Below, in pieces: positions 1-31,217 of a stretch of DNA of 31,217 bases (within the stretch, counting starts at the first letter, position 1; each line of letters begins with the position of its first letter). The notes beneath the pieces were generated by a model. That model did not search any database and was not told where the DNA came from. It was given only the letters and a program-made list of their open reading frames with translations. Source of the stretch: a virus; IMG/VR virus record IMGVR_UViG_3300032360_000034, positions 1 through 31,217 of that record; one strand, given 5' to 3'. Both the position numbers and the translations under genes were made by a program.

Positions 1-1164
1 AAGAACACCAGCAGTGAAAGTAATACCAGTACCAGCGATGTCGCTTTTAACAGCCAGACCACTACCGGTAGTGGCCAAACCGGCTACACCGGAATCAAGT
101 TTGATCTGAAGACTGTCAGAAGAAGTTTCGATGCCTCCGGCGGCGACCACGTTGATCGACAAAACGCCACTTGCGATTGCCAGACCATCACCGGCTGCCG
201 TGGTCGAAATCGAAAGAACACCACTTGTGTATGTGATTCCGTCACCGGCAGTACCGCTGGCGAGAGCAACATCGTTAGCGTTGACGGTGATGCCATCCCC
301 GGCAATAACGTTGAGAGTGTCACCGCTCTTGGTAAGACCGGCACCAGCATCAATCTGACCGGCACCTGAGAACTGTGAGAAAACTAGATCATCAGTGCCA
401 ATGGTGTAAGACCCGCCACCCACCTTGGCTTGAAGGACGTAGCCCCGATTGGAGTTTGCGGTGCCTCGCTCTACGAAGAAGAAAGCACCAGCAGTAGCCT
501 CTGCGGAAGTATCAAAATCTGTAGCCCGCGTTGGAGCGCCAGAAGCGTTTACCGTATAAACACCATTTTCAGAAGCGTCAGCCTGATCTTTGAGCAGAAC
601 CCTGTCGCCAGTCGCAAGAGTGATTCCGTCAAGAGTGTCACCATTTTCAAAGCCACTGGCAAGAGTTGCCGCAGCCGTTGTAGCAACAGCAACCGACTCT
701 TTAGGATCCAGACCAGCGGCCCGATCATCGACATAACCCTTGTTCGCGGCATCAGCAGCGTTAGTCGGTGCCGCCAAACCTGTGACCTTTGAAACATTGA
801 CAGCATTGCTCCCGTCACGTTTCATAATCGTGGAGGCAGTATCCGCCTCAGTAGCAGCGTTTACTAGCACATAATGCGCTGTGGGCATAAGCCCATCAGT
901 AGAACCATTGGCATTAGCAACAGTTAGCGCCGGAGCGCCCGCCGTCCCTGCCGTAACGGTCAGCGCTGTAGTGCTAGACGAAACATCGGTTAGAATCTGC
1001 TTCCACGCAGAACCGTTGTAAACCTTGAGAATATTGTTGGTTGAATCGAAAATCGTCCAACCCTCGAACTCCCCAGAACCGGGATCCCCAGCAGAGAACT
1101 GCATCTTCGCGTTCTGAAGTTCATTTTGATTTATATTAAGATTGGTAACAAACTTTTGTGCCAT
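1..1164 (-). CDS. Tail fibre protein, 3' end cut by window edge
   Basis: Reading left from the ATG at 1164-1162, the frame stays open to base 1, giving 388 residues without a stop, so the C terminus lies outside the window. The N terminus starts MAQKFVTNLN. Residues 139-146 read AANKGYVD, a motif common in phage tail fibres just before the shaft. Residues about 153-266 form a compact module with the hallmark GDRVLLKDQ...ENGVYTV...RATDFDT, seen in many fibre proteins. From about 270 the protein becomes a repetitive beta-shaft of AGDGI/GVLSI-like units of roughly 15-20 residues. It is the last fibre gene visible on the minus-strand operon, 13 bp after the gene before it. It probably forms a trimeric side or tip fibre for host binding. 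Family type is secure, exact position in the virion is not. Confidence 0.85.
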   Translation of the reverse strand, partial: MAQKFVTNLNINQNELQNAKMQFSAGDPGSGEFEGWTIFDSTNNILKVYNGSAWKQILTDVSSSTTALTVTAGTAGAPALTVANANGSTDGLMPTAHYVLVNAATEADTASTIMKRDGSNAVNVSKVTGLAAPTNAADAANKGYVDDRAAGLDPKESVAVATTAAATLASGFENGDTLDGITLATGDRVLLKDQADASENGVYTVNASGAPTRATDFDTSAEATAGAFFFVERGTANSNRGYVLQAKVGGGSYTIGTDDLVFSQFSGAGQIDAGAGLTKSGDTLNVIAGDGITVNANDVALASGTAGDGITYTSGVLSISTTAAGDGLAIASGVLSINVVAAGGIETSSDSLQIKLDSGVAGLATTGSGLAVKSDIAGTGITFTAGVL

Positions 1165-1177
1165 GTTGACCCCGGTA

Positions 1178-1633
1178 CTACGTCAAATATGCCGACCCTG
1201 AAAATGCCGCAGAAAATGTCAGTGTAACCTGCGTTTCGCTATCATATTGTACCCCACCTATCACCACTGTGCCGGTAGAATCAACAACTGTTACAGATGG
1301 ATGGCCTCCTAATGCATGTGTAACTGTCCAAGTCGTCGCTGCCGACCCTTGCGTATGAATATACCGATCCGCACCAGTCAAAGAGATATATTCTGCGGGC
1401 CACACCCCGGAAGCCTTAGGACCAAATAGTCGGGATTCACCACTTCCCATCTGCCAGATGTACCAATTCCCTTCAGCCCCCGTAGCAGCATTGGGTTCCG
1501 TACTACCCGTTAGAAGTCCGCCCTGCTGACCACCAGCAGTAGCGAGAATCTTTACATAAACCTTGTCCGGGGTAGCCGCGGATGTGGTAACAACATTTCG
1601 GAGTTCTTCAACTGTCACATTGTAAGTAGTCAT
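1178..1633 (-). CDS. Small tail-fibre-associated protein with fibre C-terminal-like domain
   Basis: A 151-aa protein starting MTTYNVTVEE. The C-terminal half (about 95-151) has the pattern W.VTHALG..PSV.VVDSTG.VV.GGV.Y....VTLTFS..FSGSAYLT. That pattern recurs at the C termini of many phage fibre and baseplate-decorating proteins and is probably a small beta-domain. Its start codon overlaps the stop of the preceding gene (1630) by 4 bp, which indicates translational coupling. It sits between a small structural protein and a long fibre, so a fibre or fibre-connector role is likely. No enzyme motif is visible. Confidence 0.8.
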   Translation of the reverse strand: MTTYNVTVEELRNVVTTSAATPDKVYVKILATAGGQQGGLLTGSTEPNAATGAEGNWYIWQMGSGESRLFGPKASGVWPAEYISLTGADRYIHTQGSAATTWTVTHALGGHPSVTVVDSTGTVVIGGVQYDSETQVTLTFSAAFSGSAYLT

Positions 1634-1977
1634 ATCGTCACGTTCTCATCCAAGTTAAAGTTACCTTGTAACAGTCTTTCTATTACGCCCGTACCGCCAA
1701 CCAACTCTAGATCATATATGCCACTGAACTCTAGCGCCGCAGTATCCGCAGCAGAAATAGTCAAACTTACCGTTCCGGTATTCGGCGTGATCGCAATCCG
1801 ACCATTTTCCGTGGTCAGTTCGATTAGAACGCTAGATGCTTCTATATCCTTACGCACCTGCATACGGGCCGTATAGCCCGCCAAACTACGAATACTGTCA
1901 TCAAAGTTCGTTACTTCTACATCGCGAGTGAACGTGGCTCCCTGTTCACAAGTAAAATGATAGATACCGGCAGGCAT
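1630..1977 (-). CDS. Small virion structural protein, fibre region
   Basis: A 115-aa protein, MPAGIYHFTCEQGATF at the start. The pattern QGATF.R.V......IRSLAGYTARMQVRKD...S..LIELT..NGRI.I....G.V.L.ISA.DTA.L...G.YDLEL matches a small all-beta protein family found near fibre and baseplate genes of many phages and prophages. It is normally annotated only as a structural or hypothetical protein. A strong ribosome binding site, GAGGAG, lies 8 nt before the ATG. It overlaps the next gene by 4 bp. The role is probably fibre attachment or trimer assembly. The family pattern is recalled from memory rather than searched. Confidence 0.8.
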   Translation of the reverse strand: MPAGIYHFTCEQGATFTRDVEVTNFDDSIRSLAGYTARMQVRKDIEASSVLIELTTENGRIAITPNTGTVSLTISAADTAALEFSGIYDLELVGGTGVIERLLQGNFNLDENVTI

Positions 1978-2050
1978 TCAAAGACTCCTCAAAGATAGTT
2001 TATAAAATCTAAACCGTTCCCTAATTGCCTCCCTCTCAAATGAGTCTACA

Positions 2051-2308
2051 TCATTCATCGTCACTCCCCGGATTAAACCTAGGGTTATAAAATTGATCAT
2101 CAAAAAACTTGTGACCATACTGCAACAGGCCAAACACCGTCCAAGGAGTTGTGGTGGGACCGGTCGAAACCAGCAACGACGTACCTTCGTCAGTTAGAAT
2201 TTCTGCTACAACAACGTAATCTTTAACGACAACAGGCAGGTCTTCATACTTCTCTGCAACTTCAGAATCTACCAGTTGTTTACCGGGGTCTTGAGCGGGT
2301 TCTTCCAT
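2051..2308 (-). CDS. Hypothetical acidic 85-aa protein
   Basis: The protein begins MEEPAQDPGKQLVDSE and ends with an acidic tail, NPGSDDE. The central part (VVVKDYVVVAEILTDEGTSLLVSTGP) is beta-like, followed by an aromatic stretch, PWTVFGLLQYGHKFFDDQFYNP. I do not recognise a family. It lies 9 bp downstream of the DUF6065-like gene and in the same direction, so it is the last gene of the halogenase/oxygenase cassette, and a 73-bp gap separates it from the next fibre gene. That placement could make it an accessory of the modification cassette or simply a small structural protein. Confidence 0.65.
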   Translation of the reverse strand: MEEPAQDPGKQLVDSEVAEKYEDLPVVVKDYVVVAEILTDEGTSLLVSTGPTTTPWTVFGLLQYGHKFFDDQFYNPRFNPGSDDE

Positions 2309-2317
2309 TCCCCAATA

Positions 2318-3079
2318 CTAACCCATAGGACATTTCCCCGCATCAGCCTCGCGCTGGTGCTTGCGATAAAGACCCTTTCTATTGCCAGCCCGGAACCCAA
2401 AGGTGCCCACACCACGGTTCCAACCCATATCCCACATTTCTTTAAGTCCCATAATGATCGTCTTGACCTTGTCGTTCCTCTTGACAGGAATCAAGTGGTA
2501 TAACGGAGTTCCCGCACGCACTTCAAACGACTCCCCCGTCATCACACGAATAACAGCATGAAGATTGTGGTAGTAATCCGTGTTCACAATGGCTGGTAGA
2601 ACTTCATAACGCGAATCAGGTTCATAGGCCACCGGCAGAACCAGCATCGAATAACCCGGAGCAGTCTTGTACAGATAGGGGGATACCAATTTCAAATACG
2701 ATGCCTTTGGACGCGCCCTACCATCATTGATGGGGGCACCTTCGCAAGAGTCGTAATGAAAACGTTCTACACCAAAAAAACGATCCGCTGGTGTCGCTAC
2801 GAACTCCGCATGACCCATCGGATCAAACTGCATGTCACACCACAGCGGCACTGTAATGCCCAAAGAGAGATAGTCCTGAATCCCCTTACACCCAAGCATC
2901 GTAGTATTCCGATTCTTCGGCATGTTCTTCCACCAATCAGGCCAAGTGGTGCCATTGACTACGGGAGGATTCTCTAATAGGCGATAGTCCTTAGGAATCA
3001 TCAATATTTCTCCGGGCTTGACCTTGGGCCAATCCCGGTAAGTTCTAATTTTATCTGAGTTCTTTAAGCGCTTCAGCAT
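2318..3079 (-). CDS. DUF6065-like protein next to halogenase
   Basis: A 253-aa protein. The middle to C-terminal part carries KLVSPYLYKTAPGYSMLVLP...IVNTDYYHN...F.VRAGTPLYHLIPVKR. I recall this arrangement (KTxPGYS, IVxTDYY, GTPLxxxIPxKR) from the DUF6065 family of phage and bacterial proteins of unknown function. The N-terminal part holds PDWWKNMPKN and VPLWCDMQF. No signal peptide or membrane segment is seen. The ATG at 3079 overlaps the 3' end of the halogenase gene by 29 bp and has a GAGAG ribosome binding site, so the two are co-translated. The overlap argues that it works with the halogenase or the oxygenases, for example as substrate binder or partner enzyme. That function is inference only. 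Confidence 0.75.
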   Translation of the reverse strand: MLKRLKNSDKIRTYRDWPKVKPGEILMIPKDYRLLENPPVVNGTTWPDWWKNMPKNRNTTMLGCKGIQDYLSLGITVPLWCDMQFDPMGHAEFVATPADRFFGVERFHYDSCEGAPINDGRARPKASYLKLVSPYLYKTAPGYSMLVLPVAYEPDSRYEVLPAIVNTDYYHNLHAVIRVMTGESFEVRAGTPLYHLIPVKRNDKVKTIIMGLKEMWDMGWNRGVGTFGFRAGNRKGLYRKHQREADAGKCPMG

Positions 3080-4538
3080 GATCTCTCGTTGGTCTGGAAT
3101 ATTTAGCCTGTTTCAAATCATACAAGTAATTCTCCACCCTGTCTGCTACACCATACGCTGCTATCGAATCCAATGCCACTTCAGCACTGAGTAGTCCTTG
3201 CCCCTGAGCAACATGATAGAGATGGAGCATCCTGAACAGTAACCACGGCCCCTGTATGTCCGTATTCTCCGGTTGACGCTCTGACCAAACTCCCAACAAA
3301 TGTTTCAAACTATCTGGAATGGGCATACTTTTCTGTTCACGCCAAAATTCCGTGTCTTCACGATCACTTATATAATGAAGCCGAATCATATCTCTAATAT
3401 TCAACATCATATTGTTCATCATAATATTGTACTGCTTTATGCTGTATCTATTCTCTCTCCGAAACGAAGCCAAAAAACCCAACAATGCAAAAGATTGATT
3501 GATCGTTGATCCAATGGAAGTAGCCTCAAGAGGTTCAACGAAGGAACTTGACAAACCCACCGCCACACAATTCCCAACCCACATCTTTTCTAGATAACCG
3601 GGATCAAATTGGAAATGTTTGTAGTCCGATAGTTTGATGTCCAATAGTTCTTCCATCTCGGACACGACATCTTCCTCTGAGCAAAACTTTGAAGAATAGA
3701 CGTAGCCTCTTCCCCGTTCCGTTTGTGTCGGAATCTCCCAAGCCCAACCGTTCCTCAGGGCCGTCGCCCGCGTGTACGGACGAATCTCCCCACTGGGATC
3801 TGCATCAGCGCGAAAGGCAATCGCAGAGTCGGTCAACAGGTAATCGCTAAAAGAGTTCCATTTCATATCGGGTAGATTTGACATCAAAATCCTGTTGAAA
3901 CCCGAAGCGTCTATCCAGAAATCGGCCTCAACCGGATACTCTAAAGTATCTATGTCAACGCTTTCTATCCAATCCGAATCGGATAGATTCACATCCCAAA
4001 CCTCACCATCAATGATTTTGATATTACGCTTTTTGCATTTCAAAGTTAAAAATTCATTCAACAGGTGGGTATCAAAATGAAATTGATTAACACCATCATG
4101 TGGATTTTCTGCCAGAACAATATTATTCCTCGGATCACCGAACATCGTGGCGTCCGAAAGAAGAATCCCCTTCGCCTGCAACCCCCCATACGAACCATGA
4201 AATTCTCCAACATGAGGACTTCCCTTGGACTCACCCGCAATCGAATGAAAATAGTCTGGCGTATGATTAGTCCATCCTTCAAAGCGAATGCCCTTTTTAT
4301 GAGTAGCACTCGTGGCCGGGATCAGATCAGCAACCTTGATATCAACGAAGTTCATAAAGCCTCGCCAATGTTCCGTAGACCCCTCCCCTACTCCTATGGT
4401 GCCGATTTTGTCAGACTTAATAATAGTTATTTGATATTCAGGAAATGTCTTTCGCAGGATCAAGGCGCATATCAATCCAGCGTTTCCCCCGCCTACGATC
4501 ACTACTCTTCGATCAATAATTCCCGTTGTATCGTGCAT
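3051..4538 (-). CDS. FAD-dependent tryptophan-halogenase family protein
   Basis: The 495-aa length is close to the roughly 500-540 aa usual for flavin-dependent tryptophan halogenases. The FAD-binding GGGNAG is at residues 16-21 and IGVGEGST at 48-55. Lys81 sits where PrnA has its catalytic Lys79 (HKKGIRF against FKAAIKF). The halogenase signature WxWxIP is present as WAWEIP at 265-270. FVEPLEAT (333-340) holds Glu335, equivalent to the PrnA active-site glutamate, so the enzyme looks intact. Family chemistry is FADH2- and O2-dependent halide oxidation and halogenation of an aromatic substrate. It needs a separate flavin reductase, and none is seen in the window. It lies 3 bp after a 2OG oxygenase gene and overlaps the DUF6065-like gene. 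Cyanophage homologues are known, such as VirX1 of phage Syn10. The substrate here is unknown. Confidence 0.93.
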   Translation of the reverse strand: MHDTTGIIDRRVVIVGGGNAGLICALILRKTFPEYQITIIKSDKIGTIGVGEGSTEHWRGFMNFVDIKVADLIPATSATHKKGIRFEGWTNHTPDYFHSIAGESKGSPHVGEFHGSYGGLQAKGILLSDATMFGDPRNNIVLAENPHDGVNQFHFDTHLLNEFLTLKCKKRNIKIIDGEVWDVNLSDSDWIESVDIDTLEYPVEADFWIDASGFNRILMSNLPDMKWNSFSDYLLTDSAIAFRADADPSGEIRPYTRATALRNGWAWEIPTQTERGRGYVYSSKFCSEEDVVSEMEELLDIKLSDYKHFQFDPGYLEKMWVGNCVAVGLSSSFVEPLEATSIGSTINQSFALLGFLASFRRENRYSIKQYNIMMNNMMLNIRDMIRLHYISDREDTEFWREQKSMPIPDSLKHLLGVWSERQPENTDIQGPWLLFRMLHLYHVAQGQGLLSAEVALDSIAAYGVADRVENYLYDLKQAKYSRPTRDHAEALKELR

Positions 4539-4541
4539 GGT

Positions 4542-5147
4542 CTACTGAAACCAAGTCACTAGTACATACTTCTCCCCTTCTTCTACCGGAAGGGCCTTAT
4601 GGGAGTATGGAAAACAGGCTGGCATCAATACGAGAGTTCCGGGTGTTGGCTTAATCTCAACATCGAATAATGGAACTGCCAATTCTCCACCGATGTAATC
4701 GTCGTTCAAATAAAGAAGCAACGACAGTAAACGCATATTTGTGGAACTTGCATCGGCATGCATCCGATATTCCGCTTCGTTTCTGTATCTCAAACAACGT
4801 AGTCCTTGATTCTTTTGCAGTTTCAAACCGAAGGCCGACCGATAGTTGTGGATTTGCACTTCGTATGTATTTATCAGATCCAACAAATGATTTCTCAAAT
4901 CTACAACATGCGAATCGTTGGCATACTCAATTCTATCTCCGAGGATTTCATGGAAATCCATTTCAACACTGGTTCTATATTCAGAGATAACATTCCTAGT
5001 TCCCTCTTCAGGACCATAAACTAGGGATCTCTTCCACGGTGCCACAGAAGGATCCATATCCCCAACTATTTTTATCTTATCCAGCAAGCCTTCCGCTTCT
5101 GAATATAATCCATCCCATACACATATACCCGGCGCTATTTGTTCCAT
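4542..5147 (-). CDS. 2-oxoglutarate/Fe(II) oxygenase, prolyl 4-hydroxylase type (second copy)
   Basis: A 201-aa double-stranded-beta-helix oxygenase. The iron ligands are readable: HAD at 130-132 (His130, Asp132) and His183. The 2-oxoglutarate-binding Lys193 lies ten residues after the distal His, in SHKALPVEEGEKYVLVTWF. The stretch LLLYLNDDYIGGEL (144-156) is the usual P4H core strand. It couples O2 and 2-oxoglutarate turnover to hydroxylation of a substrate, in P4H relatives often a peptidyl proline. The ATG follows the stop of the other oxygenase by 1 bp, with AAGGA about 6 nt before it. It differs clearly from the neighbouring oxygenase in sequence, so this is not a recent duplication. 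The substrate is unknown. The neighbouring Pro-rich adhesin is an attractive candidate. Confidence 0.9.
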   Translation of the reverse strand: MEQIAPGICVWDGLYSEAEGLLDKIKIVGDMDPSVAPWKRSLVYGPEEGTRNVISEYRTSVEMDFHEILGDRIEYANDSHVVDLRNHLLDLINTYEVQIHNYRSAFGLKLQKNQGLRCLRYRNEAEYRMHADASSTNMRLLSLLLYLNDDYIGGELAVPLFDVEIKPTPGTLVLMPACFPYSHKALPVEEGEKYVLVTWFQ

Positions 5148-5148
5148 C

Positions 5149-5802
5149 TCAATCCTTCACCTGAGCCAAAATATAAATCTTCTCGCCAGCAGTATTCGCC
5201 AATGACCGGTGTTCGGTATGCCATGTCGTGGGCATCATCAGCACCTCGCCCTTCTTGGGTTTATACTTGACTCTTTCACCTTCGGAATCACGAATATTTT
5301 TGAACTCTATCTCTCCGCCTTCATAGTTGTCATTGACGTAGAACAAGTACGTTCCCGTTCTTCCACCTTCTCGCGTATCCTGATGAAAATCAAAATACCC
5401 CTGCCCATCTGGATATATCAGGAGTTCGTCATTGGCCCCAGATCGGAAATAATAACCAATACCCAAATCCTTTGCAAGGATGTGCTTCATCTCAATCAAG
5501 GTATCCCATACCAGTTCATGTAAAAGCGAATACTCTCCACGCAACTCTTTGAGCATTCCTGCGGTGTAGCAAAACCGTTTCTCGATGTCTACATAAGGAG
5601 GGAGGCTTTTCCCTTCCTTATTTTTAGGATACATTTTTGACAGTTCAAAGTAATCATTTTCTGATCCGTCATAATAATCATCAATATATTTCTGCGCTAC
5701 TTTACAAATAGCACCAGCAGCAGTAAAATTGAAAACGTAAACGCTAGGACAAATTTCCCTAACCCGTTCACCCTGACCCAAAGTCACCGTCATTTGTGAC
5801 AT
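5149..5802 (-). CDS. 2-oxoglutarate/Fe(II) oxygenase, prolyl 4-hydroxylase type (first copy)
   Basis: A 217-aa member of the same fold as the next gene. HQD at 140-142 supplies His140 and Asp142, His198 is the distal ligand (WHTEHRS), and Lys208 is spaced ten residues later in GEKIYIL. FYVNDNYEGGEIEF (154-167) is the core strand. The N-terminal about 100 residues (ICPSVYVFNF, then helices) are not shared with the second copy. The gene starts 2 bp after the stop of the repeat-rich adhesin gene and lacks a clear ribosome binding site, so translation is probably coupled. It likely performs hydroxylation of a peptidyl or small-molecule substrate. Other phage enzymes of this family are usually annotated only as oxygenases, and specificity cannot be read from sequence. 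Confidence 0.9.
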   Translation of the reverse strand: MSQMTVTLGQGERVREICPSVYVFNFTAAGAICKVAQKYIDDYYDGSENDYFELSKMYPKNKEGKSLPPYVDIEKRFCYTAGMLKELRGEYSLLHELVWDTLIEMKHILAKDLGIGYYFRSGANDELLIYPDGQGYFDFHQDTREGGRTGTYLFYVNDNYEGGEIEFKNIRDSEGERVKYKPKKGEVLMMPTTWHTEHRSLANTAGEKIYILAQVKD

Positions 5803-5804
5803 TT

Positions 5805-7319
5805 TTAGATATTAGCAGTATCCAGTGCGATGAGTCGCCCGTTTACACCCGTGTTGAAAGTGTAAGTTGGAGTACCGGCGTCTCTGGTAACCACGATTAG
5901 GACACCACCACCGCCACGCCCACCGCGTTGACCCGTATATCCGGTTCCACCACCACCACCGGGATGAACGGTGGCAGCCTCGTGAGTCTGCACATCCGGA
6001 CCCTCGTAACTGAAATACTCGCCTGCTTCAAAATAATCAACTTGAACAGGTGCGCCCGCTTCGGTCTCTGTGACCACATCTGGACCCGGACCGTGCTGCG
6101 CGGTTTCTCCGCCATCACCGTGTTGCGCTTCAGTCTCCGTGACCACATCTGGACCCGGACCATGTTCCGAAGAATACCCAGTAATTATATCTGGACCCGG
6201 AAATCCTACAAATGTCGAAGCGTGGCCTGTCCCCGGAAGGTGGAAATTGTAAGTAGAATTATGATGAGTTGGCCCAGTGAAGTGATGGTGATGCGCTGCC
6301 CCATCTGGACCCGGACCGTGTACCGCTTCAGTTTCCGTGACCACATCTGGACCCGGACCATGTTCCGAAGAATGCCCAGTAATTATATCTGGAGCCTCCG
6401 AATGCCCTGTGACCACAGGCGCACCGGGACCATGTTCCGATACAGGCGGACCCGGAACAAAATGTGTACCGCCCGTTGGTGGGGTCTGTCCAGTCACAGG
6501 TGGACCCTCAGAATGAACGGTTGAAGCGGGATCAGTATAACTAGGAGCAGGAGTCCCACCAGACCCCGCCGTACCGGCAACACCCGCACCACCCTCAGAA
6601 TAAATACCACCCTCACCAGTGATAACCCGTGCTGCAAGCATCACCACGCCACCACCACGAGCGCCTGCGCCACCAGTACCACCGGTACCTGCTGAACCCT
6701 TTCCACCGGGCGCACCAACCGTGTTGGCGTTCGGGGGCCAATTCCCCGCCGCCCCGGCTCCACCAACCCCGTCAGCACCAGTGCCTCCACCCGCACCACC
6801 CTTGACGCGAAGAAAGTCACCACCACGACGCTGATAAGCATTGACAGCCGCACGAAGATCATAAAAGTCTGAAGAATCGATACCCAGCGAACTAGTCACA
6901 GAACCCGAACCGGTGAATGTAAAACCCGGCTCATAACCGTCAGGCTCACCAGCACCGCCCAAACCGTCAACCACACTCTGCCCGACACCAACCGTCCCAG
7001 ACAAAGAACCGGCACTCACACTGGCAACAGATTCTTTAACGCCCAAATCACCATTCAGCGTCAACGTGTTCTTTACAAAAACCCGCCATCCGTTGGGATT
7101 CAAAGTCTTGCCAGAATCAATAGTCAAATTGCTGTAATACATGTCCTCGCTGAGACTTGTATCAGCAGAAATGGTCACATCGCCGTCTTCGCCATTACCG
7201 AAGAGCATCTCGCCATCAAACTGGACATCCCCGAACTCCCGTTCAGGCAAAGCCGCGTACACATAAGGAAGAAGATCCTTATCCCGACGAACATCCTGAT
7301 CGTAGCGAGCCTCAGCCAT
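5805..7319 (-). CDS. Glycine-rich adhesin with Pro/Gly/His/Glu repeats
   Basis: The 504-aa protein has three parts. Residues 31-93 (GNGEDGDVTISADTSLSEDM...LTLNG) match the N-terminal domain of the upstream neighbour (7319-7975). Residues 170-255 and 453-475 are polyglycine-rich with GGGVVMLAAR and GGGVLIVVTR strands, resembling the polyglycine-helix sandwich of T-even gp38-type adhesins. Residues about 256-452 are an insert rich in Pro, Gly, His, Glu and Thr with repeats. PDIITG(H/Y)SSEHGPGPDVVTETEA-type units occur at 310-332 and 376-398, and a shorter copy of HGPGPDVVTETEA is at 409-421. The start overlaps the previous stop as TGATG. It is likely the receptor-binding tip. Its unusual composition and position directly before two prolyl-hydroxylase-type genes make it the obvious candidate substrate. 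Confidence 0.82.
   Translation of the reverse strand: MAEARYDQDVRRDKDLLPYVYAALPEREFGDVQFDGEMLFGNGEDGDVTISADTSLSEDMYYSNLTIDSGKTLNPNGWRVFVKNTLTLNGDLGVKESVASVSAGSLSGTVGVGQSVVDGLGGAGEPDGYEPGFTFTGSGSVTSSLGIDSSDFYDLRAAVNAYQRRGGDFLRVKGGAGGGTGADGVGGAGAAGNWPPNANTVGAPGGKGSAGTGGTGGAGARGGGVVMLAARVITGEGGIYSEGGAGVAGTAGSGGTPAPSYTDPASTVHSEGPPVTGQTPPTGGTHFVPGPPVSEHGPGAPVVTGHSEAPDIITGHSSEHGPGPDVVTETEAVHGPGPDGAAHHHHFTGPTHHNSTYNFHLPGTGHASTFVGFPGPDIITGYSSEHGPGPDVVTETEAQHGDGGETAQHGPGPDVVTETEAGAPVQVDYFEAGEYFSYEGPDVQTHEAATVHPGGGGGTGYTGQRGGRGGGGVLIVVTRDAGTPTYTFNTGVNGRLIALDTANI
6131..6391 (-). repeat. Direct repeats inside the adhesin gene
   Basis: Two near-identical copies of about 63 bp lie at 6131-6193 and 6329-6391, offset by exactly 198 bp (66 codons). 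They share the cores ACCACATCTGGACCCGGACC and TGTTCCGAAGAAT(A/G)CCCAGTA. Partial third and further copies of TCTGGACCCGGACC occur near 6078 and 6304. The offset keeps the reading frame, so recombination between copies would lengthen or shorten the adhesin insert in 66-residue steps. Confidence 0.85.
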
Positions 7320-7975
7320 CAGTCTGCCTCAAGGAAGGAGGTCGTTCCCGCTGATCCCGTTCCAGCACCAGCGGCGCTAAGTGTGTATGAGTGGGTCTTG
7401 TCCGAAGAAATCAGAATCACCACACCACCACCGGCGTTACCGGCAGCCGTGGCCACAACGCTTCCAGCACCCGACAAATACCGCGCGGCAACGATTACCA
7501 CACCGCCACCATAGTTGGTGCCGTCACCGGCACCGCCTTTCAAAAGGTTGATGGTCCCATTGCTGGGATCAAACGAGTAGCCGTCAACTGCATTCAAAGG
7601 ATTCCTATACCACTTCGACCCGCCCAATGCAGCAGTAGGAGCAGTCACCGTATAACTTGCTGAAGCCCCACCCAACGAGTTCGTAGCGTTAGCGTCCTGA
7701 GTTCCAATACCCAGCGAACCCTGTGCGGAAGGCCCAGCGGCCATTCCCAGCGTTCCATTTAGATACAGATTCCGCTGAACAAACACCTTGTATCCGGCAG
7801 TTGTCAGAGTGATGCCGGAATCTATCGTCAAATCCAGATAGTACATATCCGCAGTCAACGAAGTATTGGTGCTGATCGTTACAACAGCGTCTTCACCGCT
7901 CCCGAAAATATGCGACGGCGAATCATAGAAATCCGCTAAAGCATCAGGAGCGCCTATTCGGACCAGCCGCCCCAT
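7319..7975 (-). CDS. Glycine-rich fibre/adhesin protein, short paralogue
   Basis: A 218-aa protein. Residues about 23-80 (FGSGEDAVVTISTNTSLTADMYYLDLTIDSG...VFVQRNLYLNGTLG) align with residues 40-92 of the 504-aa adhesin encoded next, and its glycine-rich C half (GGGVVIVAARYLSG, GGGVVILIS) aligns with the ends of that protein. It therefore looks like the same fold without the repeat insert. It overlaps the next gene as TGATG and is separated from the preceding one by 2 bp. It is probably a structural fibre component and might be the paralogue that supplies the base for the longer adhesin. No enzyme motif is seen. Confidence 0.78.
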   Translation of the reverse strand: MGRLVRIGAPDALADFYDSPSHIFGSGEDAVVTISTNTSLTADMYYLDLTIDSGITLTTAGYKVFVQRNLYLNGTLGMAAGPSAQGSLGIGTQDANATNSLGGASASYTVTAPTAALGGSKWYRNPLNAVDGYSFDPSNGTINLLKGGAGDGTNYGGGVVIVAARYLSGAGSVVATAAGNAGGGVVILISSDKTHSYTLSAAGAGTGSAGTTSFLEAD

Positions 7976-7977
7976 TG

Positions 7978-8310
7978 TTACGCCTCCTGAATACCGAAAG
8001 AATGAACCGTTACGGCGCTAGCCACACTCGCAGAACCAGATATAAAATCTCCGGTCGCCATAACTGCGGACATGTTCACAAAAATCGTAGACTTTGAGTC
8101 AACTGGAACGTCGTACAGCACAGCATTCGTCACACCAGCCGTTCCTCCATTGGGCACTAAATAAAGTGAAACCGTTCGATTGGTTGCCGTTGTATTACAC
8201 AGTGCCACCTGTTTTAGGATCGTTGTCGTACTGCCCGGAACCGTATATAGCGTCGCTGCCGAGTTGCCCAACTGCGACGGCGCATGTAACTTTGTTTGAG
8301 TCATTGCCAT
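7978..8310 (-). CDS. Small virion structural protein
   Basis: A 110-aa, Thr/Ser/Val-rich, all-beta-looking protein. The stretch LGNSAATLYTVPGSTTTILKQVALCNTTATNRTVSLYLVPNGG is a pattern I recall from many small phage proteins lying among fibre genes, generally listed as hypothetical or structural. The start overlaps the stop of the preceding fibre gene as TAATG, so the two are translated together. It may cap or decorate a fibre. There is no transmembrane segment or signal peptide. Confidence 0.78.
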   Translation of the reverse strand: MAMTQTKLHAPSQLGNSAATLYTVPGSTTTILKQVALCNTTATNRTVSLYLVPNGGTAGVTNAVLYDVPVDSKSTIFVNMSAVMATGDFISGSASVASAVTVHSFGIQEA

Positions 8311-9002
8311 TAGACAGTAACCTCCATATGGAACATTGTCTCCAAATCACTAAGCGTACCACTAGTAGTCGTTAAACTTGTATCAGTGGCATAACTATAC
8401 GATAGAATCTTATCTTCAATAGCAGCAGAAGTCATAACAGACGTATCATTGTTGGCAAACGCCTCGCCAGACGACTGAACAGCAGCGAGTCCCACGCTAT
8501 CTAGTGTTAGTGTGCCAGCAATTGTTACATCATTGGGAAGTCCCACTGTTGCCGCACCCGACACTGTGGACACTTCGACTTCATTAGCCGTTCCCCCAAC
8601 ACTCAAAACAACATCAGACCACGCTAAACCAGTACCCGCCGTGGAATCCGCAGACAATACCTGATTATTGGTACCGACTCCCAACCTGATCGGCGTATTG
8701 GCCGCCGAAGCAGCGTAGATATCACCCTTGGTAGTCAGGGTGGTTCCACGAACCTCAGTACCATCAACCACCAAAACCCATGTTGAATCGTTAGTGGAAT
8801 AGACCTTCAACGAATTATCGGTAGAGTTGTAATGGAAAAACCCGGCTATGGTTCCCGAGGCGGCACTGCTGCTTTCTGACCATCCAGCGGAATTCGTGTT
8901 GAGATTTGTGAAGGCATCATTGAACTGGACGCGCGTGAATGAATCCAAACTGGACGACCAGTTCGGCAACGAACCAAATCTGTTTCCGTAGGTGATAGTC
9001 AT
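8310..9002 (-). CDS. Tail fibre protein
   Basis: A 230-aa protein with the widespread fibre motif LTTKGDIYAAS..NTPIRLGVGTNNQVLSADSTAGTGLAWS at about 90-132, followed by GGTANEVEVSTVSGAATVGLPNDVTIAGTLTL, also typical of fibre shafts. The N-terminal part (SLPNWSSSLDSFTRVQFNDAFTNLNTN) may be the attachment domain. A good ribosome binding site, AGGAGC, lies 7 nt before the ATG. The protein is short for a fibre, suggesting a fibre split over several polypeptides in this region. Confidence 0.85.
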   Translation of the reverse strand: MTITYGNRFGSLPNWSSSLDSFTRVQFNDAFTNLNTNSAGWSESSSAASGTIAGFFHYNSTDNSLKVYSTNDSTWVLVVDGTEVRGTTLTTKGDIYAASAANTPIRLGVGTNNQVLSADSTAGTGLAWSDVVLSVGGTANEVEVSTVSGAATVGLPNDVTIAGTLTLDSVGLAAVQSSGEAFANNDTSVMTSAAIEDKILSYSYATDTSLTTTSGTLSDLETMFHMEVTV

Positions 9003-9030
9003 AGCGTTGCTCCTAGGTAGATACTACACT

Positions 9031-12000
9031 TTAAATGGGTAGTGTTATCCGCACTCTTTCCATATCTGCTGCCGACATTGCCTCTTTGAACACTACAAAG
9101 TGGTTAAATTGCCAACCCGGCTCGTCATCTGTGTGAACAATAACATTCGCGTCAGAATTGCCTACACGGGAAGCCAAACTACCAACCGTGGTATCCGCCA
9201 CATCCTGAACTTTGGTTCCATTTGCATACATAGTAAACTTACTATTGGGAACATCTCGAACAAGCCCGATATGATTCCACTGTCCGATGCGCGAAGAATC
9301 ATCCCAAGTCACACTCACGGTTCCCCCAGCAGACGAAGATGAATCATACTGTTCCGTGAGGATCCCGATTACATCATCACCGTTGAACTTCAACATGAAG
9401 TTTGGGTGTTTGAATACAAAATCATCATTTCCGCTGTCAGTTTTGAACCGACGATAGTGAAATGAAACACTTAATGCCGTATCTCGCCCGATCGTCAGAT
9501 TGGGAGCCATTGCCCCCCCCTCACGATTCAACTGGAATAAATCCCTATCAACAATCGCAGAATGCTCATACGCATCAGCGGCCTCCCACGCACGATTGAT
9601 AGTCCATGTTCCACCTGTCTCATCAGTTCCAGTGCTTGTCGTCGTCGTATGCGTCAATGTAATGCTAGGTAAAAATGTGTAGGTTTTGGTTCCAACGGCA
9701 GCGATCTGAGTGATCTGTTTGCCCCCATACGTTCCAGCATTCCAAGTAATCGTGGTCACACCCGTTCCGGTGCCCGTAGCCGTTGTAGCGTCTGTATAGG
9801 TGACGGTCCAGTTGTAGGTGTCATTGTCCATCCCAGACACCACAATGCTGTCACCGGAACTGCTTTGGTTGCCCAAGTATAAATAATCGGTTCCCGTATG
9901 GGGCAAGCCTATCCAGTTGGAAACAGGTAGGGGACTTGCCTCGTACTGAATAGTGTAAGCCACATCAGTGTTAAGAGTAGCACTCTGAGTGAATGTATCC
10001 ACTCCATCATATAATGTAGGAGTAGTTGTACTACTGCTCGTCATATTCAAATCTATGCATGTTGACAAAATGAAACCAGCATATTGACTATCTAGCATTC
10101 CATCATTCACAATAGCCCGATAACCAACAACCCCGTTCTCACCGTGGTTCACTTGAAACCACTGCGCTGTAAACGAAGTAGAGAAAACATTTGGAGAAGA
10201 CTGCGATGCCGTAGTGACCAGATGAGAGGTGGGATGACATACATCAATCAGTGACGGACCGACATAGAACTTCGTCGTTGACGCACCGACGGCAAACCGT
10301 ACCCAACGATCCCCTACAGTAGTGAAATCATATTCAACAGGATGAGTTGAGGAACTGTAGACATCCGATGAAACAGACCCCGACACCCCAGTCAGATATT
10401 TGAGAATGCCGGACGATGCATCAATTGTGCAAGCCCTATAATTGGCATTAGATGGAGTCCCTTGCTGGTACAAGATGATATCAGAACTGTTTCCATAACT
10501 AACATCACTGATGTGGAACAAGTAGTCACAATCTGTTCCCGTGAGACCTGTTGAAACCGTTGCGGATTGAAGGTAAGCCTTTGATCCTGTAACGCCACTC
10601 GGGTAAAAAGAAAATCCCGTGCTATACCGAGACCCGGCAATGATTCCGTAACGAGAATCCTTAGGATCAATCGCTGTGCCCGTCGTCACCAATGAGACAT
10701 GCCTGCCTGAACCGGTTACGTCTGGCATGGCCGCACAGGCGCTATCTCCGAACTTGAAGACGGTGTCGTCATTGGCTGTGACTCCAGCACCCGGCACGTT
10801 CTTCTCTAGAATGTCCTTTGCTTCGAAAGCGAACACCCCTGCGTCCCGCGGCTTACCAGACTGTGTACCGATAACACCCATAGAAAGCGTCGGATCCATT
10901 TCTGTTTCGACACGAATCCCATCCGGATCTGGATCTACTTCTGTATCAAAAACATACTTGACCAAGAGCGGAGATTCCCGGTCATGCGTTTTTATCCTGT
11001 GGAAATAATTGTCCGGTGTGGTTGTATCCAGAATCGTTTTCAAATATTCCCGCATCCGATACGGTTTGCCGGTATTCAAACCATTAAAAGCATTTTCGAT
11101 TTGATCTCGATACGATTGAATATCCTCGTAGGAGGCCGATCTAACCTTCGCCCATTGAGCGGAGTCACTAGCAACGTCCTCGTTGTCAACTAGGTCTATC
11201 TTTTGCCACGTTGTTGAATCAGTAGATTCAATCCATCCGGGGAGCGACAGCCACATGCTCATACCCGTAAATGGATTGACCAGTTCAACCCCAACGAATT
11301 GAGCCAACCATCTAAGATTATCTTTATGAATTTGTTGAGGATCCGTTAACGCTGACTTGCTTTCGGTATTTGTTATCGAATCAGTTGACCTTCTGTAATT
11401 CCAAGTTCTTGTTTCTTCACCAATAATGATTCCAGTGGCATAAGCCGCTGACATCAACTTTTTCAACATCCGCACATGGTTTTGAGATGCGTTATCTAGA
11501 TTCGCGTCAGCATTTCTAAGAAACTCAGGAAGTATATTGTATGCGTTATCTAATGTGATATTTGAAAGCATCAACGACAAATCCACAGCGAACACATCCG
11601 ACAAAACAAATGCCTGATTTGCAGCAGTCGCAGCATCAACCGTAAAAATCAATCTAGCGTAGTTGGCATCGGACGGAACCCAAAACTGTTTCCTACCAAA
11701 ATCCGGCGGCCCTTCTCGAAAACCAAACTTCATAGTAACCGCAGACAAGTGAGTTCCTAAAGCATACGTTTTAGTAGCGTCGGCCGGAAGCACATACGCA
11801 ACTTCATGGACATCCGATGACGATGACGCAACCCATGCCCCATCAACCACCTTTTCCCCAACCGGATCTATCGAACTACCCCCTCCAGCAACCGTGACAG
11901 TGAAATATTCAATCTTCAATGTTGCCGTTTTTTCCACATAGGCAGAACCAATAGTAATAATTCCATTTGTTCCGTAACTCTTTGTATAATCAATAGGGAA

Positions 12001-12195
12001 CAAAGGAGATGTAACTTTCACCACCCCAGCAGCCGAAGAGGTAATTAGTAAGCCATCTTTCCCTACCCCGCTTCCCAATTTCGTTTCCTGATAGCCTAAA
12101 GAAGCAGTAGTACGAAGTGTTGCATTTGTCGCCGACCAAAGAGAAGAATTAAATACAACTCCGTTTGATTCCAATAGGTTAATGGGGTCAGCCAT
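9031..12195 (-). CDS. gpI-like tail protein fused to LamG-type adhesin end
   Basis: A 1054-aa multi-domain protein directly after the gpJ-like gene, the position of P2 gpI. Residues about 1-210 are beta-rich. Residues about 216-420 (ILPEFLRNADANLDN, LRWLAQFVGVEL, NAFNGLNTGKPYRMREYLKTIL) fit the tail protein I family, which links baseplate wedge and fibres. The middle is a long Ser/Thr/Gly-rich beta region. Residues about 905-1054 (ALSVSFHYRRFK...WNHIGLVRDVPNSKFTMYANGTKVQD...HFVVFKEAMSAADMERVR) look like a concanavalin/laminin-G-type sugar-binding domain. Such a fusion would place a carbohydrate-binding module at the baseplate rim. The start is fixed by the upstream stop 1 bp away. The boundaries are estimates. 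Confidence 0.8.
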   Translation of the reverse strand: MADPINLLESNGVVFNSSLWSATNATLRTTASLGYQETKLGSGVGKDGLLITSSAAGVVKVTSPLFPIDYTKSYGTNGIITIGSAYVEKTATLKIEYFTVTVAGGGSSIDPVGEKVVDGAWVASSSSDVHEVAYVLPADATKTYALGTHLSAVTMKFGFREGPPDFGRKQFWVPSDANYARLIFTVDAATAANQAFVLSDVFAVDLSLMLSNITLDNAYNILPEFLRNADANLDNASQNHVRMLKKLMSAAYATGIIIGEETRTWNYRRSTDSITNTESKSALTDPQQIHKDNLRWLAQFVGVELVNPFTGMSMWLSLPGWIESTDSTTWQKIDLVDNEDVASDSAQWAKVRSASYEDIQSYRDQIENAFNGLNTGKPYRMREYLKTILDTTTPDNYFHRIKTHDRESPLLVKYVFDTEVDPDPDGIRVETEMDPTLSMGVIGTQSGKPRDAGVFAFEAKDILEKNVPGAGVTANDDTVFKFGDSACAAMPDVTGSGRHVSLVTTGTAIDPKDSRYGIIAGSRYSTGFSFYPSGVTGSKAYLQSATVSTGLTGTDCDYLFHISDVSYGNSSDIILYQQGTPSNANYRACTIDASSGILKYLTGVSGSVSSDVYSSSTHPVEYDFTTVGDRWVRFAVGASTTKFYVGPSLIDVCHPTSHLVTTASQSSPNVFSTSFTAQWFQVNHGENGVVGYRAIVNDGMLDSQYAGFILSTCIDLNMTSSSTTTPTLYDGVDTFTQSATLNTDVAYTIQYEASPLPVSNWIGLPHTGTDYLYLGNQSSSGDSIVVSGMDNDTYNWTVTYTDATTATGTGTGVTTITWNAGTYGGKQITQIAAVGTKTYTFLPSITLTHTTTTSTGTDETGGTWTINRAWEAADAYEHSAIVDRDLFQLNREGGAMAPNLTIGRDTALSVSFHYRRFKTDSGNDDFVFKHPNFMLKFNGDDVIGILTEQYDSSSSAGGTVSVTWDDSSRIGQWNHIGLVRDVPNSKFTMYANGTKVQDVADTTVGSLASRVGNSDANVIVHTDDEPGWQFNHFVVFKEAMSAADMERVRITLPI

Positions 12196-12196
12196 T

Positions 12197-13813
12197 TTAC
12201 GAAACCGTAATAGTCAAAGTACTTGGATAGGTCAACATTCCCAAACGGTTCATACGAATATCACCAATCAAACCACCAGTGCCATCAGTGACATTGGAGG
12301 CCAATATTTCAGCACGCACGGCGGTCGAAGTCTGAATAAATGAAATCGAATCTGTTCCAATCGTTCCAGCAGCACTACAAGAAAATCCCTTACTACCATT
12401 GGTTGAACCAGCAGTGACCCAGACAAACTTGTCAACTACCATCTTATTGGTAGTATCTGCATCAGTATTCCTAGTTAGAACCCAATTGCTGGAACCGTCA
12501 CCAACCGTTGTAACCTCATAGATGCCGTTTTGGAGTGCTGCCGTCTGATCCTTGATCAAAACACGATCACCCGAACTCGGTGTTTGACCGTCTGTCGCAA
12601 ACGCCGCCTGCGTTGAATTGTTCGTTAGTGTCGCCCCAACACCTACCGTCCCATTGTCATAATCGGCCGACAGGTTGGCCGTAGAGGCAGCGACCACTGC
12701 TTCCTCCGGCAATGACAACGTGACACTCTTGACATAATCAATGCCAGTCACACTGTCCAACAAACTAATCACTTCGTTCTTGCGAACAACCCTGCTCCAA
12801 TCCCACGCGTCAGAGTCAAAGTATTTTTCTAGCGCCGTTTGAACCGCACCAGAAACCGTTCCTGAAGCGGCAGTGGACAGTTTGTACACCTCGCAAGTAA
12901 TACCAATCCCTACAAGTTCCGCATTGTGAACTTCAATAGTCAGACCTGTACCGGTCTTACTGGCCACGGCAGTTGAAATCGTAGAAACATTCGCTGCTGA
13001 TACCGTGGCATCTTCAACGGCTCTTGGATAGCCGTTAACATTTTCCCCGGCGACGGACAACAACACATACCCGCTATGTATCCCACCCCCCGTGACCAGA
13101 TCCCTGTCGGAAAACCGACGCGTGTTGTATGCCTTGGCTCGAAACACCGATCCCACATAGACGGCAAGAACATGGGAAGCCAACTGTTCTTCAGTTGCTA
13201 AAACCGAAGAATATGATTTCAACAATGTAGTGGCCCGATTGAAATACTCCGTATCAGTTTCTGCGTCTAACCCACCCGTTGGCTTTGAATCGAGAACAAT
13301 CGTTTTCACATAGGGCAGCACCGCCAACGACTGGAGAGAACTCCCGTTGGAAGGGATGTTGTATCCCGTTCCAATCGCTTGAGCCGTGACAGCCACCGAT
13401 GCCAAAGTGGTTGAACCAGACGCTACCGTTGTATCCGCATCCAACGTATACACATACGCTGAATCATCTGTACCAAAATAAGCAAAAGCGGTAGTCGCGG
13501 GAATAGAGTGTCCATAGTTGTCAGAGAATGTTATTCCCACCGTTGCCGTTGCTTTAACCCCATTCGAACGAGTCACTGCAAACAATTTCAAAAGTGTTTC
13601 AACTGTTGCCCCCGGAAGCCGATTCGCTGCATTCGCCAAATTGGCGGTCTGATACGCGGTCGCTTCCAAAAGAGTTGTCTCTACTTCTCCAACCTTCGGA
13701 GACCACTCAGGCAATAAGGCTTTCGCCTGCGTCAAACTTTCCTCCAAAATACTGGAGACAGTTGTGTCATATGGAGTTAGATCAACATATGTAGACCAAT
13801 CTGGAGAAACCAT
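12197..13813 (-). CDS. Baseplate wedge protein, gpJ/gp47-like, with inserted fibre module
   Basis: A 538-aa baseplate J-like protein. The N-terminal region (LTQAKALLPEWSP, ETTLLEATAYQTANLANAANRLPGATVETLLKLF, then ATATVGITFSD) and middle (DAETDTEYFNRA, ATEEQLASHVLAV) follow the family. The C-terminal core (GIDYVKSVTLSLPE ... GDIRMNRLGMLTYPSTLTITVS) is split by about 125 residues (373-497). That segment has the pattern GDRVLIKDQ...QNGIYEV...TRNTDADT...FVWVTAGSTNGSKGF, the same module seen in the tail fibre at 1-1164. The gene follows the gp25-like gene by 8 bp, with AGGGG before the ATG. Function is as a wedge component of the baseplate. Identification of the family is confident, and the module insertion is visible by eye. 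Confidence 0.88.
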   Translation of the reverse strand: MVSPDWSTYVDLTPYDTTVSSILEESLTQAKALLPEWSPKVGEVETTLLEATAYQTANLANAANRLPGATVETLLKLFAVTRSNGVKATATVGITFSDNYGHSIPATTAFAYFGTDDSAYVYTLDADTTVASGSTTLASVAVTAQAIGTGYNIPSNGSSLQSLAVLPYVKTIVLDSKPTGGLDAETDTEYFNRATTLLKSYSSVLATEEQLASHVLAVYVGSVFRAKAYNTRRFSDRDLVTGGGIHSGYVLLSVAGENVNGYPRAVEDATVSAANVSTISTAVASKTGTGLTIEVHNAELVGIGITCEVYKLSTAASGTVSGAVQTALEKYFDSDAWDWSRVVRKNEVISLLDSVTGIDYVKSVTLSLPEEAVVAASTANLSADYDNGTVGVGATLTNNSTQAAFATDGQTPSSGDRVLIKDQTAALQNGIYEVTTVGDGSSNWVLTRNTDADTTNKMVVDKFVWVTAGSTNGSKGFSCSAAGTIGTDSISFIQTSTAVRAEILASNVTDGTGGLIGDIRMNRLGMLTYPSTLTITVS

Positions 13814-13821
13814 AATAACCC

Positions 13822-14115
13822 CTAAGTAAACTTGACTTCGATTGTTTCCAAAGCACCCTGACCTTGAATCACTTCAACTTCTTCAATCGCAAGCGACGTA
13901 CCATAAAATTGAGCAATGGAATCTATGATTTCAAACGATCCCAAACCCTCAAAAGTTGGATCAGTAATACCAAAAGCAGGAAAAACCTTGCGTTCCTCCA
14001 TATGGGTAGACATGAACGCTTTAATCTGTTGAGCCTTATACTCGTCAGAAGTGGTTCCCACCTTGACGAACTCACCTCTATCGGTCAACCTTAACGGAAA
14101 CGACAAAACATCCAT
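13822..14115 (-). CDS. Baseplate wedge protein, gp25/gpW-like
   Basis: A 97-aa protein with the family pattern FPLRLTDRGEFVKVGTTSDEYKAQQIKAFMSTHMEERKVFPAFGITDPTFEGL and a short beta C terminus. This matches the T4 gp25 / P2 gpW lysozyme-like wedge family in length and order, and it sits directly before the gpJ-like gene as in P2 (W then J). It is part of the conserved inner baseplate that starts sheath assembly. The expected glutamate in the HMEERKVFPAFG loop is present. A 69-bp gap with a short hairpin separates it from the M15 peptidase gene. Confidence 0.88.
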   Translation of the reverse strand: MDVLSFPLRLTDRGEFVKVGTTSDEYKAQQIKAFMSTHMEERKVFPAFGITDPTFEGLGSFEIIDSIAQFYGTSLAIEEVEVIQGQGALETIEVKFT

Positions 14116-14157
14116 AGAATCCTACTTTAGCACTAGTAACGACAAGATTTTACCGCG

Positions 14158-14174
14158 TCCCCGAGTGCCGGGGA
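14158..14174. other. Short GC hairpin in the gap between peptidase and gp25-like genes
   Basis: TCCCCG-AGTGC-CGGGGA forms a 6-bp stem with a 5-nt loop inside the 69-bp gap (14116-14184). No T-tract follows on either strand, so it is not a typical intrinsic terminator. It could modulate mRNA stability or reduce readthrough between the lysin and the wedge genes. Confidence 0.4.
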
Positions 14175-14184
14175 AGCAACAAAA

Positions 14185-14934
14185 TCAGGACAACGGCTCA
14201 TCGCCCCACATCTCATCCCACGTTCTCGAACCAACAATCCCATCCCGCGCAAGACGATTAACCCGCTGAAACTGCTTTACCCGCCACTTGGTGCGCCACC
14301 CGAAATGTTCACTAGGAACACCAATATCAAAACCAAGAGCGGCCAACTTGCGCTGCATAACCTTCACCCGATCCGAACGCTCTTTTCTGCGCATCGGGTT
14401 TCGTTTAATACCCTCAGTAATAGCATTGTGATATTTGATAAGGGCCACCCAATCAATAACCGGTTCTTTCTTTTCTTCTTTGACCCCAATCGCATCCAAC
14501 GCCGGAGCATCAAACCACTCAACAGAAGCACGAGGCTGATGATGCCACCACTCGCCACGCACCGTCGGATGCATCCCATATTCTTTCGCAATGTTATTCA
14601 CTTCCCACTTTTTGATTCCACTGCCACACAAGCCGAAATCGACCGCATAGCAAAATCCGTCGTCCTGAGTCATGTGCCAACTTCCGCGCCAAATACCGAC
14701 ACCAAAAACAGTTTTAGGTCCAAACCGTCTGTCAGGATCAGCGGCTAAATTGAATCCAGATTTACGACTTTTATAACCATCATAAAAATACTTCTGCTTG
14801 GCATAAGTTCTACACCCACTGGTAATCCTTACACGCCCCTTAATACGCTCATCGCTGAAAAACGCTTCCAAGCGTTTTACAAAACGTGGGTGGAGCAGAG
14901 AAAGATCAACATTCTTTTTGGCTGGAATAGTCAT
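14185..14934 (-). CDS. M15-type peptidase with C-terminal peptidoglycan-binding domain
   Basis: A 249-aa protein. SGCRTYAKQKYFYDGYKS (39-56) and SWH at 85-87 to AVD at 97-99 give the metal ligands His87 and Asp99, with a few extra residues between them compared with the usual SxHxxGxAxD. EWWH (128-131) gives the catalytic Glu and third ligand. This is the D-Ala-D-Ala carboxypeptidase/endopeptidase (M15) fold, which cuts peptidoglycan stem peptides. Residues about 190-245 (RVKVMQRKLAALGFDIGVPSEHFGWRTKWRVKQFQRVNRL..DGIVGSRTWDEMWG) are a peptidoglycan-binding type 1 domain. GGAGG sits before the ATG within the end of the upstream gene. Its place inside the baseplate genes suggests a tail-associated lysin for entry. 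It could also act as the endolysin. Confidence 0.88.
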   Translation of the reverse strand: MTIPAKKNVDLSLLHPRFVKRLEAFFSDERIKGRVRITSGCRTYAKQKYFYDGYKSRKSGFNLAADPDRRFGPKTVFGVGIWRGSWHMTQDDGFCYAVDFGLCGSGIKKWEVNNIAKEYGMHPTVRGEWWHHQPRASVEWFDAPALDAIGVKEEKKEPVIDWVALIKYHNAITEGIKRNPMRRKERSDRVKVMQRKLAALGFDIGVPSEHFGWRTKWRVKQFQRVNRLARDGIVGSRTWDEMWGDEPLS

Positions 14935-14936
14935 TA

Positions 14937-16289
14937 TTACGCCTCCAATGCCGCAACACGGGTCTTGAGATCCGCTATGTCGGCACGGTCTTGGTCAACC
15001 TGCGGCTGCTTGGCTAGCATCGCCGCATCGAAAGAAGCAATGTAATCAACAGCAGATTGAGATTGGAAAGAGTTCCCTTCCAGTTGAACATTTATTTCTT
15101 GTATTGATTTAATCATAGGCGCGATTAACTCCGAGTAACGGAGCCCTTGACGATAGTGTTCTTCAACTGCTGGCATGGCAGGAGTTATTTCATTTCCTTC
15201 TTCATCTAATCCCGCCGGTTCCGCTAATCTCCCCTCAATCAGAGAGTTAGTCCACATTGCTGTAGTCGCCGCCGAGCCACCCAAGGCTGCTTCGACTTCT
15301 TGACCGATCAATCCATGATGCGTTCGGACACCGGGTTCACCCTTGGTCGTTTTCCATTTAAACGACACGGGCCGTAGGGATTTGATGAACTCCAACCCCA
15401 GAGCGGAGTCAGCAATATCCATTTTAAATTCTTGATCAGATGTTTGAATCGTAGAGTTAGTGGCATAAATGTCATCCCACCTGTAACTTGACCAACCCAA
15501 ATCTCTATTGTCGTCGGGATATGGGTGAATGTTTCCAAGAAAATACCCGTACTGACCTATGTCAAGCCAATAGTAACTCTGACCATTGTCTTTCGGAGCG
15601 GTTTCATTAGCGTCTTGATGGTTCCACTGCAAAATGAGACGCTCATACTGAGTGCCATCAGCGTTGTAACTGGGATAAATAGTGAACCGCCGCATGAAAT
15701 CCCCACTGGGAGTTCCGTGTTTATTCCCACCGTAAATATGAAGAGCAGTATTATTCCAATTCGCTATATTTTCCTTATCCGTAGCGAAAGCGCCCCAAGC
15801 GCCCATGTGATACAGCAGCCAATGACCGCTATTGAAATCATAGGCAAAAAGATCACCTGAAGTCGTTCCGTTCACCCCGGCAGTCGAACCGCCACCACCA
15901 AACAATGTTTTGTCGAACCTCAACGACGCACGACTAGAACCCACATAAGAAGTAGGTTCAATATGTACCGTCACCCCCCACTGCTCAACCTGACCGCCGA
16001 ACCGGTACACCCCCTCCCCAATGTCATCACCGTCCTGATGCCCAGCGTTGAACACCAACAATTCGTCTGGGCGAGCCTCCTGAAAACTCACCCACACCGA
16101 ATCCCCGAGCGCCGGAGGAGGGCCGACATATGGAAAAGGACCAGTATTCTTATGGCCCAATCGTGGAACATCTACACGAATCCCAAACGGATCAATCTCG
16201 GCAGTAACTACTTCCGTAACGGTCCCCTGATAGAAGCCGGATACCGCTGTCCGCCTATTGGAATAAGACTTATTTCGTGCTACAGCCAT
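14937..16289 (-). CDS. Baseplate spike, OB-fold (gp5/gpV-like) fused to S74 chaperone domain
   Basis: From the ATG at 16289 (overlapping the hub gene stop as TGATG) the protein is 450 aa. A start 12 bp earlier at 16301 is possible but would overlap more. Counting from that longer start, residues 22-90 (FYQGTVTEVVTAEIDPFGIRVDVPRLG...VGPPPALGDSVWVSFQEARPDELLVFNAG) are the OB-fold of gp5/gpV/VgrG spikes. The central part is a beta region. TSDQEFKMDI (287-296) with Ser288 and Lys293 and HHGLIGQEVEAAL begin a peptidase S74 intramolecular chaperone that ends in a coiled-coil-like tail (VDQDRADIADLKTRVAALEA). S74 domains normally trimerise and then self-cleave at the Ser. Presence on a hub/spike protein suggests the trimeric spike is matured by autocleavage. 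Confidence 0.83.
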   Translation of the reverse strand: MAVARNKSYSNRRTAVSGFYQGTVTEVVTAEIDPFGIRVDVPRLGHKNTGPFPYVGPPPALGDSVWVSFQEARPDELLVFNAGHQDGDDIGEGVYRFGGQVEQWGVTVHIEPTSYVGSSRASLRFDKTLFGGGGSTAGVNGTTSGDLFAYDFNSGHWLLYHMGAWGAFATDKENIANWNNTALHIYGGNKHGTPSGDFMRRFTIYPSYNADGTQYERLILQWNHQDANETAPKDNGQSYYWLDIGQYGYFLGNIHPYPDDNRDLGWSSYRWDDIYATNSTIQTSDQEFKMDIADSALGLEFIKSLRPVSFKWKTTKGEPGVRTHHGLIGQEVEAALGGSAATTAMWTNSLIEGRLAEPAGLDEEGNEITPAMPAVEEHYRQGLRYSELIAPMIKSIQEINVQLEGNSFQSQSAVDYIASFDAAMLAKQPQVDQDRADIADLKTRVAALEA

Positions 16290-17617
16290 CAGGAAAACCA
16301 CTTCTTGTCGGCTGGCCCGATATCATCAATTTGTAACGCCCCAGCCGTTGACGTTACCGACGCTCCGTGGGCCACCGACGGCGGCAAATTCTGTTTGAAT
16401 GTTGCAGGGGAAGTCAACAAGATTCCCCAATCATCAGCGTTGATTATACCATCAACGGCATAGGTTATAATTTCTTCCTTTCCTACAAAGAATTTTCGCT
16501 CTTCGGGAGGCAATTCTGTAACAGCCTGAATAATCGGAGTTCCTAACTGATTTACCCTCTGCCAAGCCTTTACGGCTGCTGTCGTTCTAGTGTCGAAAAT
16601 ACCTGTCTTAGTTATGCCTAAACTTTCCTGCAACCGGGCAACATCATGTGCCGGTGAATCCGCCGTCCCCATGCCTTCCTTCAAAGTTCTCTTACCCCAA
16701 ACACCCAAACCCGTTCCAATCGACGTATCGGCAACAGTGTCTTCCGTTTCTTTCAGTGTTCTCCCCTGAATCGCCACTGGAGAAGGATGACCTTCCGACC
16801 ATGTCACCGAGGAAATCAAATGCTTTCTGTCCTCCATGAAAGTACTAAGCACCCCCGAAACTCCTACGGGTAGGTCCGAATGGCCAAACAATCCACAATT
16901 GTAAAACTGCACGTTCATACCCGGACGCAACTGTTTCCCGTTCTCCCTACCCACTTGAGCCGTAAAGGAAGAACCAGCCCAATCGTCATCATTCTGGCTT
17001 AAAGACAGACTGTACGGAAACCACGGATCGGTCTCCTCGGCAAAAAGATTAATCGTTATACCCGGTTGACGCTCAAGTAGAAATTCTTCACTAGTGAAAT
17101 ACAACACCCCGTAAGATTCGAAAACTAAATACTCCAAATCGGCAGCAAGGCGCTGCAACACATCCCACGTTGACTCGTCAATGTTGTCACCCTGCTGGCG
17201 CGTAATCCCGACCTTTTCTCCTGAGTCTTGAATAAACATTTTCAAACCCCACTCGTCTGCCATCATTTTGGCAAACAACGACGGAGAAATGGTGTCCCAC
17301 GATGCGGCACCGGTTTCCCGCCGCATACGCTGAATCGGCAAAGACCGTGCCGTAACTCTGACAGTATCCAGTCCCCCTCCCTGACGCTCCATCTGCATCT
17401 GAGCGATCTCATAGTCGTAACCCTGAAACGAAACAGGGCGACGTACTTGAAAATAGTTGTTTCTCAACATTCGAAAATCAGGATCAAAAACAGTGAAACT
17501 CATCTCAGTGGTCATATCAAGCGATAGATCCACGCCGAGTTCTATAATCGCTTCGGTTATCTCTGATTCAACGTTGTTGTGAACCTCTCCTATGGCAAGA
17601 TTGCTGATCCGTTCCAT
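16289..17617 (-). CDS. Baseplate hub protein, gpD/gp27-like, with peptidoglycan-binding domain
   Basis: A 442-aa protein. Residues about 1-290 follow the late-control gpD / gp27 hub plan: a first beta-domain with MSFTVFDPDFRMLRNNYFQVRRPVSF and then WDVLQRLAADLEYLVFESYGVLYFTSEE, closing with ISSVTWSEGHPSPVAIQGRT. Residues about 322-400 (DVARLQESLGITKTGIFDTRTTAAVKAWQRVNQL ... DGIINADDWGIL) form a peptidoglycan-binding type 1 domain interrupted by a roughly 30-residue insert (359-388). The hub trimer is the platform for the spike encoded by the next gene. A peptidoglycan-binding domain would hold the tail tip in the cell wall. AGGATAA precedes the ATG. Confidence 0.87.
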   Translation of the reverse strand: MERISNLAIGEVHNNVESEITEAIIELGVDLSLDMTTEMSFTVFDPDFRMLRNNYFQVRRPVSFQGYDYEIAQMQMERQGGGLDTVRVTARSLPIQRMRRETGAASWDTISPSLFAKMMADEWGLKMFIQDSGEKVGITRQQGDNIDESTWDVLQRLAADLEYLVFESYGVLYFTSEEFLLERQPGITINLFAEETDPWFPYSLSLSQNDDDWAGSSFTAQVGRENGKQLRPGMNVQFYNCGLFGHSDLPVGVSGVLSTFMEDRKHLISSVTWSEGHPSPVAIQGRTLKETEDTVADTSIGTGLGVWGKRTLKEGMGTADSPAHDVARLQESLGITKTGIFDTRTTAAVKAWQRVNQLGTPIIQAVTELPPEERKFFVGKEEIITYAVDGIINADDWGILLTSPATFKQNLPPSVAHGASVTSTAGALQIDDIGPADKKWFS

Positions 17618-17624
17618 GGGTTAT

Positions 17625-18425
17625 TTATCCTGTGTTTTCATCCAATGCATCTATTAGTGTCATTATTATATTTGGATTTCCGGAAGTAGTAGACGTAGAA
17701 TACGCTACTTCTTCTCCATTTTCGTTTGTATATGTCATAGAAAGCGAACTCTGACGCCTGAGGTACAAAACGTCCAACACAATCTTCGGGGGTTGATCGT
17801 CCTCATTCTCATTCTCTGTCGAAGGTTCCGCCGTGATAGCCCGCATACTAATCACATTGACATTCAACTGTCTGCTCTCCTGCAACGATATATCGACCAC
17901 AGCCCGAGAAATATCTCCCTCAAGTGTCCTTTCCCTTGACGTAATAGTCAGATCAACTATTCGAACAAAAAAACCCAACCGCACCCCACCATGAATAAAT
18001 TCTATGTCCTTATCTTCCCGCGCCATCTCGCGTAGTGTTTTCAAATCCTGTTCGACGCTAGTCAAACCGCCAGTCTCACGATTGGTGATTAAGGTAGTCA
18101 CCGTCACTGACCTGTTCTTTGGGTTCATCGATTTCAACAATGGTTGCAACCCCGGACGCTGAACCTCCTGATATTCAAGAGCAGACCCCTGATAGGTAAC
18201 TTCTTTCGGTCCAAAAGGAAACTCATACGTTTTCAACAAAGTGTTCGTAGCCGTGTCGATGTTAACCGGCGGCAAAGATAGAAGCCCCTCCCTGTCAGTG
18301 AACGCCGGACGCGCATCTACTGTACCTATGGGCTGTTGAATCAATTTGACGCGAGCCACTTGACCCATCCGAGTTATAACATCATCGGACAAGCCTTGTG
18401 TGACACTGAATCTAACTATAGCCAT
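17625..18425 (-). CDS. Baseplate adaptor, gp53 / CIS tube-type protein
   Basis: A 266-aa protein directly after the tape measure, the place of the gpU/gp53/Afp7-type adaptor. LLKTYEFPFGPKEVTYQGSALEYQEVQRPGLQPLLKSMNPKNRSVTVTTLI (about 63-113) is the recognisable core of contractile-injection-system tube or adaptor proteins, which connect the tail tube to the hub. ERTLEGDISRAVVDISLQESRQL is also typical. I see no LysM pattern. The C-terminal tail is Ser/Thr/Asn-rich. The ATG follows the tape-measure stop by 6 bp, with a GGGGGTAA ribosome binding site. Family call is moderately sure, exact orthologue not. Confidence 0.72.
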   Translation of the reverse strand: MAIVRFSVTQGLSDDVITRMGQVARVKLIQQPIGTVDARPAFTDREGLLSLPPVNIDTATNTLLKTYEFPFGPKEVTYQGSALEYQEVQRPGLQPLLKSMNPKNRSVTVTTLITNRETGGLTSVEQDLKTLREMAREDKDIEFIHGGVRLGFFVRIVDLTITSRERTLEGDISRAVVDISLQESRQLNVNVISMRAITAEPSTENENEDDQPPKIVLDVLYLRRQSSLSMTYTNENGEEVAYSTSTTSGNPNIIMTLIDALDENTG

Positions 18426-18431
18426 CTGTTA

Positions 18432-21400
18432 TTACCCCCAAGGATTCCAGTAGTCAACGAACGGTATTTGCCAACCATCCTGTGGCTTCCCTATAAGATG
18501 TTCCTGCCAAGTCCTTGAATCAAATTGTTTAATCCTATCTGCGTCATGCGTCGCCCCCGGAGAGCGACTGGCGGTATTATCTTCGGGTGGCCGGTGGGTG
18601 CCTCCGCGGCCTGACCGGCCGGGATGATTGGGAGATACAGTCTGTCCCGGCCGTAGATTGCCCAACGCTATGGCAGCCTCATTGGCCGCATCCTTCAACG
18701 TCGCCAGCGACTTCGCCGCATCTTTAGTCGCCTCACTGTGGATATCCAAATTCAGCAAAGTCAACGCACCTTCAGGATCCCCGGATTCCAACGCGGTTTT
18801 CATAAATTTATTACGCTCTCCTAGCGTGTCATACTTGTCAAGACCAGAACCCTTCATAAGGGTGTTCATCTGCTCACCCAACTGTGTTTTCTTGAAAGCC
18901 GTCAAATCTGTACCAACTTCAGAAACCCGAGTCATTTCATCTAAAAGAGGCAACAACATGGCCGGATCAATGTCATAACCCATCTCCTTGGCCGCTGCTT
19001 CCAATGCCCCCGGCTTCGCCAACGCCGCCCACTCAGTACCCTGTCTCGAACCAGTGATACCCGCCGCCACAAAAGCATCGCGGGTAGTTTTCATAAAGTC
19101 TCGGGCCTCTTCGTTGCCCGCTGTCAACTCTCCACCACCCTCCAAGAACGCGAAGAGATTCTGCATCGACGCGGCGCTCTGCTGCCTCGCCTGCTGCGTC
19201 GTCGTGCCCGGACGCCAACCGGTCTCAGAGAAGTAACCCCCCTCAACCGCTTCGGAATACATCCCAGTAAAATTGGATCTGAAATCTTTCTGGGTTATCC
19301 CCCGTAAACCGCCGGTAACGGGATCGCGGTAGGTTTTGAACCGTTCAGTCAACCTGAAGTAATACTCCACTTCATCGGCAGCGTTATGAAGAGCCAGACC
19401 CCAACGATCCGCCATGTTCTCAACTTCATCACCGGTCTGTCCTGTTATCTCAGAAATACGATCCATTGCCGACTCATACTTGGAAATACTCTTGAGTCCC
19501 TCAGCCGTAACACCACCCTGCCCCGCCAAGATCGCTGCTTTAGTATCCGCAAAACTTGCATCATTTTTTATAGCCAAGGCGGCGATACGCGAATCGTCAC
19601 CCGCCAAGGTGTCATAAGCCTTCATTTGGTTTCTGATACCCTGCCGGGTGGACTCAAGCCCTATATCACCCTTGAATGTATCGCCTTGGAGGATCCCCAA
19701 ATCTACGCCCCTCTGCTCAAAGTCTTTCTGGTTTTGCGCGCCCTTCCGAGCAGAAACCAGATACTGGGCACCTGCGGCGAGCGAAATAATCGCCGCCACA
19801 GCCCAACCCGGAGGACCCGCCACTCCGGCCGCGGCCCAAGTGGGTGCCATTGCCGCCATATAGCCAGCCGCCAAACCTCCGGCCTGCACCCCCCTACCGA
19901 TAGCACCAGCCGTACCGGCAGTATGGGCGCCACGCATCTTGTTGGCCCTATCGACCATTAACTGGCCGCCGACCGCACCAGCCATCGCCATCCCATAGCC
20001 GGGAATGAACATCAACGGAGCAGACAACATCGCTGACTCAGACAATCCTGACGTTATCTGATTGTCCCCACCAGCCGCCCCGGCAAGACCAGCCAGCATC
20101 ATGGTGCCCATTGCCATAGCGCCACCACTAACAAAACCTCGTCCCCAACGCACACCCGGCCGGACCCGACCGTCATTCATGTCCCCGATCATCACCCCTC
20201 TGCCTCGGTTCGCCCTGTAACCCGTCTGATACATCACCGACTTCGCCTGTTGCGCCGTTTGTTTTGAGGGGTCCACCGGATTCAACATCCCCGACAGGAA
20301 CATTCCGCCGCCCCGATGACCACGCATCGACATTCCCAAAAATCCCAAACCCAACGCGACAGCACTACCCGTTCCACCCAACATGTTCAACCCTGTAACA
20401 AGCGCAGTGATCGTCGCAAGCAACGGCATCAAAGCAGTAACTATCCCCTTAATAATCGGAAAAATAGCCTTGAACGCCTTGGCGAACTCCTCAGCGAAAT
20501 CACCAAGTTTTGGAAACACCTCATCCGTTAAGAACAGAAAAAATCGATTTATGTCAGGCAAGAGGTCAAAGAACACATTCCTGAACCTTGTAATCATGCT
20601 GAGGAACCCCATCAACAAGTTGCCTAGCCTGTCGCCCCACAACTCATACATGCCAGCGTTATTATTGATCAGATCATTCCACTCATGCATCCTCTCCTTG
20701 TACCATTCCCAGAACTTTCCAAAAACGTTCCTGACCATCTGCCAAGCAGTAGCAGCCGCTTCCTCAAACTTCAGCATCCTGTCTTCAAGATCGCTAAACC
20801 ACTTACCAGTCTTCGTCCAGAACTCCTGCCACCAATCACGAATAGACCTCAAAATCCCCATCAAACGTGGGAGATCCTGAACAACAATCTTCGTAATCCA
20901 ATCGGCAAACCTTTGAACCTGAGCCACCATCCCCGGAATAAACGTGTTCAAACCAAATGCATGTATCGTCCCCGTCATCCTGTGCAAAGCAGTGACAAAA
21001 ATCGTTTCGATATCTCGCAAAGCAGACTTCAGCCCCGGAAGTAGAGGCCCACCAATCGTTGAGAACAAATCAACCATGCGAGGCAACATCCCTTTGATCT
21101 GACCCATCAAAGAGTTCGTTAGCCTCCCTTCTTGACCTCCCATCTCCGTCGGAGTCAACTGCCCGCTAGTAATAGCCCCCCTCAGATTCTCCGCTTTCAT
21201 CCCAGCAGCCTTCTGAGCCACGCCGCTATATATGAAACCTTGCGACTTCAAGAAATCCGATACCGGCTGGGCGCTCCCCGAAGTTTTAGACGACGCCAAA
21301 GCCTGAGCGTAAGCAACCGCCGCCTTAGGGTCGTAACCGACAGCCTGCGACATCTGATTTATGAGTCGCCCATTGTTCCTAGCAAAACCGGGATGCGCCC

Positions 21401-21950
21401 TATTCAAAGTCCCGACCATCTGCTGGGTCGCCGCCATCCCCATCATTTGCATGCCCCCATGGGATAACGGACCACGCATCGAAGCCGCTGCCATCGAGGT
21501 TCCTCCTCCAGCAAACGGGCGCATCTGCAACTGGGAGAACTCACGATTAGCCGCAGCCAAAGCACCAACCATACCGATCACTGCGGCGGTCAAACCCGCG
21601 ACAGAGGCTCTCAAGAAATTGATGGTGCTGCCCCACGCTTTAGCAATCCAACGACCAGTAGCCAAAGAAGCCTTCATCAACAACAACCCGGTTGTTATGC
21701 CCGCCAACTCGATTCCGAACCCCTTCAGATTCATCTTGAGTAGACGCTGGCCAAACAGCCCGGCCGCTTTTGCTGCTTGGCCCAGTTGGTACGCAATAGC
21801 AGTTTCCAGCGTGTTGGCGTAACCGCGTGACAACTTATCGGTTTGCTTCAACTGGCGTTTGAGCAAGGTGTTAGCGATCATCGTTTTCGAGTAGCCGTCG
21901 AGATCCGCACTCGTTTCGATGTGTATCCGTACTCGCTCAGTAACGGCCAT
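18432..21950 (-). CDS. Tail tape measure protein
   Basis: At 1172 aa it is the longest gene in the window, lying between chaperone and baseplate genes as expected. The N terminus is helical. Several hydrophobic segments occur: about 85-100 (GITTGLLLMKASLATGRW), 113-135 (LRASVAGLTAAVIGMVGALAA), and a cluster of Gly/Ala-rich membrane-like stretches between about 500 and 740, including PPGWAVAAIISLAAGAQYLV. These hydrophobic regions are typical of tape measures that insert in the host membrane. The C terminus is Pro/Gly/Arg-rich and ends WQIPFVDYWNPWG. The tail length implied by 1172 residues is roughly 170 nm if the usual 1.5 angstrom per residue applies. No lysozyme or peptidase motif is visible. 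Confidence 0.92.
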   Translation of the reverse strand: MAVTERVRIHIETSADLDGYSKTMIANTLLKRQLKQTDKLSRGYANTLETAIAYQLGQAAKAAGLFGQRLLKMNLKGFGIELAGITTGLLLMKASLATGRWIAKAWGSTINFLRASVAGLTAAVIGMVGALAAANREFSQLQMRPFAGGGTSMAAASMRGPLSHGGMQMMGMAATQQMVGTLNRAHPGFARNNGRLINQMSQAVGYDPKAAVAYAQALASSKTSGSAQPVSDFLKSQGFIYSGVAQKAAGMKAENLRGAITSGQLTPTEMGGQEGRLTNSLMGQIKGMLPRMVDLFSTIGGPLLPGLKSALRDIETIFVTALHRMTGTIHAFGLNTFIPGMVAQVQRFADWITKIVVQDLPRLMGILRSIRDWWQEFWTKTGKWFSDLEDRMLKFEEAAATAWQMVRNVFGKFWEWYKERMHEWNDLINNNAGMYELWGDRLGNLLMGFLSMITRFRNVFFDLLPDINRFFLFLTDEVFPKLGDFAEEFAKAFKAIFPIIKGIVTALMPLLATITALVTGLNMLGGTGSAVALGLGFLGMSMRGHRGGGMFLSGMLNPVDPSKQTAQQAKSVMYQTGYRANRGRGVMIGDMNDGRVRPGVRWGRGFVSGGAMAMGTMMLAGLAGAAGGDNQITSGLSESAMLSAPLMFIPGYGMAMAGAVGGQLMVDRANKMRGAHTAGTAGAIGRGVQAGGLAAGYMAAMAPTWAAAGVAGPPGWAVAAIISLAAGAQYLVSARKGAQNQKDFEQRGVDLGILQGDTFKGDIGLESTRQGIRNQMKAYDTLAGDDSRIAALAIKNDASFADTKAAILAGQGGVTAEGLKSISKYESAMDRISEITGQTGDEVENMADRWGLALHNAADEVEYYFRLTERFKTYRDPVTGGLRGITQKDFRSNFTGMYSEAVEGGYFSETGWRPGTTTQQARQQSAASMQNLFAFLEGGGELTAGNEEARDFMKTTRDAFVAAGITGSRQGTEWAALAKPGALEAAAKEMGYDIDPAMLLPLLDEMTRVSEVGTDLTAFKKTQLGEQMNTLMKGSGLDKYDTLGERNKFMKTALESGDPEGALTLLNLDIHSEATKDAAKSLATLKDAANEAAIALGNLRPGQTVSPNHPGRSGRGGTHRPPEDNTASRSPGATHDADRIKQFDSRTWQEHLIGKPQDGWQIPFVDYWNPWG

Positions 21951-21979
21951 CCGAAAACCCCTAGTTAATTCTTATATAA

Positions 21980-22719
21980 CTACCTTCTCATCGCTTCACG
22001 TTCTTTTTCATGGCGTGCGCGATCATCCGCAATAACTTTAGCACACGCTAAACGAATCGCCCAATCCTCTTCAGTACAATCCAGAATTCGTATAGGATCG
22101 GTTCCCCAAACCTCACCCAACCGGGCAGCAGTTTCTACAACAAAAGACTCTGATAAATCCCCTATCAGAGATTCGTAGGGTTTACGGCGTCTTCCACCTC
22201 ATCGCCGTAACCAGAGTAATCCAAAATCTTCAAAGCAGTAGCCTCTAGGTGGGGGTCAATGCCGAAAAAGTTTCGAATCCCATTAGGAATCGGCCGGGTA
22301 TCCCCTGTCATTTCCATGATCTCTTTGGAAGCAAACGTATACGCCTGCCCATTATCAGCCGTTACTTCCTCGTCGTTGATCAAAATCCCTCGACAAGTCG
22401 AACCCACGACATAGCAAGCAAACTTGATAGTATCAAAACCATCCTTACTGTTCTCGCCCGAATTGCGCCGCCACGCTTTCAACTGGTTCTGTGAAATATT
22501 GGGAGAATAGCGAACTACAACCCCCTCACGCTCTGGGATAGGAATTTCAATCTCCGGTCGTTCAACCTTCTTCGAAACTTCCAAACGCAGTTGATCCAGA
22601 ACACTCAACTTCCCTTTCCTGCTTTCTAAATCAGGATCAAGAGCAGGGTCTATCAACTCTTCAATAACTGGATCAGACGACGTATCGTCCATGTCATAGG
22701 AAATCGTTTTATCAGCCAT
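21980..22719 (-). CDS. Tail assembly chaperone G-T, -1 frameshift product
   Basis: After the short chaperone frame (stop at 22165) a second frame stays open to a stop at 21982-21980. It is joined by a -1 slip on AAACCCT (22183-22177). The frame-0 codons are GTA AAC CCT, and the heptamer fits X XXY YYZ exactly. The fusion is 181 residues of the short form plus 65 new residues starting YESLIGDLSESFVVETAARL and ending REAMRR. The extension contains LDCTEEDWAIRLACAKVIADDRARHEKERE, a charged helix, and its stop lies 29 bp before the tape measure. This matches the G/G-T arrangement of tail assembly chaperones immediately before the tape measure. The extension frame lacks its own good start, supporting the slip. 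Confidence 0.8.
22165..22719 (-). CDS. Tail assembly chaperone G (short form)
   Basis: A 184-aa protein between tube and tape measure. The N terminus is acidic (MADKTISYDMDDTSSDPVIEELIDPALDPDLE), the middle has LKAWRRNSGENSKDGFDTIKFACYVVGSTCRGI and the C terminus ends EVEDAVNPTNL just after the slippery site. Composition, length and position fit the first component of the tail assembly chaperone pair that coats the tape measure during tail building. The main ribosome binding site is unclear: GGAGGGG lies about 14-16 nt before the ATG inside a hairpin. Sequence alone does not name the family strongly, position and frameshift do. Confidence 0.82.
   Translation of the reverse strand: MADKTISYDMDDTSSDPVIEELIDPALDPDLESRKGKLSVLDQLRLEVSKKVERPEIEIPIPEREGVVVRYSPNISQNQLKAWRRNSGENSKDGFDTIKFACYVVGSTCRGILINDEEVTADNGQAYTFASKEIMEMTGDTRPIPNGIRNFFGIDPHLEATALKILDYSGYGDEVEDAVNPTNL
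22177..22183 (-). other. Slippery heptamer for -1 ribosomal frameshift
   Basis: Reads A AAC CCT on the minus strand. After a one-base slip both tRNAs re-pair in the first two positions (AAA and CCC). It lies 10-12 bases before the frame-0 stop TGA (22167-22165). No RNA stimulatory structure was identified by eye. Confidence 0.72.
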
Positions 22720-22731
22720 AATTTAATAGTA

Positions 22732-22748
22732 CACCCCTCCATGGGGTG
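22732..22748. other. Hairpin before tail chaperone gene
   Basis: CACCCC-loop-GGGGTG forms a 6-bp stem with a 5-nt loop in the 52-bp gap between tube and chaperone genes. On the minus-strand mRNA the GGAGGGG that could serve as ribosome binding site falls in loop and 3' arm, about 14-16 nt before the ATG. It might damp chaperone translation relative to the abundant tube protein. No T-tract follows, so it is not a clear terminator. Confidence 0.4.
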
Positions 22749-22771
22749 AATCAAGTTTTTAGGTTAAAGGA

Positions 22772-23233
22772 CTAAGCCGGGAGACTTGTAATCGGTCCCA
22801 TAGAAAATGTCAAACTGTACGACGCAGGAGCACCAGAAGCCGAATCGCCATCAGGCTCCGTCAAACCCACACACAAAGCCCCAGTGTACTGACGCATTGT
22901 ATCGGGGGCTTTAAGATCACAATCCAACTCATAGAATGTAATGTCGTAGTACGCCGATCCAACTAGCGGACGCAGGTCATTCAAAAATGTCTTGTCACGA
23001 TCTGTTGCATAATGACGGGTGACAGTCACATCGCCCACCTCAGCCACGGCACACAACACCTCAGGGAACTTACTCCCGCCGTCGTAAACCTTCTCTACGG
23101 CAGCCGAAATCTCCCCGCCAGTCACCTGAGCAAAGTAAGAACTACCGTCCGGGTTTTCCCCCGGCAGGGGAGCCGTACCACCCTGAACCGGTGAAATATC
23201 GGCTACGATTTGCCTCTGTGAAACTTTAGCCAT
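22772..23233 (-). CDS. Tail tube protein
   Basis: A 153-aa protein directly after the sheath gene, the usual place of the tube. It reads GEISAAVEKVYDGGSKFPEVLCAVAEVGDVTVTRHYATDRDKTFLNDLRPLVGSAYYDITFYELD and ends YSLTFSMGPITS, an all-beta pattern of the tail-tube fold with an extended hairpin. Length is within the 140-170 aa usual for myovirus tubes. GGAGTTAG lies 7 nt before the ATG. It polymerises into hexamer rings inside the sheath. Confidence 0.87.
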   Translation of the reverse strand: MAKVSQRQIVADISPVQGGTAPLPGENPDGSSYFAQVTGGEISAAVEKVYDGGSKFPEVLCAVAEVGDVTVTRHYATDRDKTFLNDLRPLVGSAYYDITFYELDCDLKAPDTMRQYTGALCVGLTEPDGDSASGAPASYSLTFSMGPITSLPA

Positions 23234-23255
23234 TTGTTACTAACTCCTTAAACTA

Positions 23256-24749
23256 TTACAAGACACCTGCGGTCATATTGGACTTGGTAATGTTGACTGT
23301 GATTTTATCACCAACAGCAGATACACGAACTGCAACATCAGCAGTAACTTTTCCAGCAGCAAGATCCGATGTTGGGTTGTTACTACTATTCACTGTAACC
23401 GAATAACCTGCATCAATCTGTTTACCGGCGGCGTCGAAAGCCTCATACACACCACCAGCCTTGCGGATCGGCTCAAGAATCGCAGTCAACGAGGCCGCAA
23501 TCCTTGCGAACAAACCACCACGACCATCAATCGTCTGGAAGACATGCTGTTCAAGGGCTGTCTCCGCCCGATAGGTGATGTGATTCATCGTGTCCCGATG
23601 GGTGATGAAACGCCAGTTGTTCTCATCCGAAGAAGCAGAACGAGCGCCATACACTCGAACCTTGCCATTGATCAGCCGCAAGGCATTGACCCGAGCATTA
23701 TCCAACTCGTCACCAGTCGCCTTATCCATCGACACCGTGCTTGGAGCCGACAGGCCGGAAACAAATCGGGCTTCCGAAATCGTACCGGCACCAACCCGCC
23801 ACGGACCCTTAGCAGCGTTACACGCCTTGGCCCGCTTGGCCATCGCATACGCAGTCGGATCAGTTGAAATCGTCAGTCCGGCAGCGGCAGGATCGGGAAT
23901 CTTCACCCACGGATAATAGAAAGCCGCATACATGGCATCCCCATCCGTATAAATCGCTGGCGAAGCACCACTGATCGCCGTCTTAGCACCAGAATCCGTA
24001 GCAGTGGAAGCGAAAGAACAGAACGCAATTCGGTCATTGGCTTTGCCATGATCGATCAACGCATGCCAATAGGCCGCCGCTGTTCCAACGCCGGGCATTG
24101 CCACGGCACCCGGACCAAGATCCTTGCTGATTTTAGCAAGAGCCTCAATATGGTTGTCGGTTGCAGACCCACCGGTATCCAGCGTTCCGTCTGCACCGCT
24201 AGCCGTCGCGGTCTGCGCTCCAGCCACCGGCATGTTGCTGGCACCAGACTCTTTGGCAACCGTAACAATATGCGGTACACCAAGATTGACCGCTGAAACC
24301 AACTCATCAAGAGTGGCAAGGTCACCAGTAAGCAGAACAACTGCGTCGTCAAGGTATACCTTGACCCGGACACCTGCGACGTTACCGGCGACAATCTGAA
24401 TGTCCAGATTCGCCGCCCATGCCCCAACGTCAGCCGCCGTAAACGTGGCTACAGCCGAACCGCCAGAATCATTAACGGCCAACGAGCCCGCAACGGCAGC
24501 ATCAGCCACCGTGCGCTGAACGTACAAACGGGAGCCGCCTTCTTCAAAGAACGTCTGCGCGTAGGAATACAGATTCCCAGACACATACCCACCGTAATAC
24601 TTTTTGTATTCAGTGAGATTCCGAACGAGGGTTGGTTCCGACGCTTTGCCCCTGACAGTGGTTCCAACCATGAAACCCTGACCTGAAACCTGTTCGCCGG
24701 GGGGGACCGGACCGGTACGAACTGAGGTGTTTACTACGACTCCCGGCAT
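23256..24749 (-). CDS. Tail sheath protein
   Basis: A 497-aa protein. The N terminus MPGVVVNTSVRTGPVPPGEQVSGQGFMVGTTVRGKASEPTLVRNLTEYKKYYGGY...LYSYAQTFFEEGGSRLYVQRTV is the classic sheath opening, and the C-terminal part (RTETALEQHVFQTIDGRGGLFARIAASLTAILEPIRKAGGVYEAF) is the conserved inner domain, followed by a beta tail. The middle, about 100-200, is a variable outer domain. It is the contractile outer sheath. A strong GGAGG ribosome binding site and a 119-bp leader with a promoter-like sequence suggest high, separate expression. Confidence 0.94.
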   Translation of the reverse strand: MPGVVVNTSVRTGPVPPGEQVSGQGFMVGTTVRGKASEPTLVRNLTEYKKYYGGYVSGNLYSYAQTFFEEGGSRLYVQRTVADAAVAGSLAVNDSGGSAVATFTAADVGAWAANLDIQIVAGNVAGVRVKVYLDDAVVLLTGDLATLDELVSAVNLGVPHIVTVAKESGASNMPVAGAQTATASGADGTLDTGGSATDNHIEALAKISKDLGPGAVAMPGVGTAAAYWHALIDHGKANDRIAFCSFASTATDSGAKTAISGASPAIYTDGDAMYAAFYYPWVKIPDPAAAGLTISTDPTAYAMAKRAKACNAAKGPWRVGAGTISEARFVSGLSAPSTVSMDKATGDELDNARVNALRLINGKVRVYGARSASSDENNWRFITHRDTMNHITYRAETALEQHVFQTIDGRGGLFARIAASLTAILEPIRKAGGVYEAFDAAGKQIDAGYSVTVNSSNNPTSDLAAGKVTADVAVRVSAVGDKITVNITKSNMTAGVL

Positions 24750-24845
24750 TCCTCACGCCTCCAATAGACTCTTCTGGAACGAACTACTCTGGAAATCTTA
24801 CATGCTTTCCGCGTTGTTTCGTGGCAGGTATGGCGTTGCCCTATG

Positions 24846-24854
24846 AATATAGCA
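24846..24854 (-). promoter_or_regulatory. Possible extended -10 promoter before sheath gene
   Basis: On the minus strand TGC-TATATT forms an extended -10 (TGnTATAAT-like), about 97 bp before the sheath ATG, in the 119-bp gap (24750-24868). No convincing -35 was found. The rest of this gap shows no ORF. A middle-operon promoter for the most abundant tail proteins would make sense but is unproven. Confidence 0.3.
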
Positions 24855-24868
24855 GATCATCTAGTTGT

Positions 24869-25771
24869 CTAGGCCGCAGGTATTATCTTTTGCGAAGCAG
24901 AAGAATAAGCACCAGTTCCTTCTGCGTTTATCGCCGCAACCCTAAACTGATAAGAAGTCCCATTACTCAAACTTGTTACAGTATGGGCAGGATCCGTAGA
25001 ACCCGTAGTTGCAACAACAGTTGCCCACGTTACTCCACTATCTACTGAATACTGAATGGTGTACACAGTAATAGGATGAATTCCTCCACCGTCCCAAGAC
25101 GACGCGCGCCATGTCAATGCCACAGTGGTATCCCCGGATGAACCCATTAAGAGTGTTGGAGCATTGGGAACCTTCTCCATCAAAGACACGTTGGCAACAG
25201 GTGTAGTCAACGTTCCCGTATTTGCTCGGGTGACAGTTTCATACAAGTTCAACTCGTAAGACAAGAACGAGGCTGCAAGAAACCTCTCACCCTTCAACAA
25301 TGTCAACTCTGAAAATTCCTCGGTAATGCTGCCTTCGTTAATCTTTATCTCACTATTGACTCCGACAGGCGTCACGGTTGCAGCATCCGCCAAACGCAAT
25401 GCTGGCCCATCCAACAATGCTTCACGAACCACCATCGTCATATGATCCCTCGCTGTCGTAACGGTGTCAGGACCAACAGCACGAACCCATGCGTAAGTAC
25501 GCATACCGTAAGTAACATCATAAACTGGATCCCCAGTAGCATTATAATCAACACGTTCAATATTTCTAGTCCCCTCAACTAGGGTAATAATTGTTGGCCA
25601 GTTGTCTAAAGCCAACGGTTCGTGAGATAGATACTGAACCGGATTCGGCAATACGGAATCGTCAAGACCCAAAGTGTTGCGATAGTTCAACACCCGCGTC
25701 GGCAAATCCACGGTGAGATAATCGGTTACATATTTCTTGGCCTGTGCAGGGCCTTCCATTTGAGCGACCAT
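24869..25771 (-). CDS. Tail-terminator-position protein with C-terminal FN3 domain
   Basis: A 300-aa protein between the gpS-like gene and the sheath, where the tail terminator/completion protein is normally found. Residues 1-200 (VTDYLTVDLPTRVLNYRNTLGL, WPTIITLVEGTRNIERVDY, YDVTYGMRTYAWVRAVGPDTVTTARDHMTMVVREALLD) fit a terminator-like alpha/beta protein. Residues about 207-300 (PNAPTLLMGSSGDTTVALTWRASSWDGGG...YTIQYSVDSGVTWATV...TVTSLSNGTSYQFRVAAINAEGTGAYSS) are a clear fibronectin type III domain. FN3 domains on phage structural proteins are thought to assist surface contact. The ATG follows AGGTGA. Terminator function is from position only. Confidence 0.75.
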   Translation of the reverse strand: MVAQMEGPAQAKKYVTDYLTVDLPTRVLNYRNTLGLDDSVLPNPVQYLSHEPLALDNWPTIITLVEGTRNIERVDYNATGDPVYDVTYGMRTYAWVRAVGPDTVTTARDHMTMVVREALLDGPALRLADAATVTPVGVNSEIKINEGSITEEFSELTLLKGERFLAASFLSYELNLYETVTRANTGTLTTPVANVSLMEKVPNAPTLLMGSSGDTTVALTWRASSWDGGGIHPITVYTIQYSVDSGVTWATVVATTGSTDPAHTVTSLSNGTSYQFRVAAINAEGTGAYSSASQKIIPAA

Positions 25772-25778
25772 TATTCAC

Positions 25779-26297
25779 CTACCGATCGAACGGAGCAAAC
25801 ACTAAATGCTTTGTCCTCTTATATCCTTCAGCAAATGCATTTCCGTACACGATATTATCCGCCATCTTCGAGCCTAACCTCTCTGCAAACCTCGTAGGAA
25901 TAAACACGATTTCACGTTCCGGCATGTGACGAGTTCCAGTCTGATGAAAGCGTGCATATTCTATATCAGTACCAAATTGTGCGCTCTTGTGACCTATGTG
26001 ATTCGGACCCCCACGAAGCGTGATGAGATCCCGGTATAGGTCTCCTGTTCTAATCATTGTTGGAACCCCACCATAGTGGGCAATCTTCCAAGCCTGATAT
26101 TCTGTGTCTAGGGCATTCCAAGCCTTCCCAGACGCTCCGCCCTGAGTAGCAAAGTTCGCTACATTCCATCGAATCATTTCACGCCGCGCCCAGCGGTATT
26201 GCGCTGCAAAACTTTGGGCACGCTTCATGGATGCCGCAAAATGGCGTTGAACTCTCCTGAGTCCTATAACTCTAGTTCTAGTCCGCATGTCAGGCAA
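25779..26297 (-). CDS. Virion morphogenesis protein, gpS-like
   Basis: A 172-aa basic protein. ATQGGASGKAWNALDTEYQAWK, MIRTGDLYRDLITLRGGPNHIGHKSAQFGTDIEYARFHQTGTRHMPEREIVFIP matches the Phage_tail_S / HK97 gp10-like pattern (RTG.L..S, YA.FHQ.GT...PAR), which completes the tail or neck. It overlaps the connector gene by 8 bp and is 7 bp from the next gene. It probably helps join head and tail. Confidence 0.82.
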   Translation of the reverse strand: MPDMRTRTRVIGLRRVQRHFAASMKRAQSFAAQYRWARREMIRWNVANFATQGGASGKAWNALDTEYQAWKIAHYGGVPTMIRTGDLYRDLITLRGGPNHIGHKSAQFGTDIEYARFHQTGTRHMPEREIVFIPTRFAERLGSKMADNIVYGNAFAEGYKRTKHLVFAPFDR

Positions 26298-26928
26298 CCC
26301 TGACGCGACGCCACCGTTTAACAGAGTTCATTTCATCCTCAGTAAAGCCAGTAACTAGAGGTGCCACGTTCCTAGTCGTCAAATCTTTCATCCCAACCAC
26401 ATCATCGTGAAGGTTTTGAACCTCCCTAGACGCAGCCCTAAGAACGATCAATTTCAACGCCGTGGTATTATCTGCGGCGGCATCCAAACCAGCCGTATAA
26501 TTGATTACGATTATATCATTATCTTGAACTGTAAACATATCTACGCCATATCTTCGCACCACATAATCAGTACCAACCGTTTGAGCCGTGGCAGAGGATT
26601 CACTCTGGCCCTGTACGGTCAGACTGGCCACAGAAACAACAGGTGACCTGCGTGTATACAAAACAAATGGCGGCTTCGTCACATCCGCAACAGCCGTACC
26701 GGTCCTGTCAAGATTGTAGTCGTAGAAGAAACTGTATTGGGACGAGCCGGAATAGTTGGCTGGCGCAACATGCGACTCCGAAAACGAAGCAGCCGTAACC
26801 GGCCTTCCGATATAATGCTCTAAGTCCGCTTCCAAGCCATCCAAGACGAACTGTGCCGCATCGGTTTGAGTATTGGACAACGTGATATCCATATACTTTT
26901 TCAGGTCTGAAATGGTAACTAATGCCAC
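26290..26928 (-). CDS. Head-tail connector, gp6-like
   Basis: A 212-aa protein starting MALVTISDLKKYMDITLSNTQTDAAQFVLDGLEADLEHYIGRPV, the pattern of gp6-like head-tail connectors (L...K.Y......d....l...i..a...ie.y.gr). YTRRSPVVSVASLTVQG and YVVRRYGVDMFTVQDNDIIVINYTAGL are the typical beta parts, and a C-terminal helix follows. It forms a ring below the portal. It overlaps the next gene by 8 bp. It is the most head-proximal structural gene in the window. Confidence 0.85.
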   Translation of the reverse strand: MALVTISDLKKYMDITLSNTQTDAAQFVLDGLEADLEHYIGRPVTAASFSESHVAPANYSGSSQYSFFYDYNLDRTGTAVADVTKPPFVLYTRRSPVVSVASLTVQGQSESSATAQTVGTDYVVRRYGVDMFTVQDNDIIVINYTAGLDAAADNTTALKLIVLRAASREVQNLHDDVVGMKDLTTRNVAPLVTGFTEDEMNSVKRWRRVRVA

Positions 26929-26937
26929 AGTTACCCC

Positions 26938-27084
26938 TTACCTACGACGACGCCTACCCCGCAAACGTTCGTTGATGCGCCGGAAGGCGCGAGAAGCCCC
27001 TCGGGCTGCAACATCTAGCGCTCGTGGACGACGGCGACGACGACGACGGCTTTCTTCGTCGTCTGATTCATCAGGAACAGGCAT
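26938..27084 (-). CDS. Small Arg-rich protein, first gene of the structural operon in view
   Basis: A 48-aa ORF: acidic start (MPVPDESDDEES), a run of seven arginines at 13-19, a helix RALDVAARGASRAFRRINERL, and a second Arg cluster at the C-terminal end. A well-spaced AGGAG lies 9 nt before the ATG, and the stop is 9 bp before the connector gene ATG, so it is arranged like a real first gene. Arg count is about 20 of 48, strongly basic, so nucleic-acid binding or head-interior binding is plausible. I recognise no family. It could be a small capsid or neck protein. Confidence 0.6.
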   Translation of the reverse strand: MPVPDESDDEESRRRRRRRPRALDVAARGASRAFRRINERLRGRRRRR

Positions 27085-27233
27085 AGGTGCAAACTCCTAT
27101 CAACGGTCAATGACTAAGTGTAGCGCATTGCTTTCGGGTTCTAGGGCTAGTAAGATCCATTTCAATGAGGAGTTCACGCCCTGCCCGAGATCGACTAATC
27201 CTTTTCTACCGCTCAAAGGGACACAGTCTTTCA

Positions 27234-27251
27234 GAATTGGCGATACAATTC
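27234..27251. promoter_or_regulatory. Operator-like dyad
   Basis: GAATTG-GCGATA-CAATTC is a perfect 6-bp inverted repeat with 6-bp spacer, 15 bp before the TAGAAT -10 hexamer and over the expected -35 area. It could be a repressor or activator site for the plus-strand transcript. No regulator gene is visible in the window. Confidence 0.35.
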
Positions 27252-27265
27252 GATCTATCCAAATC

Positions 27266-27271
27266 TAGAAT
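27266..27271 (+). promoter_or_regulatory. -10 box of plus-strand promoter
   Basis: TAGAAT matches TATAAT at 5 of 6 positions and lies 32 bp before the ATG at 27304. No good -35 at the normal distance, since the dyad occupies that area. It shares TAGAnT with the hexamers at 28050 and 30846. Confidence 0.4.
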
Positions 27272-27303
27272 CTCCCAAATAGTAAACAAAAAGAAAACCA
27301 ACC

Positions 27304-27603
27304 ATGAATGACAACGGCGAATTCGACGAGATTATACAGAAGATGGTACAAAACGATAAAAGCAATCGCAAAAAGAATTCGAACATTCCCAGATTTCTGA
27401 CAATGCTAGGCGGGATTGCTGTCATCAGTTTCTTCGGCGGAACCGTATTCATGCTCATCGACACGACCGTTAACAACGCCTATCCCAATCTTCACGCCAC
27501 CAAACCCGGCATCGGTTTTATGAACGCTGCCAGACTCTTCTTCCTACTCACCATCTTTTTCACAATTTTCCAAGCAATCAAGGCAGCACAAAAAAAATCG
27601 TAG
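27304..27603 (+). CDS. Small two-TM membrane protein, function unknown
   Basis: A 99-aa protein with a charged N terminus (about 30 residues), a TM segment at about 30-52 (FLTMLGGIAVISFFGGTVFMLI), a loop with a Pro/Gly turn, a second TM at about 74-92 (FMNAARLFFLLTIFFTIFQAI) and a basic end, KAAQKKS. Predicted with both ends in the cytoplasm. Size and two-TM layout allow a holin, but no endolysin gene lies next to it, and holins cannot be assigned on topology alone. There is no strong ribosome binding site, only an A-rich leader. First gene on the plus strand after the divergent region. Confidence 0.7.
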   Translation: MNDNGEFDEIIQKMVQNDKSNRKKNSNIPRFLTMLGGIAVISFFGGTVFMLIDTTVNNAYPNLHATKPGIGFMNAARLFFLLTIFFTIFQAIKAAQKKS

Positions 27604-27610
27604 ACCGAGG

Positions 27611-27639
27611 TTGTCAAAACGATTTGGCCTCGTTACGAT
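27611..27639 (+). promoter_or_regulatory. Sigma-70-like promoter
   Basis: TTGTCA (27611-27616), 17-bp spacer, TACGAT (27634-27639). The expected start is about 27646, giving a leader of around 40 nt for the GTG gene at 27685. It is the best-formed promoter visible in the window. Confidence 0.55.
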
Positions 27640-27684
27640 TCTCTCTCAACGGTAACTACCTACTAACTCAGGAGAAGCAGCACC

Positions 27685-27921
27685 GTGGATAACATTAACG
27701 AAGAGCAGGCCATCCTGCAAAGTATCTTGTCCGCCACAAAGAACACGGAGGATGCCGACGCAAAGGCCAGCCTTCGCAAGATTCGGCAGCGGCGCAAGAT
27801 GACCGCAACCTACAAGGCCCACAAGGCTTTGGAGGCTTTGCATGCCGACCAGTACAATCGACTGTTCTCGCAGGCATACGAGGTCTTGGGCTCAGACGAA
27901 CGGTACGCCGAAACCGTCTAA
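27685..27921 (+). CDS. Hypothetical charged helical protein, 78 aa
   Basis: The start is GTG, with a clear CAGGAG about 11 nt before it. The protein is helical and charged: MDNINEEQAILQSILSATKNTEDADAKASLRKIRQRRKMTATYKAHKALEALHADQYNRLFSQAYEVLGSDERYAETV, with a basic cluster RKIRQRRK at 31-38. I recognise no family. A basic patch in a small helical protein is compatible with DNA or RNA binding. It is flanked by its own promoter and a strong terminator, so it seems to be a single-gene, highly expressed unit, which is more than usual for a small unknown gene. Confidence 0.7.
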   Translation: MDNINEEQAILQSILSATKNTEDADAKASLRKIRQRRKMTATYKAHKALEALHADQYNRLFSQAYEVLGSDERYAETV

Positions 27922-27936
27922 CTCACATAATCGAAT

Positions 27937-27983
27937 AGGTTGGGGTGGCAACACAAATCCCATTGCGTCCCCCACCACAACCT
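27937..27983 (+). other. Long-stem inverted repeat before terminator
   Basis: Arms 27937-27948 and 27972-27983 pair at 11 of 12 positions (one G-A mismatch) around a 23-nt loop. It lies between the 78-aa gene and the terminator. It might be an mRNA 3' structure or part of a small RNA that ends at the terminator. Confidence 0.45.
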
Positions 27984-27991
27984 AACGAGTG

Positions 27992-28019
27992 AAAAAGGGG
28001 GGCTTCGGCCCCCTTTTTT
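27992..28019 (+). terminator. Rho-independent terminator with TTCG loop
   Basis: A-tract, GGGGGGC, loop TTCG, GCCCCC, then six T. The stem is 12 pairs including the A/T part and one G-T, closed by the stable C(UUCG)G tetraloop. It ends transcription of the 78-aa gene. Because A-tract and T-tract are symmetric it could also work on the minus strand. Confidence 0.92.
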
Positions 28020-28049
28020 CGCGTCCCACCACGACTCCCACTCTTAGTG

Positions 28050-28055
28050 TAGAGT
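28050..28055 (+). promoter_or_regulatory. -10 box, leaderless start
   Basis: TAGAGT, then exactly 6 nt, then ATG at 28062. A start site at the usual distance would fall on the ATG itself, and there is no ribosome binding site, so the gene is probably leaderless. It lies just after the terminator, as a new transcription unit would. No good -35. Confidence 0.5.
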
Positions 28056-28061
28056 CTATGA

Positions 28062-28337
28062 ATGGTCGGCAGAGGCAACGAATCCTTCATCTCCGGAGTG
28101 CAAATCGCTCCATTGGAAACCGGTCCCTGTATCGTGTGCGGTCACCCCACCGGAAACTGCACTCCAGAAAACCATACGATCACTTTTGAGACTCCGGAAG
28201 AAGAGGACACAGTGCTAATTGAAGAAGACGTTATCGAACGACGCTGGCTTACAGACAACCATCTGGCAAAGGTACTAGTAGTACCAGCAGGGAAACGAAT
28301 CAGCAGGTCAGAGGCCGAAAAATTAGGGCTGATTTAA
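28062..28337 (+). CDS. Small protein with Cys/His cluster
   Basis: A 91-aa protein. Residues 23-33 hold C-x2-C-G-H-x4-C (Cys23, Cys26, His28, Cys33) with His38 nearby, a possible zinc knuckle. Then an acidic stretch (ETPEEEDTVLIEEDVIE) and a C-terminal part, LAKVLVVPAGKRISRSEAEKLGLI, that ends in a short repeat-like helix. I have a vague memory of similar small Cys proteins in actinobacterial phages, unverified. It is possibly leaderless and lies 74 bp before the RNR gene. Function unknown, could be nucleic-acid or redox related. Confidence 0.72.
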   Translation: MVGRGNESFISGVQIAPLETGPCIVCGHPTGNCTPENHTITFETPEEEDTVLIEEDVIERRWLTDNHLAKVLVVPAGKRISRSEAEKLGLI

Positions 28338-28364
28338 CCCTTTTAGTATTAACAACAAGTGTCA

Positions 28365-28397
28365 TACTGTGAGTCCTTCCTAACAAACCTCACAGTA
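28365..28397 (+). promoter_or_regulatory. Perfect inverted repeat before the RNR gene
   Basis: TACTGTGAG (28365-28373) and CTCACAGTA (28389-28397) are a perfect 9-bp pair around 15 nt, ending 14 bp before the ATG at 28412, just ahead of the AGAGG ribosome binding site. It could be an RNA hairpin that controls RNR translation or a DNA operator. It is far too short to be a B12 riboswitch, and no NrdR box pattern is evident. Confidence 0.5.
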
Positions 28398-28411
28398 CGC
28401 CAGAGGTAGAT

Positions 28412-30577
28412 ATGTCATTATCCAAAGAATTCCTAACACCCTACTCTTCAAAGACCCCCCCATGGGGCTTTGACGGACTCGGCTATATCGTGTACAAGCG
28501 TACCTACGCCAGAATTCTCAACTCGGAATGGCCCACCCCTACGAAAATAAGAAAAAGGGTGTCCGAATTGCAGCCCAGAAAGGAAGTGGTCGGCTCAAAG
28601 GTAGCCAAAATGGTGAAGGCTGCGGAAAAAAAACTGTGGAATCTTCTAGATGAAGAAATCTCCATCAGCAAGGATGGCTATATAATCGACGGCCACCATC
28701 GTTGGACCGCCATGATTGAAATGGGGCTTAACGATGAGTTCATCAATGTGAACAAAGTGGATTTAACTCTTGATGAAGTCTTAGCAGACGCCAACCAAAC
28801 AGAGGAATGGTGGCAAACCTGCCAACGGGTCGTAGACGGTGCAAACGCCATCGGAGCAGAACTCACCAAAGACGAATCCGAACGCCTGTTCGACTACATG
28901 TTCAACTTCAAGGGCTTGCCCGGCGGGCGCATGCTTTGGCAATTGGGAACCCCAAACAACTTCAGGCTTGGTGGCGACAGCCTTTGTAACTGCTGGTTCG
29001 TAGATATCAAAAAGCCTGAAGATTTTGCATGGATGTTTGAACGTCTCATGCTCGGCGGAGGCGTCGGCTTTTCCATTCTTAAACCACAACGCCTCGGAGT
29101 TGTCCGTCAGGGCATCGTCCGTAACCATAACGTCCCCGACGCCGATTACATCGCTCCCGACAAACGGGAAGGCTGGTCAGAATGTCTTCTGCGGGCTATG
29201 AAAACTTACCTCGGAGACAAAGACGATCCGACAGAACTTTCCTACTCCACGGAAATGATCAGACCTGCGGGTGCCCCAATCAAGACTTTTGGTGGCACCG
29301 CATCCGGGCCGGGCATTCTTGTAGAGGGTATTACAAAAATCTGCGCCCTTCTGGATACAGCCGTGGGCCGTCATCTACGCGCCACGGAAGTCTTAGACAT
29401 AGGTAACATCATCGGATCGGTCGTCGTGGCGGGCAACGTTCGGCGGAGCGCTGAAATTGCTCTCGGAGACCCATACGACACCGACTACCTCAACGCCAAG
29501 CGGTGGGATCTAGGAAACATTCCACCCCACAGGGCCATGTCAAACAATAGTGTTGTCACATCCGACACCAGCACCCTCCCCAACGCCTTTTGGGAGGGGT
29601 ACCACGGCAACGGCGAACCATACGGCCTGTTCAACTTGAAGGCCGCACGGCAACTTGGGCGTAGCCACGAAGTTCGCCCAGATAATACAATCGAAGGAAC
29701 CAACCCCTGCGCTGAAATTGGTTTAGCCAATCGTGAATCCTGCAACCTCGCAGACATCTTCCTCCCCAATGTCGAATCACAAGATGAACTTATAGACATT
29801 GCAAAACTCTTGTACAAAATCCAAAAAGCAATTGCTGCTCTACCTTATTTGGACCCCGAATCTGATGAAATCACGAGCAAGAACATGCGACTCGGTCTTG
29901 GAGTTTCGGGCATTGTCCAAGCAAAAGACAAATTAGATTGGCTATCACCAACTTATGAAATGTTGCGCGACTTCGACCGATACTGGTCCACCTACAAAGA
30001 ATGGCCACTATCCGTTCGACTGACAACGGTCAAACCAAGTGGAACCCTCAGCCTCCTCGCAGGAGTGACCCCCGGCATCCACCCCGGATACAGCCGATAC
30101 CACATTCGCCGTGTCCGCATGGCTGCTAACGACCCGCTCCTCCCCTACTGCGAATCCCGTGGTTATAAGGTTGAGTGGGTCGAAAATGACAACCGCACCA
30201 AGGTTGTGGAATTTCCCTGTGAATTCCCAGAAGATACCGTCTTTGCTGAGAACATGACCGCTGTTGACCAATTGGAACTCCAATGCAGGCTCCAGCGTGA
30301 TTGGGCAGATAATGCCGTTTCAGTAACAGTTTATATCAGATCCGAAGAACTTGATGATGTCAAACAATTCCTCAACAAGAATTGGTCAACCATGAAATCG
30401 GTTTCTTTCCTTCTTCATAACGAACATGGATTTGCTCAAGCACCCCTAGAGACCATCTCGTTAGACACCTACCGGAAAATGTTAAGTGGCATCAATAATG
30501 AAAGAATCCCGATTGGTGTCGGAGCCAGCCAATTAATAGATGACGATTGCGCCACCGGAGCCTGCCCCATCCGATAA
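28412..30577 (+). CDS. nrdJ: Class II (B12-dependent) ribonucleotide reductase, monomeric type, with inserted ParB-like domain
   Basis: A 721-aa reductase that makes deoxynucleotides for phage DNA. The order and motifs follow the Lactobacillus leichmannii enzyme. Cys194 (GDSLCNCW) and Cys444 are the substrate-reducing pair (C119/C419). Cys433 and Glu435 (NPCAE) are thiyl-radical Cys408 and Glu410. The terminal CATGACPIR has Cys713 and Cys718, the C-terminal redox shuttle. KPSGT is at 541-545. Class II needs adenosylcobalamin and no oxygen or iron cofactor. In the N terminus, YKRTYARILNSE (28-39) and WWQTCQRVVDG (133-143), which are near-continuous in family members, are separated by about 90 residues. 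That insert (about 40-129) has the ParB/sulfiredoxin-like motif KDGYIIDGHHRWTA (87-100), then NVNKVDLTLDEVL. All RNR motifs are intact, so the insert appears tolerated. Confidence 0.95.
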   Translation: MSLSKEFLTPYSSKTPPWGFDGLGYIVYKRTYARILNSEWPTPTKIRKRVSELQPRKEVVGSKVAKMVKAAEKKLWNLLDEEISISKDGYIIDGHHRWTAMIEMGLNDEFINVNKVDLTLDEVLADANQTEEWWQTCQRVVDGANAIGAELTKDESERLFDYMFNFKGLPGGRMLWQLGTPNNFRLGGDSLCNCWFVDIKKPEDFAWMFERLMLGGGVGFSILKPQRLGVVRQGIVRNHNVPDADYIAPDKREGWSECLLRAMKTYLGDKDDPTELSYSTEMIRPAGAPIKTFGGTASGPGILVEGITKICALLDTAVGRHLRATEVLDIGNIIGSVVVAGNVRRSAEIALGDPYDTDYLNAKRWDLGNIPPHRAMSNNSVVTSDTSTLPNAFWEGYHGNGEPYGLFNLKAARQLGRSHEVRPDNTIEGTNPCAEIGLANRESCNLADIFLPNVESQDELIDIAKLLYKIQKAIAALPYLDPESDEITSKNMRLGLGVSGIVQAKDKLDWLSPTYEMLRDFDRYWSTYKEWPLSVRLTTVKPSGTLSLLAGVTPGIHPGYSRYHIRRVRMAANDPLLPYCESRGYKVEWVENDNRTKVVEFPCEFPEDTVFAENMTAVDQLELQCRLQRDWADNAVSVTVYIRSEELDDVKQFLNKNWSTMKSVSFLLHNEHGFAQAPLETISLDTYRKMLSGINNERIPIGVGASQLIDDDCATGACPIR

Positions 30578-30586
30578 CATTAATGC

Positions 30587-30823
30587 ATGGGCGAACCGGG
30601 CATTCTTTCTCTCGATCAGGTCATTCTTGCTTTAGAAGCAGCCATAGACGAAGGCGCTTGGACTGAAATAGAAAACATCTGCGGTCATTGCTATTACGTC
30701 GGTTGCGTTTATGAAGCCAACCCTGACATTACTGGCCCACTTCCCGAATATTCAACCGCATCTTGTAAAGAATGCCTCGTCCATCGCGCGCTATGGAATA
30801 CTTACCTATCGCTACATCCCTAG
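30587..30823 (+). CDS. Double-CxxC small protein after RNR
   Basis: A 78-aa protein with Cys32-x2-Cys35, Cys40, then Cys60-x2-Cys63 and His66, the layout of a small zinc-ribbon or redox protein. The first 30 residues form an acidic helix (SLDQVILALEAAIDEGAWTEIEN). It lies 9 bp after the nrdJ stop with no ribosome binding site, but TAACAT-6 nt-ATG fits the leaderless pattern seen elsewhere. A thiol role for the RNR (which needs thioredoxin-like reduction) is a possibility only. Function otherwise unknown. Confidence 0.65.
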   Translation: MGEPGILSLDQVILALEAAIDEGAWTEIENICGHCYYVGCVYEANPDITGPLPEYSTASCKECLVHRALWNTYLSLHP

Positions 30824-30851
30824 TTGCAAAATTCGCACATGCCTGTAGACT
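30824..30851 (+). promoter_or_regulatory. Promoter with leaderless start
   Basis: TTGCAA (30824-30829), 16-bp spacer, TAGACT (30846-30851), then exactly 6 nt before the ATG at 30858. The same TAGAnT-6-ATG spacing as 28050. No ribosome binding site is present. Confidence 0.55.
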
Positions 30852-30857
30852 GTGCGC

Positions 30858-31217
30858 ATGCGAGTAGAAGTCTATCGTAACTTACATAAAAATTGCTTTA
30901 GTGTTCGCGCATTGAGTGGCGAGAACAAGGGCCGGGTCATTGACCATGTGCAATCCATCATGCTCAAAGATGCAACATTCGTTGTCCAACCCGCCGGGAG
31001 AAAACGTGTACTACAAGAACAGCGAAAAAATGTCCACGCCTTCGTGCGCGGGACAACCACCGACCAGCCGATACAACACGGCCTATCAGTCCGATACGAC
31101 CCATATCTAAACGACGCGTTTGTCGTGACTCGGCCCATGCGGTCTAAAGATTACGACGAAATTATCCGAAAAGCCAAACAGGTCCATATGTCCTTTGAGG
31201 ACGGTCATTCCAAGATT
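30858..31217 (+). CDS. Conserved phage hypothetical protein, 3' end cut
   Basis: The ATG frame is open for 120 codons to the right edge. The protein (MRVEVYRNLHKNCFSVRALSG...GRVIDHVQSIMLKDATFVVQPAGRKRVLQEQRKNVHAFVRG) matches a pattern I remember from a phage and bacterial hypothetical family (VEVYKNLHK, FVVQPAGR.RVL.E..KNVHAFVRG), with Arg-rich nucleic-acid-like surface. Function unknown. It continues beyond the window. Confidence 0.8.
   Translation, partial: MRVEVYRNLHKNCFSVRALSGENKGRVIDHVQSIMLKDATFVVQPAGRKRVLQEQRKNVHAFVRGTTTDQPIQHGLSVRYDPYLNDAFVVTRPMRSKDYDEIIRKAKQVHMSFEDGHSKI

Follow-up and report, generated by a model that had tools for sequence, protein, structure and literature searches.

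A 31,217-nt stretch of viral DNA (IMG/VR record IMGVR_UViG_3300032360_000034, positions 1 to 31,217; hereafter the window) carries on its minus strand, at positions 2051-7319, a gene set that is probably an adhesin-decoration cassette, judging from its gene content and that of its relatives. In many aquatic phages, the variable loop of an adhesin-like protein is inherited, and was at least once exchanged, together with the enzymes encoded behind it, which suggests that these phages chemically decorate their own tails.

Gene content of the cassette

The cassette genes, all on the minus strand, are separated by 1-9 bp or overlap. They lie among the late genes of a contractile-tail block (sheath, tail chaperone, tape measure, endolysin and tail fibres), and nrdJ is located at 28412-30577 on the opposite strand. 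The same gene order is found again in dozens of other contigs, hence the arrangement is not due to chance. In most relatives, the adhesin pair is preceded by a gene for a 110-aa protein (f110; 7978..8310, minus strand; phrog_20100 and phrog_1276), which in the window flanks the exchanged block described below. The pair consists of a small partner protein (7319..7975; phrog_13336, E 5.4e-6) and the 504-aa adhesin-like protein (5805..7319; phrog_13336, E 1.7e-8). Both contain an N-terminal domain, adhN (GxGxDGxvtI...DMYYxNLTI...GYrvFVkxtLtLNG), which in the adhesin is followed by a Gly-rich scaffold, a hypervariable His/Gly/Pro-rich loop and a Gly-rich C-terminus, while the small partner has no variable loop. 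The loop spans residues 266-450 (5970..6524). It is 63% identical to that of the closest sister, compared with 95% for the scaffold, and AlphaFold2 predicts the scaffold confidently but not the loop (pLDDT <50 at residues 290-424). The Pro/Gly/His repeat named in the preliminary description is present in this phage, but in relatives the composition alone persists and not a strict repeat. From gene order alone, the protein would be a component of the virion. Fold searches with the adhesin model matched collagen-like proteins of giant viruses in BFVD (E 4e-11), while a search of the PDB with this only partly confident model returned zero matches. Searches of the annotated phage set with the adhesin and the small partner also gave zero matches, therefore control adhesins were drawn from IMG/VR.

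Downstream of the adhesin are encoded the 2OG-Fe(II) oxygenases A (5149..5802; PF13640, E 7.2e-10) and B (4542..5147; PF13640, E 4.5e-14), the latter being the version present in nearly all cassettes. Both score above the PF13640 cut-off with an intact HxD...H...K set, and the profile of the oxygenase set matches prolyl 4-hydroxylases in the PDB; by these sequence features they belong to the prolyl-4-hydroxylase-like 2OG-Fe(II) oxygenase family. The next gene (3051..4538; PF04820, E 2.5e-100) encodes a member, by profile and motifs, of the flavin-dependent (tryptophan-type) halogenase family, with 337 bits against a PF04820 cut-off of 21 and with GxGxxG, Lys81, GWAWEIP and Glu335 retained. Lys81, W265/W267/P270 and Glu335 are invariant in A1, and W267 nearly so in A6. 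Thirty PDB halogenase sequences matched at E <1e-30. The C-terminal part of the free-Trp halogenases did not align past about residue 448, in a region where the clade carries H-x2-HVAQGQ as an invariant motif.

The halogenase gene overlaps by 29 bp the gene of a DUF6065-like protein (2318..3079; PHROG 7084, E 1.4e-20), which with 11.7 bits is below the PF19541 cut-off of 26.6 (E 0.18) and, by sequence, is only a distant relative of DUF6065; its relatives in L100 and L116 reach 22.8 and 18.7 bits. Its AlphaFold2 model (pLDDT 93.5) gave 91 Foldseek matches at E <=1e-3, and 50 out of the 50 matches listed are dUTPases, the only proteins that its profile matches, albeit weakly. The predicted fold is thus that of a dUTPase. 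The position of the motif III catalytic Asp is occupied in 73 proteins by His (42), Asn (23), Asp (6) or Glu (2), and by Asn in the window, so that, judged by sequence, dUTPase activity of the protein is unlikely. A literature search on DUF6065 or virion halogenation found no paper. A small acidic protein of 85 aa (2051..2308; 17 D+E vs 5 K+R) follows. The preliminary description had correctly recognized the adhesin, the two oxygenases, the halogenase, the DUF6065-like and the small acidic genes as a packed set, with complete catalytic residues in the enzymes.

Joint exchange of loop and enzymes

In the sister phage L003, a single replacement covers the adhesin loop together with all four enzyme genes, within surrounding DNA that is 82-98% identical. 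According to DNA identity profiles, the exchanged block (approximately 2380..7050, minus strand) extends from around adhesin codon 90 to the final 20 or so codons of the DUF6065-like gene. The small acidic gene, previously counted in the cassette, does adjoin it but was ruled out as a member of the exchanged block by the L003 profile: its product shows 88-92% identity in the sisters L024 and L003, though the L003 block differs.

Among the dereplicated clade halogenases with enough flank, 54/57 have a His-rich member of the same adhesin family within 8 kb. A DUF6065 gene lies directly downstream of the halogenase in 61/66 cases and overlaps it in 59. When adhesins of this family were gathered through their N-terminal domain only, a halogenase was found within 6 kb of 30/31 with a His-rich loop and of 0/9 with a His-poor loop (Fisher p 3.7e-8, a descriptive value that overstates the link since the counts are not independent). 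This dependence follows from the small-partner protein tree, on which cassette types are strongly clustered and a single change divides halogenase from non-halogenase cassettes. For this reason, a separate replicate was looked for in an unrelated, VirX1-type family. Out of 50,697 phage records, exactly 20 contain this second Gly/His tail protein, and in all 20, VirX1 included, a halogenase is encoded within about 4 kb.

The same adhesin module also bears other enzyme sets next to other loops. Loops with a halogenase contain 15.2% His and 3.4% Tyr, loops with oxygenases only 16.9% Tyr and 19.6% Asn, and loops with a GlcNAc-transferase 0.3% His, 11.5% Pro and 13.1% Thr, while loops without enzymes contain 31% Gly. 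The GlcNAc-transferase of the sister cassette matches PF11397 (E 1e-26 to 1e-29), a family that includes the Skp1 hydroxyproline GlcNAc-transferase. In L181/L189, the unit of adhesin and enzymes is tandemly duplicated.

A different explanation is that the enzymes are auxiliary metabolic, with a small molecule from the host or infected cell as their substrate (e.g., yielding a halogenated metabolite), and that the adhesin site merely tolerates insertions. Phage halogenases have been classed as auxiliary metabolic genes (PMC10452541, PMC2984593), VirX1 accepts many small molecules (PMC8407142), and distant phage halogenases are found among metabolic genes in P-SSM2, Syn1, S-MbCM6, S-SSM7 and Sf-CH3 (one of two in the latter). 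However, the loci of P-SSM2, Syn1, S-MbCM6 and Sf-CH3 are not the same cassette, as no DUF6065 or Gly/His protein is encoded alongside. This explanation predicts neither the joint exchange with the adhesin loop, nor the match of loop composition to enzyme set, nor an equal link in two adhesin families, and we regard it as unlikely.

One lineage is a real exception to the adhesin link: L154/L186 keep the halogenase, an oxygenase and DUF6065 among structural genes, with no such adhesin in the 68 kb and 108 kb that their records cover. Separately, one sister phage carries, behind a different fibre gene, an extra island in which 2OG oxygenase-like genes number at least seven and are joined by a second DUF6065. 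Both the exception and this island would fit enzymes that modify another virion protein or a host surface protein, the adhesin being co-selected because both act in attachment. That the exchange begins within the adhesin gene, near codon 90, and spans the loop speaks against such a target, which appears quite improbable.

The proposal of a virion-modifying cassette, already made in the preliminary description, is thus supported by the block exchange, the co-occurrence of adhesin, oxygenases and halogenase that comparative genomics was expected to reveal, and the second adhesin family, while the details of its targets change. Cassettes away from late genes or from a repeat adhesin had been named as evidence against it; the distant loci differ from the cassette, but L154/L186 do lack the adhesin.

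Candidate target residues and proposed mechanism

Between sisters, 78% of Gly and 76% of His residues are kept in the loop, compared with 44% of Tyr and 42% of Pro, the latter being frequently swapped for Glu. By sequence comparison, the conserved reactive residue of the loop is histidine, and not Trp, Tyr or Pro. Halogenation of Trp or Tyr had been the first guess. Trp was rejected as an obligatory target, as six adhesins have none, and Tyr is weakened as the main target by its low conservation and its enrichment in loops whose cassettes lack the halogenase. Similarly, the expected +16 Da on Pro is disfavoured, Pro being poorly kept although the oxygenases of the sisters are 92-97% identical. 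Histidine is hence the likeliest halogen target in the adhesin loop. A literature search for an enzyme halogenating peptidyl histidine found none.

The retention of His would also suit a loop that binds metal or protons, with oxidase or scavenger roles for the flavoprotein and oxygenases and a halogenase homologue that has ceased to halogenate. His clusters, HHHH for instance, are able to bind metals. However, the catalytic Lys and Glu and the GWxWxIP of the halogenase vary little or not at all across the clade, and a loop that simply bound metal would have no need for a halogenase tracking it, which makes this possibility very remote.

Under the decoration model, a Gly-rich tail protein bearing a disordered, hypervariable His-rich loop would be made late in infection. 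The co-encoded oxygenases would hydroxylate side chains of the loop, and the flavin halogenase would add chloride, bromide or iodide, as available, to electron-rich rings, most likely the imidazoles of histidine. The DUF6065 protein probably serves to bind or present either the loop or the enzymes. Displayed at the tail, the decorated loop would alter how the phage sticks to cells; immune escape, another effect previously suggested, is unsupported. The adhesin as substrate, histidine as target and the effect on adhesion are thus all putative. MibH and VhaA provide a precedent for the halogenation of hydroxylated peptides (PMC12615548). In the boldest form of the model, the halogenase would halogenate peptidyl histidine of the adhesin, loop and chemistry would co-evolve, and VirX1-type halogenases, like many phage 2OG oxygenases, would have this as their native role, a tentative and rather doubtful proposal.

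Known systems and significance

VirX1 of cyanophage Syn10 (PDB 6QGM) shares its family and catalytic set with the window halogenase. Its gene, situated behind those of two Gly/His-rich tail proteins, CPUG_00134 and CPUG_00135, overlaps a DUF6065-like gene and is followed by many 2OG oxygenases. However, VirX1 is only about 27% identical, belongs to another branch of the halogenase tree and neighbours a different adhesin family. The literature searched names no native VirX1 substrate and studied the enzyme with small molecules. The RiPP halogenases MibH, SrpI and ChlH are likewise flavin enzymes encoded next to a peptide substrate, and MibH requires prior proline hydroxylation (PMC12615548). 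These enzymes halogenate short peptides on Trp, whereas in the window the putative substrate, possibly Trp-free, is a tail protein several hundred residues long. In addition, no small conserved ORF of the kind that marks a RiPP cluster is present within the exchanged block of the window, the candidate substrate being the 504-aa scaffold protein.

The Gly-rich scaffold matches the folds of collagen-like proteins of Pandoravirus and Orpheovirus. Giant-virus collagen-like systems have hydroxylases and glycosyltransferases, reminiscent of the GlcNAc-transferase added in the sister cassette, but the window adhesin lacks collagen triplets and, to our knowledge, no halogenase or DUF6065 is described in these systems. 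The gp38 adhesin of T-even phages (polyglycine-II sandwich) also combines a Gly-rich scaffold with hypervariable loops; the PDB search with the partly confident adhesin model gave zero fold matches, and gp38 is not known to have modifying enzymes encoded behind it. In phage-encoded glycosylation, phage enzymes decorate their own virion proteins. There the decoration is a sugar and is not tied to the exchange of an adhesin loop, while that of the window cassette is putatively halogen and hydroxyl.

Phage tryptophan halogenases and many phage 2OG oxygenases have long been without a role, those proposed being antibiotic protection, changes in host metabolites, DNA repair and nitrogen control (PMC2984593, PMC10452541, PMC3037559). 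The adjoining histidine-rich tail proteins are a candidate natural target for VirX1 and its relatives, and the DUF6065-like family gains a context and a predicted fold, that of a dUTPase without the catalytic residue. If the decoration model is true, phages would diversify their adhesins through chemistry as well as sequence, and the cassettes would be a source of protein-halogenating enzymes for disordered, His-rich substrates.

Cassette genes and their surroundings

In the IMG/VR virus fragment (31,217 bases), all genes named in the preliminary description were located at 2051-7319 on the minus strand, flanked by tail genes. The domain search of the window identified the halogenase (PF04820, E 2.5e-100) and both 2OG oxygenases (PF13640, E 7.2e-10 and 4.5e-14), and their catalytic residues are intact. 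The DUF6065-like protein stayed below the domain cut-off (11.7 versus 26.6 bits) but matched PHROG 7084 (E 1.4e-20). A class II ribonucleotide reductase (28412-30577, plus strand; phrog_367, E 1.5e-129) is encoded opposite to the late genes. The tail sheath (23256-24749) is nearest to the sheaths of Gordonia and Arthrobacter phages (about 36%), hinting at an actinobacterial host; running counter to this hint, L192, a contig with a 64% halogenase relative, sits in a Gammaproteobacteria bin.

The gene order, kept in close relatives and many distant ones, is a 110-aa protein (window 7978-8310), a small partner (7319-7975), the adhesin (5805-7319), an optional ~150-aa protein (YVP), one to three 2OG oxygenases, the halogenase and DUF6065. 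An N-terminal domain, adhN, is common to the small partner and the adhesin; from its gene position and hypervariability, we infer that the latter is an adhesin carried on the virion. YVP (L004:8165-8614 and relatives), a family with no Pfam match, accompanies cassettes and is missing from the window. A tandem duplicate of the adhesin pair with its enzymes, the copies about 9 kb apart, is present in L073, L181 and L189 (contigs 3300042291_001557 and 3300042545_001591). The sister phage L280 (IMGVR_UViG_3300021087_000039, bases 1-17500) contains, past a 1200-aa fibre gene, a second island (7000-17269). There, at least seven genes resemble 2OG oxygenases, one resembles a methyltransferase, and DUF6065 occurs a second time; the window stops short of the corresponding region.

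Linkage of the adhesin loop to the enzymes

A forward set of loci was gathered by the adhN domain alone, which includes neither loop nor enzyme, dereplicated at 85% and restricted to loci with 5 kb downstream. One well-supported branch (SH-aLRT 99) of the small-partner tree divides halogenase from non-halogenase cassettes, hence co-occurrence and composition counts are descriptive: a halogenase lies within 6 kb of 30/31 His-rich adhesins versus 0/9 His-poor ones in this set, and in a reverse set, collected from the halogenase side and dereplicated at 90%, of the 57 halogenases whose flanks are long enough, 54 lie within 8 kb of a His-rich adhN adhesin. The sole His-rich adhesin of the forward set lacking a halogenase, L094, belongs to a Tyr-rich class. 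DUF6065 lies directly downstream of the halogenase in 61/66 reverse-set loci, overlapping it in 59. The reverse-set misses are L154, L186 and the borderline L161. The main exception is L154/L186, where halogenase, 2OG oxygenase and DUF6065 stand amid structural genes; adhN is absent throughout these records (68 kb and 108 kb), none of the neighbours seen was His-rich, and their halogenases are nested within the adhesin-linked clade.

Identity between the window and the sister phage L003, computed in 50-base steps, is 82-100% in the upstream genes, falls from about base 7050 (adhesin codon 90), is mostly 44-86% within the block, and recovers to 94-98% near base 2380, shortly before the end of DUF6065; the small gene that follows is 82-96% identical. 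The L003 block carries two extra genes, YVP and a third oxygenase. The loop is 63% identical to that of L024, the nearest sister, against 95% for the scaffold and 92-97% for the four enzymes, which marks it as the fast-changing part. Together, the two comparisons indicate that loop and enzymes were replaced together. Since identity outside the block is also uneven (fibre genes below base 900 are at 70-82%), the exchange is one clear event and gives no rate estimate.

Loop composition, alternative enzymes and predicted structures

A second scan, run with halogenase-negative adhesins, found the same adhesin module with other enzyme sets. Loops of halogenase cassettes contain 15.2% His and 3.4% Tyr. 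Cassettes with no halogenase, usually encoding YVP, two oxygenases and DUF6065, have loops with 16.9% Tyr and 19.6% Asn. Others combine a PF11397 GlcNAc-transferase (E 1e-26 to 1e-29) with one or two oxygenases and one to three DUF6065, the loop being Tyr/Pro/Asn/Thr-rich with 0.3% His, while a further group has a plain Gly-rich loop and no such enzymes. The transferase genes at L100:4893-6110 and L116:12885-14114 adjoin adhesins with Tyr/Pro/Thr-rich loops, with no halogenase. The Tyr-rich-loop cassette of L094 encodes a methyltransferase-like protein, recognized by eye (8722-9426), and a weak Asp/Arg-hydroxylase match (11066-11596; PF05118, E 0.036). Trp is absent from six halogenase-type adhesins; in alignable halogenase-type pairs, Gly (78%) and His (76%) are the best kept loop residues, with Pro at 64% and Tyr at 44%.

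The DUF6065-like protein was modelled by AlphaFold2 with a pLDDT of 93.5. At E <= 1e-3, Foldseek gave 91 matches in the PDB; of these, the 50 listed are all dUTPases, with which the sequence profile of DUF6065-like proteins agrees weakly. The motif III Asp, which we take to be catalytic as in dUTPases, is replaced by His or Asn in 65/73 of these proteins, making an adaptor or binding role likelier than dUTP hydrolysis. The AlphaFold2 model of the adhesin is good for the scaffold and poor for residues 290-424; its fold had no match in the PDB, and in BFVD it matched collagen-like proteins of Pandoravirus and Orpheovirus (E 4e-11 and 3e-10).

Cyanophage halogenases and a proposed loop-decorating cassette

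Published proposals for phage halogenase and oxygenase genes are metabolic. VirX1, the Syn10 halogenase, whose gene overlaps DUF6065, and its homologues in cultured cyanophages sit on a separate branch of the halogenase tree; the metabolic-context halogenases of P-SSM2 and S-SCSM2R are nearer than VirX1 to the clade of the window. VirX1-type halogenases adjoin tail proteins that are rich in Gly (22-26%) and carry His clusters; these proteins gave no match to adhN models and are followed by DUF6065 (not found in P-RSM6), then many 2OG oxygenases. When one such protein of Syn10 was searched against 50,697 phage records, exactly 20 matched, and each of these has a halogenase within about 4 kb. 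The cyanophages serve as a separate replicate of the link between tail protein and halogenase; the link may be ancestral and later lost in metabolic-context phages.

A cassette decorating the adhesin loop is the simplest account: the oxygenases would hydroxylate the loop, the halogenase would halogenate it, presumably on histidine, and the enzymes would travel with the loop that they recognize. Peptide halogenases dependent on prior hydroxylation, MibH and VhaA (PMC12615548), and chlorohistidine in a marine sponge peptide (PMC7460063) make such loop chemistry plausible. Our literature search found no paper on virion halogenation or on DUF6065. The gene content given in the preliminary description is confirmed, and its reading as a virion-modifying cassette is partly supported and sharpened. 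No single enzyme family is new; the novelty is the linkage between loop and enzymes.

Follow-up and report, generated by a model that had tools for sequence, protein, structure and literature searches.

An optional, mobile ParB/sulfiredoxin-like domain inserted in the N-terminal part of a viral class II ribonucleotide reductase

Why should a class II ribonucleotide reductase (RNR) carry, within its N-terminal part, a segment resembling ParB and sulfiredoxin (Srx), and how did the segment come to be there? The question is raised by one gene of an IMG/VR virus contig of 31,217 bases, the whole of which was analysed and is referred to as the window, and which also carries tail sheath, baseplate, endolysin and connector genes. 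No description of a ParB–RNR fusion was found in the literature searched, as judged by titles and abstract openings. None occurs in the excerpted text of PMC4490671, and by word search 'ribonucleotide' is absent from the main text of a 2025 survey of the ParB fold (PMC12704722), 'ribonucleotide reductase' from that of PMC5512222, and 'ParB' from those of PMC9669993 and PMC9531940. Enzyme and fold are each familiar; what is new at this locus is their combination, together with evidence that the domain moves. Its place in the N-terminal part of a class II enzyme makes this domain of a nucleotide-binding fold a possible control module of independent evolutionary origin.

The ribonucleotide reductase and the site of the insert

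The gene is an apparently intact open reading frame (ORF) encoding a monomeric-type class II RNR (NrdJ/RTPR) of 721 residues (Table 1). The initial annotation described the ORF, its class II identity and the sequence DGYIIDGHHRWTA just as they are recovered here from the ORF list, Pfam and phmmer. The protein matches L. leichmannii RTPR (pdb 1l1l; phmmer E 6.3e-84) and phrog_367 (E 1.5e-129), and Pfam recognizes RNR barrel, alpha and class II insertion domains within it. The full-length AlphaFold2 model has a pLDDT of 74.6, and 1l1l ranks first when the model is searched with Foldseek (E 4e-42, TM 0.72). Residues C194, C433, E435, C444, C713 and C718 are the equivalents of C119, C408, E410, C419, C731 and C736 of 1l1l and are intact both in the alignment to 1l1l and in an alignment of 25 RNRs. 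The two proteins share the whole enzyme, including the active-site cysteines and glutamate and the C-terminal redox pair. These equivalents, together with the PF21995 insertion domain that stands in for a dimer interface, identify the protein as a monomeric class II RNR. No ATP-cone was detected in it by Pfam scan.

Table 1. Positions in the window of the RNR gene, the inserted domain and associated features
Feature	Coordinates	Strand	Evidence
Class II ribonucleotide reductase ORF, 721 aa, containing the inserted domain	28412..30577	+	Sequence searches, Foldseek
First part of RNR alpha domain, residues 3-36	28418..28519	+	Pfam RNR_Alpha residues 3-38, profile 1-35
Inserted domain with predicted ParB/Srx fold, about residues 37-126, edges good to a few residues	28520..28789	+	Pfam, alignments, AlphaFold2, Foldseek, VIA-align, HMM
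DGHHRW pocket motif, residues 93-98	28688..28705	+	D-G-H-H invariant, 44/44 rows
Second part of RNR alpha domain, residues 123-180, overlapping the last insert residues in the Pfam match	28778..28951	+	RNR_Alpha profile 32-101
3' flank, 42 nt from T130, co-transferred with the insert in L183	28799..28840	+	Mismatch comparison
C194, equivalent of C119 in 1l1l	28991..28993	+	Alignment; invariant among 25 RNRs
Class II RNR insertion domain, residues 244-313, typical of monomeric enzymes	29141..29350	+	PF21995 E 5.1e-9
C433-A-E435, equivalents of C408 and E410, thiyl radical site	29708..29716	+	Alignments
C444, equivalent of C419	29741..29743	+	Alignments
C713...C718, C-terminal redox pair, equivalents of C731 and C736	30548..30565	+	Alignments

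The L. leichmannii enzyme contains no ParB/Srx domain, and its residues 40 and 42 flank the insert site, as the segments matched by phmmer stop at chain residue 40 of 1l1l and restart at 42. The RNR_Alpha profile is continuous across the insert, since profile positions 1-35 match before it (residues 3-38, N-terminal piece scanned alone) and positions 32-101 after it (residues 123-180, whole protein). The initial annotation was correct in treating the two RNR parts as nearly continuous in the L. leichmannii enzyme, but the extent that it gave to the insert, residues 40-129, shifts to about 37-126 by Pfam and phmmer. Likewise, the interval 28412-28801 covers RNR residues 1-130 and not the insert alone, the inserted part being nt 28520-28789.

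The insert site is a length-variable linker of 6-8 residues in the N-terminal alpha domain, and the insert sits there in frame and without splicing signals. Among the best 80 of 194 viral matches to residues 1-130 the flanking RNR segments are adjacent, with no insert, in 77. A script found 6-8 residues between the KRTY(A/S)R and TEEW-type motifs in 74 of these, and the three that it missed (L017, L019 and L065) have short linkers by eye. In the other three (L001, L002 and L003) the two motifs are separated by 95-98 residues. L001 and L002, 99.9% identical over 1725 nt, are the same contigs as L182 and L183, and L003 is L181. As L001 and L002 represent one virus, the insert has three distinct known carriers, the window, L183 and L181, and besides the window it occurs on three IMG/VR contigs belonging to two further viruses.

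Every one of these sequences is a metagenomic contig, which is the one circumstance that would favour an assembly chimera or a frameshift artefact. Such an error can be dismissed with near certainty, because the same insert recurs at the same site with identical junctions in three other contigs (L182/L183 and L181) from two further viruses, and the frame is open throughout and under purifying selection (see below).

Pattern scans of IMG/VR, which were exact and so miss variant motifs, gave an RNR in three of seven stretches matching WGF..DGHHRW, in three of 29 matching a relaxed form, and in all three matching WPTPT..DGHHRW. The RNR matches of all three patterns fall on the same contigs, and no donor gene was found in these scans. 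The expectation that RNRs with this insert would prove neither common nor already described is borne out by this rarity, with three IMG/VR contigs besides the window in three scans. L206 was considered as a fourth carrier and rejected, its 'RTY' arising by chance and out of frame. One exact pattern scanned against GTDB genomes matched seven stretches, none of them in an RNR, and a tblastn search of isolated phage records with residues 1-130 gave three weak matches, none annotated as RNR.

The insert is not an intein or intron

Inteins carry Cys, Ser or Thr at the N-splice site, and His-Asn followed by Cys, Ser or Thr at the C-splice site. There is no His-Asn at the 3' junction of the insert (...VLADANQTEEW), and although a Ser lies two residues into the insert the remaining signature is absent. 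An intein or intron was rejected on this lack of a splice signature and on the coding constraint acting on the insert. The inteins of phage RNR genes are also in-frame segments present or absent among close relatives; the insert differs from them in having no splice-junction residues and in being located in a variable linker rather than a conserved motif.

Intein-like in-frame segments were seen in two related RNR genes. In L089 (3290-6262) a long segment follows NC at the C119 site, and in L047 (from about 3833) the segment shows HN-S before AQIAVGD.

Fold and family of the inserted domain

The AlphaFold2 model of the insert, built from 44 alignment rows, has a pLDDT of 91.4 and a pTM of 0.80, with secondary structure in the order E-H-E-E-H-E-H. 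Foldseek against the PDB gave a best E of 1.9e-4 and three matches at E <= 0.001, the top rows listed being pNOB8 ParB-N, Srx, Atu1540, SbnI, Noc, ParB and SerK. With VIA-align the best Z was 8.3 over 86 residues; all 33 matches listed are of the ParB/Srx type, and 32 of them have Z between 6.3 and 8.3. Among the Foldseek and VIA-align matches listed, the fold relatives are ParB/Noc/KorB, Srx, SerK, SbnI, PadC and Atu1540. A single Z near 8 is modest, and the weight of the modelled fold comes from unanimity and coverage. The proposal that the segment is a separate and complete ParB/Srx fold is supported by the predicted structure of the domain and its matches. In the full-length model, where three alignment rows cover the insert, the means of 10-residue blocks in this region are roughly 46-75 pLDDT, and the packing of the domain is not fixed by the model.

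Sequence profiles point the same way. A hidden Markov model trained on 41 phage domains outside RNRs, and excluding the RNR inserts, matches the RNRs of the window (E 2.6e-19 at Z 24736), L183 (3.2e-18) and L181 (8.2e-16). The match is not due to chance, because neither 2000 shuffled copies nor three insert-less RNRs gave any hit passing E 10. The best families for the insert are phrog_2859 (E 1.1e-11, function unknown), phrog_5931 and phage ParB-like families, and viral models named ParB/Sulfiredoxin also match it. The window insert falls below the cut-off of the curated Pfam ParB-type models (ParBc_2 17.9 bits against 23.6; DUF1015 14.2 against 25.8), so membership of the superfamily is claimed on the fold and the phage-relative profile only. 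DdrB-like ParB (PF18763) matched only one of the three inserts, at no better than E 0.042. The inserted segment is almost certainly a ParB/Srx domain within an RNR.

The N-domains of the CTPases ParB, Noc and KorB (pdb 5k5d, 7ol9, 7bnr, 8qa9) have the same fold as the insert (Z 6.5-8.3). However, the insert, about 90 residues within the RNR, is without the helix–turn–helix (HTH) and C-terminal dimerisation domain of ParABS-type CTPases by Pfam scan, and has DGHHR in place of GERR. Its LQPRK stretch presumably resembles box I of ParB. The best sequence relatives in the PDB are archaeal free serine kinases and the Pyrococcus homologue 1vk1 (E 0.01, with DGHHRW). SerK (5x0b, 1vk1; Z 8.2 for SerK) and SbnI (5uje, 5ujd) have the ParB/Srx fold in common with the insert, and DGHHRW is found in SerK, but the catalytic Glu30 of SerK is not conserved and the rest of the approximately 240-residue kinase is absent.

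A search with the three inserts gave 149 relatives in viral contigs, of which the best 80 were kept. These DGHHRW relatives occur as stand-alone proteins of about 150 residues and in proteins of 1,000-1,500 residues or more; mostly the phage protein concerned is of unknown or polyvalent type rather than a metabolic enzyme. Nine of these proteins were scanned with Pfam, and two gave matches above cut-off, ART-PolyVal in L103 and a poly(A)-polymerase head with NT5C in L128. The phage DGHHRW domains (phrog_2859, phrog_5931 and polyvalent-type) belong to the same subfamily as the insert; they differ in sitting in other proteins and in keeping a conserved Gln (41/41). The occurrence of the family in so many other phage proteins supports the earlier suggestion that the domain was captured.

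A single phage protein of L128 (3575-7042) combines a DGHHRW domain with two others, a poly(A)-polymerase head and NT5C deoxynucleotidase.

Residues of the predicted pocket

We equate DGHHR of the insert with GERR of ParB and GCHR of sulfiredoxin, each taken as a pocket motif with a conserved Arg. The Arg (Arg97 in the window insert) and Trp of DGHHRW are kept in all three inserts. In sulfiredoxin the catalytic Cys lies in the GCHR motif; this Cys is absent from the insert, which reads DGHHR there and contains no Cys.

All 41 non-RNR rows, as read from the sequences (alignment column at least 90%), have a Gln immediately ahead of the first long helix. This Gln is missing from all three RNR inserts, where Arg/Lys is found in the window and L183, and Ser/Leu in L181. 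We infer that it occupies the position of ParB Q52. The M. xanthus ParB mutant Q52A is without CTPase activity (PMC12462528; likewise PMC9178275; both in excerpt). E30 of SerK, for which PDB titles list the mutants E30A and E30Q, aligns with K57 of the insert in the HMMER alignment and with Leu in L181. SbnI requires Glu20 and Asp58 (PMC9641203, in excerpt).

These substitutions bear on whether the domain could be an active enzyme fused to RNR, such as a free-serine-kinase-like protein, a nucleotidase or a nuclease. Free serine kinases are its nearest PDB sequence relatives, DGHHR is kept, and nuclease and NTPase activities have been reported for several ParB-like domains (PMC5512222, in excerpt). 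Nevertheless, with the SerK catalytic E30 replaced by Lys (Leu in L181) and the family Gln gone in three of three RNR inserts, an active enzyme is very unlikely, the serine kinase reading being lowered by the loss of E30.

Mobility and selection

In a tree of 23 RNR sequences from which the insert columns had been removed, each insert-bearing RNR pairs with an insert-less one. The window RNR pairs with L005 (support 99/97, 91% identity), L183 with L020 (100/100, 97.3%) and L181 with L027 (96/96, 88%). Forcing the three insert-bearing RNRs together costs 333.5 log-likelihood units, and the AU test (p 1.6e-11) rejects them as a clade with one ancestor. The three inserts themselves form one clade (100/100, the bootstrap of the insert tree being not fully settled) and group with 13 other phage DGHHRW domains (95/84). 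Between the window and L183 the nucleotide identity is 83-87% in the insert and 61-81% in the other 100-column blocks of the gene.

Over about 8 kb L183 and L020 run collinear at 97-98% nucleotide identity, with a lone break at the insert. They provide a natural near-isogenic pair for comparison, 97.3% identical with and without the insert respectively. On the 3' side they differ at 16 positions of the first 42 nt and at 50 of the next 1,734. This flank in L183 is nearest to RNRs of the window clade (86%, 36 nt), whereas its L020 counterpart is nearest to its own clade (L025, 83%). As the flank is foreign and the sequence beyond it near-identical to L020, the insert and about 42 nt of 3' flank entered L183 together. 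One early gain followed by many losses across the RNRs is not formally excluded, but the foreign 3' flank argues for a gain in L183. The 3' flank of L181 is 94% identical to that of the window over 36 nt; gain is less sure here because EEWWQT also occurs in more distant insert-less RNRs and the flank could be ancestral. Measured against the inserts of the window and L183, that of L181 is far older, with saturated synonymous sites, and it is only about 55% identical.

The insert of the window compared with that of L183 has dN 0.102 and dS 0.47, a ratio of about 0.22 over 95 codons, the body of the gene being saturated (pS 0.80). The insert is thus constrained as a protein. The discordant RNR tree, the single insert clade, the greater conservation of the insert and the 3' flank of L183 mark it as one captured domain that is optional, horizontally mobile and under purifying selection. 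Movement of a single domain, in one piece, among the alleles of an enzyme gene is of relevance to protein evolution, to the engineering of domain insertions and to the ParB-fold field.

The same-site presence and absence, the single insert clade on discordant RNRs and the co-transferred 3' flank would also suit a selfish, non-splicing insert, in which the domain would act as a ParB-like nuclease and drive its own spread into RNR alleles that lack it, in the manner of intein homing endonucleases; the related RNRs L089 and L047 do carry likely inteins. Ordinary homologous recombination, however, explains the same pattern, no target site is known, and the nuclease activity reported for the ParB type is largely not sequence-specific (PMC5512222, in excerpt), which leaves a selfish insert highly improbable.

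The domain may instead be a tolerated passenger, brought from another phage protein into a permissive linker and spread by ordinary phage recombination with no role for the RNR. Its rarity (three contigs plus the window), its presence or absence between RNRs that are 97.3% identical, the loss of the conserved family Gln and the length-variable linker at the site all agree with this. The dN/dS of about 0.22 over 95 codons and the retention of DGHHRW in three inserts, despite the divergence of that of L181, do not, and we regard a passenger as unlikely.

A putative nucleotide-binding accessory module

The insert is not needed for the reaction, because RNRs 91% and 97% identical to its carriers do without it. 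That a 97%-identical enzyme can dispense with it is the chief argument against an essential role. L. leichmannii-type RNRs reduce NTPs, so an NTP-binding module could sense substrate. The ParB/Srx fold is described as a CTP-, ATP- or GTP-binding module that has been repeatedly fused to other domains, in phages among others, with a nucleotide specificity that is not reliably predictable from sequence (PMC12704722, in excerpt). Overall-activity regulation of RNRs is tied to N-terminal ATP-cones that act via oligomers, and most class II enzymes have lost these cones (PMC9669993, in excerpt). The ATP-cone of other RNRs is likewise an N-terminal extra module that possibly senses nucleotides; it belongs to a different family, and the likeness is one of analogy only.

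The insert may be a putative nucleotide-binding accessory module that tunes the activity or location of the RNR, a reading to which we give a probability of roughly 45%. The predicted DGHHR pocket would bind an NTP, and with the Gln or Glu presumably linked to hydrolysis or kinase action replaced, binding would be more likely than turnover. Nucleotide binding could then change the contacts of the domain or pair two RNRs, as in ParB-N domains with CTP and in ATP-cones, and might in this way modulate how active the enzyme is, or where it acts, NTPs being its expected substrates. Between DNA binding and nucleotide sensing, both raised in the initial annotation, we lean towards putative nucleotide binding. 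A more specific version, in which a portable nucleotide-gated module is swapped in and out of a monomeric class II RNR and serves as a convergent on/off switch, perhaps through nucleotide-driven pairing of monomers, is rather doubtful.

A domain of this kind could also act as a localiser or adaptor, tethering the RNR to the replisome, DNA or another phage protein so that dNTPs arise where they are used, or countering host defence. Large phage proteins often contain members of the family; one such protein has an ART-PolyVal domain and another has poly(A)-polymerase-type and NT5C deoxynucleotidase domains, and the ParB-like domains of polyvalent proteins have been proposed to act early in infection (PMC5512222, in excerpt). 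On the other hand, no HTH or other DNA-binding domain is attached by Pfam, no second copy of the domain is present in the window, L183 or L181, and no partner was identified; a localiser or adaptor role is unlikely.

Other genes in the window

A gene of the tryptophan-halogenase family (PF04820, E 2.5e-100) lies beside two 2OG-Fe(II) oxygenase genes within the tail gene cluster (3051-5802, minus strand). The tail sheath protein (23256-24749, minus strand) has about 36% identity to Gordonia phage sheaths, and 72 of the 93 phage records that it matched are Arthrobacter phages. Downstream of the RNR gene, at 30852-31217 on the plus strand, is a protein like gp82 of Mycobacterium phage L5 (PF25735, E 2.9e-35), cut by the end of the window.
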